From NCBI RefSeq assembly GCF_000317145.1, contig NC_019697.1, forward strand, positions 3,816,385-3,880,384: DNA of 64,000 nt, written 5' to 3'. A program made the position numbers and the translations under genes. The notes below the pieces were generated by a model that did no database searches, was not told where the DNA came from, and worked only from the letters and a program-made list of their open reading frames with translations. Positions 1 to 64,000 of the stretch are shown piece after piece. Position 1 is the stretch's first letter. Each line of letters starts with the position of its first letter. This DNA comes from Chamaesiphon minutus PCC 6605 (GTDB lineage: Bacteria > Cyanobacteriota > Cyanobacteriia > Cyanobacteriales > Chamaesiphonaceae).

Positions 1-8
1 ATTGAATC

Positions 9-938
9 TTAACCCAGATAGCGCAACTCCATTACTTCTTCTGCGGACAATTCCCAACCCACAGCACCAGCATTTTGCTCCACCTGAGTGGCAGTTTTAA
101 TCCCTGGAATCGGAATTACACCTGGCTGACACATCAACCAATTAAGGGCCACTTGAGCGGGAGTTTTGGAATACTTATCGCCCAGTTCTGTAAGCTTAGT
201 TAAGACTGGTTGCAGTTTCTGCAATCCAGCCGTCTGAAAGCGTTTGTCGAGACTGCGCGCGCCAGTAGGCGGGTTGCTAGCGGTATACTTACCTGTTAAT
301 AGTCCTTGTGCTAGAGGACTATACGCTAAAATTGTTACATTCAGCTCGCGAGCGGCAGCTAGTACCCCATTCGTTTCAATTTCGCGGGTAATCAGCGAAT
401 AGCGCATTTGATTGACAGCTAAAGGCACGCCGCGCCGAGCTAGCAACCGATGAGCTTCGCGGAGTTGTTGAGCACTATAGTTGCTCACCCCGACAGCCTT
501 AATTCGCCCCTGCTCTACTTCGTCCGCTAGTGCATCCATCAACCCTTCTTGACTCAAAAATGACGGAGCCGGAAAATGGACTTGATAGAGATCGATCGAA
601 GGCATTTTCAGACGTTTGAGACTGTTAGTAACAGCATCGGCGACATCTTCTTTGCGAAATCGCCATGGGAGCGGCATGTATTTAGTCGCAATTTGGGTGG
701 TCGCGTGAGTTTCTTTAACAAATTTACCGATTAGTTCTTCAGACTTGCCCAAGCCATACACTTCAGCGGTATCTAGAAAGGTAATTCCTCGATCGACTGC
801 GGCTTGAAAAGCCTGCCGCAACTCCATTTCGCCGTAATCCTTACCATACCCCCAAAAGAGAGAATCACCCCAAGCCCAGGTGCCAAATCCGATCGGTGTC
901 ACTTCAATGCCAGTATTACCCAGGATAGTCGTTGCCAT
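9..938 (-). CDS. aldo/keto reductase
   Basis: This 309-aa soluble protein of the aldo/keto reductase family should fold as a single TIM barrel and reduce carbonyl substrates with NAD(P)H in the cytoplasm. The usual catalytic tetrad is readable: D56 and Y61 in FLDTAEVYG, K86 in ATKY and H121 in YQVHFP. The C-terminal half has the cofactor-binding region ending in PGVIPIPG. The ATG at 936-938 gives a normal N-terminus with a beta-strand followed by IGFGTWAWG. Family membership is secure. The substrate cannot be told from sequence. It is a lone gene, with no partner on the same strand inside the window. Confidence 0.93.
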   Translation of the reverse strand: MATTILGNTGIEVTPIGFGTWAWGDSLFWGYGKDYGEMELRQAFQAAVDRGITFLDTAEVYGLGKSEELIGKFVKETHATTQIATKYMPLPWRFRKEDVADAVTNSLKRLKMPSIDLYQVHFPAPSFLSQEGLMDALADEVEQGRIKAVGVSNYSAQQLREAHRLLARRGVPLAVNQMRYSLITREIETNGVLAAARELNVTILAYSPLAQGLLTGKYTASNPPTGARSLDKRFQTAGLQKLQPVLTKLTELGDKYSKTPAQVALNWLMCQPGVIPIPGIKTATQVEQNAGAVGWELSAEEVMELRYLG

Positions 939-1161
939 ATATTAAGGAAAAGTAGGAAGAATATCCCTTAATTTTAACGAAAACGCTATTGGTACATAAT
1001 TTTCTCGATCGCGCTCAATCTGATTATTAGTAACCGTAACCCTTTCGCGATGCTAATTTTTGCGATCTTTGCCGCGATCGACATCCAGTATTGTAGCAGC
1101 AAATAACTTTGCTCAGCGCGATCGAGTGACACGATGCGATCCAAATTTACCAGATGAATTT

Positions 1162-1674
1162 ATGGCTAATATTTTCCAAACAGCTTTATCTACTCTCGTC
1201 GCTAAGTTTGAAAAACCACATAAATATCGTGCGATCCGAGTTTACGCTCGCCGGATCGGACGATTATTACAGGCTAAATATGGCAAACAAGAAACCTATA
1301 CTCCCATTCAAGTCAAAACTACCATTGTCGAATGGGGATATACTACTAATTACGATTGTTTTGGACTAGCGATGTATTGTAATGAGCTTGATTTTACTGA
1401 ATATCATCGCGCCAGCGGTGAATCTTATAATTATGCTGCGATGCGCGGCGAAATCGGCAATTGTTTGTTCGGTACAAATGTAGATTTTAGTCCGTCTAGT
1501 TTAATCGACACAGATTTTAGTTTTGACGCGACTGGACACCATCATGATGCTGGTAGCCATTCGCATATAGACACCCACGATCTCCACCATTATGGTGGAT
1601 CGGCCGAGCTGGGACACACCCACGATAATTGCGGCGGACATGCTGGTGGGGATTTTGGTGGGGGATGGGATTAG
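1162..1674 (+). CDS. hypothetical protein with His/Gly-rich C-terminal tail
   Basis: The reading frame is open from 1060, but the ATG at 1162 (MANIFQTALSTL) gives the more natural start, because the upstream residues look like random translation of HIP1-rich DNA. The protein is then 170 aa. Residues 1-100 form a helical domain with basic patches (KYRAIRVYARRIGRLL, then KYGKQETYTPIQVKTT). This resembles small cyanobacterial conserved proteins of unknown function, a comparison made from memory. The last 50 residues are rich in His, Asp and Gly, with many HxH pairs and a final GGDFGGGWD. A tail of this kind could bind divalent metals; that is inference. No signal peptide is seen. I do not recognise a function. 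Confidence 0.7.
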   Translation: MANIFQTALSTLVAKFEKPHKYRAIRVYARRIGRLLQAKYGKQETYTPIQVKTTIVEWGYTTNYDCFGLAMYCNELDFTEYHRASGESYNYAAMRGEIGNCLFGTNVDFSPSSLIDTDFSFDATGHHHDAGSHSHIDTHDLHHYGGSAELGHTHDNCGGHAGGDFGGGWD

Positions 1675-1856
1675 GATTTTAGATAGCGCAACTTGGCGAA
1701 AAATGCCGATCGTGCGGTCATTTAGCATGACAAAGAGCAAATACTAAAACAGTGGCTTGAGGGCAAATTATCGACTGTTACTATCATCATTAGCATTATA
1801 ATATCCGCAGGCTAACGCTTCAAATTGCCCGGTGGTGGCATAATTTTAGTAGCACT

Positions 1857-3053
1857 ATGGACGATAGATTTTCCAGTGAAACAGTTATAAAATCGATCGA
1901 TCTTGAGTGGGAGCAACAACGGGCGTGGGTGGAAATCGATCGAGCTGCGCTGGTGCATAATGTCCGTCAGGTGAGAAGTTTGCTCAAACCCGATACCCAA
2001 ATGATGGCAGTAGTCAAAGCCGATGCTTACGGGCATGGTGCGATCGATGTCGCTCGGACTCTAGTAGCTGCTGGTGTCGATTGGTTGGCGGTGGCGACGG
2101 TGCCAGAAGGGATCGAACTTAGAGCAGCCGGAATTGTCGCACCGATTTTGTTGCTGGGTGCGATCCATACTGACATTCAAGTTCGCGCGATCGTCCAGTG
2201 GAATCTGCAACCCACAATCTGTACTATTCCTCAAGCAATTACGATCTCAAAATCTGTCGCCGCATTAAATTTAGATAAACCTCTGAATATTCATCTCAAA
2301 CTCGATACGGGGATGTCCAGATTGGGAGCAAATTGGCAGCAGGCGGAGACTTTTTATCGTGAGGTGAGTAGTTTGCCGTATTTGAAAATCGGTAGCTTAT
2401 ACTCGCATTTGGCCACCGCTGATGCGATCGATCGGACGGTAATGGACATGCAACTCGATCGTTTCGCCCGATCGATTGCGGCAATTGAGAATGCTGGCTA
2501 TGCGCCGCCTTTACTACATTTAGCAAATTCCGCAGGCATTTTAACGACCGATCGATCGCATTACCAATTAGTGCGACCGGGGTTAATTTTATATGGATTG
2601 TGCCCAGCACCACACTTGCAGTCAAAAATCGACCTTCAGCCAGTACTGAGTGTCAAAGCCAGAGTCAGTCAAGTTAAAGAAATTACAGCGGGAACTGGCG
2701 TCAGTTACGGATATCGGTTTATTGCCGATCGAGATATGCAAATAGCAGTTATTGAAATCGGCTATGCAGACGGCGTCCCGCGTCGATTGTCGAATCGGAT
2801 GCAAGCGATCGTTAGAGGGCAACTCGTACCTCAAATCGGCACGATTACGATGGATCGACTAATGTTAGATGTCAGTCAGATCCCCGATCTTCAGGTAGAC
2901 GAGATCGTCACAATTTTGGGAAGAGATGGCAGCGTATATATTAGCGCGGATGACTGGGCAAATGAGGTAGAGACGATCTCTTGGGAAATTCTGTGTGGAT
3001 TTAAGCCGCGATTGCCGCGCGCTAACAAGGACGAGGAACCAAAGAATGCCTAG
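1857..3053 (+). CDS. alr: alanine racemase
   Basis: Pyridoxal-phosphate enzyme that interconverts L- and D-alanine to supply D-Ala for peptidoglycan, in the cytoplasm. The N-terminal barrel has the PLP lysine K54 in AVVKADAYGHG. The C-terminal beta domain has the second catalytic base Y284 in TGVSYGYRF, followed by IGYADGVPRR. Length (398 aa) is normal, with roughly 15-20 extra residues before the usual WVEIDRAALVHN start of the fold. The ATG at 1857 lies 181 bases after the preceding gene and no strong Shine-Dalgarno sequence is obvious. The gene appears monocistronic. Confidence 0.96.
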   Translation: MDDRFSSETVIKSIDLEWEQQRAWVEIDRAALVHNVRQVRSLLKPDTQMMAVVKADAYGHGAIDVARTLVAAGVDWLAVATVPEGIELRAAGIVAPILLLGAIHTDIQVRAIVQWNLQPTICTIPQAITISKSVAALNLDKPLNIHLKLDTGMSRLGANWQQAETFYREVSSLPYLKIGSLYSHLATADAIDRTVMDMQLDRFARSIAAIENAGYAPPLLHLANSAGILTTDRSHYQLVRPGLILYGLCPAPHLQSKIDLQPVLSVKARVSQVKEITAGTGVSYGYRFIADRDMQIAVIEIGYADGVPRRLSNRMQAIVRGQLVPQIGTITMDRLMLDVSQIPDLQVDEIVTILGRDGSVYISADDWANEVETISWEILCGFKPRLPRANKDEEPKNA

Positions 3054-3230
3054 AAGTTATGTTTCTGAGTAAGATTTTGAGAGTAATCAGGTGTTAAGCT
3101 TAGTAATGAACCCCACATTTTACCTGCTTTTCACTCCACCGCAGTTGTGACAATTGCGATCGGGTGATAAAAATAGTGTAAATGTTTTTAGGTAAGTCAC
3201 ATTACCAAAATGTTAATAAATATCAAAGGC

Positions 3231-3237
3231 AAGGAGG
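3231..3237 (+). promoter_or_regulatory. Shine-Dalgarno site fixing a GTG start
   Basis: AAGGAGG lies 9 bases before the GTG at 3247 and is one of the strongest ribosome-binding sites in the window. It supports GTG rather than a later ATG as the start of the following gene. Confidence 0.8.
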
Positions 3238-3246
3238 CGATCGCGA

Positions 3247-4056
3247 GTGGACGAGTCTTATCATACTTATCTCAACCGCGTGGCAAAAATGACCCTACCC
3301 GCCACCTACGAGTCTCAAATCAAAAATATTCAAGAATCGCCTAAATTTCGATTGACAGCGGCTGGAACTCGCGAACCTGTACCTTTTCCGGGATATTCGG
3401 CGATCACGCCCCCAGGAGCGGAAGATCGTGCTAATAGTGAAGTTTTTAAAGAGCTAGCAGCCTGTCAGCAACACCTAGTCAAGACCCTGGAACCGGATTT
3501 ATTAGTTTTAGTGGATCCTGCTAGTTTTCACTTCACTCTAGCCGATCTGATTTGGGATAGTGCTTATCGGGGGGCAACTGAAGCCAATACTGACTTTGAG
3601 AGTGAATTAGTCGATCGCATTGAAGATAGTTTTAAAATCTATCAAAATTCGATTGTCGATACTACTCCCATTCGTTGGCAAATTATGGGATTGACAGTCA
3701 GACCTCGCGCGATTGAAGTAAGTTTAGTACCTAAAGATGAGTATAGTTACGATCGCATTATCGCTTTTAGACGGGCTATTTATCAAAATTCTAGCTTGAT
3801 TTCCTTGGGCATCGAGCAGCAATATTATTTTACGGCACATACGACATTAGCTTATTTTGGTAATGTCGAGCCTCGTTCCGAGGGGCTGTGCCAACGGGAG
3901 CTCGATCGCGCGCGATTGAGTGATACTCTTCAAGAATACAATATGCACTGGCTCGATCGTCCTCAAGAAATTATTCTCTCCGAAGGACAGTTGCGAAACT
4001 TTACAGATATGTATACCTACGAACGAAAACCACATTTCCCGATCGTGAAATTGTAG
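3247..4056 (+). CDS. 2H-phosphoesterase-like protein (DUF1868-like)
   Basis: A 269-aa protein with the two H-x-T/S motifs of the 2H phosphoesterase superfamily: H95-F-T97 in ASFHFTLADL and H198-T-T200 in FTAHTTLAYFG. Between them is a domain-typical block (RWQIMGLTVRPRAIEVSLVP). Known 2H enzymes act on cyclic phosphates or 2'-5' linkages in RNA and nucleotides; the substrate here is unknown. Motif spacing and the PFPGYSAITPP segment suggest the DUF1868-type branch, assigned from memory. The GTG start is set by a strong ribosome-binding site. The gene is followed directly by a terminator, so it is probably a single-gene unit. Confidence 0.75.
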   Translation: MDESYHTYLNRVAKMTLPATYESQIKNIQESPKFRLTAAGTREPVPFPGYSAITPPGAEDRANSEVFKELAACQQHLVKTLEPDLLVLVDPASFHFTLADLIWDSAYRGATEANTDFESELVDRIEDSFKIYQNSIVDTTPIRWQIMGLTVRPRAIEVSLVPKDEYSYDRIIAFRRAIYQNSSLISLGIEQQYYFTAHTTLAYFGNVEPRSEGLCQRELDRARLSDTLQEYNMHWLDRPQEIILSEGQLRNFTDMYTYERKPHFPIVKL

Positions 4057-4080
4057 GCAATCGCCCGCTTTTATTTAACT

Positions 4081-4114
4081 AAAAACGTTAGCCATTTTGG
4101 TTGGCGTTTTTTTA
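4081..4114 (+). terminator. rho-independent terminator after the 2H-like gene
   Basis: The segment aaaaacgttagcc pairs with ggttggcgttttt (with G-T wobbles) across a four-base loop and is followed by a run of seven T, 25 bases after the stop codon at 4056. Confidence 0.8.
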
Positions 4115-4134
4115 GTTAGAAAGCTAAGCTAAAC

Positions 4135-4159
4135 CCCCGATTTCTGCGAGAAGTCGGGG
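4135..4159. terminator. hairpin between convergent genes, likely the cpcF 3' end
   Basis: An 11-bp stem (ccccgatttct / agaagtcgggg) with a 3-base loop lies 15 bases beyond the cpcF stop on the minus strand. There is no long T-run, so it may act as a 3' stabilising hairpin rather than a true terminator. Confidence 0.5.
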
Positions 4160-4174
4160 CTGTGGGGCGATATT

Positions 4175-4993
4175 TTAATCTCCTTTAACAATTGCCGCAG
4201 CTAGATCGCGAAACTTATATGGATCTCCTTCCGGACGCGGTTGCTCTCGCCGCTTGCGTGCATAGAGCTTTTCTAATGTCTGTTGCCAATCGATCGCAAG
4301 CTGAGGTTCTAGTTCGGGTTGTTGGCTTAATATTTCGGTAATATATTCTTTAATCTCTTTTTGAGCGAGCCAGATTCGCGCAATTACCGCTAGATTTTCG
4401 TCGCTTTCAACCAATCGATCGAAATGTATCAAGATTTGACGGGTAAGATCGGGATTAGAAATGGTACTGGCGATCGCTAATTCTTGCAGTCCGGTAATTG
4501 CGGCATATCGCACCACCCACTCATGGTCTTGAGATACTTTCAATAATACTTCGATAACTTTACTCTGGGCGGGGGCAATCTGTTCTGGAGCTAATTCATC
4601 CCAATGAATGGTACCCAATCCTCTAGCCGCCGCACGCCTGACACTCAAGGCAAAGTCATTTGCTGCCGCATCTAATAATAAATCGATCGCTTGCGGATCG
4701 CCGATTCCTGCTAATGCTCTGAGTCCCCAGGCTCTAGCTCCATAATTATATCCATCCAACAACTCTAACAGAGGTGCGACCGCAGGCTTGCCGAGCGAAA
4801 TCAGTCCTTCTACCGCCGCTACTGCGGCACCAGGGTTATTGTAACCTAAAATAGCAATTAAGTTTGGTATGGCTGCTTCTAGCCGTGCCTGAGATAATTT
4901 TTCGACAGCCTCTACCATCCGAGAGGATGAATCTGCTTCTGAGATTGCCAACAGCAGGGATTTGAGTAAGTCAGGCTCGGTCATAATTGCCAA
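4175..4993 (-). CDS. cpcF: phycocyanobilin lyase subunit CpcF-like (HEAT repeats)
   Basis: CpcF forms a heterodimer with CpcE that attaches phycocyanobilin to Cys84 of the phycocyanin alpha subunit. The protein is built of HEAT-like helical repeats: residues about 25-60 (IPNLIAILGYNNPGAAVAAV), 65-100 (LLELLDGYNYGARAWGLRAL) and 110-140 (DFALSVRRAAARGLG). These match CpcF rather than CpcE as I remember the families. At 272 aa it is longer than typical CpcF (about 210 aa), with a charged C-terminal extension ending KFRDLAAAIVKGD. It lies downstream of cpcBA on the same strand, separated by a terminator. A PecF-like role is less likely because no phycoerythrocyanin genes are near. cpcE is not in the window. 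Confidence 0.85.
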   Translation of the reverse strand: MAIMTEPDLLKSLLLAISEADSSSRMVEAVEKLSQARLEAAIPNLIAILGYNNPGAAVAAVEGLISLGKPAVAPLLELLDGYNYGARAWGLRALAGIGDPQAIDLLLDAAANDFALSVRRAAARGLGTIHWDELAPEQIAPAQSKVIEVLLKVSQDHEWVVRYAAITGLQELAIASTISNPDLTRQILIHFDRLVESDENLAVIARIWLAQKEIKEYITEILSQQPELEPQLAIDWQQTLEKLYARKRREQPRPEGDPYKFRDLAAAIVKGD

Positions 4994-5144
4994 ATGGTTT
5001 GATGATTAGTTATTTCCCGCGCCTACCGAACAGTGAGGAAAAAACGAGAGTAATTCTGCTAAACCAGTCGAATATGTTCGGGTCTAATCTCATTTTACCA
5101 ACGATCGCCAGCCTAATCTCTGGCTCTAACAACTTAATCTAGAC

Positions 5145-5209
5145 AAAAAAATTCCCGAAGTCATTTCCCCTCATCAACGCAATTGCTGATGGACGGAAAC
5201 GACTTCGGG
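5145..5209 (-). terminator. terminator of cpcBA
   Basis: Reading the minus strand, a long bipartite hairpin has outer arms of 9 bp (cccgaagtc / gacttcggg on the plus strand) and an inner catca/tgatg stem. It is followed by a run of seven T (plus-strand A-run 5145-5151). It lies 17 bases after cpcA and probably gives the abundant cpcBA transcript its 3' end. Confidence 0.85.
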
Positions 5210-5225
5210 TCGATGACATTTGAGA

Positions 5226-5714
5226 CTAGCTCAAAGCATTAATCGCATAGTCGAGGTAAGAATTAGCTTCTACAGCAGCATCGCCAGACAAACCGTGGTT
5301 GGACTTGACATACTTCAGAGCTTCGATGTACCAGCTTGGGGATAAGTCGAAAGTTTTGTTGATTTCGGCCAAACCACCGAGGAGGTAATCATCCATCGGG
5401 CCAGTACCACCGACAACTAGGCAGTATGTGACCATCCGAATGTAGTAACCAATGTCGCGCACGCACTTGGCTTTACCAGTGGCGGTCGCGGCAAAGTTTG
5501 GCCCTTGCATGGTGGTGGTGTAAGGGAATTTTTGGTACACAGCATTAGCTGCACCACTTGCTAAGGAATCCGCTTTTTCGGTTAAACCTTTAGCTGCTGC
5601 CAAGCTAGCTGCGGCTTGACGAAAACGACCGAATGCTACTTGGAATTCGGTGCTGCTCAAAAAGCGACCTTGGGAATCAGCGGTGGCGACTGCTTCGGTT
5701 AATGGAGTTTTCAT
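5226..5714 (-). CDS. cpcA: C-phycocyanin alpha subunit
   Basis: Alpha chain of the phycobilisome rod protein phycocyanin. The start at 5714 gives exactly 162 aa, the usual length, beginning [16 protein letters not shown]; the open frame upstream to 5774 is not coding. The phycocyanobilin-binding Cys84 is present in [12 protein letters not shown]. The ending [14 protein letters not shown] is typical of CpcA and not of allophycocyanin or phycoerythrin alpha. It is the second gene of a cpcB-cpcA operon with a 67-base gap. Unlike many cyanobacteria, no rod-linker genes (cpcC, cpcD) follow. Confidence 0.97.
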
Positions 5715-5781
5715 GACTGGTTCTAAATCTTTACAATGAATGGTTGGAGAACTGGAGCAATTAATTGGTGTCAATTAATGT

Positions 5782-6300
5782 TTAACCAACTGCTGCGGCA
5801 GCGCGATCGAAGTAACCTGCAACTTCAGACATCAGCGCGCTACAATCGCCGTTGGTGATGCCGTTTTTGTCAGCAGCAATGGCAATCGCGGCGTCTTTCA
5901 TTTTTTGAACGCCAGCAGCGACTGAAGATCCAGGAGTACCCAGTGCGAGGTAAGTTTCGCGTAAACCATTCAAACAACGGTCGTCGAGTACGGAAGCATC
6001 GCCAGCGAAGATCGCGTAAGTGACGTAGCGTAAGATGATTTCCATGTCGCGCAAGCAAGCTGCCATGCGGCGGCTGGTGTAGGCGTTACCACCTGGTGCA
6101 ATCAGGTTGGGTTGCTCGGCAAATAGCGCGCGTGCTGCGTTAGCGACGATGGTGGAGGAGTTGGACGTGATCCGGTTGACTGTATCCATCCGTTTGTTGC
6201 CATCAGCAACCATTGCTGCTAGTGCATCTAATTGTCCGGCACTGATGTATTGACCTTGGGCGTCTGCTTGGGCGACAACCTTAGAAAATCCGTCTAACAT
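5782..6300 (-). CDS. cpcB: C-phycocyanin beta subunit
   Basis: Beta chain of phycocyanin. The start at 6300 ([16 protein letters not shown]) gives exactly 172 aa, the family length; a longer in-frame extension to 6357 is rejected. Both bilin-attachment cysteines are visible: C82 in [13 protein letters not shown] (consensus Cys84) and C153 in [11 protein letters not shown] (consensus Cys155). N72 in APGGNAY is the usual methyl-asparagine site. An AAAAGGA Shine-Dalgarno (6310-6316 on the minus strand) lies 9 bases before the start. It is the first gene of the cpcBA operon, transcribed leftward into cpcA. Confidence 0.97.
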
Positions 6301-6609
6301 ATATTTAAATCCTTTTATTCCGTTTAATAGTTTTGCGAGTCTACTTATTAAACTCAAGTTGCGCCAGTGGCGTAATATAGCTTAATAACTTTAGGAAAAC
6401 TCTCGTATTAATATGAGAGGCTAATCACTTTGCACTAGTTGTCACGTAAGCTAGCTTCTAGCAAGCGCGATTACCTATTAAGTTAAGTTATACAATGTTA
6501 TATAAAGCCCTATCTGATTTTTATCATTTTTGTTACAAACGTTAATATTAGCTAGCCGTCCTGCTTCCAATCTAAATAATAGGTACCATAGTTACACCAC
6601 TTTTGCGCC
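6301..6609 (-). promoter_or_regulatory. cpcBA upstream region and 5' leader
   Basis: About 310 bases without a gene. It must contain the promoter and long leader usual for cpcB. It is AT-rich with T-rich tracts around 6480-6540. Apart from the Shine-Dalgarno at 6310-6316, I cannot assign -10/-35 boxes with confidence. Confidence 0.5.
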
Positions 6610-6774
6610 GTGAGCACAAAAAAAAATCGCCTAAATGTCTCTCTCGATCCGATCGAACGCCAGAAGCTCGAAAAATTAGCTGCGGACTCTGGACTCTCGC
6701 TGTCGCGCACGATCGCGCAATTGATTCGCAAGGCTAAGAGCAAGCCAAAAGAGGAAGATCCCTCCGATAGTTAA
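6610..6774 (+). CDS. small ribbon-helix-helix protein
   Basis: A GTG-started 54-codon frame too short for most gene callers. The translation contains a clear ribbon-helix-helix (CopG/Arc-type) pattern: a beta-strand RLNVSLDP, then helix IERQKLEKLAADSG, then helix SLSRTIAQLIRKAK, and a charged tail ending in SDS. Such proteins are usually dimeric DNA-binding regulators or antitoxins. No toxin gene is adjacent, and no good ribosome-binding site precedes the GTG. An in-frame stop at 6589 rules out a longer protein. The gene stops right at a strong hairpin. Fold call is fairly sure; role unknown. Confidence 0.6.
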   Translation: MSTKKNRLNVSLDPIERQKLEKLAADSGLSLSRTIAQLIRKAKSKPKEEDPSDS

Positions 6775-6775
6775 A

Positions 6776-6806
6776 AAACCCAGCTTCTGGTATAGAAGCT
6801 GGGTTT
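6776..6806. terminator. bidirectional terminator
   Basis: Perfect 13-bp stem (aaacccagcttct / agaagctgggttt) with a 5-base loop, between the plus-strand small regulator and the convergent minus-strand permease. A and T tails on both sides suit termination from both directions. Confidence 0.85.
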
Positions 6807-6828
6807 ATGGCGTCAATCGTCCTAAAGA

Positions 6829-8475
6829 TTAACTACTATGAGCCAGTAACTCTTTGGTTTGCGATTGGCCGCTAACTTGTAATTTACGTTGTAATTGGCG
6901 AGTTAAACCAGCAAAGATGGCTAACTGAGCGGCAAATGTCGCTAAGATACTGCCCCCAGCGAGTTGCATGATGCCGACAGGTGCTAAGGGCGAAAATAAC
7001 AATAGAATCGCAGCAAAGCCACTCGGATTGTGGAAAGGCGATAATACAAAAGCACCGACGATCGGTAAAAACATCGTAGTAACTACGATCGCGATAATCC
7101 AGACATTGCGTTTCTTTTGCTTGAGGAATAAACCTAAATGCGCGATCGCGGCATAAATTAAAATTAGACTAGCTGCCAAACAGGTTCCGGCGAGAAACCG
7201 GATGCCAGTACTAGAGGTTTTGAAGGCAGTCATCCCGATCGGCAACCATAGTAACATTGCCATACCGATATTCATCGCGATCGCTAGCATTGCTGGACTG
7301 CTATCTTTAAACATCAAGTCTTGAAAGAGGTCGCGTTGCCAAAATGGACGGCTCTTTTGAGCGGCGCGTTCGCGACGATAGCGGCTCCAGTCCAGCAATG
7401 CTTGCTTGCCAGGTAACAACATGGGAATCGATACCAATAGTGCCAAAAAGTCTACAACTGCCCAGGCCACGATCGTTCCTTCTTTGGAATAATAGCTTTG
7501 AGGAATTAATGGCACCACAAATCCGGCAATCCAGATTTGTAAGCATAAATTGGTGAGATAACTCTGCGGTTTGCTAATTGCAGTAGCGGTAGGATTGAGA
7601 TAGCGACGCTCTAAAGCTTGCCAGACACCATAGCTCGCCACCAGACAGCAGCCAATCCCAAAAGCATAAAATAACATCACATTGTTGAAAATTGGCAATC
7701 CGAACCAAGATAGCTGAGTAGGCCCATCTAGCCAACTATCCCGATTGACGATCGCAGATGCAAAAGCATTAACCGCTAGAATTGGCAAACAGACTGGATA
7801 AGCAACAACTAACACAGTAACGATCGCTTGCACGCCACCAAGTAAAACGTACAATACCGCCGCACTAGACATTAGAAACCAGAAGCAAGAAATCGTCACA
7901 TACCAGCTTGCCAGCAATAAAGTACTCGCACCAGCGGTGTATCCTGCCACAATATGCAATGGCAATGCGGCGAGTGCCGCCAGATATATCAAGCTCGGTA
8001 CGCCTAAAATTTTGCCGATAAAAATTGTCCGTGCTGATTGCGGACTGAGCCGAATAAAGTTGAGGGTACCCCGCTTTTCTTCTTGAACTAAGTCAGCAAC
8101 TAATGTATAAACAGAGCCAAGAATTAAACCTAGAGGCAAAAGCCAACTCATCGCAATAAAGACATCAGACCACCAGGTTTGCCAGTTAATTAAAAATTCA
8201 CCAGCTCCATTTAAGCGGCAATAGCTACCGTAACTTTTGTAGCCATTAGGCAACATTTCGCAGTAACGGTTGTAAATTTCGCGTGCCGATTTACCAACTG
8301 GCGTTAGGTCTGGTACTGGAAGCTGACTATTGAAATACATCAAGACAAACACTTGAATGACTACAGCCGCTCCCAAAGCAATCCCCAGATTGCGGATGGT
8401 CAAACGTTCTTTAAGTTCTCGAAATATTTGGGGGTTCGAGTCACCCACTCGATCGACTATTTTAGCTAGTACCAT
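6829..8475 (-). CDS. ABC transporter permease (second of a pair)
   Basis: A 548-aa integral membrane protein with about 12 hydrophobic segments and a large loop near residues 60-100. It is the last gene of an operon ATPase - permease - permease and is clearly a paralogue of the preceding permease. Both start with a conserved amphipathic stretch (IVDRVGDSNPQIFRELKERL here) and share EEKRGTLNFIRLSPQSAR after the second membrane segment, a pattern of ABC-2-type exporters. The two permeases probably form a heterodimer with a dimer of the ATPase. Substrate unknown. The ATG at 8475 lies 60 bases after the previous stop. Confidence 0.85.
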   Translation of the reverse strand: MVLAKIVDRVGDSNPQIFRELKERLTIRNLGIALGAAVVIQVFVLMYFNSQLPVPDLTPVGKSAREIYNRYCEMLPNGYKSYGSYCRLNGAGEFLINWQTWWSDVFIAMSWLLPLGLILGSVYTLVADLVQEEKRGTLNFIRLSPQSARTIFIGKILGVPSLIYLAALAALPLHIVAGYTAGASTLLLASWYVTISCFWFLMSSAAVLYVLLGGVQAIVTVLVVAYPVCLPILAVNAFASAIVNRDSWLDGPTQLSWFGLPIFNNVMLFYAFGIGCCLVASYGVWQALERRYLNPTATAISKPQSYLTNLCLQIWIAGFVVPLIPQSYYSKEGTIVAWAVVDFLALLVSIPMLLPGKQALLDWSRYRRERAAQKSRPFWQRDLFQDLMFKDSSPAMLAIAMNIGMAMLLWLPIGMTAFKTSSTGIRFLAGTCLAASLILIYAAIAHLGLFLKQKKRNVWIIAIVVTTMFLPIVGAFVLSPFHNPSGFAAILLLFSPLAPVGIMQLAGGSILATFAAQLAIFAGLTRQLQRKLQVSGQSQTKELLAHSS

Positions 8476-8535
8476 ATTTATAAATCTCCGTGAAATTATT
8501 GATAATTAATTGAGCGATCGCGAATAATTTTCACC

Positions 8536-10083
8536 TCATCTATTTGTCCCCGCCATTAAGGATTTTTGCTGGCTCAGAGTTTGAGTCTCCGATCTCCCCA
8601 ATTGCTTTATTCTCTGTTGGAGCAGTTTGGTGATGCCAGCTAGTATGCCTAGTTGTCCCATGAAGATCGCGCCAATGTTTGGTAATGCTAATTGTGTCAC
8701 GCCCATCCAGGCGAATGGTGAGAAGAGAAACAACAATAGTCCAAAGCTAGAATGATTTAAAGTAATTGTAGCGATAAATCCCAGAAATAATGGTAATCCC
8801 GACATCAAAATAATTAACGGCATTACCCCTCTGGTTTTAGCTCTCGTTCGGAGGAAAATCAAGTTAATTATTCCCGTATGGATTAGTGTCAAAACACTGA
8901 CGATGATTACCCCACACAGAGATTTTATCAACCATACTCGATCTGACACGAATATCCCAAAACACGTTCCCCAAACTAGAGCGGAGATGGCCACATTAAT
9001 TAGCATTGCCAATCCGATCGGACTAGCATCATGCCACACTAGATCTCGAACTAGTTCTTGTTGCCACCACTGACGATCCTTGTGGGTAACTCGATCGCGT
9101 CGATAACGACTCCACTCTTGCATACTCAGTTTACTTGGCAAGATTTGAGGAATCAGACAATAGACCCCAATCGTACCGATACTATAAAAGGTTGCTAAAA
9201 TATAAAAATTTTGGCTCGAATTATCGATAGTCTCATAGTTGAGTATCGGCAAGCCAAAACCCAGCAACCAAAACTGAAATTGAATATTCATCCAGTAGCT
9301 GTGCTCTTTTTTAAAAGCAGTACTAGTGGGATTGATATACTCGCGATCGATCGTCACCCACAACCAATAACTAATCGCTAAAATCGTAGTAATAATTAGA
9401 GCGTTACAAATATAAAATTTATTAATAATCGGCAACCAATACCAGCGAAAGGATGACTCAATCGTCCACCATTGTCTGGTAGCTGCTGCATTTAAATAGT
9501 AGTTATAAAGACTGACAATTGTATTAATAGGCAGTGCGAATAGCAGCGTAAACACGATCGGATATTTACCGCCATATAAGCTGTATAATATTGCCAAACT
9601 CGAACATAAATAGATAGTCGCACCGATCGTACAATACCAAACCAGTATCATTGGCAAGCCGATTCCTGCTAATAATCCTACAACTAAGTGCAGTGGGATT
9701 GCGAGTAATACTCCCAAGTAAATTAAACTCGGTACGCCTAGCATTTTACCAATGAGAATACTACGCGCCGATTGAGGCGTGAGTCGGATAAAATTTAAGG
9801 TACCGCGTTTTTCTTCTCGATCGATATCGGCAATCAGCGTATAAACGCTACCTAAAATTAAACCCATCGGAATCAGCCAACTAATCGTAGCAAAAAAATT
9901 CATCCAAATTTGGGTTTTTATTTCCGTACTGCTACTCATCGCCGCTCCGATCGCGATCGCTTGCAGTCCAATTGAGATCGCCACGACCGCGATCGCCGCA
10001 TTACCAGTCAGCCGACTCTTCAACTCTCTAAATAATTGTGGATTCCATTCCCCAATTCGATCGATATATTTATCTAGCATCAC
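8536..10083 (-). CDS. ABC transporter permease (first of a pair)
   Basis: A 515-aa polytopic membrane protein and paralogue of the next gene, with the same N-terminal motif (YIDRIGEWNPQLFRELKSRL) and the same cytoplasmic motif EEKRGTLNFIRLTPQSAR. It starts 32 bases after the ATPase stop, so the three genes are almost certainly one transcript. It lacks the extra 40-residue outer loop of its partner. The duplication and divergence suggest a heterodimeric export channel of the ABC-2 class. Substrate unknown. Confidence 0.85.
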   Translation of the reverse strand: MMLDKYIDRIGEWNPQLFRELKSRLTGNAAIAVVAISIGLQAIAIGAAMSSSTEIKTQIWMNFFATISWLIPMGLILGSVYTLIADIDREEKRGTLNFIRLTPQSARSILIGKMLGVPSLIYLGVLLAIPLHLVVGLLAGIGLPMILVWYCTIGATIYLCSSLAILYSLYGGKYPIVFTLLFALPINTIVSLYNYYLNAAATRQWWTIESSFRWYWLPIINKFYICNALIITTILAISYWLWVTIDREYINPTSTAFKKEHSYWMNIQFQFWLLGFGLPILNYETIDNSSQNFYILATFYSIGTIGVYCLIPQILPSKLSMQEWSRYRRDRVTHKDRQWWQQELVRDLVWHDASPIGLAMLINVAISALVWGTCFGIFVSDRVWLIKSLCGVIIVSVLTLIHTGIINLIFLRTRAKTRGVMPLIILMSGLPLFLGFIATITLNHSSFGLLLFLFSPFAWMGVTQLALPNIGAIFMGQLGILAGITKLLQQRIKQLGRSETQTLSQQKSLMAGTNR

Positions 10084-10115
10084 TCACATTACCCTACTAT
10101 CGACTATTCATTAAT

Positions 10116-11066
10116 TTAAGATGCTTGTTGATGTCCTAATTTCAAGAAAATAGTTTCCAAATCTTCCTGAGTACATTGAAAATTAGTAATCGGCAACTGT
10201 GCGTGAATGAGCGATCTCAATAGTTCGGCGGCATCCTCTTCCGTCCCCGAAAATCCGACTCTGACTTGATTCGTACCTGCCAAAATTTCAATATCGGCAA
10301 CTAAAGAATTAGTTTTTAGCTCCCGCTTGAGAATTTCGGCATCGCCTAACGTACTAATCAGAATTTGCTGACGACTCAATCGTTGGTACAAGTCCTGAAG
10401 CCGACAACTTTCTACCAAGAATCCCAACTCCATAATGCCAACCGACGTGCAGAGTTCGGCTAAGTCACTCAAGACGTGCGAAGAAATTAAAATTGTCATC
10501 CCGGCTTCTTGCAGCGTCTTGATAATCTGCCGAAACTGCATCCGCGCGATCGGATCTAATCCCGATACAGGCTCGTCTAAAAGTAGTAAAATCGGTTCGT
10601 GAATAATCGTCCGCGCCAGACTCAATCGCTGTTTCATTCCACGCGATAGCGTCGCAATTTTACTGTTGCGCTTAGTACTTAGTTGTACTAATTCCAACAC
10701 ATCGTACAACCGTCGCTGACGTCGATCGCCATTTAATTTATATAATCTGGCAAAATAGTCGAGATAGTCCCAAACCGTCAGGTCATCATACAAGGGAAAA
10801 TCATCGGGAAGATACCCCAATAACCGCTTGAGATTGGCATTACTGCGATCGCGCAGCAACCGTTCGCCATTAATATAGATCTCGCCGAGTGTTGGCTCCT
10901 CAGCGGTGGCTAGCATCCGCATCAACGTCGTCTTACCCGCCCCGTTAGGGCCGATCAAACCATACACTTCACCAGCCGCCACGGTCAATTCTACGCCATT
11001 TACGGCAATGTGTCGATCGAATTGCTTGGTCAAATACTCTGTCCGAATGGCTAGTTCTGCCGCCAT
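10116..11066 (-). CDS. ABC transporter ATP-binding protein
   Basis: A 316-aa ATPase of the ABC-2 exporter type (CcmA/NatA-like). Walker A is GPNGAGKTT (39-47), the signature is LSRGMKQRLSLAR near 145 and Walker B is LLLLLDEPVSGLDP near 165, followed by the H-loop SSHVLSDL. The C-terminal 90 residues form the accessory domain usual in this subgroup. It heads the operon with two permeases. It probably powers export of a lipid, peptide or polysaccharide precursor; the substrate is not shown by the sequence. Confidence 0.92.
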   Translation of the reverse strand: MAAELAIRTEYLTKQFDRHIAVNGVELTVAAGEVYGLIGPNGAGKTTLMRMLATAEEPTLGEIYINGERLLRDRSNANLKRLLGYLPDDFPLYDDLTVWDYLDYFARLYKLNGDRRQRRLYDVLELVQLSTKRNSKIATLSRGMKQRLSLARTIIHEPILLLLDEPVSGLDPIARMQFRQIIKTLQEAGMTILISSHVLSDLAELCTSVGIMELGFLVESCRLQDLYQRLSRQQILISTLGDAEILKRELKTNSLVADIEILAGTNQVRVGFSGTEEDAAELLRSLIHAQLPITNFQCTQEDLETIFLKLGHQQAS

Positions 11067-11216
11067 AACTTTATCCCCAGTGCCGTATTGTTTCGATTGT
11101 ACCCAGTTAAAACGGAAGGATTGAGCCTAGACTAAAAACTTCACTTTTGCATAGATACAGTGTGACTATTAAGGATTCCAGAAGTGTTTGGAAATGAGGA
11201 TGAAGGGGTGGATAAG

Positions 11217-11260
11217 TAATCGTTAGCTTAATCGAGAAGTATCGATTAAGCTAACGATTA
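11217..11260. repeat. perfect 19-bp inverted repeat
   Basis: The arm taatcgttagcttaatcga (11217-11235) and its exact reverse complement (11242-11260) flank a 6-base spacer. It sits between the ABC operon and a P-type ATPase remnant. There is no T-run, so it may be the end of a lost mobile element rather than a terminator. Confidence 0.75.
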
Positions 11261-11313
11261 CCGCCCCGATCGATGGCACAATTGCAGACAGAGAAATTAC
11301 GATCGGGTAATCA

Positions 11314-11478
11314 GTTGCCGATCGAGTCAGGATTACCAAAATTTTAGCCCAAGTCTGCCCCGATCGAAAAGCCCAGACGATTAAGACTTTGCAGGTACGA
11401 GAGCAACAGGTTGTGGCAATGGTTGGCGATGGCATTAATGATGCCCCTGCACTCGCTCAAGCTGATGTCGGGATGGTG
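11314..11478 (+). pseudogene. remnant of a heavy-metal P-type ATPase
   Basis: The plus strand here translates as [20 protein letters not shown]..., continuing to [21 protein letters not shown]. This is the hinge part of the P-domain of copper-type P1B ATPases (IADRVGI...EVLP..K...[20 protein letters not shown]). Nothing of the rest survives: the frame is closed by a stop at 11308 and the match ends after DVG, where it runs into the 3' end of the Nudix gene on the other strand. It is a gene fossil of about 55 codons. An intact paralogue elsewhere in the genome would be the natural source. Confidence 0.8.
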
Positions 11479-11493
11479 ATTCTCCAATTAAAG

Positions 11494-11895
11494 TCAAATC
11501 GCGCGAACTGCATTAATAATCTCCACATTAGCTGCGGGAAACCGATAATTGTCTAACTCGCTGACACTTACCCAGCGGATTTCATCAGACTCGATCGGTT
11601 GCGGAGTGCCGCTGATATGATGGCAATGGTGGACGATTAGTGTCAGTTGGAAATTTGGGTAAGTATGGTCGATCGAAATCAGATGTTCGCCGACCCTAAT
11701 CTCGATCCCCAACTCCTCGCGAATTTCACGCACGATACACTCAGCCACCGTTTCGCCTGCTTCGATTTTACCACCCGGAAATTCCCACAGTCCGCCCATC
11801 GAGCCACCAGCTTTGCGCTTATCAATTAATATTTGCCCGACTCGATCCCAGATTATCGCGACGCCAATTCGTTTGTAGGGCAGTGTTGAATTCAC
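11494..11895 (-). CDS. mutT: MutT-like Nudix hydrolase
   Basis: A 133-aa Nudix protein with a complete Nudix box at residues 42-64 ([20 protein letters not shown], then LGI). WEFPGGK just before it and the short single-domain length fit 8-oxo-dGTP diphosphatase, which cleans oxidised nucleotides from the pool. Other small Nudix substrates cannot be excluded. The ATG at 11895 begins [15 protein letters not shown]. It is separated from the upstream sigma gene by two hairpins and is likely transcribed alone. Confidence 0.88.
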
Positions 11896-11922
11896 AATTT
11901 CCAGTTAGTTGAGGGTAATATT

Positions 11923-11957
11923 CAGAACCCCGACTTGTCCGAGCCGTCGGGGTTCTG
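11923..11957. repeat. perfect 12-bp hairpin repeat
   Basis: cagaaccccgac and gtcggggttctg flank an 11-base loop. Similar CCCCGA...TCGGGG hairpins occur elsewhere in the window (4135-4159), so this looks like a dispersed palindromic repeat that may also serve as a transcript end. Confidence 0.6.
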
Positions 11958-11981
11958 GCTGTATCTTTGCGATTATTTTTC

Positions 11982-12008
11982 AAAAAAAAGCCCGCCGTAG
12001 CGGACTTT
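11982..12008 (-). terminator. terminator of the sigma factor gene
   Basis: On the minus strand AAGTCCGC pairs with GCGGGCTT around a 4-base loop and runs into a tract of eight U, about 20 bases after the sigma factor stop. Confidence 0.85.
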
Positions 12009-12026
12009 AAAATCTAAAAAATCTAA

Positions 12027-12983
12027 TTATGAGGCTAAATACTCGCCGATATCGGCTTTGCGCTTGCGGAGCTTGGCAATCGCTTCACGTTCGATTTGAC
12101 GCACTCGTTCGCGGCTGATATTGAGTAAATCGCCTATTTTGGCGAGAGTTAATGGTTGAGTATCTTTCAAGCCAAAGCGGAGGGTGAGTACCTGTTGTTG
12201 TTGGGGTGTTAGCTCCGACATCATTCGCTCTAAGTCTACTTGGAGCGATGAGTTGGTAACGTATTCCTCTGGCGAGATGCCCGGATCTTCGAGTAAATCG
12301 CCCAATTCGGTGTCTTGATTGTCACCCACCCGTAGGTCGAGCGATAGTGGTTGACGCGCGCGCTCTAGGTACTCCCGCACTTGTTTGGAAGATAATTCTA
12401 ACTCGGCGGCTAGCTCGTTAATTGTCGCCGCACGTCCGAACTGTTGAGCCAGAGAGCGTTGAGCTTTTTTGATCTTATTCAGTTTTTCGGTGATGTGAAT
12501 CGGTAACCGAATCGCTCGGGCTTTTTCCGCAATGGCGCGGGTAATCGCTTGGCGAATCCACCAGTAAGCATAGGTCGAAAACCGATAGCCCTTACTAGGA
12601 TCGAATTTTTCTACGCCACGCTGCATTCCAATCGTCCCTTCTTGAATCAAGTCTAAAAGGTCGATGTTCCGCTTGATGTATTTTTTGGCCACCGATACTA
12701 CCAGTCGGAGATTGGCCTCCACCATCCGGCGTTTGGCATTTTCCCCAGCAGAGATCGTTTTTTGCAGTTGGAGTTCGTCAATATTGGCAGCAGTTGCCCA
12801 TTCAGTTAAACTTGGCTCGCGGCCAAATTCTTCCATAAGAGTATTCTTGACCGCCACCAGGCTAACCAACTGCTGTACCTGCTTACCATACAGGATTTCC
12901 TGCTCGTGAGTGAGCAGGGGCACGCGCCCAATTTCACGAAGGTAGGTACGGACAGTATCGGTTGATGCTTGAGCAGTTTTCAT
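12027..12983 (-). CDS. group 2 sigma-70 factor (SigB/SigD type)
   Basis: A cyanobacterial non-essential RpoD-like sigma factor. From the ATG at 12983 the protein is 318 aa and starts [20 protein letters not shown], the normal start of group 2 sigmas; the longer open frame to 13043 is judged untranslated. Region 1.2 is [20 protein letters not shown] (11-30). Region 2 is [20 protein letters not shown], then [16 protein letters not shown] and [15 protein letters not shown]. Region 4 has the helix-turn-helix [20 protein letters not shown]. Lack of the long region 1.1 separates it from the primary SigA. The exact paralogue letter cannot be fixed without an alignment. Confidence 0.9.
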
Positions 12984-13427
12984 GACTCTGGCTAAAATGT
13001 AGGGATAATTTAGGTGCAAAATTGCGTTCGCGTTTCGATCCAAATATTTGTATCAACGCGTCGATACGAGCTTGTTGCCAGGTCGCAACACCGATCGCGG
13101 TCGTAGGGAGCGCGCTGCTATCTAACTTTGTAGGTATCGATAGCTGTTGCATTATTTAGAAATCAGTTGCACTTGGATCTCAAGCTTGCTTATACTTTAG
13201 TTTTAATAATCTTAACATTTCTACACATGAGCTGTCTAACTTTTTTAATCATCAGCCAATTGGCCGAGGGCAAGGACTCCACGCGTAAGGTTGGTGTGAC
13301 AGATCGGTGTTTACACCACCAAATGGGTGAATAACCTCACTAATTGATATGTTCTCACTCTCATCATAGTTAAGATTTATTTACAAGACGGCGATCTACA
13401 ACACATCCTAGGGATATATAAAATTTA
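12984..13427. other. intergenic region between divergent sigma factor and phosphatase genes
   Basis: About 440 bases that must hold the promoters of both divergent genes. The half nearest the sigma gene is open in frame for a while but reads like translated HIP1-rich sequence. An imperfect inverted repeat (ggttggtgtg ... acaccacc, about 13289-13319) is the only structure seen. No RNA gene recognised. Confidence 0.4.
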
Positions 13428-14027
13428 ATGCAGACACTTTGGTTGGTTCGTCACGCACATCGATTGGACTTTATCGAGCCGGATTGGTTTAATGATGCCG
13501 CTTATCCTTACGATCCGCCACTGTCAGAAGAGGGATGCCATCGAGCTAATTTTCTTATTACGGCGTTTGCTAAAATACCGATCGACCGAATCTGGACTTC
13601 TCCTTTCCTACGGACGATTCAAACGGCGGCTCCGTTAGCAAGAGAGCGGAATTTACCAATAAGATTAGAATGGGGTTTGTGTGAATGGTTGTGCCAAGAT
13701 TGGACTGTGGGCTTGCCAGAGACTACTCCGGTTGACGAACTACTGCAAAATTACCCAAATATTGATACTACTTATAAATCTCTAGTTTTGCCTTGCTACC
13801 CTGAAACGATCGCGGAACTAGATGCACGTTTGGCTAGTATAGCACACAAACTCATTCAACACAATTGCCAACATCAATTAGCAATCGCGCACAAGGGTTC
13901 TGTAATAGGGATTGCAGCGGCTCTGACTGGTGATTCGCAGTGGCTGGCTTATGATTTGCCCTGTGGGGGCATAATTAAATTGGTTGGGGATCGCCAGCGA
14001 TGGCATTCAAGTATCATCGAGAGGTAA
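13428..14027 (+). CDS. histidine phosphatase family protein
   Basis: A 199-aa protein of the phosphoglycerate-mutase-like histidine phosphatase superfamily. The phosphorylated histidine is H9 in LWLVRHAHR and the second active-site histidine is H155 in LAIAHKGS. R62 in SPFLRTIQTA fits the substrate-phosphate pocket, and a glutamate in EWGLCEW (82-86) is the probable acid. This branch is broad (SixA, GpmB, CobC-like), so no substrate is claimed. Its last 21 bases overlap the convergent NYN gene. Confidence 0.85.
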   Translation: MQTLWLVRHAHRLDFIEPDWFNDAAYPYDPPLSEEGCHRANFLITAFAKIPIDRIWTSPFLRTIQTAAPLARERNLPIRLEWGLCEWLCQDWTVGLPETTPVDELLQNYPNIDTTYKSLVLPCYPETIAELDARLASIAHKLIQHNCQHQLAIAHKGSVIGIAAALTGDSQWLAYDLPCGGIIKLVGDRQRWHSSIIER

Positions 14028-14594
14028 GCCATGTCGGAGTGCAGAGAGCCGAGCTTGGGCTTTGGGATCGAGGGAGTTAAATAAAAATCGTCCAGAAGAT
14101 TGCTTTTGAGGTCTATGCCGTCGTTTCGAGCGGGTCGCACTAAAATCGACGTTGGATATCAATTGTAGAGACGATATCCATTCTGCGCCAAATCCGATCG
14201 CAGTGAGTTGTTGAGCGCGATCGGATGTCGCTACAATCAATCTAGAGGCTGAGTATTGCAAATCGTGGCGAAAGGCGGCACAAAATTTCTCGATGTAAGT
14301 ATCGGCTGTTTCGAGGAAATCAGTATAGTGGATCGAGAGATTTGGGGTAATCGTCTCACAATAGGCGGGAGCGTCCCTACTGTAGGCATCAAATACCACC
14401 TTCGTCTCGTAGTCTTCAAAGGCACTGTAATTAATCAATGCTTCGACTAGTTTGGCACGCGCGGCCTCTAAGTCAGCTTGAGATCCCGACTGGAGCGGAT
14501 TGTGTTTGGTGTGTCGATCGTGTAAATCCGTCCAGGCTCCAATCACGTTGTAGCCATCAACGAGCAACACAGCTTGTTTTCGTGAGGGAGGCAT
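14007..14594 (-). CDS. NYN domain RNase-like protein (YacP family)
   Basis: A 195-aa protein with the PIN-like NYN fold: first acidic strand AVLLVDGYNVIGAW (D13), VVFDAYSRD in the middle and RLIVATSDRAQQ near the C-terminal acidic cluster. It is homologous to the YacP/Rae1 group, ribosome-associated endoribonucleases in Firmicutes. A basic tail (SKRRHRPQKQ) could contact RNA. The 3' end overlaps the convergent phosphatase gene. Family call secure; RNA target unknown. Confidence 0.85.
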   Translation of the reverse strand: MPPSRKQAVLLVDGYNVIGAWTDLHDRHTKHNPLQSGSQADLEAARAKLVEALINYSAFEDYETKVVFDAYSRDAPAYCETITPNLSIHYTDFLETADTYIEKFCAAFRHDLQYSASRLIVATSDRAQQLTAIGFGAEWISSLQLISNVDFSATRSKRRHRPQKQSSGRFLFNSLDPKAQARLSALRHGLPLDDT

Positions 14595-14828
14595 GGTTTA
14601 GATCGCAACTTTCTTAATAAATTTTTATATTAACTCCTCTTATATTAACAACTTGTGGGCTAAGTGGATAGGGGGTGGGGGTGGATGAGTGGATGGATTT
14701 TGCGGCTCGCGCTCGGAGGGTTCCTCCAGATCGAGCGAGTCAAGACAAGACAGGATTTTGGATGGGAATATTTTCGTAGCTTTGTTTCCCAGTCTCCTTG
14801 TCTCCCCGTCTCCTTGTTTCCCCCGCGC

Positions 14829-15521
14829 TCAAATATCAACTAATGTAGCCTCCTGCATCAACCGCTGTCTCATCGGTTCTGGGTCGCCACGATCGACTAC
14901 TTTACCTTGTTCGATCAAAAATGCGCCATCGCAATAGTCTAGTTCTTCGAGCCGATGTGTCACCCAGAGTGCTGTTAAGCCGCGACTTCTGACGAGTTCC
15001 TGGACTTGGGCGACCAGATCGAGTTGGGCATCGGGGTCTAATAGGGCTGTCGGCTCGTCAAATAAAATTACCTCGATTTGTCTGGCGATCGCACCAGCAA
15101 TGGCGACACGCTGCTTCTGTCCGCCGCTGAGGGCATAAGTAGGGCGACGAATCAGATCGACTAAGTTAACCGCACGGAGGGCTTCGGTGACGCGATGACG
15201 GACTTGACTGGGAGTCAAACGTTCGGAAACCAACCCAAAGGCAACATCCGCACCGACAGTCGGCATGACTAGCTGAGTATCGGGATTTTGAAAGACAATT
15301 CCCAACCCGCCATGAATATCGATCGTACCAACTTGAGGTGTCAATAATCCGGCGATTAACCTCAATAAGGTTGATTTACCGCTGCCATTAGTACCCAAAA
15401 GCATCCAAAACTGGCCGCGCGGTACTGATAGCGAACAACGATCGAGCACGGTTTTACCAGATTTCCAGGCAAAGGATAGATCCTTAACCTCGATTGCTGG
15501 CAATGGGGTAGATTCAGTCAT
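14829..15521 (-). CDS. energy-coupling-factor type ABC ATPase
   Basis: A 230-aa ATPase with Walker A GTNGSGKST (43-51), Q-loop GIVFQNPDTQL, signature LSGGQKQRVAIAGA and Walker B VILFDEPTALLDP. The FQNPDTQL and ALLDP sequences are typical of CbiO/EcfA ATPases that energise vitamin or metal uptake, and of the single-gene cyanobacterial and plastid homologues. No S or T component is next to it, as is common in cyanobacteria, so the substrate is open. It lies about 110 bases downstream of a UPF0367-type gene on the same strand. Confidence 0.88.
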   Translation of the reverse strand: MTESTPLPAIEVKDLSFAWKSGKTVLDRCSLSVPRGQFWMLLGTNGSGKSTLLRLIAGLLTPQVGTIDIHGGLGIVFQNPDTQLVMPTVGADVAFGLVSERLTPSQVRHRVTEALRAVNLVDLIRRPTYALSGGQKQRVAIAGAIARQIEVILFDEPTALLDPDAQLDLVAQVQELVRSRGLTALWVTHRLEELDYCDGAFLIEQGKVVDRGDPEPMRQRLMQEATLVDI

Positions 15522-15631
15522 ATCGGGGCGGGGCTGAAGATGTGAATTTGGGAGGCTGCTGCCCTAGTAAAATATTACCAGTTCTAGCCGATCGCCTTTA
15601 TCCATTGAGTTTATAGTCGATCGATCGAGGC

Positions 15632-15901
15632 TCAAGATCCGGCAAAAGCCACGAAACCAGGAGTTTTGCCGGAGGCAGCCGCACCAGATTTTTCGTACAT
15701 TTGGGCAGCGACGATCGAATCGGTAGCTACCGCAATTTTCTTTTCGGGCTGCCGATCGCACGTTAACTCCAGCAAAGAGGGATTGCCCGCTTTCATGGCT
15801 TCCAAAACCTGTTGATAGACGCTAGTAGCTTCCTCGGCAGTCTTACGCTGTACAGACATGGGCATTGCCGTATTTTTGAGCAGGATTTCGATGACGTACA
15901 T
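15632..15901 (-). CDS. conserved cyanobacterial protein, UPF0367-like
   Basis: An 89-aa protein starting MYVIEILLKNTAMPMSVQRK, with LELTCDRQPEKKIAV in the middle and MYEKSGAAASGKTPGF near the end. From memory this matches the small cyanobacteria-specific family UPF0367, whose function is unknown. It has alternating beta and helical stretches, no membrane segment and no signal peptide. It precedes the ECF-type ATPase gene on the same strand, possibly in one transcript. Confidence 0.75.
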   Translation of the reverse strand: MYVIEILLKNTAMPMSVQRKTAEEATSVYQQVLEAMKAGNPSLLELTCDRQPEKKIAVATDSIVAAQMYEKSGAAASGKTPGFVAFAGS

Positions 15902-16319
15902 ATAATATAGATAAATTTTGATGGTAATCCTAATTGTAAGCCGATTCTCTAAACAGAGTCTATGCTTGGGATAATTTAGTGGCTGGGAACTGCTAAAATC
16001 TTGGTTAGAACCGTCGATCCCCGCGATTGTCGATGTCTGCCCTCAACTCAAGCAGGCGATCGGAATATTCGTAAGTATTTTTACCTACAAATGGCGATAA
16101 TGATGAGAGTTTAGGGCTGTTTTGCATCAAATTATTAAATTTTGTCGAATAAAAGCTTAAGATCCTGCCCATTTCGACACAATTCTATTAGACTTAGTAA
16201 AGAAACGTAAACTGGTTTAATAAATCAGCTAAGTCCATACATGTTTGAGATGTATCCTAAGTGCATCATCTCGATCGCGTACAACATTGTCCTTATAATA
16301 TCTGGAGTTTTACTGCACC
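15902..16319 (+). promoter_or_regulatory. psbD upstream and leader region
   Basis: About 420 bases with no gene. It must carry the psbD promoter. The sequence ttgtccttataatatctggag just before the start has a TATAAT-like box (16293-16298) and a GGAG. The GGAG is 12-13 bases from the ATG, which is long for a Shine-Dalgarno. Boxes are not assigned with confidence. Confidence 0.4.
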
Positions 16320-17378
16320 ATGACCATTGCAGTTGGCAACCAGCAAGTCGAAAGAGGCTTCTTTGATGTCTTAGACGACTGGCTAAAAAAAGATCGGTTC
16401 GTATTCGTCGGCTGGTCTGGTATCTTACTATTCCCCTGTGCTTTCATGGCCCTCGGCGGCTGGATGACTGGCACTACATTCGTTACTTCTTGGTACAGTC
16501 ACGGTTTGGCTTCTAGCTACCTCGAAGGTTGCAACTTCCTAACTGCTGCTGTATCCACTCCTCCTAACAGTGTGGGACATTCCCTCATGTTACTCTGGGG
16601 ACCCGAAGCGCAAGGTGACTTAACTCGCTGGTTCCAACTTGGCGGCTTATGGAACTTTATCGCTCTTCACGGTGCTTTCGGTCTGATCGGCTTTATGCTC
16701 CGTCAGTTTGAAATCGCTCGTCTAGTTGGGATTCGTCCTTACAACGCGCTCGCTTTCTCCGGCCCTATCGCTGTATTCGTCAGCGTATTCTTGATTTATC
16801 CATTGGGTCAATCTGGCTGGTTCTTCGCACCTTCTTTTGGTGTAGCTGCAATCTTCCGTTTTATCTTATTCCTCCAAGGCTTCCATAACTGGACGCTCAA
16901 CCCCTTCCACATGATGGGTGTTGCTGGTATTCTCGGCGGTGCGCTACTGTGTGCGATTCACGGTGCGACTGTAGAAAACACCTTGTTTGAAGACAGTGAC
17001 AATGCGAACACTTTCCGCGCATTCGACCCTACTCAAGCTGAAGAAACTTACTCGATGGTAACTGCTAACCGTTTCTGGTCGCAGATCTTCGGAGTTGCAT
17101 TCTCCAACAAACGTTGGTTGCACTTCTTCATGCTATTCGTTCCTGTAGCTGGATTGTGGTTTAGCTCTGTTGGTATTGTCGGTTTGGCTCTAAACCTCCG
17201 CGCTTACGACTTCGTATCTCAAGAATTGAGAGCGGCTGAAGATCCTGAGTTTGAAACGTTCTACACCAAGAACATTCTGCTCAATGAAGGTATCCGTGCG
17301 TGGATGGCTCCTCAAGACCAACCTCACGAGCAGTTCATCTTCCCTGAAGAAGTTCTACCTCGTGGTAACGCACTCTAA
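16320..17378 (+). CDS. psbD: photosystem II D2 protein
   Basis: One of the two reaction-centre subunits of photosystem II, in the thylakoid membrane with five transmembrane helices. Length 352 aa is exact. All landmark residues sit at their standard numbers: H117 (peripheral chlorophyll), Y160 (tyrosine D), H197 (P680 chlorophyll ligand), and H214 and H268 (non-haem iron). There is no sign of divergence. psbC follows on the same strand but does not overlap. In most cyanobacteria and plastids psbC starts inside the end of psbD. Confidence 0.99.
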
Positions 17379-17391
17379 AACTTTGAAACGT

Positions 17392-17431
17392 CGGAAGATA
17401 AATGTACAATCTATTTATCTTCCGGTTTTTT
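17392..17431 (+). terminator. terminator-like hairpin between psbD and psbC
   Basis: Perfect 12-bp stem cggaagataaat / atttatcttccg with a 9-base loop, then G and six T. It starts 13 bases after the psbD stop and lies 46 bases before the psbC start. It has every mark of an intrinsic terminator and may make psbC expression only partly dependent on psbD. Confidence 0.8.
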
Positions 17432-17477
17432 ATAATCCGTATTTTATTTTTAGTTCATCGATCGAGGTACTGCAAGA

Positions 17478-18863
17478 GTGGAAACGCCCTTTAATACTAC
17501 AATGATGACAGGCGGACGCGATCAAGATTCAACCGGGTTCGCCTGGTGGTCTGGTAACGCACGTCTGATCAATCTGTCTGGGAAGCTGTTGGGCGCACAT
17601 GTCGCTCACGCTGGTTTGATTGTGTTCTGGGCTGGAGCTATGTGCCTGTTTGAGGTAGCTCACTTCGTGCCCGAAAAGCCAATGTACGAGCAAGGCATCA
17701 TTTTGCTTTCTCACTTGGCTGCTCAAGGCTGGGGTGTTGGCCCTGGTGGTGAAGTAGTAGATACTTTTCCTTACTTCGTCGTTGGTGTATTGCACCTGAT
17801 TTCTTCGGCGGTACTGGGTGTGGGTGGTTTGTACCACGCATTGCGCGGCCCCGACACACTAGAACAGTATTCTTCTTTCTTCGGTTACGACTGGAGAGAC
17901 AAGGATAAAATGACTTCGATTCTAGGTTTCCACTTGGTAATCCTCGGAATTGGTGCATTACTGTTAGTAATCAAAGCCATGTTTGTTGGTGGTTTGTATG
18001 ATACCTGGGCACCAGGTGGCGGTGATGTTCGCCTCGTAACCAATCCGACACTCAACCCAGCAATTATCTTTGGTTACCTACTGAAAGCTCCCTTCGGTGG
18101 CGAAGGTTGGATTATCAGTGTTAATAACTTAGAAGATGTTGTCGGCGGACACATCTGGGTTGGCTTGATCTGCATTTCTGGCGGAATCTGGCATATCTTA
18201 ACCAAGCCTTTCGGTTGGGCGCGTCGCGCACTGATCTGGTCTGGTGAAGCTTACCTATCCTACAGTTTAGCAGCAGTCTCCTTGATGGCGTTTGTAGCGT
18301 CGATCATGGTTTGGTATAACAATACTGTTTATCCTAGTGAATTCTTCGGTCCTACTGGCCCTGAAGCTTCTCAAGCACAAGCATTAACCTTCCTCATTCG
18401 CGACCAACGTCTGGGTGCAAATATCGCAACCGCTCAAGGGCCTACTGGTTTGGGTAAATACCTGATGCGCTCTCCTTCGGGCGAAATCATCTTCGGTGGT
18501 GAAACCATGCGCTTCTGGGACTTCCAAGGTCCTTGGTTGGAGCCACTACGCGGCCCTAACGGTTTGGACTTAAGCAAGGTTAAGAATGATATTCAACCTT
18601 GGCAAGCACGTCGTGCTGCTGAGTACATGACTCACGCTCCTCTGGGTTCCTTGAACTCAGTTGGTGGAGTCATCACTGAAATCAACGCATTTAACTACGT
18701 ATCTCCGCGTGCGTGGTTGGCATGTTCTCACTTCGTCTTAGGTTTCTTCTTCTTTATCGGTCACTTATGGCACGCAGGACGCGCACGCGCTGCTGCTGCT
18801 GGTTTCGAGAAAGGTTTGGATCGTGAGAACGAACCAGTATTAACTATGAATGATATTGCCTAA
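17478..18863 (+). CDS. psbC: photosystem II CP43 antenna protein
   Basis: Inner antenna protein of photosystem II: six transmembrane helices, many chlorophyll-binding histidines and a large lumenal loop. The GTG at 17478 starts [23 protein letters not shown] is the usual psbC start and 461 aa is the usual length. The loop motif [17 protein letters not shown] contains the E and R that lie near the manganese cluster. The stretch [15 protein letters not shown] and the C-terminal [14 protein letters not shown] are canonical. It follows psbD after 99 bases containing a terminator-like hairpin. Confidence 0.99.
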
Positions 18864-18910
18864 TCAATTGTCTGGCGGTGACGCTATCCAAATTAGTTAG
18901 TTAGATCTGC

Positions 18911-18941
18911 AAAAACTCCTGCCGAATCGGCAGGAGTTTTT
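18911..18941 (+). terminator. terminator of psbC, copy 1
   Basis: A near-perfect palindrome with 15-base arms (aaaaactcctgccga / tcggcaggagttttt) and a T-tail, 47 bases after the psbC stop. Confidence 0.9.
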
Positions 18942-19021
18942 GTTTGTCTGTATATTTTAGGACAGTATTAATGGATCGACTTAACTAAATGGAAGATAGC
19001 CTCATCTTAGTTAGATATCCA

Positions 19022-19050
19022 AAAAATCCTGCTAAATCGGCAGGATTTTT
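19022..19050 (+). terminator. terminator of psbC, duplicated copy 2
   Basis: aaaaatcctgc / gcaggattttt with a 7-base loop. This hairpin and its upstream ttagttagat repeat the unit at 18898-18941, so the terminator has been tandemly duplicated about 110 bases apart. Confidence 0.8.
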
Positions 19051-19090
19051 GTTCGATCCCGATCGATTAGACTGTTAGTACTATAGACAT

Positions 19091-19531
19091 TTATATATCC
19101 GAACTTTCAGTGCTGCGGGAGATAGATTCTTCGTCGGAGGCTGGAACTGTTTCTGCCGCTGATTCTACAGACTCAGCGCGCTTGGAACTGAGTTGATTGA
19201 TTAATGATATAACGCTGGTGGCTCGATCGAATGATTTATCTTCGACAAAGATCACCGTTGGCGTGCGTCTGAGTCGAACTCGTTTGCCCAATTCGCTGCG
19301 GACGTATCCAGTCACAGCTTTGAGTCCTTCCATCGTCTCGGCACGAACTTCGTCGCTGCCGTAAATACTGACAAAAATCTTGGTATGCTGGAGATCGCCA
19401 GCAACATCGACAGCGGTAACACTGACCATGCCAGCACCAACTCGATCGTCTTTGATATCAAAGAGGATCATCTGACTGACTTCGCGCTTGATTAATTCGG
19501 CGACACGCGACACGCGACGAGTATTAGTCAT
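19091..19531 (-). CDS. rbfA: 30S ribosome-binding factor A
   Basis: RbfA helps 16S rRNA 5'-end maturation and cold adaptation by binding the 30S subunit. The ATG at 19531 ([20 protein letters not shown]) is chosen over the TTG-extended form at 19561. The KH-like fold is visible: [29 protein letters not shown] region, then [18 protein letters not shown] with the family's interrupted-KH kink. The last 25 residues are an acidic Ser/Glu-rich tail. It follows a DUF751 gene on the same strand after 34 bases, a probable two-gene operon. Confidence 0.93.
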
Positions 19532-19565
19532 AATTTTAAATATCTGTGAACTCCGACTCAAAACC

Positions 19566-19775
19566 TCAGGTGACAGGAGTAAGTCCCAACATTGCTCTGA
19601 GCGTAAATACTACCACCATCACCGTTCCCACTAAAAACCCCACCAAGGCAACTGCCGTTACGGGACGTTTCCACAGTGGAGCTAACCACCCAAATGCTGA
19701 AAAGAAGATACCGAGGACAATAGTAACAAAGTAGCTTGGGTATCGTCCGATGTTGTCAAAAAAATCACCAAACAT
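19566..19775 (-). CDS. ycf33: DUF751 family protein (Ycf33-like)
   Basis: A 69-aa membrane protein from the ATG at 19775 ([20 protein letters not shown]); a longer frame to 19805 is unlikely. Two transmembrane helices are seen: residues about 11-30 ([20 protein letters not shown]) and 38-60 ([22 protein letters not shown]). This matches the DUF751/Ycf33 family of cyanobacteria and plastids. Its function is not established; some work links it to photosynthesis. It lies just upstream of rbfA. Confidence 0.88.
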
Positions 19776-19834
19776 TACAATTTCAATCGTACTAACTGAC
19801 AGCAACCATTATAACCGAATCCCCAGACGCACGG

Positions 19835-20410
19835 TTAGTAAACCCAACGTCCCGACGTCCACCCTAGCCTGTCGCGTTTGTCGATGTGAGTGTAAGCGGT
19901 ATTATTCCCCAATCCGCCCAGCCAGGTTGGAGCCAGCCGCGCGTAGACTTTAGGCGGACTGATGCCCGAAATTCGGATGTCCCCAGCCATACCGATCAAG
20001 TGCAAGCTTTTAGGCCTTCCCCTTGCCGCTCGGTTGGCCGCTGGCGTCCGATACCAACTACTGAGCGTTATCGGTCGATTCCCAAATTGGGCGCGGATGT
20101 CGTCGAGATCGCGAGCAAAGTCGATGATGTTTTGGACGATCTCTGCGGCACTGTAAAGTCTGCCGTCGAACATCGTATCGACGGGAATGCGCGAGCCGCC
20201 TTTTGTGGCTTCCTTCCAGGTGAAGTTAGAACCGGGATAAATCGGCTCATCAACAAACACCAAGCGATCGATACCAGGTAGTTTGATAGCTTTAGTTGCA
20301 GGCATATTAAGGATCGATTTAGGTAGTAAGGGCGGAATAACTTTGGCATACGCGGATTGAATAGTCGCAATCGTCCAAAAGACGATCGCCACCAATAGAT
20401 TTATTTTCAT
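19835..20410 (-). CDS. secreted M15-type peptidase (D-Ala-D-Ala carboxypeptidase-like)
   Basis: From the ATG at 20410 the protein is 191 aa and starts MKINLLVAIVFWTIATIQSA, ending in AYA, a clear signal peptide. The catalytic zinc site of Peptidase_M15_3-type enzymes is readable: SWYRTPAANRAA, then SLHLIGMAGDIR (S-x-H-x-x-G-x-A-x-D) and a distal YTHIDKRDRLGW. Such enzymes cut peptidoglycan stem peptides and are common both as phage endolysins and in cell-wall remodelling. It is the last gene of a tight minus-strand operon encoding a collagen-like fibre and small paralogous proteins, so a role in release or wall passage of that product is inferred. Confidence 0.85.
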   Translation of the reverse strand: MKINLLVAIVFWTIATIQSAYAKVIPPLLPKSILNMPATKAIKLPGIDRLVFVDEPIYPGSNFTWKEATKGGSRIPVDTMFDGRLYSAAEIVQNIIDFARDLDDIRAQFGNRPITLSSWYRTPAANRAARGRPKSLHLIGMAGDIRISGISPPKVYARLAPTWLGGLGNNTAYTHIDKRDRLGWTSGRWVY

Positions 20411-20418
20411 GGCAATGT

Positions 20419-20796
20419 TTAAGTCTCGTCGTAACGCCAGATTTCGACAGTTAAATCGACAAGCCATCTAGCAGGCTCGAATCTAATTTTGTACGGACGC
20501 GGCGAGTAATCCGCCAGCCGAAAATGTTGATACCTACCGATGTATAAACTCGTTCTCGATACCTCAATTTCTGGCGCAAATATCCCCGTCGTCGATGGTT
20601 TGGCCGGGACGATTTGAATCAAACGCCCCGCCCATTTCCAGTTAGGCGAACCCACATTAATTCCCGTTCCAATTACGATATTGGAACTGCTAAGCGTGTA
20701 GATTCTGGGGGGAATTACCCCCAGATCGTTGGTTGTCAACTCTTCTCGCGAAACTAGATTCCAATCGAGCGAACCATCTAGAGGAAATAACGACAT
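20419..20796 (-). CDS. hypothetical protein, fibre operon
   Basis: A 125-aa protein from the ATG at 20796 (MSLFPLDGSLDWNLVSREEL); a TTG two codons earlier is possible. It is rich in beta-forming residues (PPRIYTLSSSNIVIGTGINV, then WKWAGRLIQIVP), has several aromatic residues and ends ARWLVDLTVEIWRYDET. No Cys, no membrane segment, no family recognised. It sits 6 bases after the previous gene and 8 bases before the peptidase gene, so it is part of the same transcript. A small structural or adaptor protein is a guess. Confidence 0.75.
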   Translation of the reverse strand: MSLFPLDGSLDWNLVSREELTTNDLGVIPPRIYTLSSSNIVIGTGINVGSPNWKWAGRLIQIVPAKPSTTGIFAPEIEVSRTSLYIGRYQHFRLADYSPRPYKIRFEPARWLVDLTVEIWRYDET

Positions 20797-20802
20797 AAGC
20801 AA

Positions 20803-20994
20803 TTAAATAGTTGCTGCCGTTACACCTTCTCGATAAGCTTTAGTAGTCCAATCGTTTAACCATGCTTCAAATTCAAGTTGCAAGTCTGCTTTTAAATCTG
20901 AATTAAATGTCTGAAGATTGAGATTGCTATTAAAACTAGTACGCAGAGATTCTAATTCGGCAAGGTTAGACTTTTGCAAATAAACTTTAGCCAT
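20803..20994 (-). CDS. small hypothetical protein, fibre operon
   Basis: A 63-aa, mostly helical protein (LAELESLRTSFNSNLNLQ..., then ADLQLEFEAWLNDWTTKAY). Its start codon shares a base with the stop of the preceding gene (TAATG), so translation is probably coupled. No recognised family. Confidence 0.7.
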   Translation of the reverse strand: MAKVYLQKSNLAELESLRTSFNSNLNLQTFNSDLKADLQLEFEAWLNDWTTKAYREGVTAATI

Positions 20995-21371
20995 TATTTG
21001 TAGCTGTCCATCCCGCGAGAGCGAACGGTTTTAATCGTGCCAAAAGTACCAAAGGCTTTACCTTCGAGGGAGCCTGTAGGCTGGGCTAAAACTTCCTCGA
21101 CCTTATCGCGACGAACCAAGATTTCAACCATTCTCTTTTTAGTGCCGTTCTTGCACTCAGCATGTAAGCGCATTAATTTACCGCTCAATACTAGCTGATG
21201 GATCGGAATGATTGGTTCATCATTTTCAAATGTATCCGGTGCCTTTTCTACTCCAGTTTGAGCCGAGATATCGCCCTTGTAAGTGTTCTTCTTGGTCTGG
21301 AAGTAATAGGTACTAACGCCGCCGCCAGCAGTCGCAGGAATAGAGATTTTACAAACTTCGAGTAATGCCAT
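20994..21371 (-). CDS. hypothetical protein, paralogue B2 of fibre operon
   Basis: A 125-aa protein that starts MALLEVCKISIPATAGGGVS. Its core HQLVLSGKLMRLHAECKNG and its ending GSLEGKAFGTFGTIKTVR match the next gene upstream (QLQLEGKVIRINC, GSLRGKSMASSTVKSV). The two are therefore diverged paralogues, a pairing I saw directly in the translations. Both are basic and beta-rich with a conserved Cys. No family known to me. Tandem small paralogues suggest subunits of one multimer. Confidence 0.75.
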   Translation of the reverse strand: MALLEVCKISIPATAGGGVSTYYFQTKKNTYKGDISAQTGVEKAPDTFENDEPIIPIHQLVLSGKLMRLHAECKNGTKKRMVEILVRRDKVEEVLAQPTGSLEGKAFGTFGTIKTVRSRGMDSYK

Positions 21372-21423
21372 GATCGATCTAAATATTAAGTAGGGTTGAA
21401 TCGAAAAAGAATAGCCAAAAATC

Positions 21424-21762
21424 TTAACGGCGCGAACGTTTGCGCGGAATCGTTACTGATTTAACCGTCGAACTTGCCATAGATTTTCCGCGTAATGAAC
21501 CACGAGCCGCGCTAACTTTATCGACAGCGCAAAGAATCGAATTAGTTTTTTTGTTGGCTAATCGACAATTTATTCTGATAACTTTGCCTTCAAGTTGGAG
21601 CTGACGCACTGTTTGGAATGTATCGATCGTGGCATTATCCGGAGCTTTTTTAATACCAACGATGTCGCCGACGCTTGTATAATCTGATTCTGATTGCTCT
21701 ACTCCAATTTTGAGATTCCCAACAGTTAGGATGTGCAATACTAGTGTTTTTTTGGTAGCCAT
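21424..21762 (-). CDS. hypothetical protein, paralogue B1 of fibre operon
   Basis: A 112-aa basic protein beginning MATKKTLVLHILTVGNLKIG and ending in IPRKRSRR. It shares the QL.LEGKV.R..C core and the GSLRGK motif with the following gene, which starts 51 bases downstream. No signal peptide or membrane segment. A stretch of 177 bases without a gene separates it from the collagen-like gene upstream, so it could have its own promoter. Function unknown. Confidence 0.75.
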   Translation of the reverse strand: MATKKTLVLHILTVGNLKIGVEQSESDYTSVGDIVGIKKAPDNATIDTFQTVRQLQLEGKVIRINCRLANKKTNSILCAVDKVSAARGSLRGKSMASSTVKSVTIPRKRSRR

Positions 21763-21939
21763 TCTGTAATGAGTAAAGATTGATTATTTCGCTGTTCTAC
21801 CCATCTTTCCCACCACTAACAACTCGCTAACAGGCTAATTGGAACCGCAGCTTAAGCCATTTTTGAATTTTTGGTATCGCTACTGCACTCGCGCGATAAC
21901 ATAGCTTAATCCCCGGTTTTCGCGGTAGATTCTCAACGC

Positions 21940-23778
21940 CTAGAATTTAAACCGTTTGGTCGGATTCGAGGCATTGGATACGCCGGATTGGTAATACACT
22001 GCCTTGGTAGCTGTAACTTCGCGCATTAGAAATCCGGTCGTGCCCTTACGCTGGCCGACTTTTTGCGTCGATCCGTCTAGATATGCGGGATCGATAATCG
22101 CCCTAATCGCCTCGAACAGTCGATCGCACTCCGCGACGCTCTTGCAATGCACGATGACTTTTGAGTTATCTTTAAGCGTGAGAATCCCCTCAAAATTGCC
22201 TTTTGTATAGTCGATTAACTTAACCGCTGCTGTTCGATTGGCAGTGTTAGGATGCGGGATGGTAATCGGATAAGTCGAGTTGCCGAGCGTGCCGTCTGTT
22301 TTCTTTTCTTGAAACACGTAGATTAGCTGCGGTCTATTGGCTTCCGGTCGCAATTGCCACCATTCGGGAACGGTAGCGACGCAATTGCAGTCGTTACATT
22401 GCTGGGCGGCGATTTTAGATAGTTGCGATGATTTTTGAGCCTCTTGATTTTCGGTTCCTTTAATTACTTGAATTGCTTCATTTCTAAAAATTGGCTTGCC
22501 ATCGGCTCCACATTTATCGAATTTTTCAACTGAGATTGTTGTATATTTCACTTCGGCGTCTGCTCCATTAGCTCCGCGTAATCCAGGTTCTCCTCGCGCA
22601 CCCGTTGCGCCAGCGGTTCCAGGTGCGCCTGTTGCCCCCGTCGCCCCAGTCGCTCCAGTCACTCCAGGTGCGCCTGTTGCCCCCGTCGCCCCAGTCGCTC
22701 CAGTCACTCCAGGTGCGCCTGTTGCTCCTGTTGCTCCTGTTGCGCCCGTTGCGCCCGTTGCGCCTGTTGCTCCTGTTGCGCCCGTTGCTCCTGTGGCTCC
22801 TGTGGCTCCTGTGGCTCCTGTGGCTCCTTGGGCACCATTTAACCCGTTTCTGCCGGGGGTGCCGTTTAACCCATTAAATCCATCAACGCCTCGCGCTCCT
22901 TGCGCTCCAGGTAGACCCGTCGCGCCAGTCGCTCCAGTTGCGCCTCTGGCTCCTTGCGCTCCAGGTAGACCCGTCGCGCCTGTGGCTCCCGTCGCGCCTG
23001 TGGCTCCCGTCGCTCCAGGTGCCCCATTTAAACCATTTGTGCCATTTATACCCGGTGCGCCAGCCGCTCCAGGTGCGCCAGGTGCGCCAGCGGCTCCGGG
23101 AGTGCCGGGAATACCTTGTGGCCCCGGCGGTCCGACTCGCGATCCGAGATTTAAAATCTGATATTGCAAGAATGCAATTGCCGCAACAGTTCCAATTCGC
23201 CAATTTTCAAGAGATCTAACGCGATTTTCAAGTTCGCTATCGTTTCCTCCCCTAGACTCTAACCGCGAGACTCTATCTTGAAGCGATCGGATCTGGATTT
23301 CGGCATCTTCGAGTTCTCTTGCCAGCCTTAACGCTACATCAGCCGCGCGTTGGGCGAGCTGGTACGCACTTTCAGCGCGAGCTTGTGCCGCACGAGCGCG
23401 AGCGTCAGCGTCGTTAGCGCGAGCTAGTGCTTCATCTGCCGTGCGAGAAATAATCGGGATGACACGTTCAAATTGCTGGACTCGATTTTCAATGTAGGCA
23501 ATTTGACCCGCGTTACGCTGACCCAACGCTAATGCTTGTCTGGCGATCCGATCGGTCTCGGTTATATCGCCTCTGTCGGGTCTAAAACCCAGCCAACCCC
23601 TCACGGTTTCGATAAATTGTTCGAGGGGGTTTAACCTGTCTCTAACGCGGTCTAGGTCGCCATCTTGCCGTCCGTCGTTGGATTCAACTCTAGCCAATCG
23701 ACCCGACAGGCTGCTATCGCAACCGCAGCCCGTCGCCTGGCTCAGATTGTTAATTACTCGATCGGCATTACCCGCCAC
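21940..23778 (-). CDS. collagen-like fibre protein
   Basis: A 612-aa protein with three parts. Residues 1-210 are a predicted coiled coil full of Ala, Arg and Glu heptads ([20 protein letters not shown], then [13 protein letters not shown]), ending in a hydrophobic segment [16 protein letters not shown]. Residues 216-403 are some 60 Gly-X-Y triplets, mostly GATGATGAP and GAPGAAG, a collagen-like triple helix. Residues 404-612 form a globular C-terminal domain with five Cys (CNDCNC cluster near 460) and [14 protein letters not shown]. The coiled coil/collagen/head plan is typical of trimeric fibres in phage tails and cell surfaces. GTG start. It overlaps the Cys-rich gene upstream by 11 bases. 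No secretion signal is seen. Confidence 0.88.
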
Positions 23779-24220
23779 ACACTTTTCCCCTCACGGCTTC
23801 ACTTAAAGATTCGATTTGCGACCATTTCGACGAGTCGATACAGGTTTTTCCCGGAGGGCAATAATTTTCGGGGCAATTGCCGCCGCCACAGTCGCCCTGA
23901 CATTCTTGAAGAGTTTGATAAATTCCAGGGGTGTCATAGACAGTAGCTTCAAGGCAATCGCCATTAACGCAATCGTAACTAGGCCCTTGCTCGCAGCCGT
24001 AAGCCTCGATTTGGATCACTTCCTCGTCATTAAACAAGCACCAAATGGAATAACCGATACCAGAAGTTGATAGAGGGGGTGGATATCCAAATTGGCGCGT
24101 GTAGCCGCTAGAGACACACGAGGGATATTGAGCGGCGGATACGGTGGGCGGCTGCTCCCATAGTCCCACCTCAAGGATTCTGCCCGTGCTAGTTATCCCT
24201 CTCCAGTAACATCTAGCCAT
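23768..24220 (-). CDS. Cys-rich hypothetical protein, fibre operon
   Basis: A 150-aa protein with over a dozen Cys, concentrated in [19 protein letters not shown], then [19 protein letters not shown]. The DCVNG.C...Y.TPGIY..L..C pattern recalls small disulfide modules found in some algal-virus and cyanophage proteins, from memory and not confirmed. Disulfide bonding would imply a location outside the cytoplasm, although no signal peptide is present. Start and upstream stop overlap as TAATG. It precedes the collagen-like gene. Confidence 0.75.
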
Positions 24221-24540
24221 TAGTAGTTATCGGGATCGATCGAGGTAACCGGGCTGAGTTTTTGGAAAGTGACGTTTAATTGGAGCTGGTCGTAAGGCGT
24301 TTGCCCCCGGAAAGCGGTACTAGGGAATCCCTGTTCGATGGCGATATTTTGCTCTAAATTTTCGTTGCGGCTGGCTACGCTGAGTTTGCCGCTGGCTTTT
24401 TTAACGATGCCAGCAAATAGGGATTCGGCGCGATTATCCGCTGCAGCGGTAATATCGAGATTACTTTTGAGGATCGTAATGGTTGTGGATGTTTGCGTAG
24501 TGCCAGTGCCAAAAACTTCTTCAAGTGTGGGTTCTGCCAT
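24220..24540 (-). CDS. hypothetical protein, paralogue A2 of fibre operon
   Basis: A 106-aa protein starting MAEPTLEEVFGTGTTQTSTT. It is a paralogue of the gene upstream: both have FG.G...T..TI.K, then NRAESLFAGIV here versus NTAESMFVAMV there, and both end IDP(N/D).Y (here SIDPDNY). Beta-rich, no Cys, no membrane part. Lies 5 bases after its paralogue. No family recognised; two adjacent copies suggest a heteromeric assembly. Confidence 0.75.
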   Translation of the reverse strand: MAEPTLEEVFGTGTTQTSTTITILKSNLDITAAADNRAESLFAGIVKKASGKLSVASRNENLEQNIAIEQGFPSTAFRGQTPYDQLQLNVTFQKLSPVTSIDPDNY

Positions 24541-24545
24541 GATTT

Positions 24546-24884
24546 TTAGTATTTATTAGGGTCGATCGTGTTTGCAGGTGAGGGGGTGGGATTGTCCAGC
24601 TGAGGCTTTTCGGTAAGGACGATCAAAATTTGTCGCTTTCCTACCTCTCCAAATGTGGGGAAGTCGATCGCCACCGTTCCGGTCGGGTCGTTGCTGTAGT
24701 CGCCTCCGGTAAGTGCGGCGGCTACTCGCAATACCATGGCAACAAACATCGATTCGGCGGTGTTATTCACAGCCGGAATCAAGCGCGGCATGTCTGCCTT
24801 TTGGATCGTCAGACTGGTATCCGTCTCGATCGCGCCAAGGCCGAATAGTTTTGTTACTGGTGGTTCGTTTGGATCGATCGCCAT
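24546..24884 (-). CDS. hypothetical protein, paralogue A1 of fibre operon
   Basis: A 112-aa protein, first gene of the minus-strand fibre operon, starting MAIDPNEPPVTKLFGLGAIE and ending NTIDPNKY. It shares the NTAESMF core and IDPNKY tail with the next gene. A good GGGAG Shine-Dalgarno lies 8-12 bases before its ATG (plus-strand 24892-24897). Its promoter must lie in or near the tandem palindromes at 24901-24977, shared with the divergent serine recombinase. Function unknown. Confidence 0.75.
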   Translation of the reverse strand: MAIDPNEPPVTKLFGLGAIETDTSLTIQKADMPRLIPAVNNTAESMFVAMVLRVAAALTGGDYSNDPTGTVAIDFPTFGEVGKRQILIVLTEKPQLDNPTPSPANTIDPNKY

Positions 24885-24900
24885 TTTTTATCTCCCGCTT

Positions 24901-24977
24901 GTATCGCTATGATGCCCGATGATTATCGGATGGGCATCATAGCGATACGTCCATTCAAGCAAATGGTTGAATGGACG
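24901..24977. promoter_or_regulatory. tandem perfect palindromes in a divergent intergenic region
   Basis: Two perfect inverted repeats stand back to back. The first has 17-base arms, gtatcgctatgatgccc (24901-24917) and its complement (24932-24948), around 14 bases. The second has 11-base arms, cgtccattcaa (24948-24958) and its complement (24967-24977), around 8 bases. They lie between the fibre operon and a serine recombinase gene. Such arrays are typical of resolvase sites or operators; which applies is inference. Confidence 0.7.
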
Positions 24978-25010
24978 CTAAAAATCACACCACACAGAGC
25001 GGCTTACAGG

Positions 25011-25643
25011 GTGCAAATTTTGGAGGGTAAAAATGGACAACTTCGAGCGGCAATTTACACCCGCGTCTCAACTGCGGATCAAGATTGCGATCGCCAATAT
25101 TCTGAGCTTGTATCTTATGCGGCTCGCTGCAATTATGCTGTTGTCGGGAATTATAGTGAATCTGCCAGCGGTGCTCGACTCGATCGGGTCGAACGTAGAA
25201 AAATTCTCCAGCTCGCTCGCGAACGATCGATCGATATCATCCTCGTCTCAGAACTTACCCGCTGGGGACGATCGACTATCGACTTGATCGACACTCTCCA
25301 CCAGTTGCAATCGTGGGGAGTGAGTCTCATCGCGCAAAATGGATTTCAATTCGATCTTTCCACTCCACACGGCAAAATGATCGCGAGCATTATGGCGACA
25401 TTGGCCGAATTCGAGCGCGATCTACTTAAAGAGCGAGTGAAATCGGGAATCGCACAGGCTAGGGCTAAGGGTAAAATATTCGGTCGTGCGAAAGTCGATA
25501 CTAGCTCGCGGTGTAAAAAGGTCAATGAATTGCGCTGTCAGAAGTTAAGCGAACGCGCGATCGCCAAAAAGATGAATTTATCAAAAAGCACGGTGAATAA
25601 TTGCGCTCGGTGCGAGTGTCTGCCTGAAGGAATGGACTGGTAA
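25011..25643 (+). CDS. serine recombinase (resolvase/invertase family)
   Basis: Site-specific recombinase with the catalytic domain beginning LRAAIYTRVSTADQD; the nucleophile is the Ser of TRVST (S20 from this start). Other landmarks are VSELTRWGRSTIDLI and LAEFERDLLKERVKSGI ahead of the long E helix. The C-terminal 45 residues form a helix-turn-helix (LSERAIAKKMNLSKSTVNNC), as in small Hin/Tn3-type enzymes. The frame is open from 24909, but that part lies in palindromic DNA, so a GTG at 25011 or TTG at 25020 is more likely. Oddly, the only good Shine-Dalgarno (GGAGG, 25022-25026) serves an ATG at 25033 in another frame. That may signal a frameshift or decayed start. Confidence 0.85.
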   Translation: MQILEGKNGQLRAAIYTRVSTADQDCDRQYSELVSYAARCNYAVVGNYSESASGARLDRVERRKILQLARERSIDIILVSELTRWGRSTIDLIDTLHQLQSWGVSLIAQNGFQFDLSTPHGKMIASIMATLAEFERDLLKERVKSGIAQARAKGKIFGRAKVDTSSRCKKVNELRCQKLSERAIAKKMNLSKSTVNNCARCECLPEGMDW

Positions 25644-25822
25644 TTTAGTCGTCATCGTTAAACCATTGAGATATCGACGGCATATCTATCTGTACGCGCT
25701 TGACTAATGGCGGCTGGATTACTAGGACGATCGCCAATCGCCACCGACACCTGTCGATTTTTAACTGGATCGGGAATTGCCATTGATACCGACGTTTGGG
25801 AACCAGAGATCGCATAAAAAAT

Positions 25823-25868
25823 CTTGCCAATTGTCAAAGGGCATCATATCACTTTGACAATTGGCAAG
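25823..25868 (-). terminator. terminator of the 25893-26321 gene
   Basis: Perfect 17-bp stem (cttgccaattgtcaaag and its complement) with a 12-base loop. On the minus strand it is followed by six T. Its loop holds ggcatcat, also present in the palindromes near 24901. Confidence 0.8.
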
Positions 25869-25892
25869 CTAATCAGGTAACTATTTTGTCGG

Positions 25893-26321
25893 TTAAGCTT
25901 TGCCTTGATAATGCGATCGCTTGATGCCCGTCGCAAATTCCCGCCACCGGAGATATTTAAAGTCTCCAGTCTTGCGGTGTTGGGTTTCGATCCACGTTCC
26001 GTCATCACCGACTTCTGGTATCCATCGGTTTTTAAATTGCCCTCCATTGCCCTCCATCGATACAATGCGGGTTTGAGGTTGCCCTCCATTGCCCTCCACA
26101 TCGATGCTAGCAAGTGAGTTTTTAGTTTGCCCTCCATCATGGAGGGCAACATTTAGATCGGGTTTGCCGCCCACAGATCGGACGAAATAAGCCCGCACTT
26201 CTTCGATCGATCGCTCGCGTAATGGTACGGATCGAGTGTCGCCATGCCAATCGCCTACTTCAGGCTCGCACCCGAAATCTTCAGCGATTAGGCTCAATTG
26301 TTGCCCTGGCTGGTAATCCAT
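25893..26321 (-). CDS. hypothetical protein of the accessory region
   Basis: A 142-aa protein starting MDYQPGQQLSLIAEDFGCEP and ending with a basic, aromatic stretch (DFKYLRWREFATGIKRSHYQ). The middle has two near-repeats of an EGNGGQ motif (VEGNGGQPQTR, MEGNGGQFKNR), matching the repeated tgccctccat words in the DNA. The other minus-strand frame here (25844-26152) is a shadow. It is followed by a strong terminator, which supports real transcription. No family recognised. Confidence 0.6.
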   Translation of the reverse strand: MDYQPGQQLSLIAEDFGCEPEVGDWHGDTRSVPLRERSIEEVRAYFVRSVGGKPDLNVALHDGGQTKNSLASIDVEGNGGQPQTRIVSMEGNGGQFKNRWIPEVGDDGTWIETQHRKTGDFKYLRWREFATGIKRSHYQGKA

Positions 26322-26351
26322 AATAGTAGCTAAGAGTTTTACTAATTAAGG

Positions 26352-26384
26352 CGATCGCATCCATTAGGCCGGATACGATCGCTA
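26352..26384. repeat. 12-bp imperfect hairpin near the XRE gene
   Basis: gcgatcgcatcc and ggatacgatcgc (one mismatch) flank a short loop 27 bases downstream of the XRE stop. It is built from HIP1 words and may act as a weak transcript end between the XRE gene and the next minus-strand gene. Confidence 0.4.
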
Positions 26385-26410
26385 TTGAATTTATATTGAA
26401 TTTAAGCCGT

Positions 26411-26647
26411 TTAATTTTCGTCGTCTCCTCCTCGATCGTTACTCCAGATGTCATAGTGAGCCGCTACCTTTGATATATCAACGCACAAGGCATCCGCAAT
26501 CTCTCTGATAGTTTTCAGAGTTGGATTACCTTTTCTATTGAGCATTTGAGAAACAGCGGACTGACTCTTTCCCAATTTCGCTCCTAGTTCGTCCTGGCTG
26601 ATGTTAGCGGCTTTCATGAGTTCTTGTATGGTCTGTCTTCTACCCAT
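26411..26647 (-). CDS. XRE-family transcriptional regulator
   Basis: From the ATG at 26647 the protein is 78 aa, MGRRQTIQELMKAANISQDE onward, with a single helix-turn-helix: ISQDELGAKLGKSQSAVSQM as the recognition region, then NPTLKTIREIADALCVDISK. The open frame to 26818 is upstream non-coding DNA. It faces a plus-strand operon, and an imperfect palindrome lies between them. This is the layout of a phage- or plasmid-type repressor that controls divergent early genes. An antitoxin of the HigA type is possible, but no HigB-like toxin is next to it. Confidence 0.85.
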   Translation of the reverse strand: MGRRQTIQELMKAANISQDELGAKLGKSQSAVSQMLNRKGNPTLKTIREIADALCVDISKVAAHYDIWSNDRGGDDEN

Positions 26648-26670
26648 GGCCAAATTACTTGGTTGGGTAG

Positions 26671-26721
26671 TTGACTTAATAAGATATAACTTATAATTTA
26701 AGATAAAACTTATCAAGTCAA
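26671..26721. promoter_or_regulatory. candidate operator of the XRE regulator
   Basis: An AT-rich interrupted palindrome, TTGACTTaATAAG ... CTTATcAAGTCAA, occupies 26671-26721, just 24 bases upstream of the XRE start codon and overlapping where its promoter should be. TTGACT also resembles a -35 box. Autoregulation is inferred. Confidence 0.55.
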
Positions 26722-26888
26722 TCCAAACCAACCAAGGCTCGCTAATAGATGTGTGGTAACAACTATTTTCGAGCCTTGAGCCAACCAATCCGTACAAACT
26801 AGACAATCCAAACCCCAACCCAGCGGAATGCGGGATAACGGCGGCTAGAGGGGGTCTAATTTGACATGACTATCCAAACTATCTAACT

Positions 26889-27029
26889 ATGACCCAAATA
26901 CCCGAATCAGAAGTATTTTTACCAGAGTCTGACTCTGAAGATGAAGAAATATACGCGAGTATCCACTATCAAAACTTTCTCACTCTCAAACTACTCAACC
27001 TGCTAGAAACCGATGGAACCAACAACTAA
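26889..27029 (+). CDS. small acidic protein
   Basis: A 46-codon frame, too short for common gene callers: MTQIPESEVFLPESDSEDEE, then a hydrophobic helix-like FLTLKLLNLLE and the end DGTNN. The next gene starts 17 bases before this one ends, so the two are probably translated together. Strongly acidic small proteins in this position can be DNA mimics or regulators; that is a guess. Confidence 0.5.
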   Translation: MTQIPESEVFLPESDSEDEEIYASIHYQNFLTLKLLNLLETDGTNN

Positions 27030-27813
27030 TTGGGATGATGCAATATCATCTCTAACTCAATTTGAATTCGATCTAGATGACGATCTCGGTGGTGGTCTGG
27101 GTGATTTTCTATCTCTCGACGAACTAGCCAAAGACAACTTATTTGGATTTGTGCGGGTAGGAATTGCCGCCGATCGAATCCGCAAGCGCAAGTTATGGCA
27201 GTGTGCCAAAATCTACAAAGATTGGAATGACTACTGTACTAAAGGGTTGGGTAAGACTGCATGGTACATCAACCGGACGATCGACGCGGCTAATGTAGTG
27301 ATGACCTTAATCTCAGCGGGATTTAAAATCTTGCCAACTTGTGAAGCTCAATGTCGCCCGCTGGTAAAACTGTTGGGTGTCGGCTTAGATGCGATCGCCG
27401 ATGTGTGGACTAAAGTTGTTAGCGCATTTACTCCCGATAAAATCACCGCTGGTAAAATTCTGGCGATCGCCGAGCCGGATCGTGCGGACAACCAACAGAG
27501 CAAGATCGATCGGCAGCTAGTCGATAAGCTTGCCGAGCGCGCCAAGCAACGCGGCATGACTCTCAATGAATATTTAGAAGAGATGTTAGATGAAGATGAA
27601 TCCCAAGAAAAATATTGGGAGGACTTTCTAGAAAATAAGGATAAGGATTCAGAACCCGAACTCAATGCCGAAATGCAGGCGATTGTCGATCGCGTCGAGT
27701 ACCAGTGGCTCAAGCCTGAAGCGGCCAAAAAATCGATCCTTGAAGCGGGGAATGAAATGATCGATCGCATGGATTCATTTTTTAACTCCATGCTCAGACC
27801 CAAGCCTGCATGA
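27013..27813 (+). CDS. DUF3102-like putative DNA-binding protein
   Basis: A 266-aa protein of the divergent plus-strand operon. The N-terminal 45 residues are acidic (FDLDDDLGGGLGDF). Residues about 60-150 read LWQCAKIYKDWNDYCTKGLG, then INRTIDAANVVMTL and ILPTCEAQCRPLVKL. That is the pattern of plasmid- and phage-borne proteins in which a helical domain (W..YC..., LP..E.Q.RPL) resembles ParB/KorB or DUF3102. The C-terminal 110 residues are a charged coiled coil (KLAERAKQRGMTLNEYLEEM). A role in replication, partition or regulation of the accessory element is inferred. The similarity is from memory. Confidence 0.65.
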   Translation: MEPTTNWDDAISSLTQFEFDLDDDLGGGLGDFLSLDELAKDNLFGFVRVGIAADRIRKRKLWQCAKIYKDWNDYCTKGLGKTAWYINRTIDAANVVMTLISAGFKILPTCEAQCRPLVKLLGVGLDAIADVWTKVVSAFTPDKITAGKILAIAEPDRADNQQSKIDRQLVDKLAERAKQRGMTLNEYLEEMLDEDESQEKYWEDFLENKDKDSEPELNAEMQAIVDRVEYQWLKPEAAKKSILEAGNEMIDRMDSFFNSMLRPKPA

Positions 27814-28049
27814 ATTTATCTGACGAGCAACTCGAACTATTAATCAACATCGTCGCGACCTATGTAGAGTTGCTCGACGATCGCGCGGCTTATTGGTATG
27901 GCGATGTCAATAGCAAAACATTTGCCAAGTTGCTCGACGAACGTCGCGATTGCTATCAGTTAGAGTGCCAGCTTAGGGAATTTAGAGCCAACCCATCGCG
28001 GTTTACGATCGCGGTGAATATGGACGATCGAGCGATCGATCGTAATTAA
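27810..28049 (+). CDS. small helical hypothetical protein
   Basis: A 79-aa protein overlapping the previous stop by 4 bases (ATGA), so clearly in the same operon. Helical and charged: LSDEQLELLINIVATYVELL, then DERRDCYQLECQLREF. No family recognised. Similar small proteins with an N-terminal EQ.ELL..I motif are common on cyanobacterial plasmids, from memory only. Confidence 0.65.
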   Translation: MNLSDEQLELLINIVATYVELLDDRAAYWYGDVNSKTFAKLLDERRDCYQLECQLREFRANPSRFTIAVNMDDRAIDRN

Positions 28050-28051
28050 TT

Positions 28052-28177
28052 ATGGAACACCGAGATTTACCCGAAACTTGCCCGAATTGTAGTGCTACTC
28101 TTTGTTATGACTCTGTAGAAGATACAGGGCTAATTTATTGTGGTAATTGCCGCTTGATAGAACCTATACAAATCTAG
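28052..28177 (+). CDS. 41-aa zinc-ribbon protein
   Basis: A frame of 41 codons with two knuckles, C-P-N-C (residues 10-13) and C-G-N-C (30-33), a minimal zinc ribbon. It starts 2 bases after the previous stop. Missed by length filters, but the Cys spacing and tight linkage support it. The IS607-type element begins directly after it. Confidence 0.55.
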   Translation: MEHRDLPETCPNCSATLCYDSVEDTGLIYCGNCRLIEPIQI

Positions 28178-28179
28178 AC

Positions 28180-28330
28180 AAGCTAGATTGATGTCTACTT
28201 CCTACTTCAACGGGGGCATCGGAGCGGCTATCCCTCTGTAGGCTTCCAGGCGCAAGCTGCACCCAGTATAGTGTTTAGGCTACTATAAGCGGCGCATCGA
28301 ACGGGAGGTTCCCTCCCGTTTGTGTGCGAC
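28180..28330 (-). ncRNA. candidate omega RNA (reRNA) of TnpB
   Basis: Downstream of and overlapping the tnpB 3' end is a GC-rich, hairpin-rich stretch. The minus strand has the stem aacgggagg/cctcccgtt, then gatgcgccgc, tagtagcctaaac...tata, gggtgcagcttgcgcc and agccgctccgatgcccccgttg. Known omega RNAs lie at exactly this place, and the words resemble TnpB/Cas12k guide scaffolds of cyanobacteria. The guide would follow at the left edge of the element. Assignment is by position and word pattern only. Confidence 0.5.
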
Positions 28331-29435
28331 AAGACAGAGCTTGATGTTCTAGATTGCGTGCAGCATTCAGATCGCGGTCGATAGTGATATTGCATTGCTG
28401 ACAGTTAAAAACACGTTCTTTGAGCAGCATGTCTTGGATATGCCCACAACAAGAACAAGTTTTAGAACTTGGAAAAAAGCGACCTACAGTAATCAATTCA
28501 CTACCATATAGCTCACATTTATAAGTTAATTGGCGACGAAATTCATACATACCTAAATCTGCAATTGACTTAGCCAAACAATGATTGGATAACATTCCCG
28601 ATACATTCAAATCTTCAATTACTACTTGGCTGTGGTTCTTAGCCAAGTGAGTAGTTAATTTGTTAAGTGTATCTTTACGAATGTTGGCAGTTTTTGCATG
28701 TTGTTTGGCTACTTTTAAATTCGCCTTTTGTCGATTGTTTGAGCCTTTAACCTTGCGGCTAGCTGCTTTTTGAAGCCTAGCTAATCTGGATTGAGATTGA
28801 CGGTAAGGTTGAGGGTTGGGGAACGTTGCACCTGTGCTTAAAGTAGCTAGTGTTTTAATCCCTAAGTCTACACCACAAACACCAACTAGTTTAGCTGTAG
28901 TGTTTGGTTCGACTTCATAGCTAAAAGAGACAAACCAACGGTCAGCGGTTCGACTAATTATTGCTGTTTTAGGCGTCAATCCTTGCGGCAATCGTTCGTA
29001 AGTCTTTACTACTCCTATTTTTGGTAATTGAAGCCAACGATGTTCAACTTTAATAGTCCCTTCCAAGGTAAAGCTATCATGCTGACCTTTGCGCTTGAAT
29101 CTGGGAAAGCCCACCCGCCGACCATTCGCAGTTTTCTTTCTAAAGAAATCAGAAAATGCACTCGCTAAGTATCTCAGCGCATATTGAGGGCTAGTTTTGG
29201 ATACTTCGTAATACCAAGGGTTTTCAACCTTCACCCACTTGACTAGGAATTTATGCAGATCGATCGCTGATGGAAATCTTAGTTTCTCTGTTGGATTTTC
29301 TCGATTGTAGTCGAGAATTTTTTTACACAGATCTAAGCCCCAGTTCCAAGCATGACGAGCTACACCCGCATGTCTAGCCAGTTGAGTTCTTTGATAGTTA
29401 TTCAGTTTTAGTTCGGTTTTAAAACTGATTCTCAT
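28275..29435 (-). CDS. tnpB: TnpB RNA-guided nuclease
   Basis: A 386-aa TnpB, ancestor-like to Cas12. The RuvC site is complete: D190 in GVDLGIK, E274 in VVIEDLNVSG, and a third Asp in ITIDRDLNAARN (D353/D355). The zinc finger is C327-x2-C330 ... C345-x2-C348. The N-terminal wedge part has the usual LNNYQRTQLARHAGVARHAW. Full length and intact, so it should be active as an omega-RNA-guided endonuclease that helps keep the element. Its start overlaps the tnpA stop by 4 bases (ATGA). Confidence 0.94.
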   Translation of the reverse strand: MRISFKTELKLNNYQRTQLARHAGVARHAWNWGLDLCKKILDYNRENPTEKLRFPSAIDLHKFLVKWVKVENPWYYEVSKTSPQYALRYLASAFSDFFRKKTANGRRVGFPRFKRKGQHDSFTLEGTIKVEHRWLQLPKIGVVKTYERLPQGLTPKTAIISRTADRWFVSFSYEVEPNTTAKLVGVCGVDLGIKTLATLSTGATFPNPQPYRQSQSRLARLQKAASRKVKGSNNRQKANLKVAKQHAKTANIRKDTLNKLTTHLAKNHSQVVIEDLNVSGMLSNHCLAKSIADLGMYEFRRQLTYKCELYGSELITVGRFFPSSKTCSCCGHIQDMLLKERVFNCQQCNITIDRDLNAARNLEHQALSCRTQTGGNLPFDAPLIVA

Positions 29436-30034
29436 AACTGTTTTGCTACCTCCTTTAACTCTTCTACTATTTTCTTATTCTTATGAGAACGACTACCGTA
29501 TAAACGAGCAGAAAATACAGTGATGATTTCGAGTACGTCTGATGCTAAATCTTCCTCAAATGTACTATCATCAGAGCGATTGATAATTATCACCTCTGTT
29601 CCAAATTGTTCGCATAATGTGAAAATTAGATCTGACCCAAATCTAAGTAATCTATCTTTATGAGTTAGAACTAGTCGTTCAACTTGATAAGATGTAATTA
29701 ACTTGATTAGCCTAATTAGTCCTTTCTTTTTATAGTTCATTCCACTGCCAAGATCTTGAATTACTTCAAACCCCCAGCCATGTTTAGCACAATAACTTTC
29801 TAAAACTATAACTTGCCTAGTTAGATCTTCTTTCTGGTCGTGACTAGAAACTCTGGCATAGCCTACTGTTAATTGAGTATCCGATTTATTGCTAATTAAA
29901 TCTGCTATGTCATACCGACGATGACCGCCAGCAGTGCGAGTGGACTTGATTTTTCCATCAAGTTCCCATCTGTGTAGGGTTCTAACCGTTACACCGAGTA
30001 AGGTGGCTGCTTCCTGTGGCGTTAAACTAGACAT
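29432..30034 (-). CDS. tnpA: IS607-family serine transposase
   Basis: A 200-aa recombinase with an N-terminal MerR-like helix-turn-helix (LTPQEAATLLGVTVRTLHRW, residues 4-23), then the serine recombinase domain (VGYARVSSHDQKEDL; catalytic Ser 63/64, R61). KDRLLRFGSDLIFTLCEQFG is the usual IS607 motif. It catalyses both excision and insertion of the element. Intact, and in one operon with tnpB. Confidence 0.94.
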   Translation of the reverse strand: MSSLTPQEAATLLGVTVRTLHRWELDGKIKSTRTAGGHRRYDIADLISNKSDTQLTVGYARVSSHDQKEDLTRQVIVLESYCAKHGWGFEVIQDLGSGMNYKKKGLIRLIKLITSYQVERLVLTHKDRLLRFGSDLIFTLCEQFGTEVIIINRSDDSTFEEDLASDVLEIITVFSARLYGSRSHKNKKIVEELKEVAKQL

Positions 30035-30091
30035 AAAATCATTATAACAGATAATTTGTCTAGTTATGTATAGTTTGATCTAGGTATTTAG

Positions 30092-30154
30092 GTGCAGTTC
30101 AAAAACCCCTTTGAAGTACCAATTGATGACTTCCAAGGTGACGACGATGAGTAA
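30092..30154 (+). pseudogene. short in-frame tail, possibly of a gene cut by the IS607 element
   Basis: The plus strand reads VQFKNPFEVPIDDFQGDDDE and then stops, and the next gene starts inside the stop region. It is either a 20-codon peptide or the 3' end of a gene whose 5' part was separated by the IS607 insertion. Low confidence. Confidence 0.35.
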
Positions 30155-30311
30155 ATGGTGGCTAAGTTTGTACGACCCTAACAATCGATTGATTGCTTAT
30201 TACCGTATCGATGGCGATGCCACAATCGATCGGATTGCGGCAACATTTATATTTAAATATTCAAATATCGAGTATTTCAAGATCGCAGCAAACCCGCCTG
30301 ATGAGTCGTAA
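30147..30311 (+). CDS. small hypothetical protein
   Basis: From the ATG at 30147 the protein is 54 aa: MSKWWLSLYDPNNRLIAYYR, then DGDATIDRIAATFIFKYSNI. It looks like a small alpha/beta domain. The ATG overlaps the preceding stop (ATGAGTAA), typical of coupled genes. No family recognised. Confidence 0.55.
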   Translation: MSKWWLSLYDPNNRLIAYYRIDGDATIDRIAATFIFKYSNIEYFKIAANPPDES

Positions 30312-30611
30312 ACGACGAAACAGCATAATGCTGTCGCGGGTGGCTTCCAACCCCACCTTAGCCCGGTTAAAATTGCTCGCTCGAACCTATAACCGAAGTG
30401 GGGTATCCCTATGACATTCATGGTGTGTAGCGAGTAAAAATATCGGTATTCCCCCGCCCTAAAAGTGAATTGGGACACCTCGGGAGATTCCTGGGCTGGT
30501 ATGGGATTAAAGGGGTATTTCTACCCCTTTAAAATATACCGAATGTTGGAACGAGAACATGCAATTCTCACTCCCTTAATTAACCTAGTTAATGTACCTA
30601 TACAATTAAAT
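30312..30611 (+). ncRNA. structured non-coding region before the IS110-like gene
   Basis: About 300 bases without a convincing gene. It has several hairpins: acagcat/atgctgt (30320-30334), a perfect 10-bp stem taaaggggta/taccccttta with a 4-base loop (30508-30531), and long-range complements such as tcggtat (near 30443) with ataccga (near 30536). IS110 recombinases use a bridge RNA encoded in just this position. Possible bridge RNA; not proven. Confidence 0.4.
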
Positions 30612-31790
30612 ATGATAACACGAAAAGTTATCGGCGCGGATGCCTGTAAAGGGCGTCTGGTCTGCATTGCGCTCGATTCTCTCCCTTCGCGAGCGAGAGC
30701 GGGTGAGATTTATCGTGACAAATCGGATTATTTCGACGTCGATGTATCGGCGGCTGGATTGAAGTATTTATTATCACTTAAACCAGACGTGTTAGTACTC
30801 GAACCAACGGGCGTTAATTACATTAAATTCTGGGTAACTAAATGCGCCGAATATGGTGTAGAAATTGCCCTAGTCGGACACAAGCAATCCAATCGCTATC
30901 GCGAGAATTTATCCTTGCCCGATAAAGATGATGAAGCCGACGCTCTAGCCTTAGCTTGCTATTATTTAGAGCATCAATCCGACCCGCTCCAATTTGCCAG
31001 AATCCGCGATGATGTCACCTCACGACTGAGGGATGCAGCCTTGCGCCTCAAGCATATCGATCGAATTCAATCGCCACTGCTCAACCGCCTGCAACAGGAT
31101 TTAGCTTGGGCGATGCCAGAAGTGGGCGGCTCGGTACATGCGGTACTGTTTTGGCGGTGGCTCGCTGAATACTCGAAATCGGCGCGGTACGATTTGCTTT
31201 TAAGCACTACATGCGGTTTGGGTATTACCCAGAACATGAGAGCTATGGCTAAGTTGCTAGTAGACTTGTGGCGACAAAAGGCGATCGTCGAGAGTGAAAT
31301 GGTCGATCTGTTAAAGCACTCTCAATTCGATCGCGATCGAGCCGTGATGGAAAAATACTATCTACCCAAGATCGCTCAGGCGATAATCATCAGCCAGTAC
31401 TACCCATTAACTAATTTTTTGGGTGAAGACGGGAATGAGATTATGCAAATATCTCGATCGCGGCGCACTGGTACCCACACTAAAAAGCCCGTCAGTCTGC
31501 GGCGATTTCGCAAGACTTTGGGCGTGGCTCCCGTGCGGGAAGCTAGCGGCAAAAGTCCCACCAAGACTAAAAAAGCAGGTTCGAGGATTTGCCGGATTCA
31601 GTTATGGCTGTGGCTGTTTGGTGCCTTCGAGCGCAAGAAAAGCAAGATTAAGACAGCCACTTCAGCCATGCAAGATTTAAACGATCTGTGGCTGTCTCTC
31701 CACGCCGAAAAGCACATCAAAGTCGCTCGCTCGACCTTTTGCTCTAAGTTCGTCGAACGACTGTTCTACGACTTGCTAGCGGCCAGATAA
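30612..31790 (+). CDS. IS110-like DEDD recombinase
   Basis: From the ATG at 30612 the protein is 392 aa. The N-terminal RuvC-like domain has D10 (VIGADACKG), E64 (LVLEPTGVNY) and D107/D110 (DKDDEADALA). The C-terminal Transposase_20-type domain has RFRKTLGVAPVREASGKSP with the likely catalytic S312, then KAGSRICRIQLWLWL. It is longer in the middle than classic IS110 enzymes and has IYPF-like YYPLTNFLGEDG. The frame is open from 30465, but that part is non-coding. It may be a transposase or serve as the integrase of the accessory element. A strong hairpin follows. Confidence 0.8.
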   Translation: MITRKVIGADACKGRLVCIALDSLPSRARAGEIYRDKSDYFDVDVSAAGLKYLLSLKPDVLVLEPTGVNYIKFWVTKCAEYGVEIALVGHKQSNRYRENLSLPDKDDEADALALACYYLEHQSDPLQFARIRDDVTSRLRDAALRLKHIDRIQSPLLNRLQQDLAWAMPEVGGSVHAVLFWRWLAEYSKSARYDLLLSTTCGLGITQNMRAMAKLLVDLWRQKAIVESEMVDLLKHSQFDRDRAVMEKYYLPKIAQAIIISQYYPLTNFLGEDGNEIMQISRSRRTGTHTKKPVSLRRFRKTLGVAPVREASGKSPTKTKKAGSRICRIQLWLWLFGAFERKKSKIKTATSAMQDLNDLWLSLHAEKHIKVARSTFCSKFVERLFYDLLAAR

Positions 31791-31794
31791 TAAT

Positions 31795-31826
31795 ATGGGG
31801 ACTAGTAATTTATAACTAGTCCCCAT
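31795..31826 (+). terminator. terminator after the IS110-like gene
   Basis: Perfect 12-bp stem atggggactagt / actagtccccat with an 8-base loop, 5 bases after the stop. Only a weak T-run follows. It also marks the right edge of recognisable accessory DNA. Confidence 0.7.
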
Positions 31827-32022
31827 CCTATTTTCCCCAATTTCATTTAAAGTGAATGTCAACTGCTGTGTTCGATCGGTAAAATTAGATTAATGTTTGT
31901 AAAATATAGTCGATAATTGTTTGAATCAAAGGAATGCAGCAGTTTCACAGTAAGCGATGAGAGTAAAATAACTACAATCTAAAGAGTTAAGTTTTAGATC
32001 TTATTTTGAATAATATTTATTT

Positions 32023-32409
32023 ATGCAGCCTAAATTTGCTAATGAATTAGCTTGGCAACAAGCAGAGTTTCTGATGCAACCGATTTATATTCGCATTATC
32101 GATCGCATCCGCCAACAGGGAGAAGTTTCTACTTGGGAAGTCAGTTACGAGGAGGTGCGAGAACCGCATCCGATTAATTATCTGTGTCTTAAGTCTGGGG
32201 AGCGACAGCTCAAGTACGATATTTGGGATCTCTGTTATCAGGTCTGTTTTCTCAATTATGATGGCAGTCATAGCGAGGTCGAAAGTCAAGTTGTGGAGAT
32301 CGATACTAGTCTCATCGATATGGAAGCTGGGAGTCCCGATTGGGTGCGCTTGGATAATAAGGCTAAAGATGTTGTTGCGAGGATCTTTAATAATTTGCCT
32401 GGAGGCTAG
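32023..32409 (+). CDS. conserved hypothetical protein
   Basis: A 128-aa protein starting MQPKFANELAWQQAEFLMQP. Helical N-terminus, then beta-rich middle (CLKSGERQLKYDIWDLCYQV) and a closing helix (LDNKAKDVVARIFNNL). No signal peptide or membrane segment. It looks like a cyanobacterial conserved protein but I know no function. It stands alone, with 195 bases before it in which I see no gene. Confidence 0.65.
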   Translation: MQPKFANELAWQQAEFLMQPIYIRIIDRIRQQGEVSTWEVSYEEVREPHPINYLCLKSGERQLKYDIWDLCYQVCFLNYDGSHSEVESQVVEIDTSLIDMEAGSPDWVRLDNKAKDVVARIFNNLPGG

Positions 32410-32615
32410 CGGCTGAAACCGCCGCTAGTGGTGCGAAGTCCGCCTACGCGGACTAAGATTTTAAATAAGAAGCCTAGTCTTTAGAGGGCAGGCATGAAGC
32501 ACTGCCCCTACAGATTGATGCTATTAGTAATATATCAAATAGGATCGCTGTGGTGGATCTTTTTTGCGATCGACAGTTCCCGACTACATTGAGTATTAAG
32601 TGCAATCTAGAATAT

Positions 32616-33632
32616 ATGGAAAATAATAATTTGAATAATTTATCAACACTACTACAAGCAGCTCGATTCTCCACAGGAAAGGCTACGCCAACGGGCGCAG
32701 CGATCTATGATAGTTCTCACTGGGGTAAAATTCTGGTAAGCGATCGAGATAGACTCCGATTCTTACACAATCAAAGCACGGCAGATTTTGAAAAACGCCA
32801 AGCTGGGGAAGGTTGCGATACGGTATTTGTGACTTCGACGGCGCGGACGATCGATCTGGCAACCGGACTAATTTTAGACGATGAAGTCTTGCTGATCGTC
32901 TCGCCCAATCGTCGTAAATATCTATTTGATTGGCTCGATAAATATATCTTTTTTGCCGATCGAGTTAAGGTAAAAGATGTCACCGATAGTCTGGCAAGTT
33001 TTACTCTCATGGGTGCCGAGAGTGCCGCAATATTAGAGCGATTGGGGTGCCTAAAACTGACAGAGCGATCCCAATATAGTCATGAATTATATCAGCTCGA
33101 AGGTATTGAAGTCCGGATCGCGATCGGGACTGAATTGGGCTTACCTGGCTATCGATTGATTGTCGATCGAGCTAATGCTCCAGCCTTACAACAAGCTCTA
33201 GCTAATTTAGGTGCTGTCACAGTGGACGAGGATGCCTGGGAATGCCTGCGAATCGCCCAAGGTAGACCGAAACCCGATGCGGAGTTAACGGAGGATTACA
33301 ACCCCTTAGAGGTGGGTTTGTGGGATACGATTTCGTTTAGCAAGGGTTGCTATATCGGCCAAGAAACGATCGCGCGGCTGAATACTTATAAGGGTGTCAA
33401 ACAGTATCTATGGGGAATTAAGTTATCAGGATCTGTGGCTGTGGGTACGACGATTACTCTCGGTGATGAAAAGGTGGGCGTTTTGACTAGTTGTAGCGAG
33501 ATCGACGGGGAAGTCAGGGGGTTGGGATATATTCGATCGAAAGCTGGCGGAGTAGGTTTGAAAGTAATGGTGGGCGATGTTGAGGGAGAAGTTATCGACC
33601 TTCCGTTCGTTCGACATGAATATCCAGCTTAA
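32616..33632 (+). CDS. ygfZ: folate-binding protein YgfZ (GcvT-like)
   Basis: Folate-dependent iron-sulfur cluster repair/assembly factor of the GcvT fold. The signature is complete: KGCYIGQET (the K-G-C-Y-x-G-Q-E motif with the essential Cys). RLRFLHNQSTADF at the start and EDYNPLEVGLWDTISF before the motif are typical. The ATG at 32616 gives 338 aa, MENNNLNNLSTLLQAARF; the frame upstream to 32550 is not coding. Its last 4 bases overlap the convergent hypothetical gene. Confidence 0.92.
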   Translation: MENNNLNNLSTLLQAARFSTGKATPTGAAIYDSSHWGKILVSDRDRLRFLHNQSTADFEKRQAGEGCDTVFVTSTARTIDLATGLILDDEVLLIVSPNRRKYLFDWLDKYIFFADRVKVKDVTDSLASFTLMGAESAAILERLGCLKLTERSQYSHELYQLEGIEVRIAIGTELGLPGYRLIVDRANAPALQQALANLGAVTVDEDAWECLRIAQGRPKPDAELTEDYNPLEVGLWDTISFSKGCYIGQETIARLNTYKGVKQYLWGIKLSGSVAVGTTITLGDEKVGVLTSCSEIDGEVRGLGYIRSKAGGVGLKVMVGDVEGEVIDLPFVRHEYPA

Positions 33633-34225
33633 TTCTTTGATATTGCTCGACGTAAAGTTTCAAATTTGATAGGTATCAATTTATCATCTTTAATATTTCT
33701 GTACCATTCTATCTGAGCTGCGATTATTTGAGTACATATTAGATTCTTTTCTTCTAGATGTACCAATTCGGAATCTGTAATACTTCTTTTTGGCAAGTTA
33801 AACATGAGCTGCTCATCTAAAATTGCTTGATATGAGTATGATGCAATTTCTGTGGTTTGCTTTGCGATCGAATGATTTTCGATCGATTCTATAAAAGTGA
33901 ATAATGCCATTGATAGATCGTACAAACCTGGCACTTGAGTAGATGAAGTTTCAATAATTTCAATAAAATCCTCAAGATCGGTCAACGATTTTTCCGTGAC
34001 GTGAACCTCAGACGGAAGATTGACACCATCAGCAATGAGAGAAGATAAGATTATTGAATCTTGTAAATTAGCTTGGATCGATTCAATTAATTCATCATCC
34101 TGTTGGCCAATCAAATGTAATACTGATTCACAAATACAGCAAGCTGCAAATCTATATTGCTGCATCTGGCTCATTAATCCAATACTGCTTTCATGCTCTT
34201 TAATCAAAATATCCCAAAGTATCAT
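33629..34225 (-). CDS. hypothetical protein linked to rtcB
   Basis: A 198-aa, all-helical, acidic protein (LIKEHESSIGLMSQMQQYRF, then EIIETSSTQVPGLYDLSMAL). It has many Ile, Glu and Ser and two adjacent Cys (AACCICE). It starts 6 bases after the rtcB stop, so the two are co-transcribed. No family recognised. Linkage suggests a role with RNA repair, but this is inference. Confidence 0.65.
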   Translation of the reverse strand: MILWDILIKEHESSIGLMSQMQQYRFAACCICESVLHLIGQQDDELIESIQANLQDSIILSSLIADGVNLPSEVHVTEKSLTDLEDFIEIIETSSTQVPGLYDLSMALFTFIESIENHSIAKQTTEIASYSYQAILDEQLMFNLPKRSITDSELVHLEEKNLICTQIIAAQIEWYRNIKDDKLIPIKFETLRRAISKN

Positions 34226-34231
34226 ACAAAC

Positions 34232-35413
34232 TTAGCCTTTAATACAGACTACTTGCTTGAGGGTGGCGACTACTTCTACTAAGTCGGATTGATTTTCCAT
34301 GACTTTATCGATCGATTTATAGGCCGCTGGAATCTCATCGAGGAGTTCGGTATCTTTGCGACATTCGACACCCTTGGTTTGGGCGATTAAGTCATCTAGA
34401 GTGTAGGTATTTTTGGCCATGGCTCTAGACATGATTCTTCCTGCGCCGTGGGAGCAGCTACAGAAACTGTGGGCGTTACCTTTGCCTTTGACGATATAGG
34501 ATTTGGTACCCATGGAACCCGGGATAATGCCGTAGTCTTCTTCCCGAGCGCGGACGGCACCTTTGCGAGTGACGTAGACTTCTTCGCCAAAATGGACTTC
34601 TTTTTCGGCGTAATTATGATGGCAATTAATCGATAGTAATGGTTTCATTTTTTTGCCACCATTGAGATGTTGCTCGATGACGCGCATAAATCTTGCCATC
34701 ATGACATCACGATTAGTGCGGGCGTAGTTTTGCGCCCATTGGAGATCGCGCCAGTAGGCGGCAAATTCGGGAGTACCTGCGACAAAATAAGCGAGGTCTC
34801 GATCGGGTAAACTGAGATCGGCTAACTTGGCGAGATCTTTAGCAGTATCGATATGACATTGCGCTAATTTGTTGCCAACATTGCGGGAACCAGAATGCAA
34901 CATCAGCCAGACTTTATTCTCGGTATCGATACAAACTTCAATAAAGTGATTGCCACCGCCCAAAGAACCGAGTTGTTTGGTGGCTTTATTTTCTAAACCA
35001 CGCACACCTTTGTGCAATTCGGAGAAATCTTGCCAGCCTTGCCAATTAGTTACATCTTTAGAGATCTCTTTATTTTCTTCAAAGCCGACGGGGATTTGAG
35101 CTTCTAAATCCAGGCGAATTTTTTTGAGTTTGCCATCTAATTTTTCACCTTTAAATGGTGTTTGAATTGCAGTCATACCACAACCAATATCGACCCCGAT
35201 TGCTGCGGGAATTATGGCATCTTGGGTGGCAATTACCGAGCCGACGAGGGCACCTTTACCGAGGTGAACGTCTGGCATCAGGGCGACATGTTTGAAGACA
35301 AAAGGCAGAGAAGCAACATTTTTAGCCATTTTTGTCTCTGCTTGTGCCAAATCGTGTCCCGCCCAGGATAAAACCGGGTTAGGTGCATCGATTTCTAATT
35401 CTTGATAAGTCAC
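34232..35413 (-). CDS. rtcB: RNA-splicing ligase RtcB
   Basis: GTP-dependent RNA ligase that joins 2',3'-cyclic phosphate (or 3'-phosphate) and 5'-hydroxyl RNA ends. Metal and guanylate residues are in place: D48/H50 in MPDVHLGKG, D75 and C78 in GVDIGCGM, HSGSRNVGN and H322 in CSCSHGAGR, the histidine that carries GMP. Length 393 aa is normal for the short bacterial type. ATG at 35413. No archease gene nearby. A small acidic protein gene follows in the operon. Confidence 0.96.
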   Translation of the reverse strand: MTYQELEIDAPNPVLSWAGHDLAQAETKMAKNVASLPFVFKHVALMPDVHLGKGALVGSVIATQDAIIPAAIGVDIGCGMTAIQTPFKGEKLDGKLKKIRLDLEAQIPVGFEENKEISKDVTNWQGWQDFSELHKGVRGLENKATKQLGSLGGGNHFIEVCIDTENKVWLMLHSGSRNVGNKLAQCHIDTAKDLAKLADLSLPDRDLAYFVAGTPEFAAYWRDLQWAQNYARTNRDVMMARFMRVIEQHLNGGKKMKPLLSINCHHNYAEKEVHFGEEVYVTRKGAVRAREEDYGIIPGSMGTKSYIVKGKGNAHSFCSCSHGAGRIMSRAMAKNTYTLDDLIAQTKGVECRKDTELLDEIPAAYKSIDKVMENQSDLVEVVATLKQVVCIKG

Positions 35414-35505
35414 TAGGATTTTGGATTTTGGATTGACATAAAATATGGGGGCAATTTATGAATTGCCCCTACTACATTTTAGCTTGAATATTTTATGTCG
35501 ATCGA

Positions 35506-36633
35506 CTATTTTCCACCAAACATGCTACCAGTGAGTCGCTTGATCGCTCTCCCAGCAACCTCCGAGTAGCTGAGTTCGCCGATAAAAACTTTTGCCATTG
35601 TGGCACTAGCCGAAGGACGTTTGACCCCTGCTTTATAGCCAACTTTCGGAAATTGATAAAAAGCAGCAGCTAGGCGTTGCGCCCATTTCATATCTGCGCC
35701 CCATTCATCGATCATTGTCTCGGTATATTTTTCGAGCGCATTGCTAGTACCGCTGAGGGCATCATGAATCGCGCCTGCGGCTTTGATTCCAGATAAAATC
35801 GAGGGACGGATACCTTCAGCAGTCATCGGATCGACGATACATGCGGCTTCTCCCGCTAGGATGGCATTTTGGGTATGCAGTTTTTGATCTCCATCCCAGA
35901 TACACAGCGGATGTCCAAACTGCTTGAAATTATTGATATCGACGTTGTAGGCACCTTTGCCATAAGCTTCAAGAATTTTTTTGAAATCTTGCCCTTCACC
36001 GCCTCTAAAAGTACCAATGCCGATCGAGTAGCCATCCTCTTTGGGGAAGTTCCAAATGTAACCGTTTTTAACTAACCCAAATTCAAAGTTAATCGTTTTT
36101 TCAATATTTTCAGCCGCCGCTTCTACCTCTAGTGCTCCCGCGAGGCGACGCTTGCGATCTTTAAAACCCAACCATTTTGCCATGTTGCCTTTGGCACCAT
36201 CAGCAGCGATTAAATATTTACCTTCAATGCTGCCATTTTTGGTATTGACTTGCCAGCGATCGACTTTAAATTCGATACTGGTAACTTCAGTATTGTCGCG
36301 CAGTTCGGCACCTTGTTTTTGGGCTTGTTGGACGATAAAATGGTCGAATACATCCCGTCGCACCATCCAAATTGGTTCTTGACCTTCTAACTTGACATCG
36401 ACTGGATCTTCCAAATTCCAGGTATAACGCAATGTGTCGATCCGACAGGAAATTGCGGGACTAAAATCAAAATCAAACCACTGCGCAATCGCTGGGGAGA
36501 CGCCACCACCGCAAGGCTTATACCGAGGTAGACTATCTTTTTCGAGAATTAGTACGGATCTACCTTGTTTGGCTAGATGGTACGCTGCACTGCCCCCAGC
36601 AGGGCCAGCACCGACAATAATACAATCAAACAT
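35506..36633 (-). CDS. geranylgeranyl reductase family FAD oxidoreductase
   Basis: A 375-aa flavoprotein. The FAD-binding fold opens with IIVGAGPAGGSAAYHLA (6-22) and the family motif LAGEAACIVDPMTAEGI follows near residue 275. KPCGGGVSP is the conserved substrate-side motif. Family members reduce geranylgeranyl chains of chlorophylls, quinones or lipids, or act as other isoprenoid reductases. It differs from classical ChlP in length and sequence as I recall it, so the substrate is open. Lone gene. Confidence 0.85.
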   Translation of the reverse strand: MFDCIIVGAGPAGGSAAYHLAKQGRSVLILEKDSLPRYKPCGGGVSPAIAQWFDFDFSPAISCRIDTLRYTWNLEDPVDVKLEGQEPIWMVRRDVFDHFIVQQAQKQGAELRDNTEVTSIEFKVDRWQVNTKNGSIEGKYLIAADGAKGNMAKWLGFKDRKRRLAGALEVEAAAENIEKTINFEFGLVKNGYIWNFPKEDGYSIGIGTFRGGEGQDFKKILEAYGKGAYNVDINNFKQFGHPLCIWDGDQKLHTQNAILAGEAACIVDPMTAEGIRPSILSGIKAAGAIHDALSGTSNALEKYTETMIDEWGADMKWAQRLAAAFYQFPKVGYKAGVKRPSASATMAKVFIGELSYSEVAGRAIKRLTGSMFGGK

Positions 36634-36808
36634 AAAATAGCTATTGGGATACTGTGGCCATGGCTTTAATTAGCCATAATCTCGACCATTGTACAGCTAC
36701 CAACTGCATAGAAACTAGAGACATTGTATTTTTTCTGTAATGTCAAACAGTTTGCGCCCCAAACCCCATCATTATCGATCGTTTAGATAGAGAGGGAGGT
36801 CGCTAGTT

Positions 36809-36830
36809 GCAAAACCATCATCGGTTTTGG
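36809..36830 (-). terminator. hairpin downstream of nblA
   Basis: gcaaaacc and ggttttgg flank a short atcatc loop about 80 bases after the nblA stop. No T-run, so this is only a possible 3' end. The rest of 36634-36907 shows no gene. Confidence 0.35.
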
Positions 36831-36907
36831 CTAGTCTTAACTGTCTGCATCCACTTACTCACACCGGAATCAATCTCCAGTCCGAGCATTCAAACTGTTA
36901 ATCGACA

Positions 36908-37108
36908 TTATGCGGCTTGGCCGTTTGGTTCCTCCATGCCCCATTGGTGTGCGATTAGGTTTTTGTAGCTGTTTTCTCTGAGCATCATTTGTTTGTACAG
37001 GTTGACGAGGAATTCCTGTGCCTGCGCGTGACTCATATCTTTGACTTGGTGCTCGAACGAGCGAATGCTAAATTGTTGTTCTAAGGACAGATCGAAGGAT
37101 TTAGACAT
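36908..37108 (-). CDS. nblA: phycobilisome degradation protein NblA
   Basis: NblA marks phycobilisomes for breakdown when nutrients run out, by linking them to a Clp chaperone. The ATG at 37108 gives the normal short form (66 aa), MSKSFDLSLEQQFSIRSFEH, with QVKDMSHAQAQEFLVNLYKQ and LIAHQWGMEE near the end. These match NblA closely. An AGGAG Shine-Dalgarno lies 8 bases before the start. The open frame up to 37210 is the leader, in which regulation by nutrient status would be expected. The 5' region (37109-37430) is otherwise empty. Confidence 0.93.
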   Translation of the reverse strand: MSKSFDLSLEQQFSIRSFEHQVKDMSHAQAQEFLVNLYKQMMLRENSYKNLIAHQWGMEEPNGQAA

Positions 37109-37439
37109 AGTTTGTACTCCTACTGTGAATATCGAGCGTGAGCCGCGAACTTCGGGACATTTGACTGAATTGAAATCGGACTCTTGTCTATATGTTAAGA
37201 AGCATAACATTTCTTTGACAAAGGTGTCGATCTATAAAATTGCAGATCCGGGGTATTCCCATGGACATAAATTAATAGTCCCTGGGCTTTTGAGCGGCTT
37301 GATTTTATTTTTAGCAAATAAATCAGAGCGAAAATGCTCGACACGAACAAAATTTAGATTTTGTCAAGATACGTTGATAATTCTTATCAGGATTTAGGGA
37401 TTTGCAGGATCGGGTTGTCGATGCCAGCCATGCTCCCCC

Positions 37440-38923
37440 CATTCGTGACAAGTTAAGAAAATCAGAGATTTGTCAAAAGGGTAATAAAAAGATGCCAAAC
37501 TGTTTCTAGTCAAGAGTTTGAGGGAATAGAGGCCTGATGACCAGCCGCCGAAGAAGTAACCGCGACCACGCCAAAAAGAACCACCAACCAGGTGTGGAAG
37601 ATGAGATCATCGCCGCTCAAGTAGAGGCTTTATTGACACCAGCAATTTTCAATCAAAGTCATTACTACCGACAATTAGGGCTGAGAAATCGGCTGTTAAA
37701 TTTACCCTTGATGATGGCAGCAGTGCTGACGCTACTGTGGCGGAATGTGCCAGGAGTCAGAGAACTAAGCCGAATGTTAGGGCGAGAAGGATTTTTGTGG
37801 TGTGAGCCAACACAAGTAAGTCAACAGGCGATTGCACAAAGATTTCTGACCTTTCCATCTGAGTTATTTGAGAGAGTGTTTAAGGAATTACTGCCAGAAT
37901 TTAGAGTGAAGTGGCACCAGAGAAAACAGCGATTGTTGCCACAAAGCATTGAATTTGCTCAAGCAAAATTTGAGCGGATTTGGGCATGTGATGGCTCCAC
38001 ATTGGAAGCGATATTCAAGAAATTAGATAGCTTATCTGATGTGCCAATCGGACAACTAGCGGGAAAAATGGGAGTAGTCATAGATTTGGTGACGAGATTG
38101 CCGATTGAAATCTGGTTTAGAGAAAATCCCAAAGCTTCAGATGTTAATTTTGAGAAAGATATCCTGAATTTAGTAACATCGGGCACTTTATTGCTCTTGG
38201 ATCGAGGCTTCTATCATTTCCAATTTTGGCAAGAATTAATTAACAGAGATATTCATTTTATTACTCGATTAAAAAAAGGTGCATCGCTACAGATAGAGCG
38301 AGTATTTAGCAATAGTTATAGTATCCGTGACCGAATAGTGCGGATGGGGTCTGGCACCAAAAAGACTCCATATATAACTGTAAGATTAGTCGAAATTAAA
38401 GTGGGTAAAGTCTGGTATTCTTATCTAACTAGTGTACTCGACCCATTGAATCTTCCTCCCTATGTAGTCGCCGATTTGTACGGAAGACGGTGGCGAATTG
38501 AAGAGGCTTTTAATACTGTTAAACGATTGCTCGGGTTGAGTTATTTATGGACTGGTTCAGTTAATGGAATTAAATTACAGATGTGGGGGACTTGGCTGTT
38601 TTATGCAGTTCTAGTCGATTTAGGTGATGCTGTAGCTGATGAATTATCTCTCCCATTCGACCGCATTTCTTTAGAGATGATTTATCGAGGTCTTTATCAT
38701 TTTCATGTAGCTCATCATAAAGGTTTAGCTGCCAATCCAGTCACCTATTTTGCTGCCCCAGAGAATCAAGATTTAGGTATTGTTAAAACTGTTCGTAAAC
38801 CTAATGTTAAGTTAATTATTGCACCTTTTCCTGATTCTATGAGTCGAACAGACAATTTTTTCTTCGACTCATCGCCTCAAGCCTGCTTGACAAGTGCGAT
38901 CGCTTCTTAACTTGTCACTAATG
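37440..38923 (+). mobile_element. IS4-like insertion sequence, 1,484 bp
   Basis: Terminal inverted repeats of 20 bp with one mismatch: cattcgtgacaagttaagaa (37440-37459) and its near complement (38904-38923). The element is flanked by a 9-bp direct repeat TGCTCCCCC (37431-37439 and 38924-38932), the expected target duplication for IS4-type insertions. One transposase gene inside; its stop codon falls in the right repeat. Everything needed for mobility looks intact. Confidence 0.93.
37537..38910 (+). CDS. IS4-family transposase
   Basis: A 457-aa DDE transposase. The catalytic residues are the Asp of WACDGSTLEA, the Asp of LLLDRGFYHF and the Glu of RRWRIEEAFNTVKR, the last matching the Y-(2)-R-(3)-E-(6)-K signature of IS4. 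The N-terminal part has the DNA-binding helical region (LPLMMAAVLTLLWRNVPGVR). Intact, within an element with clean ends. Confidence 0.93.
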   Translation: MTSRRRSNRDHAKKNHQPGVEDEIIAAQVEALLTPAIFNQSHYYRQLGLRNRLLNLPLMMAAVLTLLWRNVPGVRELSRMLGREGFLWCEPTQVSQQAIAQRFLTFPSELFERVFKELLPEFRVKWHQRKQRLLPQSIEFAQAKFERIWACDGSTLEAIFKKLDSLSDVPIGQLAGKMGVVIDLVTRLPIEIWFRENPKASDVNFEKDILNLVTSGTLLLLDRGFYHFQFWQELINRDIHFITRLKKGASLQIERVFSNSYSIRDRIVRMGSGTKKTPYITVRLVEIKVGKVWYSYLTSVLDPLNLPPYVVADLYGRRWRIEEAFNTVKRLLGLSYLWTGSVNGIKLQMWGTWLFYAVLVDLGDAVADELSLPFDRISLEMIYRGLYHFHVAHHKGLAANPVTYFAAPENQDLGIVKTVRKPNVKLIIAPFPDSMSRTDNFFFDSSPQACLTSAIAS

Positions 38924-39089
38924 TGCTCCCCCTTTCCCACTCTCCCAACTCCCCCCTCTCCGCTCCCCCTATTTACCTAGCCTTATGAGCGAAAGACGAC
39001 AATTGTGGGCATACTAAGCCTACGGAATCGACACGATTAGCTCTAATGGAATCCCGCATGACCCCACCTGCTGACAACGGAAAAATCAC

Positions 39090-40259
39090 ATGGTTGCTGA
39101 ATATCTAACGCTCGATCGCTTGGCTACTCAGTTGAGTGAGATCAAGCACCAACACTTCAGTGGACATATATTACTCAAAAGTACATTGGGACACGAGTGG
39201 TGTCTTTATGTCTACCTGGGTCGGATCCTCTATGCGACAGGAGGTAGCCATCCAATTCGCCGTTGGGTGAGAAATTCAACGCTTGCAGGCGTAGATGTCA
39301 GCACGGCGGAGGATCTGCAAGTCCGAATCGAGGCACTGACTAATGTTTCGGCATTAACCCCAACCGAGCTAAATAGCTGTTGGGAGTACTATCTCTTGGT
39401 CAATTGGGCCAAACAAGGAAGAATTGGCCGCGATGCCTTAATCAAACACATTCAAACCACGATCGTAGAGGTATTGTTTGATATCGTTCAAGCCGAAGAA
39501 GTGAGCTACGAACAAATCGATCGAGATCGCCTCAGTCCACAGTTGACATTGATCGATCTCGATCGAGCCTTTGGCATTGCCGTCCAACAACAGCAGCAAT
39601 GGCAACAGGTGGGACTAGCAGAAATATTACCCGATCGGGCGATTAAAATTGTGGCTCCGACCGATTTTCAACAGATAGTTTCGCCATCTGCCTATCAGGC
39701 ACTTAGATTTGTGCTAGATGGAGAACATAGTATTCGCGAGATTGCTGCGAAGGCGCGAAAAACACCTGTCGCGATCGGACAATCATTTCGAGCGCATTTA
39801 GATTCGGGAATGCTCAGCTTGGTCGATCTGCCCGACTTTACCAGTCCAATTGCGTCCAGCAAGCATTCACGGAGCTTTAAATCTTCATCGATCGTCTGTA
39901 TCGATGATAGCCCCTTCGTGTGCGATCGCTTGGAACAAATTTTCAAACAAGAGGGTTATCAATTTATCAGCGTGATGGATTCGCTCAAAGCCATTCCGAT
40001 CGTCGTTGCCAAAAAGCCGGACTTAATTTTTCTAGATTTGGTGATGCCTAATGCCAATGGCTATGAAATTTGTAGTCGGTTGCGAAAAATCGGTGCTTTT
40101 CAAAATACCCCAATTGTAATTTTGACAGGTAATGATGGGGTGATCGATCGGGTTAGAGCGAAGGTAGTCGGTGCCACTGACTTTTTGACTAAACCAGTGC
40201 AATCAGAATTGGTATTAGAAGTCGCGCGCAAGTATTTAAGTCCAATTTTAACCAAATAA
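39090..40259 (+). CDS. pixG: PatA/PixG-like response regulator
   Basis: A 389-aa protein with an N-terminal DUF4388-like/PATAN domain (EYLTLDRLATQLSEIKHQHF, then LYVYLGRILYATGGSHPIRR) and a C-terminal receiver domain (SIVCIDDSPFVCDRLEQIF). The phospho-acceptor is D316 in LIFLDLVMPN, with TGN and K-P (FLTKPV) following. This is the first gene of a Pix/Pil-type chemotaxis operon, in the same place as pixG of Synechocystis. It likely links the signal to the type IV pilus motor. Confidence 0.92.
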   Translation: MVAEYLTLDRLATQLSEIKHQHFSGHILLKSTLGHEWCLYVYLGRILYATGGSHPIRRWVRNSTLAGVDVSTAEDLQVRIEALTNVSALTPTELNSCWEYYLLVNWAKQGRIGRDALIKHIQTTIVEVLFDIVQAEEVSYEQIDRDRLSPQLTLIDLDRAFGIAVQQQQQWQQVGLAEILPDRAIKIVAPTDFQQIVSPSAYQALRFVLDGEHSIREIAAKARKTPVAIGQSFRAHLDSGMLSLVDLPDFTSPIASSKHSRSFKSSSIVCIDDSPFVCDRLEQIFKQEGYQFISVMDSLKAIPIVVAKKPDLIFLDLVMPNANGYEICSRLRKIGAFQNTPIVILTGNDGVIDRVRAKVVGATDFLTKPVQSELVLEVARKYLSPILTK

Positions 40260-40288
40260 CTCTAACTATTTAAATTTATCTATTATTT

Positions 40289-40663
40289 ATGGCAACTAAA
40301 ATATCTACAGCATTGATTGTTGAGGATGTTCGGACCGATCTGATGATTTTGACTAGTTACTTAGAAAGTTTAGGCTGGCGAGTAATTACGGCAATGAATG
40401 GCGAAGAAGCCTTGACTTATTTAAGTAATAACAAACCAGATATTGTCTTTTTAGATGTAGTTTTACCAGGCAGAAGTGGTTTTGAAATTTGTCGGACGAT
40501 CAAGTCTCAGACAGAAACAGAAAAGATTCCAGTGGTCATGTGTTCGACAAAGAATACCGACATGGATCGATTTTGGGGATTAAAACAAGGGGCGGATCTC
40601 TACTTGACCAAGCCAGTAAATAGACACGACTTTATGGATGTCATTCAAAAGTTAGGTAATTAA
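40289..40663 (+). CDS. pixH: CheY-like response regulator
   Basis: A 124-aa single receiver domain: acidic pocket at TALIVEDVRTDLM, D56 in IVFLDVVLPGRSG, S/T in MCSTKN and K in YLTKPVNRHDF. It is the short output regulator (PixH/PilH type) of the phototaxis operon, 29 bases after the PatA-like gene. Confidence 0.93.
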   Translation: MATKISTALIVEDVRTDLMILTSYLESLGWRVITAMNGEEALTYLSNNKPDIVFLDVVLPGRSGFEICRTIKSQTETEKIPVVMCSTKNTDMDRFWGLKQGADLYLTKPVNRHDFMDVIQKLGN

Positions 40664-40907
40664 ATATGGCCAATTCAAGCGAATACATCGATCGAACTAT
40701 CTCTAGCTTACAAGAAATATCGGCTCTCCAGCAGTTATGGTGATAAGCAAGACTTATTGAAAGGGGGAAAGGGGAAAGGGGAAAGGGAAAAGGGGTTTTG
40801 ATGGCACGCTCAATTGATGTTTAAGTAGACTATTTCCCCAAAATAGCAGGAGAGCCGAAATATCGATTAGGAAAGCATAAATTACGGTAATTGTTGAGGT
40901 AAATATA
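40664..40907 (+). repeat. G-rich tract flanked by an inverted repeat
   Basis: Between pixH and the CheW gene, runs of three to five G separated by A-tracts occur at 40763-40795, enough for a G-quadruplex. Outside them, cggctctcc (40721-40729) and ggagagccg (40849-40857) form a 9-bp inverted repeat. A 26-codon frame (from 40665) before the tract may be a remnant of an older gene start. No gene proposed. Confidence 0.5.
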
Positions 40908-41615
40908 TTGAACGTAGCCAGCGATAGTCAAATGCGTCGATCGCCATCAGTTGTTGAGTCCGCGCTGAAGCAGCAGCAATTTTTGAGATTTACGATTCAA
41001 CCCGATCTCGTGGCTTTAATTGAGATCGATGCTCATACTCAGCAACGACGCAGCTCCCTTCGGGAAGGCTCCTCTTCGGAACGCTTTCCTTCGGAACGCT
41101 TCGCAAACGCGAACGCGAACGCACTTAAATCGGAGGAAACCTCCGATTTAAGTGCGTCAAGACCGCAACGCCAACAAGTTACCGAACTATTGAACATTCC
41201 ACTGGATCGAGTGGTACCGATGCCCCATCTACCACCGACGGTAATGGGTGTTTACAATTGGCGGGGCGAAATCCTCTGGATTGTCGATTTGGCCAAATTA
41301 TTAGGGCTGGACACTTCAGCTCGCACCGATCGGAGTCTCCAGCCGACAATCGTGTTAACAAGTATTACCGAGAGCGATCTAAGTCATGGATCTGGCGAAA
41401 ATCGATCGGTAAGTACGATCGGCTTAGTCGTAGATGCCATTGCGGAGATCGAATGGCACTCGCTAGAGACGACTCATATTCGCGCACCGAACCACATCTA
41501 TCCTGAATTATTACCGTGGTCGCGGGGGGTGTGGCAATCGGTAACGGGTGAAAATTTGCTGGTGTTGGATGGGCGATCGATCTTAGATCGAGCCGATTTT
41601 CATGCTGATGTCTAG
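40908..41615 (+). CDS. pixI: CheW-like adaptor with a repeat-derived insertion
   Basis: CheW couples the receptor to the CheA kinase. The CheW domain is clear: FLRFTIQPDLVALIEIDAHT, then VTELLNIPLDRVVPMPHLPP and VMGVYNWRGEILWIVDLAKL. Residues about 46-90 (Arg/Ser-rich, then ANANALKSEETSDLSASRP) are absent from normal CheW proteins and come from a palindromic repeat inserted in frame. TTG start at 40908, supported by TTGAGG 8 bases upstream; an internal ATG is possible. The domain is otherwise complete, so the protein may still work. Confidence 0.85.
   Translation: MNVASDSQMRRSPSVVESALKQQQFLRFTIQPDLVALIEIDAHTQQRRSSLREGSSSERFPSERFANANANALKSEETSDLSASRPQRQQVTELLNIPLDRVVPMPHLPPTVMGVYNWRGEILWIVDLAKLLGLDTSARTDRSLQPTIVLTSITESDLSHGSGENRSVSTIGLVVDAIAEIEWHSLETTHIRAPNHIYPELLPWSRGVWQSVTGENLLVLDGRSILDRADFHADV
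41120..41156. repeat. palindromic repeat inside the CheW gene
   Basis: Perfect 17-bp arms (cgcacttaaatcggagg and its complement) around AAA, preceded by short repeats of cttcggaacgct and gcgaacgcgaac (41060-41120). Such compact palindromes with cggaacgc words are dispersed repeats in cyanobacteria. Here one lies in frame within coding sequence. Confidence 0.8.
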
Positions 41616-41649
41616 ATGAATTAAAACTATTTTTTATCGCCATAAACTG

Positions 41650-44600
41650 ATGAATACGATCGACCGAGAAGAAGCCCAAACAACAACTAATACTGTCCCA
41701 GAAGAATCTAGTCTAGCGAAGCGAACAGCTAATGACGATGCCGACTCATTGGCTTGGATCGAGGAAGAACGTGCAGATCTGACTCAAATTCACGGCTCAG
41801 ATGTCGCTAGTCGCCGGAGTGAGCCAGCACAGCAGCAGTCACGAACATTACAACAGCAAATCGTGCTGATGATTTTGTGCTCGGCGGTCATACCAGTTGG
41901 GTTGGGTGGATGGTTGGCTGTAAATAAGATCGCCATGCCTAACTCGTCCCCAGCCGAGGCACAGGCTGAGCACCCAGAAACACATTCAATTTATCAATGG
42001 GTGGAAATCCTGATTTTGCTGTCGATCGGGTTTATCAATTTGGGAATTGGGGTGTGGGCGAGTCGCCAATTGTCTAGTTCGATTAAGCAAGTCACCGCCA
42101 AACTTACCGAAGCCGCTAGCGGCAATCTCTCCGTCCGAGTCGAACCGGGGAATACTAATGAATTTCAAGAACTAGCCGATAGCTTCAACCAACTCGTTGC
42201 TAACTTTAATAACACTTTGCAACAGCAGCAATTGGCGGCAAAAGCTAACAAGTTATTTGGCAAAATCGCGCTCACCGCTCAGGAATCGGTCGATCGACTA
42301 CAAGTTTACAATACTAGTGTCAATGGAGTGCGACATATCCTTAAGGCCGATCGAGTGTCGATCTATCGTTGCAACCCAGATAGCAGTGCAGTAGTAGTTG
42401 CCGAATCAGCAGCCGATGGCTATGCCATAGCACTCTCGACGCTAGTCGAACCCGTTTATTTTGCTGAATCACCAGAAGAGTGGGCGCGATACCAGCAAGG
42501 TAAAAACTCGATAATTGAAGACTACAATCAGCTCCAACTGAGTACGAAGCAACGGAAGTTTGTCGCCAAAATGCAGCTCAAATCGACGATCGTCGTGCCG
42601 ATTTTAGGAGGTAACGAACTCACTGGATTACTGGCGATCCATCAATGTAGTCACTTGCGGGAGTGGCAATCTTGGGAAGTAGCTTTTTGTGCCCAAACAG
42701 CCCAACGTTTGAGTTTAGCCATCGACCAGATTAGCACTTGGAATCTTCAAGCACTAGAATTGCGCCGCACGAACATGTTGTCGCAGGCACTACAAGTCAA
42801 CGATCTGAGCGAATCCACTGGGCTGCTAGAAGAAGCATTAGAGTTAGTGCGTCAGGAGTTCGATCTCGATCGCGTGTTGGCGATTGGCTTGAGTGCGCCA
42901 CAATCGAGCCAAATTGTCGCCATGGCAGTAGATCCAAGCTATGTGCCGTCGGATGAAACAATGTTAGAGCAATATTTACAGTATGAGATCGATCGCGATT
43001 GTGAAGATGACTTACCAGATCGCATTTCTAATATTTACAATCTCAACGAACAAGGCGGACTCAAAGCCGATGATATCGCTTTGCTCGAACGGCTCCAGAT
43101 CCGCGCGCGATTGGTGACGCCGATCTTATTTGAAGATCGAGTCTTGGGATCGCTCGTCGGACATATGTGCGCCGAAGACCACAAATGGACTAAAGCCGAG
43201 ACTGACAAATTTACCACTGTTGCCGATCGAATTGGCTTAGTGCTCAATCGCCGCAAGTCGATCGCCCAGCGCGCTGCAAAGCTGGCACAGCAGAATTTAC
43301 TCTCCGAAATCTCGATCCAACTGCGGCAGTCACTCGATCGCGATCTGATTATCGCGATGGCTCTAGCAAATATTCAGCAGACATTCGAACTCGATCGAGC
43401 GGTGTTTTTGACTCTCAATGACAGTTGGGAAACGACGATCGTGGCCGAATCGCTCGCCCCCGATCAACCATCGATTTTGGGGCAGACGATCGACGATACT
43501 TGTCTGCAAAAAACTCACGGTGCAGGCTACGAAAGAGGACGGATTACGGCGATCGATGATATCTATCAAGCAGGTTTGACAGATTGTCACATTCAAATGC
43601 TCGAACGCTTGCAAGTCCGCTCGAATTTGGTCTTGCCCGTTATTATCAATAACAAATTATTTGGCTTGATTATCGGGCATATGTGTGATGCGCCGCGCAT
43701 TTGGGAGTCAGATACGATTGAGGTACTCGGCCAAATTGCCGATCAAATTAGTTTGGTACTCAATCAGGCGCAACTATTTGCCCAACGCGAAAATGATGCG
43801 CGCAGATCGCAGATTATTTCCAATTTTACGCTGCAATTACGTCAATCGCTCAGACGCCAAGATATTTTGACTACTGCTGTCGAACTCGTGCGCTATGCAC
43901 TAGATCTCGATCGAGCGGTTATTTTCGAGCTGGATGCCAACTATAACGGGAAAATTACTGCCGAATCAGTCGCAGAGGGCAAGCTGTCGATTCTCAACGA
44001 ACGAATCGAAGATTGTTGTATTAAAGATGCGGGTTACCAGCACGGTAAAATCACTTCCTTTCCCGATATCTATCAAGCTGGGTTGACAGATTGTCACATT
44101 CAGATGTTAGAAAGTCTGCAAGTCCGCGCGAATTTGGTCGTACCGATTACGATCGACAGTCACTTATTTGGCTTATTGATCGGGCACGAATGTCAACAAC
44201 CGCGCGCATGGCAACCAGAAGAAATTAATTTATTCAATCAATTAGCGACCCAATTGGCTTTAGCACTCAATCAGGCATCGCTGATCGAGGAACGCGAAGC
44301 CGCTGCCAAACAATCGCAGTTAGTCTCGGAAATTACGCTCAAACTACGGCAATCGATCGACGAAACCGAAATTCTCAACATCGCTTTACCAGAGATTCGC
44401 ACGGCATTAGGACTCGATCGGGCAAGCATGTTGGTAGTAGATAGTAACGGTCAAGGTGAAGGGACGATCGTCGCCGAATCGGTGGCAGCGGACGAATTTT
44501 CGATCCTTGGTGCCACGATTTCAGCCGACCATATGTTTGAGATTTTGGGTAAAGGTTATGCAGAAGGTTCGTTCATTCAGCTTGACAGTCTCGAAACAAC

Positions 44601-45864
44601 GGACTTTAGTCCCGAGCTAATTGCTAATTTAGCCCAAATCCACATCAAATCGATCGTCACTACCCCGATTATCGTCAACAACAAATTCTTTGGACTATTT
44701 AGCGGCACTATGTGTCGGCTGCCGCGTCAGTGGCAGCAATCGGAAATCGATCTCCTGCTCCAACTGGCGGCTCAAGTTGGGGTCGCACTCAATCAAGGGC
44801 AGCTAGTCCGCCAATTGGAGATTGCCAATTTCCAACAAGCTGGATATGCCGCCAGCCAAGAAGCGGCTAGACAATTACTGCAAAAGAATGCTTGGGATCT
44901 GCTGATCCAAGTCGATCGGATCAGTCAAGGAGATTTGACAATTCGCGCTCATGTCACCGAAGACGAGATCGGCACGATCGCCGACTCATACAACTCTACT
45001 GTCGAGAGTTTGCGGGGACTGGTTGGGAAAGTGCGTAACGTCTCGCAGCAAGTGGTCAGCACCACTAATATCAACGAAATTTCTGTTGCCGAACTGTCGA
45101 TCGAGGCATTACAGCAATCTGAAGATATCAGTCTGGCCCTGCGTCGCCTCCAAGATATGGCTGGCTCGATCGAACTAGTCGTGAATAACGCTCTGATCGC
45201 CGAGTCTGCCGTAATGGAATCGGCGCAGTTAGTCAAAGCTGGCGATGCTGCCATGAATTCTGCGGTAGAGGGGATTTTAACGATTCGCAACACAGTAGCC
45301 GAAACTGCTAAAAAAGTCAAGCGACTGGGCGAATCTTCTCAAAAAATCTCTAAAGTCGTCAACCTGATTAGTAGTTTTGCCGCGCAAACTAACTTGCTTG
45401 CACTCAATGCCAGTATTGAGGCCGCTCGTGCGGGTGAAGAAGGTCGCGGCTTTGCGGTAGTTGCCGAAGAAGTGCGCTCGCTGGCGCGCCAATCTGCCGC
45501 AGCTACAGGGGAAATCGAGAATCTCGTCGCCAGCATTCAGGCACAGACGAGCGAAGTAGTCACCGCCATGGAAGCAGGTACCGAACAAGTAGTCATCGGT
45601 ACCAAACTAGTCGATGAAACCCGCTTGAGCCTCGATCGGATTACGGCGATCGGTACCAAAATCGGCGAACTAGTCGAATCGATCGCCCAAGCCGCACTGC
45701 TCCAATCCGAAAATTCACTGCAAGTGACTCAAAGTATCGATCGCGTCGCCGATATCTCCCACAAAACCTCACTGCGCGCCGATAACGTCCAAGCCTCCTT
45801 CCTAGAGCTACTCACCCTCGCTCAGGAATTACAAAAAAATGTCGGTCAGTTCAAGATTGAGTAA
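41650..45864 (+). CDS. pixJ: multi-GAF methyl-accepting photoreceptor (PixJ-like)
   Basis: A 1404-aa membrane receptor. Two transmembrane helices (about 71-92 and 117-137), HAMP, five GAF domains (about 200-370, 395-540, 555-715, 730-885, 905-1060), a second HAMP (about 1080-1130) and a methyl-accepting signalling domain with the tip [23 protein letters not shown]3 has C646-H647 in [11 protein letters not shown] and a second Cys C618 in DDTCLQ, exactly 28 residues earlier. GAF4 has C815-H816 and C790 in EDCCIK. These match the paired cysteines of DXCF cyanobacteriochromes such as TePixJ, with F replaced by L or I. It probably senses blue/green light for phototaxis. GAFs 1, 2 and 5 lack the bilin Cys. 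Confidence 0.92.
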
Positions 45865-45867
45865 GGG

Positions 45868-46017
45868 AGTTAGGCTTTAGGCTTTAGGCTCGCTCGCTCA
45901 TAGCATCTATTAATACTCCCGTGCTGTATATTCCTCATCCTCAATTCATCTTCTCTTCTCTAGTCTCTAAAGCCTCACACCTAAAACCTAAAGCCTAACA
46001 CCTAAAGCCTAAAGCCT
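45868..46017. repeat. heptameric CCTAAAG repeats between pixJ and pixL
   Basis: aggctttaggctttaggct near the start and acctaaagcctaaagcctt near the end form an inverted pair of seven-base tandem repeats. The same heptamers occur at 54641-54686. This is the short tandem (STRR) type well known in cyanobacteria. Confidence 0.75.
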
Positions 46018-46018
46018 T

Positions 46019-49000
46019 ATGTACATCGAGCCTGACTTACGAGATCGAGTTTATCAACTGTTCAGCTTGGAAGTGCCCAAAATGTTGCAGACGATTGAAA
46101 CAGAGCTAGTAACGCTGAGTATCGATCGTAGTGCCAAAAAGGTCAATGCGTTGCTGCGGGCAGCGCATTCGATCAAGGGTGGAGCGGCTAGTTTGGGCTT
46201 GGAGGCAATCTCCGACCTAGCACATCAAGTCGAAGATATTTTTCGGGTACTCAATCATCCCGAATTACCATTCGATCGCAATTTAGAGCTACTATTATTT
46301 CAACTTTATGATGGTTTAGAACGACTAGTCACTGCCGAAATTAATGGCACGACTTTAGCCGCCGAATTCTCTACCCAGATCCAGATTATCCTGGCCGATT
46401 TGGACGATGAGATCGGTCACTTTGTAATTGCCGGACAACAATTACCCGCGGATCGGCTCAGCAGTGGCGTCGATCTGACCCAATCGATTTTTGAAGTAGA
46501 CGTCGCCCAAAGTTTAGCTAGACTCGAACGCGTCCTCCTAGACCCCGAATGCGATGCCATTGTCGTCGGCGAGTTTCGCGCCCAAGCCGAAGTATTTACA
46601 GGAATTGCCACACTCACCGATACGCCTGGATTTGGGGCGATCGCCCATGCCACTATTAGTGCTTTAGATCGTCATCCGGATCGCGCCCGCGAAATTTGTT
46701 GTTTTGCGTTAGTAGACTTTTATAAAACCCTCGATGCCGTGCTGATTGCCGATTCAGCGGGCGAACGGCTGCGCCAACGAGCTGACTGTAAGACGATCTC
46801 TCCTGGCTTTGCATTTTTGATTGCCGAGCCACCACGCGCGACACAACCTAACGTCACAATGTCCGCTCTGGAGACGTTACTGGACGAGCCGCCATCTCTA
46901 GCTGTAGACTCATTCGATCTCGAAGAGATTTTCGATAGAATAGATGAAGAATTCGATTTAATCTTCGATCCTGAAGATCGTCAATGGTACGCGGGACATT
47001 TGGGCGTGGAGATAATCGCCGATCTTGCCGAGACGATCGATGCGATCGATCGCCATATTCAGCCGCTCGATAAGTTCGCACCGATTTTATCTGAAGCTGC
47101 TGAGGGTGAATTTGCTACGATTGTTGCCGACAGATCTACTTCCCACGCAACATTAGAGAGCATCGATCGCTTGAATCTGAGCTTTGACTTGGTAGATATT
47201 TTCGATCTGCCGCCGAGTGCTGCGGCAAGCTATGCCACAGTCGAGACGCTGCCTATACCCACCCAGACATTCGATCCCGAACTCGATGAGGCAGTCGATC
47301 TGAACTTTGACTTAGTAGATATTTTCGATCTCCCTGCCATCCCTGATTTATTACCGATCGCCCATCGCGCCGAAATTGGGTTATTAGTAGCCGAGATTAC
47401 CAATAATTTCGATCGATTACCACCGATCGAGCCATCGACATTTACAGCCACGTCTAAAATTCTCAAGCCGCGCCGGGTCAAAAAAGCGCGGAAAGTTATT
47501 CCCGCCACTGCGCCCCAATTGTCGATCAGAGTCGCGCTCGATCGCTTGGAGCGAATGAATAATCTCATGGGCGAAATCGCGATCGAACGACATGGATTAG
47601 CTCTTTACAACGAACAGTGCCAGGAGACCTTGGGGCTGCTGCGCTCGAAATGTGAAAATTTCCACACCATTGGCGACAGGCTGCGGCAGATTGCCGACAC
47701 GTTGGTTATTTCGACTCAACTCCCTCCCGCGACTGCCGCAGCACAGTCCGAACTACGACTCGATCTAGCTTTGAGCCAACAATTCGATGCTTTGGAACTA
47801 GACCGTTATAGCGAACTCCATGATATTTCTCAAGCCACCATCGAGCAAATAGCTCAAATTGAAGAGCAGATCGAAGATTTGTCGCTATTTGGCGATCGCT
47901 CTTACCGTCAGATCGATCGCCAAAAACAACTGCTATCCTATCTGCGGGACGAGCTGATGTGGGCGCGGATGTTGCCCTTGGGTGAAATTCTCAATCGGTT
48001 TCCCCGCACCCTGCACGATTTGTCGATCGAATTTAATAAGCCCGTCGATCTCAAAATTACTGGAGCTGGGGTGTTAGTCGATCGGGTAGCGATCGACAAA
48101 TTGCTAGATCCGCTGGTGCATTTACTCCGCAATGCTTTCGACCACGGGATCGACTCTGCCGCCACTCGTCAAGTGATGGGCAAACCAGAGCGCGGCACGA
48201 TCGAAATTACCGCCTACCATCAAGGCAGTCAAACCGTCATCGAGATCGCCGATGACGGTCGCGGCATCGATCTCGATGCGATCGCGGCTAAGGGGATCGC
48301 CCTCAACCTTCTGACTGAGGCAGAGGCACGACAGGCAAGCGAAGAACGGCTCCTCGATTTATTATTTACTCCTGGCTTTTCTACAGCCGAGCGCGTTACT
48401 AAATTGTCGGGACGGGGAATGGGTTTGGATATTGTCAAAGAGCAAATTCAAGCAATTAAAGGGACGATCGAGATCGAGTCCCAGGTAGGTATAGGCACTA
48501 CATTTATCCTGCGGATTCCACTCACGTTAACGATCGCACAATTGATGGTGTGCCAAGTCGGTAATGCTGTCTATGCTTTTCCGGCTGATAGTATCCAAAA
48601 AATTGTCATCCCACTACCGGAGCAGTTGACGCAGAACGATTCCGGACAAATATTTCATTGGCGCAATCTCACGATCCCGATTTATCATCTTATCGAGCTA
48701 CTTCCCTATTCGGTGCCGATCTCCGAGCGCACCATTTCTCATACCCTCAAAAGTAGTGCCAGTAACCCTCCAGACTGGCTACCACCACTATTACTAATTC
48801 GCCGTGGCGATCGACTCGTCGGACTCCAAATCGATCGATTGATTACCGAGCAAGAATTAACAATCGTCCCATTTGGTAAGGCAATTAGACCGCCTAGCTA
48901 CAGCTATGGCTGCACGATTCTAGGCGATGGCGTCATCTTACCAGTACTCGATCCACACACGATCGTGCAGGTATTGGTAGAAAGACCGCGTTGTCCAGTT

Positions 49001-49420
49001 TTACCCAATCTCCCGCCACCAGTCTCAATCGCGAGTAGGGCGATCCTGGTCATCGATGACTCAGTGACTACCCGTCAGAGTCTGTGTCTATCGCTAGAAA
49101 AATATGGCTATCGCACTTTTCAAGCCAAGGATGGACAAGAAGGACTCGAGCTGCTCCGTCAGAAAACTAGTGAGATTAAATTAGTTGTTTGCGATGTCGA
49201 AATGCCCAATCTGAACGGCTTTGAATTTCTTAATATCTATCGCCAAGATCCCGCCTTAACTTCAATTCCGGTAGTAATGCTCACTTCTCGCAGTAATAAT
49301 AAACACCGTCAATTTGCTACTCATTTGGGTGCCGTTGACTACTTCATCAAGCCTTATCTCGAACAAGATTTTATGATGGCGATCGAGAAGATAATTGACG
49401 AGCGGGATTTAAAGATTTAA
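46019..49420 (+). CDS. pixL: CheA hybrid histidine kinase (PixL-like)
   Basis: A 1133-aa kinase. HPt domain with phospho-His H50 (AAHSIKGGAASLGLEA), a long acidic linker (about 120-500), dimerisation helices (LDRLERMNNLMGEIAIERHG, about 505), ATPase domain (N box LLRNAFDHGID near 700, G1 IADDGRGID near 745, GRGMGLDIVK), CheW-like domain (about 840-990) and a C-terminal receiver with D1059 (VVCDVEMPNLNG). The linker has two copies of FDLVDIFDLP (near 385 and 425) and a related SFDLEEIFDRID, possible docking peptides. It is the kinase of the phototaxis operon. Confidence 0.94.
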   Translation: MYIEPDLRDRVYQLFSLEVPKMLQTIETELVTLSIDRSAKKVNALLRAAHSIKGGAASLGLEAISDLAHQVEDIFRVLNHPELPFDRNLELLLFQLYDGLERLVTAEINGTTLAAEFSTQIQIILADLDDEIGHFVIAGQQLPADRLSSGVDLTQSIFEVDVAQSLARLERVLLDPECDAIVVGEFRAQAEVFTGIATLTDTPGFGAIAHATISALDRHPDRAREICCFALVDFYKTLDAVLIADSAGERLRQRADCKTISPGFAFLIAEPPRATQPNVTMSALETLLDEPPSLAVDSFDLEEIFDRIDEEFDLIFDPEDRQWYAGHLGVEIIADLAETIDAIDRHIQPLDKFAPILSEAAEGEFATIVADRSTSHATLESIDRLNLSFDLVDIFDLPPSAAASYATVETLPIPTQTFDPELDEAVDLNFDLVDIFDLPAIPDLLPIAHRAEIGLLVAEITNNFDRLPPIEPSTFTATSKILKPRRVKKARKVIPATAPQLSIRVALDRLERMNNLMGEIAIERHGLALYNEQCQETLGLLRSKCENFHTIGDRLRQIADTLVISTQLPPATAAAQSELRLDLALSQQFDALELDRYSELHDISQATIEQIAQIEEQIEDLSLFGDRSYRQIDRQKQLLSYLRDELMWARMLPLGEILNRFPRTLHDLSIEFNKPVDLKITGAGVLVDRVAIDKLLDPLVHLLRNAFDHGIDSAATRQVMGKPERGTIEITAYHQGSQTVIEIADDGRGIDLDAIAAKGIALNLLTEAEARQASEERLLDLLFTPGFSTAERVTKLSGRGMGLDIVKEQIQAIKGTIEIESQVGIGTTFILRIPLTLTIAQLMVCQVGNAVYAFPADSIQKIVIPLPEQLTQNDSGQIFHWRNLTIPIYHLIELLPYSVPISERTISHTLKSSASNPPDWLPPLLLIRRGDRLVGLQIDRLITEQELTIVPFGKAIRPPSYSYGCTILGDGVILPVLDPHTIVQVLVERPRCPVLPNLPPPVSIASRAILVIDDSVTTRQSLCLSLEKYGYRTFQAKDGQEGLELLRQKTSEIKLVVCDVEMPNLNGFEFLNIYRQDPALTSIPVVMLTSRSNNKHRQFATHLGAVDYFIKPYLEQDFMMAIEKIIDERDLKI

Positions 49421-49436
49421 GGATTAGGCACTCATT

Positions 49437-49470
49437 ACCCATCCACCCATCCACCCATCCACCCACCCCT
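49437..49470. repeat. tandem CCATCCAC repeat before the second cheW
   Basis: Four to five copies of an eight-base unit (cccatccac) lie directly before the ATG at 49471, where a ribosome-binding site would be expected, so none is visible. Copy number may vary and could affect translation. Confidence 0.7.
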
Positions 49471-49905
49471 ATGGTTGCCAATACTCTTTCAAATAAATGG
49501 TTGGAAAGTACCCAGCAAGTTACCCCCAAGATCGAACTGATTGTTTTTGATATCGGTGAAGTGAGTTTTGGAATTCCGATTACCAAAATCAATCGCGTGA
49601 TTAGTAGTATTTTTATCGGTGAAGATTTTAGTTTGACTCAGGATGTGGAGATTCTCGATCTACACCATCGCCTGAGTGGAGTCTCACTATCGACACCAAA
49701 TGCAATCGTCATTTTCACGGGCGAACGACAACAGCTATTTGGAATTCCGATCGATTCAGTCCCGACGATCGTCTGCGTTCCGCTCGATCGCGTTCGGACT
49801 CTCCCCTACGAACTTCGCCACAACAGCTCGATCGGGATTGCCAGTCATGTAGCGGTAGTGTCCGATTCAGAACGAGACTTAACTGTATTTATTTTGGCTG
49901 TTTGA
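49471..49905 (+). CDS. second CheW-like protein
   Basis: A 144-aa CheW domain: IELIVFDIGEVSFGIPITKI, then VIFTGERQQLFGIPIDSVPT. The CheW-type beta strands are present but the usual N-W-R-G motif is degenerate. It closes the operon 50 bases after pixL. It could serve as an extra scaffold or compete with the first CheW. Confidence 0.85.
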   Translation: MVANTLSNKWLESTQQVTPKIELIVFDIGEVSFGIPITKINRVISSIFIGEDFSLTQDVEILDLHHRLSGVSLSTPNAIVIFTGERQQLFGIPIDSVPTIVCVPLDRVRTLPYELRHNSSIGIASHVAVVSDSERDLTVFILAV

Positions 49906-49938
49906 GTAAGATTCTATTTATGTACATGCGTTTCTCTA

Positions 49939-49961
49939 ATGGTAGGCAAAATGCCCACCAT
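49939..49961. terminator. hairpin between the phototaxis operon and htpG
   Basis: atggtaggca / tgcccaccat with an AAA loop, one wobble pair. It lies between convergent genes and may serve both. Confidence 0.5.
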
Positions 49962-49977
49962 ATAGATTGCGATACTT

Positions 49978-50938
49978 TTATCTTTCGGTTAACTTTGTCA
50001 ACACCTGATTGGAACGCTCCACAAATGCGTTCATTCCATCGGCATTTACTCCTTTTTGAGCCATCAAAGCTAAATCGTAGATGTGGTGACAGACGAGATT
50101 TACTAAATCTTGATTCGGCGAAGTTCCCTCCGTTCCCACGATCGATCCTTTGTTAATATTTGCCAAGTTCTGAATCAGTGGATGCGCGGTATTGACTACC
50201 AGAATATGCTCCTCTGGAAACTCAACAGCTTGTTGCTGCATCATCGCACTCATTTCTCGCATCCGCCGCATGAATTCGGGTAATAATACCATCGCAGGTG
50301 GTGTCGATTGGCTATTATCACCTTTGAGTGATTCGGTACGGATCGTAACTTTGGGTTTATTTAGTGCGGTAGTAAAGATTTCTTGAATCTGTTCGCTGCG
50401 AGTTTTGTTGGTATTGGGATCGATGATTTCGGGCGCGTCATCCGCTTGAATCAGACTACTATCTAATTCGGCATCTACCCGCGAGAATTTGATATCGCTA
50501 TGTTCGCGTTCGAGGAAGCTGACAAAGTGCGTATCGATAAACGAATCGAGGAACAAGACTTCTAAACCCTGACTCTTATGGAGTTGGATATATGGTGCTT
50601 GACTGGCTTCGTCTGTGGCGTAAAAAACGCGATTTTCGTACTTAGGTTCGGTTTCACCTTCCGTTGTGGCTGGTGCCGATTTAGCGTGACGCTCTTTGTT
50701 GCGCTCTAAGTATTCATTCAGAGTCGTATAAGGCAAACTCGGCGTCGCAGATTTCCAAGCATCATCGCCTTCCTCCGTACCTTCAGCGGCGGCTGGAGGA
50801 GCGGTAAAGGTGGTGCGATAGATGATAATGTCTTCAATTTGCTTTTTGAATTTATCATCGTTCAGACAACCAAATTTGATAAAGGTGCTTAAGTCTTCCC
50901 AACCTTTGGTATAAGCCTCGCGATCGTCGTGATAGAGT
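49978..50938 (-). pseudogene. htpG: htpG, C-terminal fragment
   Basis: The minus strand encodes the C-terminal third of Hsp90, from LYHDDREAYTKGWEDL at the insertion edge to the end QVLTKLTER. It has the dimerisation part with EHILVVNTAHPLIQNLANIN. A stretch of about 200 bases beyond the open frame given by a TTG start (50736) belongs to the same frame. An insertion sequence separates it from the N-terminal part. Joined at the target duplication, the two parts are in frame and give about 662 aa, the normal HtpG length. Confidence 0.93.
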
Positions 50939-52363
50939 CAGCAATTCCAAATTCAGATTTTGACAACTTGGTAGGGTGAGCAGGAGAATAGAGAGACTTC
51001 AAAAAGAGAAGCAGAATGGAGCCAATGAAGCTGAGTTTTGGGGTATTGATAGTCTATCTGAACCGAGCAATTCTTCAGATGAAAGATCCGCGCCTTGCCA
51101 GCAATGGCACTAAATACACCATCAGAGATGCTGTGTTGGGAGCATTTTCGATGTTTTTCATGCAAAGCGAATCCTTTTTAGAACATCAGCGGCACATGAA
51201 TAGCAATCAGGGCAAAAGCAATGCTCAGACACTGTTTGGCATGATTAAAATCCCAACAGTGCCGCAAATTCGGAATATCCTGGATGAAATTTCAGCCACA
51301 GCACTATTTGGAGTATTCAATCACGTCTATCAGTCTTTAAGACGAGAAGGTCACTTGAAACCGTTTGAATATCTCGGTGGATTACTAGTTGCGCTGGATG
51401 GAACTCAGTATTTTGACTCGCACAAACTCAACTGTAAATGCTGTTCGAGCCGTACCCACAAAAATGGCACAGTAACTTACTTCCACAGTGCCATTTTGCC
51501 TGTAATAGTTGCGCCTGGGCAATCTCAAGTAATTTCCTTAGCTCCGGAATTCATCACACCTCAAGATGGTCACCAGAAGCAGGACTGCGAAGTGGCAGCA
51601 GCTAAACGATGGCTCAAAACTCATGCCCCAGAATTCCAAGGACAAGCAATCACTCTACTCGGAGATGACCTCTACAGTCACCAACCAATGTGTGAACAGG
51701 TGATAGCGTCGGGAATGAACTTTATCTTTACCTGTTTAGAAACGTCTCATACTGCTGTTTATGATTGGTTGAAATACTTGGATGGTATTGGCGAGGTGAA
51801 AAAGCTAGAAGTGAAACAGTGGAACAGCAATTCAAGCGAATTATATAGCTATCAATATGTGAATGGAATTCCTCTAAGGGACTCCCAGCCAGCAATGAAG
51901 GTCAATTGGTGTAAACTAATCCATACCCGCCAATCAGATGGAGAAATATTATATGAAAATTCATTTATTACCCGCCATGAATTAAACGAACAGAGCGTAC
52001 CTCTGGTTGCTGCGGCTGGTCGATGTCGTTGGAAGACCGAAAATGAAAATCATAATGTGCTCAAAACAAAGGGATATCATCTGGAGCATAACTTTGGGCA
52101 TGGTCAGCAGCATTTAGCTGCTTGTTTATTGACGCTGAACCTGTTGGCATTCCTTTTTCACACTGTTTTGCATTTAACAGATCTTGCATATGGACAGATT
52201 CGTCTCAAGCGTGTTACTCGTAAAGGCTTTTTTCAAGATATCCTCAGTCTTACCAAATATTTACTCTTTGAGAGTTGGCCTTCTTTGATTGATTTCATGC
52301 TTTACGGCTCGGCTTCCACTCTGGTCGCCAACTCTTCCTAGATTTTTGAATTTGGAATTGCTG
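50939..52363 (+). mobile_element. insertion sequence inside htpG, 1,425 bp
   Basis: The ends carry an inverted repeat cagcaattccaaattca (50939-50955) and its complement (52347-52363). The element is flanked by the 10-bp direct repeat GTGATAGAGT (50929-50938 and 52364-52373), which is htpG sequence. It contains one intact transposase gene. The insertion is clean and probably recent. Confidence 0.93.
51016..52341 (+). CDS. DDE transposase of the htpG insertion
   Basis: A 441-aa transposase. Candidate catalytic residues are the Asp of LLVALDGTQYF, the Asp pair of LLGDDLYSH and the Glu of RWKTENENHNVLK. A Cys-rich spot (NCKCCSSRTHKNG) follows the first Asp. The pattern resembles IS4-superfamily or ISNCY transposases; the exact family needs a database search. 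Full-length and with intact ends. Confidence 0.85.
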   Translation: MEPMKLSFGVLIVYLNRAILQMKDPRLASNGTKYTIRDAVLGAFSMFFMQSESFLEHQRHMNSNQGKSNAQTLFGMIKIPTVPQIRNILDEISATALFGVFNHVYQSLRREGHLKPFEYLGGLLVALDGTQYFDSHKLNCKCCSSRTHKNGTVTYFHSAILPVIVAPGQSQVISLAPEFITPQDGHQKQDCEVAAAKRWLKTHAPEFQGQAITLLGDDLYSHQPMCEQVIASGMNFIFTCLETSHTAVYDWLKYLDGIGEVKKLEVKQWNSNSSELYSYQYVNGIPLRDSQPAMKVNWCKLIHTRQSDGEILYENSFITRHELNEQSVPLVAAAGRCRWKTENENHNVLKTKGYHLEHNFGHGQQHLAACLLTLNLLAFLFHTVLHLTDLAYGQIRLKRVTRKGFFQDILSLTKYLLFESWPSLIDFMLYGSASTLVANSS

Positions 52364-53401
52364 GTGATAGAGTTCTTTGAGTCTGTCGCCGACTTTTTTG
52401 GAGATATAATCGGAGATCCGCCGCACTGTTCGATCGCTAGTTAAAGCACTCCGCGAAACATTCAGTGGGATATCGGTACTATCGATAACACCTCGCAATG
52501 GTAACAAGAATTTGGGAATCACTTCATCGCAGCGATCGCTCACAAATACCTGATTGCAAAATAGTTTAGCCTGTCCCTTGGTCAAATCTAAATCTGGGCG
52601 TAACTTGGGAAAATACAGAATTCCATTGAGCGCGAATGGATAGTCGGTATTCAGATGTACCCAAAGCAAGGGATCTTCTTCAAACGGATATAAATAACGA
52701 TAGAATTCGAGATAATCTTCTTTAGTTAAATTCTGTGGCGATTCTTTCCAAGGTGCTTTTTGTTTGTTAATAACTTCGCCGTCGAGCGAGATCGCCACTG
52801 GCATGAAATCACAATAAGTTTTGACTAATTGCTTGATTCGCGCTGGTTCTAAATATTCAGCTTCCTCATCTTGCAGCGTCAGCGTAATTGTCGTACCGCG
52901 CTCCGTGCGGCTAGATTCGCTAATCTCAAAGCTAGGCGAACCATCGCAAGACCAGTGTACTGGCGTCGAGCCATCCCGACAAGAGAGCGTATCGATTTCC
53001 ACCAGACTCGCCACCATGAACGAGGAATAGAAACCTAAACCAAAGTGCCCGATAATCTGTTGGTCGCTATTTTTCTGATACTTTTCGATGAATTCTTCCG
53101 CACTCGAAAAAGCAACTTGGTTGATATATTTTTTGACTTCATCCAAACTCATCCCGATCCCATTATCGGAGATCGACAGCGTTTTCTTGTCCTTGTCGAT
53201 CGAAATTTGAATGGCTGGCTCGCCGATTTCACCGCTAAACTCACCCGCAAACGACACCATCTTGAGTTTACCAATGGCATCGACACCATTGGAAATCAGT
53301 TCGCGTAAGAAAATTTCATGGTCGGTATACAGAGATTTCTTGATAATCGGAAAGATATTCTCGGTATGGATGGTAATGTTACCTTGTTCTAGCACTGTCA
53401 T
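52364..53401 (-). pseudogene. htpG: htpG, N-terminal fragment
   Basis: N-terminal ATPase and middle domains of the Hsp90 chaperone: IFLRELISNGVDAIGKLKMV, SDNGIGM (ATP-binding Asp), GHFGLGFYSSFMVA and the middle-domain R in LNVSRSAL. The frame continues through the insertion junction into element sequence and ends in 20 foreign residues (after KELYHQ), so a truncated protein of 368 aa without dimerisation domain could be made. HtpG needs the C-terminal dimer domain, so function is expected to be lost. Confidence 0.94.
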
Positions 53402-53656
53402 AAGGCTATCCGCGATCGCTACTTATATTTTGTTACCAGCATTGTATGGCGATCGGGTGTGTGTAGCTTTTCGGGATTTCCGTACCTGGGAGTAGAGGGT
53501 AGAGAGTAGTTATGGGTTGAGTAGAATGTAACGAAACCCAACTACACCAATTACTCGAACAAAATCTGCTGGAGTCAAATCACACAAATCGCTACCCCAC
53601 GAGGTAGGAGTAGTTAGAGTTGAGATCGCACAGCAGCCATCCACATATCTACCCAT

Positions 53657-54556
53657 CTACACCCTACCGACTAACTTCTTAATCAAATGCGGAATCTGCC
53701 CGATCTTTTTGGCGACAGGAATTTTGGCTCGCTTATAAGTCTCCAGCCGTTGTTGAATCGTATCGGAATGATAGATCGGTTTCGAGAGAGTATGACTTAA
53801 GACGATCGCGGCATCGGTGAGCGGGTGCGGCGTACTAGCATGAATCCCCGCGAGATAAGCCACTACAGGTTTACCCTGTTGAGAGAGCAGATAAGCCGCC
53901 GTAGCTGCTTCGGAATCCCAGCAAATATCGCCCACAAGCACGATCGATTCGGTTAAGGGATCGGATTGCAGCCATTCTAGCCACAGGCGACAGGAGGAGC
54001 CAACCAGCGGATCGCTACCGATATGGATGACGATCGATTGACCTAAATTAGCTTGATTTAATTCGCTGGCAATTTCGGCAGTTAAACTCTGATTGCGACT
54101 GATAATCGCCACTCTACCAGGACTGAATAATTGCGGTTGGTAAATGCCCAGTAATAATCGATCGGGAATTATTATTCCCGCACTTCCAGAACCGAGAATC
54201 AAGGTATTGGTAATCCGCGCCTGACGCAACAGCCGAATCATATCTAGTGGCGGTACGCCTCTGGCAATGACGATCGATTGCGGAATCCCAGCGGCAATAG
54301 CTTCGAGTGCGGCATCTAATACTTGATAAGCAGGTACAAAAATCAAACTAGTTTCGATCGGCCCTAGCACGGATTGCGCTTGTGCGACCAAATCGAAAAC
54401 TGGCAGATCTCCAAGCTGTTGTCCGCCTTTTCCAGCACTAACAACACCTACGATCTTAGTACCATAGGTTTGCATTCGCCCTATTGCCGCCAGTGCTAAG
54501 GGGTTATCCACTCCTTGAATTAGGACGCGGCTATCTAGTTGCAGATCGATCGTCAT
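53657..54556 (-). CDS. SucD-like CoA ligase subunit lacking the active-site His
   Basis: A 299-aa protein of the succinyl-CoA synthetase alpha fold: CoA-binding Rossmann part (VLIQGVDNPLALAAIGRMQT, YGTKIVGVVSAGKGGQQLGD), then RVAIISRNQSLTAEIASEL and IHIGSDPLVGSS. Where SucD has GPNCPG, this has GSGSAG. Where the phospho-histidine motif MGHAGAI is expected, it has PLTDAAI, so the His is absent (T247/D248). Partner of the SucC-like gene upstream, 129 bases away. Either another residue carries phosphate or the pair has a different role. Confidence 0.8.
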   Translation of the reverse strand: MTIDLQLDSRVLIQGVDNPLALAAIGRMQTYGTKIVGVVSAGKGGQQLGDLPVFDLVAQAQSVLGPIETSLIFVPAYQVLDAALEAIAAGIPQSIVIARGVPPLDMIRLLRQARITNTLILGSGSAGIIIPDRLLLGIYQPQLFSPGRVAIISRNQSLTAEIASELNQANLGQSIVIHIGSDPLVGSSCRLWLEWLQSDPLTESIVLVGDICWDSEAATAAYLLSQQGKPVVAYLAGIHASTPHPLTDAAIVLSHTLSKPIYHSDTIQQRLETYKRAKIPVAKKIGQIPHLIKKLVGRV

Positions 54557-54640
54557 TGAGGGAATAGGGGGAGGGGAGAGTGGGAGCGAGACAAGACACA
54601 GGGGGAGAGGGGGAGACAGGGACTGTAGGAACGCAGTTCC

Positions 54641-54686
54641 AAAACCTAAAACCTAAAGCCTAAAGCCTAAAACCTAAAGCCTAAAT
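54641..54686. repeat. heptameric CCTAAA(A/G) repeats
   Basis: Six to seven tandem copies of a seven-base unit between the sucC-like and sucD-like genes, the same unit as at 45868-46017. Confidence 0.75.
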
Positions 54687-55795
54687 CACTGTTTAGCCAG
54701 CTTCAAAGTCTGTGCGATCGCGCGATCGAAATTAGTGACCAGTTTAATAGATAATGGCAGGAATCCTGCGAGTCGATCGAGGTCTGGTTCTAATACTCGC
54801 CAGATAATCGTCATGTGGGGATCGCGTGCCAGATATTGCATCACTTGTTGGCAACTATCGATCTCACTACCGACAAAATTTACCAGTAAAACATCGATAG
54901 ACGGCGATTCGGCTCCCTCGCTACCGCTATTGACATTCACGCCAATGCGATCGAGTGCGATCTGGATTTCTTCAGTACAGGCGGGATCGACGACGATACA
55001 TTGAGCCACTTGACCCCCACCTTGGGCGATACCATCTAACATGGCTAGGGCTAAACCATTGCCACTACACAGAATGCCGATATTTCCGACTTCATTAAAT
55101 AGCGGCGATAAAGTACCCAAACGATTGCGCGCGACATCTACCATCTGCCAGGGTTGAAGATTTGGATGTCTGCCGACAGCATGATGGTTGACACTAATTT
55201 TGCCATCTAATGCCATCACCGCACCATCTCGATCGACCCCCAAAGGATTGATTTCGACCAAATCTAAATCTTGCGATCGCATCAAAAGGTACATCTTCTC
55301 GATAATCTCACTCACTGCCAACATGATTTCGCCTTTAAGTCCCATTTTCAACGCGAGCTGACGCGCGTAAAAAGAGGAAAACTCTTCATATACGACTACC
55401 TGATGAATGCGATCGAGAATGGTATTAACGTTCATCCCGCCATCTGTCGAGCCGAGCAATACCGGACGACAGGCTAATCTGTCGATCACGATCGCCAGAT
55501 AAAACTCCTGACTGGTATTATATTTCGCCTCTGCTAACAGCACATTGGGATATTCCCCCAAAATTGGCAAATTGAAGATCGTCCGGGCTGCCGCGATCGC
55601 ATCAATGGTATTCTCGACAAATCTAATCCCCCCAGCTTTGCCCCGATTGCCAACGCTAACTTGCGATTTTAATACTACCGGATAAGGAATCCGCAATGCC
55701 TTAAGATCCCCCGGTCGATCGATCCGCTGGGATGGCAATACCGGAATGCCGACATCTCGGAACAATTCTTTAGCTTGGTACTCTAATAAATCCAT
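54686..55795 (-). CDS. SucC-like CoA ligase subunit (ATP-grasp)
   Basis: A 369-aa protein of the succinyl-CoA synthetase beta family, starting MDLLEYQAKELFRDVGIPVL, the standard opening. The ATP-grasp part has PVVLKSQVSVGNRGKAGGIR and DLDLVEINPLGVDRDGAVMA with the metal-binding E-x-N. The ligase part has GILCSGNGLALAMLDGIAQG. The G-rich loop near 235 fits. It is divergent from classic SucC in the last 100 residues. Probably the nucleotide-binding partner of the SucD-like protein. Substrate unknown. Confidence 0.85.
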   Translation of the reverse strand: MDLLEYQAKELFRDVGIPVLPSQRIDRPGDLKALRIPYPVVLKSQVSVGNRGKAGGIRFVENTIDAIAAARTIFNLPILGEYPNVLLAEAKYNTSQEFYLAIVIDRLACRPVLLGSTDGGMNVNTILDRIHQVVVYEEFSSFYARQLALKMGLKGEIMLAVSEIIEKMYLLMRSQDLDLVEINPLGVDRDGAVMALDGKISVNHHAVGRHPNLQPWQMVDVARNRLGTLSPLFNEVGNIGILCSGNGLALAMLDGIAQGGGQVAQCIVVDPACTEEIQIALDRIGVNVNSGSEGAESPSIDVLLVNFVGSEIDSCQQVMQYLARDPHMTIIWRVLEPDLDRLAGFLPLSIKLVTNFDRAIAQTLKLAKQ

Positions 55796-56162
55796 GCAGT
55801 CGAATAGGGGTAGATGAGTGGGTGGGTGAATGCTAGGGTTTAGAGTTTATGTAACAATGTAGCATCTTTATTGATACCTTATCATTGCGAAAATTGCTAG
55901 GAATTTTAACTGACAAACGAAGTCTAATTTATCATTTCAGTACCCTTAGTCCCGATTTCAATACATTTTACTACTTCCGACTCTTTACTAGGGACAACGT
56001 ACTCTCTATTTTGGCTGGCGCGATCCGGTCCTGCTCTGGCAATCTGCTCCTCGGATGGAATGCAATGCCTATGACAGCCTTCTGAGCCAGAAATTCCAAT
56101 GCATCATTTCTGGCTCAAAAGCCCTAGCCGTCGCTAGTCTGGCATCTACTCCCGTTAAACCT
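55796..56162. other. intergenic region with a palindrome
   Basis: About 370 bases. The only clear structure is a perfect 11-bp stem gagccagaaat / atttctggctc (56084-56116) about 45 bases after the stop of the minus-strand gene at 56163. There is no T-run. The short open frames here look like chance. Confidence 0.5.
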
Positions 56163-56999
56163 CTAATCTTTTGCTGGAGGTTCTACCTTCAATTCTCCAG
56201 TAGGACTAATTGTTACTTTTCCACCAGTAGATCTGATACCAGCAATCGCCCGCTGAGCCACAAAATCATCTACTGCGGCATTTAAAACCATATTCCAGGC
56301 ATCAAATTGAGCCTGTTTGCTATTGGGGTTGCGTGCTAGGTAATTAGCGGTATTTTGGGAAAGCTGAGCCACATTTTGAGCCTCTGGATCGGCATTTTGA
56401 CTAGCCCAATTAGCCGCATTTTGCATCGAATTTCGCGCAGCAGGTACATCACCCAAAAATAGTAACTCATCTACAGCCTTGAGTCTCCAAATATAGTAGC
56501 CGCGCTCGGGAACTTTAGGAGATAGTGACTTCAATCCTCGATTCATGATTTCGACCGATCGCTCAGGCGCACCAGCATAGATAGAACCAGTACTCGACAG
56601 ATAGAAATAACCATAGAGGAATCGAGGGTCATTAGCGAGGATCGCGTCAAAATACTCCATTGCTGATGCATATCCAGCTTTTCGGCGGACTTCTGTATCG
56701 CCAAAGTATTGAATAAAATCTAAGAAATACCAGTTAGCAACTAGATTATTATATCCAAATGTTGGCATTTTTTTGGCGATCGAAAGTCTAACTTTGGCTT
56801 TAGCTTCTTCACGCTGAAGAGCCGCCTTATCCATACTTTTACGTTGATGCTTAATTGTAGCTAGTTGGGGAATTTGTAGATAGATTACAACTGCAAATGC
56901 CCCCAAAATGCAGCCGATTTGTAAGAACAGTCTCGGCGATAGCCGGGACAACTTCGCTCTAAATGTAGCCCTAACTGAATTTTTTATAGATACTGACAT
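56163..56999 (-). CDS. membrane-anchored helical-repeat protein
   Basis: A 278-aa protein with a cytoplasmic basic start, one transmembrane helix (about 24-44, LFLQIGCILGAFAVVIYLQI) and then a soluble part with TPR-like helices (AMEYFDAILANDPRFLYGYF, YIWRLKAVDELLFLGDVPAA). It has many aromatic residues. Likely on the outer face of a membrane. Conserved in cyanobacteria as far as I recall, but its function is unknown to me. The divergent neighbour also has an anchor and TPR-like repeats. Confidence 0.7.
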   Translation of the reverse strand: MSVSIKNSVRATFRAKLSRLSPRLFLQIGCILGAFAVVIYLQIPQLATIKHQRKSMDKAALQREEAKAKVRLSIAKKMPTFGYNNLVANWYFLDFIQYFGDTEVRRKAGYASAMEYFDAILANDPRFLYGYFYLSSTGSIYAGAPERSVEIMNRGLKSLSPKVPERGYYIWRLKAVDELLFLGDVPAARNSMQNAANWASQNADPEAQNVAQLSQNTANYLARNPNSKQAQFDAWNMVLNAAVDDFVAQRAIAGIRSTGGKVTISPTGELKVEPPAKD

Positions 57000-57106
57000 A
57001 GATTAGGTAACTTTGATTCAAAATGATAGTTAATAGCCGAAAGTTGGTAACTTAGAAGAATGGCTGGAGTTCGATGACCCTTGGTCTGCCTTCTCTTCTC
57101 TCCGAG

Positions 57107-57144
57107 AGGCTAAGCCAACGCTTAGCGTCGCGTTGGCTTAGCCT
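57107..57144. repeat. perfect 15-bp palindrome with cgcgttggc words
   Basis: aggctaagccaacgc (57107-57121) and its exact complement (57130-57144) around 8 bases. It lies in the intergenic region between divergent genes and is a dispersed repeat of the same general type as that in the CheW gene. Confidence 0.75.
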
Positions 57145-57211
57145 GCGCTCTGCGCTTACGGCAATCGAGACCCTCAGGCCATACACATAATTGTCAGGAG
57201 TAAAATAGATC

Positions 57212-57637
57212 GTGGAAAACAGTAAAAAAAGTACATTGACAAAAGTATTTGTAATTGGCTCGGGACTTGCCTTTCTCTGTTCGACTGTATTGGGACTAAG
57301 CGGTATGATTGGCAGTTCCCTCGATCGACCCGCTGCTAGTGAAAAAGCTGCCCAATCTCAGAATGCCCAACTTCAAGCCGAAGAGAAAGGTTTTGCCACA
57401 GTTTTAAAACGCGAACCAAATAATCAAACTGCACTTAAAGGTTTGGTATCGATTAGAATGCGTCAAGGTGATGCTCCCGGCACTAAAGCTGCTCTCGAAC
57501 AACTCATCAAGCTCGATCCCACCAATACTCAGTACAAAGAACTGCTCGATGCGATCGATAAACAGATGGCTGAAGCAAAAAAAGTGGGTACTCTAAAATC
57601 AACTGAGCCAACGCAACCTACTAAATCTTCTAAGTAG
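57212..57637 (+). CDS. TPR-like membrane-anchored protein
   Basis: A 141-aa protein with a GTG start (57212) and GGAG 9-14 bases upstream (caggagtaaaa). One N-terminal transmembrane helix (about 10-33, LTKVFVIGSGLAFLCSTVLG) is followed by TPR-like repeats (TVLKREPNNQTALKGLVSIR, AALEQLIKLDPTNTQYKELL) and a Lys/Ser/Thr tail. Faces the periplasm or lumen. It may work with the helical-repeat protein transcribed in the other direction. Function unknown. Confidence 0.75.
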   Translation: MENSKKSTLTKVFVIGSGLAFLCSTVLGLSGMIGSSLDRPAASEKAAQSQNAQLQAEEKGFATVLKREPNNQTALKGLVSIRMRQGDAPGTKAALEQLIKLDPTNTQYKELLDAIDKQMAEAKKVGTLKSTEPTQPTKSSK

Positions 57638-57678
57638 TTGTTGGCAAAGGGTTTATTCACTACCCATCAACTCGTCCT

Positions 57679-58452
57679 ATGAAAGTCGTTCTCTTAGCAG
57701 GTGGTTTAGGTACGCGTCTGACTGAAGAAACCGAAATCCGGCCCAAGCCAATGGTCGAAATCGGTGGTCGTCCGATCCTCTGGCATATCATGAAACACTA
57801 TACCCACTATGGCTTTAATGAGTTTTTAGTGGCATTGGGCTATAAGGGCGAATATATCAAACGCTATTTCTTGGATTACTACACTCTCAATGGAAGTATG
57901 AGTCTAGATCTCGCCACTGGCTCGGTGCAACCACAAGTCAAAGAATGCGAAAACTGGAAACTCCATTTGCTCGATACTGGAGTCCAAACTAATACTGGCG
58001 GACGGCTCAAGCGGCTGGAGTCGTACATTGGTAATGAAACATTCATGATTACCTATGGGGATGGCGTGAGTAATATCGATCTTCAACGGTTGCTAGAATT
58101 TCATAAATCCCACGGCAAATGGGTAACAGTAAGTGCTGTCCGTCCGCCAGCGAGATTTGGGGGGTTAGTTATCGAAGGCAATTTAGTTGCCAATTTCACC
58201 GAGAAGCCACAAGCGGGTGAAGGCTGGATCAATGGGGGATTTCTAGTAATGGAACCCCAGGTTTTTAAATACTTAAATAATGATAGTGCGGGACTAGAAG
58301 TCGAGCTATTAGAACGCTTAGCGGCTGACGGACAGTTGGCGGCTTACCGTCACTATGACTTCTGGCAATGTATGGATACCCTCCGCGATAAACACAACTT
58401 GGAAAATTACTGGCAAAGTGGTAATCCTCCCTGGCAAGTTTGGGAACAATAA
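57679..58452 (+). CDS. rfbF: glucose-1-phosphate cytidylyltransferase
   Basis: Forms CDP-glucose from glucose-1-phosphate and CTP, the first step to CDP-dideoxy and CDP-deoxy sugars. The nucleotide-binding loop is LAGGLGTRLTEETEIRPKPM (6-25), then GGRPILWHIMKHY, and the catalytic Asp in MITYGDGVSNID. Length 257 aa is exact for the family. First gene of the sugar cluster, 31-37 bases before rfbG. Confidence 0.96.
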   Translation: MKVVLLAGGLGTRLTEETEIRPKPMVEIGGRPILWHIMKHYTHYGFNEFLVALGYKGEYIKRYFLDYYTLNGSMSLDLATGSVQPQVKECENWKLHLLDTGVQTNTGGRLKRLESYIGNETFMITYGDGVSNIDLQRLLEFHKSHGKWVTVSAVRPPARFGGLVIEGNLVANFTEKPQAGEGWINGGFLVMEPQVFKYLNNDSAGLEVELLERLAADGQLAAYRHYDFWQCMDTLRDKHNLENYWQSGNPPWQVWEQ

Positions 58453-58488
58453 GCGAGTGGGTTGGTATCGTAGGCAGATGTATTGGTT

Positions 58489-59574
58489 ATGAGTATAAAT
58501 AATAGTTTTTGGGATAATCGACCGACATTAGTCACTGGAGCGACAGGGTTGCTGGGTGGCTGGTTGGTAAAACGGTTATTAGGTTTAGATGCAGATGTTG
58601 TCTGTGTCATTCGAGATGCGGTACCACAATCCGAACTGATCCGCTCTGGTGCGATCGACCGTGTCAAAGTCGTCCGTGGCGATGTCTGCGATCGAGTGTT
58701 CCTCGAACGGGTGTTAGGGGAATATGAAATCGACACTGTAATGCACCTAGCAGCCCAAACAATCGTCGGTATTGCCAATCGGAACCCAATTTCAACTTTT
58801 GAGACGAATATCGCTGGTACGTGGCAAATGCTCGAAGCCTGTCGGCACAGTCCGAGTGTCAAGCAAATCGTGATGGCATCATCAGATAAAGCCTACGGCG
58901 ACTGCGATACGCTCCCCTATGTAGAAACCACCCCCCTCCAAGGTTTGCACCCCTACGATGTCAGCAAATCCTGTGCGGACTTAATCGCCCAAGCTTACGG
59001 GCATACGTATAAATTACCTGTCGCAATTACCCGCTGTGGCAACTTCTACGGTGGCGGCGATCTCAATTGGAATCGGATTATTCCCGGTACGATTCGATCG
59101 ATCCTGCAAGGCGAAGCTCCTATAATTCGTTCTAATGGTACTTATATCCGCGACTATATCTATGCCGAAGATGGTGCGGCTGCCTACATTTTACTTGCCG
59201 AACAATTAGCCGCTAATTCTAGTTTGTACGGGCAAGCTTTTAATTTCTCCAATGAAACTCAAGTTACCGTTTTAGATTTGGTAGATCGAATCATCGAGTT
59301 GATGGATTCCGAGTTGAATCCAATCGTTCAAAATCAAGCTAGTAATGAGATCCAACATCAGTTTTTGGATGCTACTAAAGCTAAAGAAATCTTGGGTTGG
59401 ACGCCTAATTTTACACTCGATCGCGGCTTAGAACAGACGATCGTTTGGTATGAAAATTTCCTTGACTCTCAAAGACAGAAATTAGCAGAACGATCTGGCT
59501 CGCTCGTCGATTATGCCTCGATTGAGAAATTATCTCTTGCCGATCTAGCTATTCAACAGATCGTCCACAACTAG
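58489..59574 (+). CDS. rfbG: CDP-glucose 4,6-dehydratase
   Basis: Extended short-chain dehydrogenase that turns CDP-glucose into CDP-4-keto-6-deoxyglucose. NAD loop GATGLLGGW (17-25), active-site SSDKAYGD, and Y-x-x-x-K in [12 protein letters not shown]. Followed by [17 protein letters not shown], typical of RfbG. The ATG at 58489 is preferred over the TTG at 58483. 361 aa. Operon partner of rfbF. Confidence 0.95.
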
Positions 59575-59721
59575 CAATATTAAGTACATTGCACTATCAA
59601 ACTGTAGAGGTGGGTTTATGCAATCAATGACGTTCGTACTAGAGATTTATGATCGAACCCACCCTACCACAAGTAGATAAAAGAGCTGAATTCAGCTAAA
59701 AATTATAAATATATTATTAAA

Positions 59722-60960
59722 ATGAGCGATAATCACTGTCGATTCTGCGAACATCCGCTTCAACATACATTTGTTAACTTAGGTGGATCGCCGATTTCTA
59801 ATGATTTTTTAAATAGCGAACAAGTTGATAAATCTGAAAAGTTTTACCCACTCCATACTTATGTATGCGATCGCTGTTTCTTAGTTCAATTACCTGAAGT
59901 CGAATCGCGAGAACATATTTTTGGCGATGGTAATTATGCTTATTTTTCTTCCTATTCAGAAAGCTGGCTCAAGCATTGCCAACGATATACCAATCTAATG
60001 GTAGAGCGATTTGGATTCGATCGATCCAGTCAGGTAATCGAAATTGCTAGTAACGACGGTTATCTTTTACAGTATTTTCAGGCTCAAAATATTCCCGTTC
60101 TCGGCATCGAGCCAGCATCGAATGTCGCCGCAGTTGCCGAAGCTAAAGGTATTCCGACTCTGACTAAATTCTTCGGAGTGCAGACAGCGACAGAATTAGT
60201 CGAGTTAAATAAGCAAGCAGATTTACTATTAGGTAATAATGTTCTCGCACACGTACCAGATCTCAATGATTTTGTCGCTGGAATGAAACTACTACTTAAG
60301 CCAGCGGGAGTTATTACGATCGAATTTCCGCACTTACTGCAATTAATTACGCAAAATCAATTTGATACCATTTACCACGAACATTTTTCTTATTTCTCGT
60401 TCCTGACAGTCGAACGAGTATTTGCCGCGCATGGGTTAACTTTATTCGATGTTGAGGAATTACCAACTCATGGTGGCTCTTTGAGAATATATGGCAGACA
60501 TAGCGAATATACTGAGTTAGCTATAACCGATCGAGTAGCGGAGTTAAAAGCAAAAGAAGTTGCCGCTAAACTCGATACGATCGATACCTATTTAGACTTT
60601 ACCAAACAAGTCGAGAGTATCAAACGTCAATTGCTAACCTTCCTAATCCAAGCTAAAAATGAAGGTAAATCGGTGGTGGGGTATGGCGCGCCAGCTAAAG
60701 GTAATACCCTGTTAAATTATTGTGGTGTACGGACAGATTTTATCGATTACACAGTCGATCGCAGCCCACACAAACAGGGACTATTTTTACCAGGTACGCA
60801 TATCCCAGTTTATCATCCCGATCTAATTACTGAAACCAAACCAGATTATTTATTAATTCTACCTTGGAATCTGCGATCGGAAGTGATCGAGCAAATGGCC
60901 CAAATTCGAGATTGGCGTGGTAAATTTGTCGTTCCCATTCCGCGACTAGAAATCCTATGA
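59722..60960 (+). CDS. NDP-sugar C-methyltransferase (TcaB9-like)
   Basis: A 412-aa SAM-dependent enzyme in three parts: an N-terminal zinc site (C6-x2-C9 ... CDRC near 50, in HTYVCDRCFLVQLPE), a Rossmann methyltransferase core (VIEIASNDGYLLQYFQAQNI, GIEPASNVA), and a C-terminal domain (VVGYGAPAKGNTLLNYCG). IYHEHFSYFS holds the Tyr/His pair proposed as base in TcaB9-type sugar C-3 methyltransferases. Acting on CDP-4-keto-6-deoxyglucose it would give a branched sugar. That pairing is inferred from the operon. Confidence 0.87.
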   Translation: MSDNHCRFCEHPLQHTFVNLGGSPISNDFLNSEQVDKSEKFYPLHTYVCDRCFLVQLPEVESREHIFGDGNYAYFSSYSESWLKHCQRYTNLMVERFGFDRSSQVIEIASNDGYLLQYFQAQNIPVLGIEPASNVAAVAEAKGIPTLTKFFGVQTATELVELNKQADLLLGNNVLAHVPDLNDFVAGMKLLLKPAGVITIEFPHLLQLITQNQFDTIYHEHFSYFSFLTVERVFAAHGLTLFDVEELPTHGGSLRIYGRHSEYTELAITDRVAELKAKEVAAKLDTIDTYLDFTKQVESIKRQLLTFLIQAKNEGKSVVGYGAPAKGNTLLNYCGVRTDFIDYTVDRSPHKQGLFLPGTHIPVYHPDLITETKPDYLLILPWNLRSEVIEQMAQIRDWRGKFVVPIPRLEIL

Positions 60961-61313
60961 GATTTACCCCAACCACAATTTCTGGCACCTATCTAATTGA
61001 AATCGAACCTAATACCGACGAATGAGGCTTCTTAGCTCGTAGCTTTTGCGTTGATGAATTTCAGCAACATGAATTAAATAGCAATTTTATCCAGTGTAAT
61101 GTTTCCTTTACTTCTTAGCTGGGAACAATAAGAGGGATACACCATCGATTAGCTTCTAATTCAGAGACTAAATTAGTTCGCTGTACGAAAGAAGCTATCT
61201 ATAATGCTCCGGCTTTTGGGATTGATATGCCGCTGATGGTAAGTGTAATTAACAATCGAGATCGTAGTTATGATGATTTTCTTCAAAAAGCAAGTACGAT
61301 TTTAAGGCTATGA
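60957..61313 (+). pseudogene. decayed rfbC-type sugar 3,5-epimerase gene
   Basis: The plus strand starts (ATG overlapping the previous stop as ATGA) MRFTPTTISGTYLIEIEPNT, then DE-stop-GF where DERGF is normal (TGA for CGA). It continues LARSFCVDEFQQHELNSNFI, is broken again near 61117, and resumes after frame change with RGIHHRLASNSETKLVRCTK. After a deletion of the middle it ends FGIDMPLMVSVINNRDRSYD. This is an RmlC/RfbC-type epimerase with at least a nonsense mutation, a frameshift and a large deletion. Confidence 0.85.
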
Positions 61314-62164
61314 ATAAAAATGTAAATTTATTAACAACAGCACAAGTTGAAGAATTTCATTGTGATGGCGTATTGATTATCAAATCATTTTACGATATTA
61401 CAACAGAGATTGAGCCAATTCAGTATGCTATTTATAATATTATTAATATTTTAATTAAAAAATATCATCTGTCAATTGAACAGTTACCCTTTAGTAGTGC
61501 AACCTTTGATTCTGGTTATCAAGAATTAATCGCTTACGATCGTCAAATTGGCGGAGAGGTCTATGATGCAATCAAGCAAATACCTGCATTCATTAGGCTG
61601 GTAGCATCTTCTCGCCATGATGCCATCTTTTCTCAACTCCGTCAAACCGATTTACCAGGAATTGCAGCAGCAGGTTATGGAATTAGGATTGATAATCCTT
61701 ACGAAGAAAAATATCGGGCACCTTGGCATCAAGATTATCCGGCCCAATTTCGTAGTTTAGATGGCTTGGTATTTTGGAGTTCTCTAGTTCCAGTGACCTC
61801 ATCTTTAGGGCCTGTTGAATTTTGTACTGGCTCCCACAAAGATGGATTAGTACCTGTATACACAAAAGATGCCAATAATTCTGAGAAATCAGGTGCTTAT
61901 GCATTAACCATTATAAATGAAGCAAGCTTAATTGCCTCTTACCCACATATATCACCCTTAACCCAACCAGGTGATTTAATAGTCATTGATTTTCTCACAT
62001 TACATCGCTCTGGTTTAAATATGAGTCAAAGATCGAGGTGGTCTATGCAAATGCGGTATTTTAATTTTACCGAACCAACCGGGATAAAAATAGGATGGAA
62101 AGGAGCTTTTGCATCAGGCGTAAATGTAGAAGAAGTCCACCCAGAACTTTTTTGTAATAATTAG
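61310..62164 (+). CDS. phytanoyl-CoA dioxygenase (PhyH) family protein
   Basis: A 284-aa Fe(II)/2-oxoglutarate oxygenase. The iron site is H140-x-D142 in PWHQDYPAQF and H232 in LTLHRSGLNMS; R/S near RSRWSMQMR would bind oxoglutarate. PVEFCTGSHKDGLVPV is a typical PhyH loop. In a sugar cluster such enzymes can hydroxylate or modify sugars or lipids; the substrate is unknown. The start overlaps the end of the pseudogene (ATGA). The gene is visibly AT-richer than rfbFG. Confidence 0.82.
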   Translation: MNKNVNLLTTAQVEEFHCDGVLIIKSFYDITTEIEPIQYAIYNIINILIKKYHLSIEQLPFSSATFDSGYQELIAYDRQIGGEVYDAIKQIPAFIRLVASSRHDAIFSQLRQTDLPGIAAAGYGIRIDNPYEEKYRAPWHQDYPAQFRSLDGLVFWSSLVPVTSSLGPVEFCTGSHKDGLVPVYTKDANNSEKSGAYALTIINEASLIASYPHISPLTQPGDLIVIDFLTLHRSGLNMSQRSRWSMQMRYFNFTEPTGIKIGWKGAFASGVNVEEVHPELFCNN

Positions 62165-62173
62165 GTAAAAATC

Positions 62174-63337
62174 GTGAAATGTAATATTTGCAAGTATCCT
62201 TTAGAAGCCGCTATTTTCTATTCTCAAGAAAATATTTCAATTACATCTTTATGTGAAGTGTATCCACAAAAAACAGAAGTATTCTTCTGTAAGAATTGTG
62301 GCCACTCACAGACAACACCACTGAGTGATATAGATAAATATTATGACTTGTCTTATAAAATATTAATTGAGACAGAAGAAGAAGATCAACTATATCAAAC
62401 TATCGATGGTCATAAAAAATACCGAATCGACCATCAAGTAGAAACTTTATTAACCAAAGTTAATCTACCTAAAAATGCACAAATTCTCGACTATGGATGT
62501 GCTAAAAGTTCCATATTTAAGAAGCTAGTTAAAATTCGTACAGATCTGACTCCACATCTATTCGATGTCAGTGAAATGTACATCCCATTCTGGGATAAAT
62601 TTGTTCACTCTAATAATTGGGCTACTTATACAGTAAAACCAGAATGGGATGAATATTTCGATCTGGTAACTTCTTTCTTCGCCCTAGAACATGTTACAAA
62701 ACCAGAGGAGATGCTAACAACTATCGAACGATTACTTAAACCTGGGGGTGTCTTCTATGGTATAGTACCAAACACATATACGAACATAGCTGACTTTATA
62801 GTAATAGATCACGTCAATCACTTCTCTCAGAACTCCCTAGAGGTTTTATTAAAAAATACTGGATTTGAAGCAATTCATATCGATCCAGAATCCCATAATG
62901 GAGCTTTTATAGTTACAGCTAAAAAGAGATCGATAAATAAATCTTCATCAGTAGTATCTCAACCTAGTCAATATGCTATTTCCGATTTAGAACGAGAAGT
63001 AACCTCGATAGCTGAGTACTGGTATAATATTACGACTAAAATTAGATATTTTGAAGCAGAACATAGTAGCTGTAAATTTGCAGCAATTTATGGCTCTGGA
63101 TTTTACGGCACTTTTATTGCTACCTGCTTAGAGAATTTAGAGCGAGTTGAATGTTTTATAGATCTTAGCCCTTATCGTCAAGGTAAATACTTATTAGAAA
63201 AGCCGATCTTATCTCCACAAGAATTGAACAAATCAACAGAGCTTGTCTATGTAGGTCTCAATCCTCAAGGTAGCTCTCGTAGCATAGCGGAGATCGATAA
63301 CTGGCACGAATATACACATGAATATTTCTATCTTTAA
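62174..63337 (+). CDS. second SAM-dependent methyltransferase with N-terminal zinc motif
   Basis: A 387-aa protein, GTG start. It has CNIC (3-6) and CKNCGH near 39-44 as zinc ligands, a methyltransferase core (AQILDYGCAKSSIFKKLVKI, FALEHVTKPEEMLTTIERLL) and a C-terminal domain (AAIYGSGFYGTFIATCLENL). It has the same plan as the 59722 gene, and DHVNHFSQNSLE stands where that one has YHEHFSYFS, so it is a diverged relative, possibly with other specificity. Confidence 0.8.
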   Translation: MKCNICKYPLEAAIFYSQENISITSLCEVYPQKTEVFFCKNCGHSQTTPLSDIDKYYDLSYKILIETEEEDQLYQTIDGHKKYRIDHQVETLLTKVNLPKNAQILDYGCAKSSIFKKLVKIRTDLTPHLFDVSEMYIPFWDKFVHSNNWATYTVKPEWDEYFDLVTSFFALEHVTKPEEMLTTIERLLKPGGVFYGIVPNTYTNIADFIVIDHVNHFSQNSLEVLLKNTGFEAIHIDPESHNGAFIVTAKKRSINKSSSVVSQPSQYAISDLEREVTSIAEYWYNITTKIRYFEAEHSSCKFAAIYGSGFYGTFIATCLENLERVECFIDLSPYRQGKYLLEKPILSPQELNKSTELVYVGLNPQGSSRSIAEIDNWHEYTHEYFYL

Positions 63338-63344
63338 TAGTTAA

Positions 63345-63869
63345 ATGGAGTACATAACAGTTGAGGCATCTCTAATTAGATTAAGGCAACCTGAAGATTC
63401 AGATTTAGCTTTAATGGTCGCGATGCGTAATAATCTAGAATTACAAGCTATGCTTATGAGCTTACCCCGTGCTAGTAATAATCAAAGAGTCCGAGACTGG
63501 TTAAACCATCACCTCAACAATCCTCAATCTATATTTTTTATAATTGCAGAAATAACTACGGATCTCCCCTGCGGATATATTCAAGTCACTAACATAGATT
63601 TTGTTCATAGGCATGGAGAATTAGGAATTTGTATAGATTCATCTTATCAAGGCAAAGGTTATGGAAAACAGGCAATTAATGCGATCGAACAATATACTCA
63701 AGAAATATTTAACCTGCGAAAACTAACTCTGAAGGTTTTAGAGAAAAATCAGGTGGCGATACATTTATATGAAACTCTTACATATCAGAAAATAGGAATA
63801 TATCAAGAACATTTTTACAATCAAGGAACATTGCATAACGTCGTTGCAATGGAGAAATTATTGAGGTGA
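63345..63869 (+). CDS. GNAT-family N-acetyltransferase
   Basis: A 174-aa acyl-CoA transferase. The acetyl-CoA loop is DSSYQGKGYGKQAIN (Q/R-x-x-G-x-G). The start LIRLRQPEDSDLALMVAMRN and the end LYETLTYQKIGIYQEHFYNQ match RimJ/PseH-type sugar or protein acetyltransferases. In this cluster an amino-sugar substrate is plausible. It starts 7 bases after the previous stop. Confidence 0.85.
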   Translation: MEYITVEASLIRLRQPEDSDLALMVAMRNNLELQAMLMSLPRASNNQRVRDWLNHHLNNPQSIFFIIAEITTDLPCGYIQVTNIDFVHRHGELGICIDSSYQGKGYGKQAINAIEQYTQEIFNLRKLTLKVLEKNQVAIHLYETLTYQKIGIYQEHFYNQGTLHNVVAMEKLLR

Positions 63870-63874
63870 AATAA

Positions 63875-64000
63875 ATGAAAAAAATAGTAATATCGCAACC
63901 AATGCTATTTCCATGGATCGGTTTATTTGAGCAAATACGACTTGCAGACTCTTACGTTCATTATGATGATGTTCAATTTTCAAAAGGAAGTTTTGTTAAT
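63875..64000 (+). CDS. WbqC family protein, 5' part only
   Basis: The first 42 codons (MKKIVISQPMLFPWIGLFEQ, then HYDDVQFSKGSF) match the start of WbqC-like proteins found in O-antigen clusters. GAGGTGA lies 8 bases before the ATG. The gene runs off the window. Confidence 0.8.
   Translation, partial: MKKIVISQPMLFPWIGLFEQIRLADSYVHYDDVQFSKGSFVN

Follow-up and report, generated by a model that had tools for sequence, protein, structure and literature searches.

A nine-gene collagen-fibre operon on a mobile element of Chamaesiphon minutus as a possible virus-like late module

We find that nine minus-strand genes of the window, by which we mean the whole 64-kb stretch of DNA analysed, make up the cargo end of a 12.0-kb mobile element. 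With moderate confidence, we read this operon as the structural and lysis (late) module of a temperate virus-like cyanobacterial mobile element whose shell is either unrecognised or borrowed. Support for this reading comes from the empty site and borders of the element, its dispersal in near-identical copies, its plasmid forms, the recurring gene order, purifying selection, and the likeness of one product to wall hydrolases.

The mobile element and its operon

A copy of GAAT borders the element on either side, at 19817-19820 and at 31854-31857. In L068, a locus from the same genus, we found the empty site, with both flanks joined via one GAAT. The element was absent at this site in all 7 of the 7 other Chamaesiphon genomes having the flanking host gene, and the DUF751 gene and the gene at 32023 adjoin each other in seven same-genus loci. 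The insertion is upstream of DUF751/rbfA, with recombinases and regulators inside the element. The span given for the operon in the first-pass annotation (19835..24884) covers less than half of the mobile unit, which reaches 31853 and contains the following features.

19821..31853, whole mobile element, 12.0 kb
24546..24884, minus strand, A1, acidic 112-aa protein (pI 4.4), first operon gene and paralogue of A2
24220..24540, minus strand, A2, acidic 106-aa protein, paralogue of A1
23768..24220, minus strand, Cys-rich protein, 150 aa
21940..23778, minus strand, coiled-coil/collagen fibre protein, 612 aa, with a conserved C-terminal domain
21424..21762, minus strand, B1, basic 112-aa protein (pI 10.5), paralogue of B2
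20994..21371, minus strand, B2, basic 125-aa protein (pI 9.3), paralogue of B1
20803..20994, minus strand, 63-aa acidic protein (ORF only)
20419..20802, minus strand, 127-aa protein, at the position of a small beta-type protein of other loci
19835..20467, minus strand, M15 peptidase, endolysin-like, 210 aa
24909..25643, plus strand, serine recombinase of resolvase type (Resolvase 1.2e-37), divergent from the operon
25893..26321, minus strand, 142-aa ORF without a Pfam family at E 0.01
26411..26818, minus strand, XRE-type HTH regulator (HTH_3 1.5e-12), repressor candidate
27013..27813, plus strand, 266-aa protein with a ribbon-helix-helix segment (MatP_C 2.6e-5, just above cut-off)
28275..30034, minus strand, IS607-type pair of TnpB-like OrfB (OrfB_IS605 1.8e-30) and MerR-resolvase (Resolvase 2.3e-20 plus MerR), probably a later IS insertion into the element
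30465..31790, plus strand, IS110-type transposase at the far end of the element, outward-facing, with 63 bp between it and the end

ARAGORN found no tRNA gene in the window, and this copy lacks a tRNA att site; a membrane protein of the holin kind was likewise not recognised in the window.

All nine ORFs that the first-pass annotation had described as tightly packed with one 177-base gap were recovered at its coordinates. Their lengths in operon order are 112, 106, 150, 612, 112, 125, 63, 127, and 210 aa, and the junctions are, in order, a gap of 5, overlaps of 1 and 11, gaps of 177 and 52, an overlap of 1, an abutting pair, and an overlap of 49. The two proposed paralogue pairs were borne out by BLASTP, A1 and A2 being 28% identical (E 3e-5) and B1 and B2 36% identical (E 9e-9); aligning the B1 and B2 family profiles, of six members each, gave E 4e-21, and the B proteins are basic, with a pI of 9.2 or higher in 42 of 45 rows. 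The protein called Cys-rich carries 12 Cys, and the 612-aa protein called coiled-coil and collagen-like matches the Pfam families Collagen (1.9e-31) and Alanine_zipper (7e-6). The assignment of the 210-aa protein as an M15-type peptidase also stands (Peptidase_M15_3 6.3e-12), and its claimed export is plausible because of an N-terminal hydrophobic stretch. By eye, we noticed no signal peptide on the fibre, A, or B proteins.

Sensitive profile searches and structure prediction of the paralogues, both proposed earlier, were informative in part. The 612-aa and 210-aa proteins are the two of nine matched in Pfam above cut-off and in PHROG, and none of the other seven has a Pfam match above cut-off. 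Against PDB sequence profiles, the A family had no match, B reached a best E of 0.14, and the fibre tip a best E of 0.56. An AlphaFold model of B2 (mean pLDDT 67.8, from a 15-row alignment) is of moderate confidence and matches no known fold, the best Foldseek E being 0.41 in PDB and 0.14 in BFVD, with none at E 0.001. Small ORFs of 74-85 aa sit near the position of the 63-aa gene in three loci (L010, L008, L011), whose 130-146-aa proteins the 127-aa protein resembles by eye only. This last ORF was left out of homology clustering, as the gene caller dropped it for overlapping its neighbour.

Recurrence and mobility of related operons

Mapping across cyanobacteria, as suggested in the first-pass annotation, showed that many genomes carry relatives of several operon proteins in a similar arrangement, which is more than chance. 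A B protein was found in 31 of the 388 genomes of an order-level sample, in 13 of 386 genomes of a phylum sample, and in 6 of 148 relatives, in samples that overlap and that each count the window's own genome. Copy numbers in the order sample are lower bounds, since scoring covered only 11 first-look candidates in each genome (20 in G591 and 28 in G600). A first scan of genome contigs with B1 gave 170 pattern matches, none of which was confirmed. Cluster d3, which contains the A1 relatives, spans 19 of 33 stretches; relatives of the Cys-rich protein (cluster d24) occupy the same position ahead of the fibre gene in L032, L041, and L048; and the fibre C-terminal domain is present in 15 loci with cyanobacterial titles. 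Two contigs were each seen twice (L034/L045 and L010/L049). Comparison of the fused fibre-tip domain with a stand-alone 230-320-aa protein is a lead only (hhalign E 0.055, probability 1%). A wall hydrolase could be recognised in some of the loci only, and so could a membrane protein.

Related operons are mobile together with tRNA-type integrases or IS110-type transposases, or as part of plasmids. One chromosome holds, at two sites, a pair of copies with 100% identity across 13,442 bp. Two elements, those of G275 and G138, have a tRNA att site, with an integrase beside the tRNA and direct repeats at both ends; the repeats are of tRNA-Phe in the 20.4-kb element and of tRNA-Leu in the 18.9-kb element. 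The operon is also present on the circular plasmids pMIC7113.08 and pHT582-1, which are extrachromosomal, carry mostly hypothetical annotations, and in which no IS110 transposase of this family was found; one operon-bearing plasmid additionally carries restriction-modification genes. The relatives' operon genes are under purifying selection, with dN/dS of 0.03-0.23 in those 14 of 17 gene pairs for which a ratio was obtained (relatives in other genomes, window genes excluded, several dS above 1). CRISPR-like spacers in the fetched loci match the same or duplicate loci, or give short matches through apparent collagen-gene repeats.

By its domain matches, the transposase of the element family is of the IS110 type (a DEDD/Transposase_20 recombinase). 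The window copy matches DEDD_Tnp_IS110 at 2e-4 (21.6 bits, below the Pfam cut-off of 29), the L044 copy matches DEDD at 3.6e-5, also below cut-off, and the G600 copy scores 21.5 bits for Transposase_20 against a cut-off of 21.3 and matches transposase phrog_2199 at 1e-7. The window transposase, which has no second member of its kind in the genome, clusters with that of the L034 element (phmmer, E below 1e-4); its E of 7e-164 in the family-profile search is by construction, as the window copy was in the profile. An IS110-type gene on the side away from the operon and facing outward was found in 18 of 45 stretches, which include several copies from one genome and some from which the transposase profile had itself partly been built. 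The borders in the window, the identical copies in G600, and the copies in G198 all place the transposase inside the mobile unit at its end: the G600 element ends 6 bp past the stop codon, and the shared part of the G198 copies stops just past the gene. The exceptions are g517_1, whose transposase is outside the shared part, and g591_3 and g517_2, which have none. In G591, 8 of 10 transposase matches have a B gene no more than 15 kb away, with side and strand as expected, whereas 20,000 random draws gave a mean of 0.12 and a maximum of 3; the other 2 have no B nearby, and 3 of the 11 scored B loci have no transposase match on the expected side. The transposase tree disagrees with the B2 tree; therefore, the modules have been shuffled.

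IS110-family insertion sequences (IS621 and kin; PMC11208160) likewise have an IS110-type transposase as the terminal gene. In contrast to them, the units here are ~12-15 kb and hold regulator, recombinase, and virus-like genes, and the bridge RNA signal is not above controls: upstream of the transposase of nine elements we obtained z from -0.1 to -4.0, whereas seven operon-upstream controls were as structured or more so (-3.3 to -6.1).

The nature of the putative particle

The first-pass annotation read the operon as a putative trimeric fibre, extracellular or particle-borne, plus a wall-cutting enzyme, without capsid, portal, terminase, sheath, or baseplate genes. This reading is supported in part: a fibre-and-wall-enzyme operon does recur in similar order, but the mobile-element context had been overlooked. 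None of the listed gene types was identified among the PHROG and Pfam matches listed. In the window proteins, no major capsid, portal, or large terminase was above threshold in Pfam or PHROG (best 25 of 40 families for the collagen protein), and two complete elements (49 ORFs) gave no capsid, portal, or terminase among 25 of 46 PHROGs listed or 13 Pfam families. Sheath, tube, and baseplate families were absent from the PHROG matches listed, which held only generic 'tail protein', tail-fibre, and weak tape-measure matches. Matches to phage tail or capsid families, which the first-pass annotation had named as refuting its reading if found for the small proteins, are present in part: seven of the nine proteins have no convincing PHROG match, and the other two match at domain level, the peptidase to endolysin phrog_894 (3.8e-19) and the fibre protein to collagen-like 'tail fiber' families (best 25 of 40 listed), with its collagen stretch also matching one 'head and packaging' family, phrog_38766.

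Among relatives, a 267-aa protein of L047 matches tail protein phrog_5939 (6.7e-12) and minor head protein phrog_1775 (0.001), proteins of pMIC7113.08 match minor tail phrog_1446 (9e-4) and tape measure phrog_167 (0.024), and one endolysin-like protein also matches a tape measure at 0.003. The only terminase-like match is a weak one, of the HerA-like ATPase of L066 to phrog_2666 (E 0.006). These matches, and that of the collagen stretch to phrog_38766, count against the absence of a phage machine; we judged them weak or domain-level. A HerA/FtsK-like ATPase is strong in three distinct loci (L034/L045, L040, and L066) and weak in L059 and L038, with Pfam DUF87 at 0.003, below cut-off. The membrane ATPase of pMIC7113.08 occurs in 41 plasmid records and was therefore not used as packaging evidence. 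Four pattern scans of IMG/VR, with single proteins and one alignment as queries, gave no confirmed relative, and neither did three single proteins against phage records, which is odd for a free virus.

In our preferred late-module reading, insertion of the element would depend on a recombination module that can be swapped, the window and several relatives having an IS110-type transposase and others tRNA-site tyrosine integrases; some copies are circular plasmids. A repressor would maintain the element until induction switched the operon on. The coiled-coil/collagen protein may then form a fibre with an adhesion tip, expressed together with the small acidic (A) and basic (B) proteins, of which B would probably be DNA-binding or make up the core of the particle. 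In some members, a membrane protein could act as holin and a wall hydrolase could serve release or entry, and the shell would be the element's own unrecognised protein or that of a helper. We infer the existence of the particle, as well as its DNA content, the holin role, and repression with induction. Counting against this reading are the lack of an identified capsid, portal, or terminase, of confirmed relatives in IMG/VR and phage records, and of a viral fold match for B2 (at moderate model confidence), the patchy recognition of wall hydrolase and membrane protein, the discordant transposase and B2 trees, and the unpaired B loci and transposase matches of G591. A bolder and more tentative proposal, which we doubt somewhat, is that of a new class of virus-like transposon: an IS110-type recombinase or exchangeable integrase would move a 12-20 kb element, able to reach about ten copies in a chromosome, whose late operon would build a particle from a collagen/coiled-coil fibre together with small proteins, acidic and basic, of no known family, without HK97-type capsid, portal, or terminase.

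Known viruses resemble the element in part. Tectiviruses and corticoviruses, which contain a membrane, lack a tail, and encode spike and lysis proteins, share a 10-20 kb genome and a compact structural operon, and the PRD1 spike P5 contains a collagen-like part; in contrast to them, the element has no recognised double-jelly-roll coat, B2 being the one protein folded, and the HerA/FtsK-like ATPase is strong only in the three loci above. Mu-type transposable phages have several chromosomal copies, a transposase at one end, and lysis-like genes at the other, but the transposase here is of the IS110 and not the DDE type, no Mu head or tail genes were identified, and the element is about one-third of the size of Mu.

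The strongest rival, which we hold to be fairly unlikely, is a helper-dependent satellite that excises, replicates, and provides its own adsorption fibre and lysin, but is packaged in the capsid of a tailed helper phage. The 11-20 kb size would fit this, as would the lack of any capsid or packaging family in the two complete elements (among the 25 of 46 families listed). The integrase, repressors, and DnaB-like helicase are as in PICI and P4-like satellites, with which the element also shares the lack of an identified capsid or terminase. However, no capsid-remodelling or small-terminase-like gene was recognised, and IS110-type mobility and a dispersed multi-copy state set the element apart; to our knowledge, satellites do not typically carry a fibre operon that includes a lysin while lacking capsid genes, and here such an operon is present, in some members with a wall hydrolase.

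Unlikely, in our estimate, is a fibre-only weapon or bacteriocin carried as cargo, whereby a few cells lyse and free a fibre and wall enzyme that kills or binds neighbours. It would suit this that a fibre and a wall hydrolase are present while no DNA packaging gene was identified, and that plasmids, transposon-like, and tRNA-integrated elements all carry them, but no tube, sheath, or baseplate family is among the matches listed, no immunity gene was recognised, and a wall hydrolase is not recognised in every locus. Still less probable is a surface appendage or adhesin that benefits the host. Surface fibres can be built from collagen-like and coiled-coil proteins, and the plasmid with restriction-modification genes would fit such cargo; against this, signal peptides were not seen by eye on fibre, A, or B, and the endolysin-type and membrane proteins near some operon ends resemble a lysis cassette. 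A remnant of a tailed prophage that lost its head and tail genes is disfavoured as very improbable: despite the tail-fibre and endolysin matches and the tail-family matches of L047 and pMIC7113.08, the recently duplicated 13,442-bp element has no head or tail-machine family among those listed, and order and purifying selection persist across genera. An ordinary prophage edge, the alternative raised in the first-pass annotation, was not noticed beside the operon in the loci read by eye and clustered, and is disfavoured over the 20-38 kb around relatives (not each scanned with phage profiles).

Since no virus shell gene is recognisable, the late-module reading leaves room for a virus of an unusual sort, for an element that parasitises viruses, or for a transfer particle of a new type. 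If the operon makes a particle, cyanobacteria harbour a virus-like element that would escape searches for viruses by marker genes, because no known shell or packaging gene can be recognised in it. If true, IS110-type transposition would be linked to virus-like spread, and one structural module would be movable by any of a transposase, an integrase, or a plasmid. The question of what, if anything, encloses the DNA of the element would then be directly testable in those genomes whose copies are recent and near-identical.

The operon and its empty site

The first-pass annotation had placed nine ORFs in a minus-strand operon at 19835..24884, and we found all nine at those coordinates (window at C1:3816385-3880384 of a 6.76 Mb host genome in three contigs). 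Sequence and profile comparison confirmed that the two pairs of small proteins claimed as paralogues, acidic A1/A2 and basic B1/B2, are each paralogous. Two of the nine products reached the Pfam cut-off: the collagen protein and the M15 peptidase.

The limits of the unit that carries these genes come from same-genus genomes. DUF751 is present in seven of the eight others (L068-L074) and none was found in G002. At one of these loci (L068, from G003), DUF751 is directly followed by sequence matching window position 31854, and the GAAT at this joint is common to both window junctions. The gene at 32023 follows DUF751 within the locus in six of the seven, with only its start reached in L068, and the element is absent between the two genes in all seven. 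Taken together, these empty sites and GAAT joints indicate that 19821-31853 is a 12.0 kb insertion. Besides the operon, it encodes a serine recombinase, an IS607-type pair and an IS110-type transposase, together with an XRE regulator and a ribbon-helix-helix protein. The IS607-type pair (MerR-resolvase and TnpB-like; window 28275-30034) resembles one just upstream of the operon in another locus (L009, 14834-16628). A related operon lies at another place in the same-genus genome G006 (contig C178), and the same operon is found in JANXVE010000118.1 of Chamaesiphon sp. 341R.

Recurrence and gene order

Searching with protein B2 alone gave relatives in 6 of 148 related genomes; a B2 profile was positive in 13/386 genomes of a phylum sample and a joint B profile in 31/388 of an order sample, where the samples overlap and each count includes the window's genome. 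A single pattern scan for the fibre C-terminal domain, covering one genome per species for 84,980 bacterial and archaeal species, yielded 15 confirmed loci, whose titles are all cyanobacterial.

When genes were called and clustered in 33 stretches, a recurring gene order emerged. It starts with A (∼110 aa), followed in many by a 258-aa or 180-270-aa protein and in some by a second A. The Cys-rich protein and a coiled-coil/collagen-type protein, mostly of 600-900 aa, come next, in some with a 230-320-aa protein, and then B1, B2 and small beta-type proteins. After the small beta-type proteins, 11 stretches have a protein with a hydrophobic stretch at its N terminus, and a wall hydrolase comes last in some. 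The window operon lacks the 258-aa type, the 180-aa type and a recognized membrane protein, and in one locus group a single B-like protein (profile match E 5e-8) replaces the B1/B2 pair; no single locus defines the gene set. Among 17 gene pairs, all from genomes other than the window's, dN/dS was 0.03-0.23 in 14; dS was saturated in two of the others and the last showed no change.

Three kinds of vehicle

The operon is seen in three kinds of vehicle: tRNA-integrated, circular plasmid and IS110-type. Two elements have a tyrosine integrase beside a tRNA, one bounded by tRNA-Phe gene repeats 20,446 bp apart (G275) and one by 18-bp tRNA-Leu repeats 18,892 bp apart (G138). The latter, 18.9 kb long, also encodes a 911-aa helicase-like protein, a small resolvase and a toxin-antitoxin-like pair of 119 and 124 aa (L008; G138:C1 ∼198200-202500), which by eye look like defence or maintenance cargo. 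The circular 37 kb plasmid pHT582-1 (CP019637.1) carries an integrase and the operon, with phmmer matches for 8 of 10 genes (best 1e-73) and none for the 179- and 74-aa proteins; a methyltransferase and a restriction endonuclease subunit are annotated at 29988-35804 of the same plasmid. Circular pMIC7113.08 (20.8 kb) has a more distant version, in which a malectin-domain protein ends the operon and is followed by a response-regulator-like protein whose annotation includes an FHA domain (12553-13879).

By profile, an IS110-type transposase occurs in 18 of 45 stretches, always on the far side from the operon and transcribed outward. A ∼190-aa recombinase, scarcely extending beyond a tyrosine-recombinase catalytic domain, accompanies it in 17 of the 18, the window being the exception. 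In genome G600, two copies at separate sites are identical over 13,442 bp and end 6 bp beyond the transposase stop, and the aligned pieces of two more copies are mostly 95-99% identical (one short piece, 83%). A B gene is found 10.8-11.3 kb from each of the four full-length transposase matches there, and two short fragments lie elsewhere. In G591, 8 of 10 matches have a B gene 11.5-12.3 kb away, with side and strand as expected, versus a mean of 0.12 and a maximum of 3 in 20,000 random draws; 3 of 11 scored B loci have no such match on that side and strand. At E 0.001, no further relative of the window transposase occurs in the window's genome. Three observations count against a simple story of movement: transposase and B2 trees disagree, the G600 transposase shares only 28-35% identity with its counterparts in the other five genomes, and some element copies lack an IS110-type transposase. 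A single TAG lies within the matched stretch in nine of the ten G591 matches (e.g. G591:C1, 804716-805630), though the element is multi-copy; the tenth begins at query residue 62 and may not cover this place, and the TAG may fall ahead of the true start.

Protein families and putative function

From two complete elements (G600 and G275), 49 selected ORFs were scanned against Pfam and PHROG and gave matches to integrase, repressor, DnaB-like helicase, endolysin, collagen-like tail, transposase and one virion structural family. None of the matches listed for these ORFs (25 of 46 PHROG families; 13 Pfam families) is to a terminase, portal, coat, sheath or baseplate; weak or domain-level phage-family matches occur elsewhere. 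The endolysin PHROG match is to one ORF, presumably the 263-aa G600 protein. An M15 wall hydrolase is present in the window, L010/L049 (one contig seen twice), L033 and L042, an endolysin-type protein in L011, and Tlde1/YkuD-like proteins, by weak E-values or clustering, in L008, L044 and L052. B proteins are basic (pI at least 9.2 in 42 of 45 rows; 6.7, 7.9 and 8.8 in the other three). The B2 model, predicted with moderate confidence, has two strand pairs and short helices and gave no fold match (best E 0.41 in PDB, 0.14 in BFVD).

A HerA/FtsK-like ATPase family in three distinct element loci (L034/L045, L040 and L066) could act as a motor for packaging or transfer. Separately, one copy of the G198 element has a CRISPR-like repeat array and a Cas2-like ORF next to its end (L036, ∼11681-13000), and the spacers of this array match none of the other loci compared.

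By membership tests on the family matches listed, the element is neither a tailed prophage nor a tailocin. IS110 elements, phage satellites and small tailless viruses each have some parts in common with this cyanobacterial element, but it does not earn any of these labels in full. We did not find the family described in the literature covered, including passages of PMC11208160; because most subscription papers and preprints fall outside that scope, this silence is weak evidence of novelty. We take the operon to be a structural-plus-lysis module, and infer a particle, DNA within it, use of a helper and induction.
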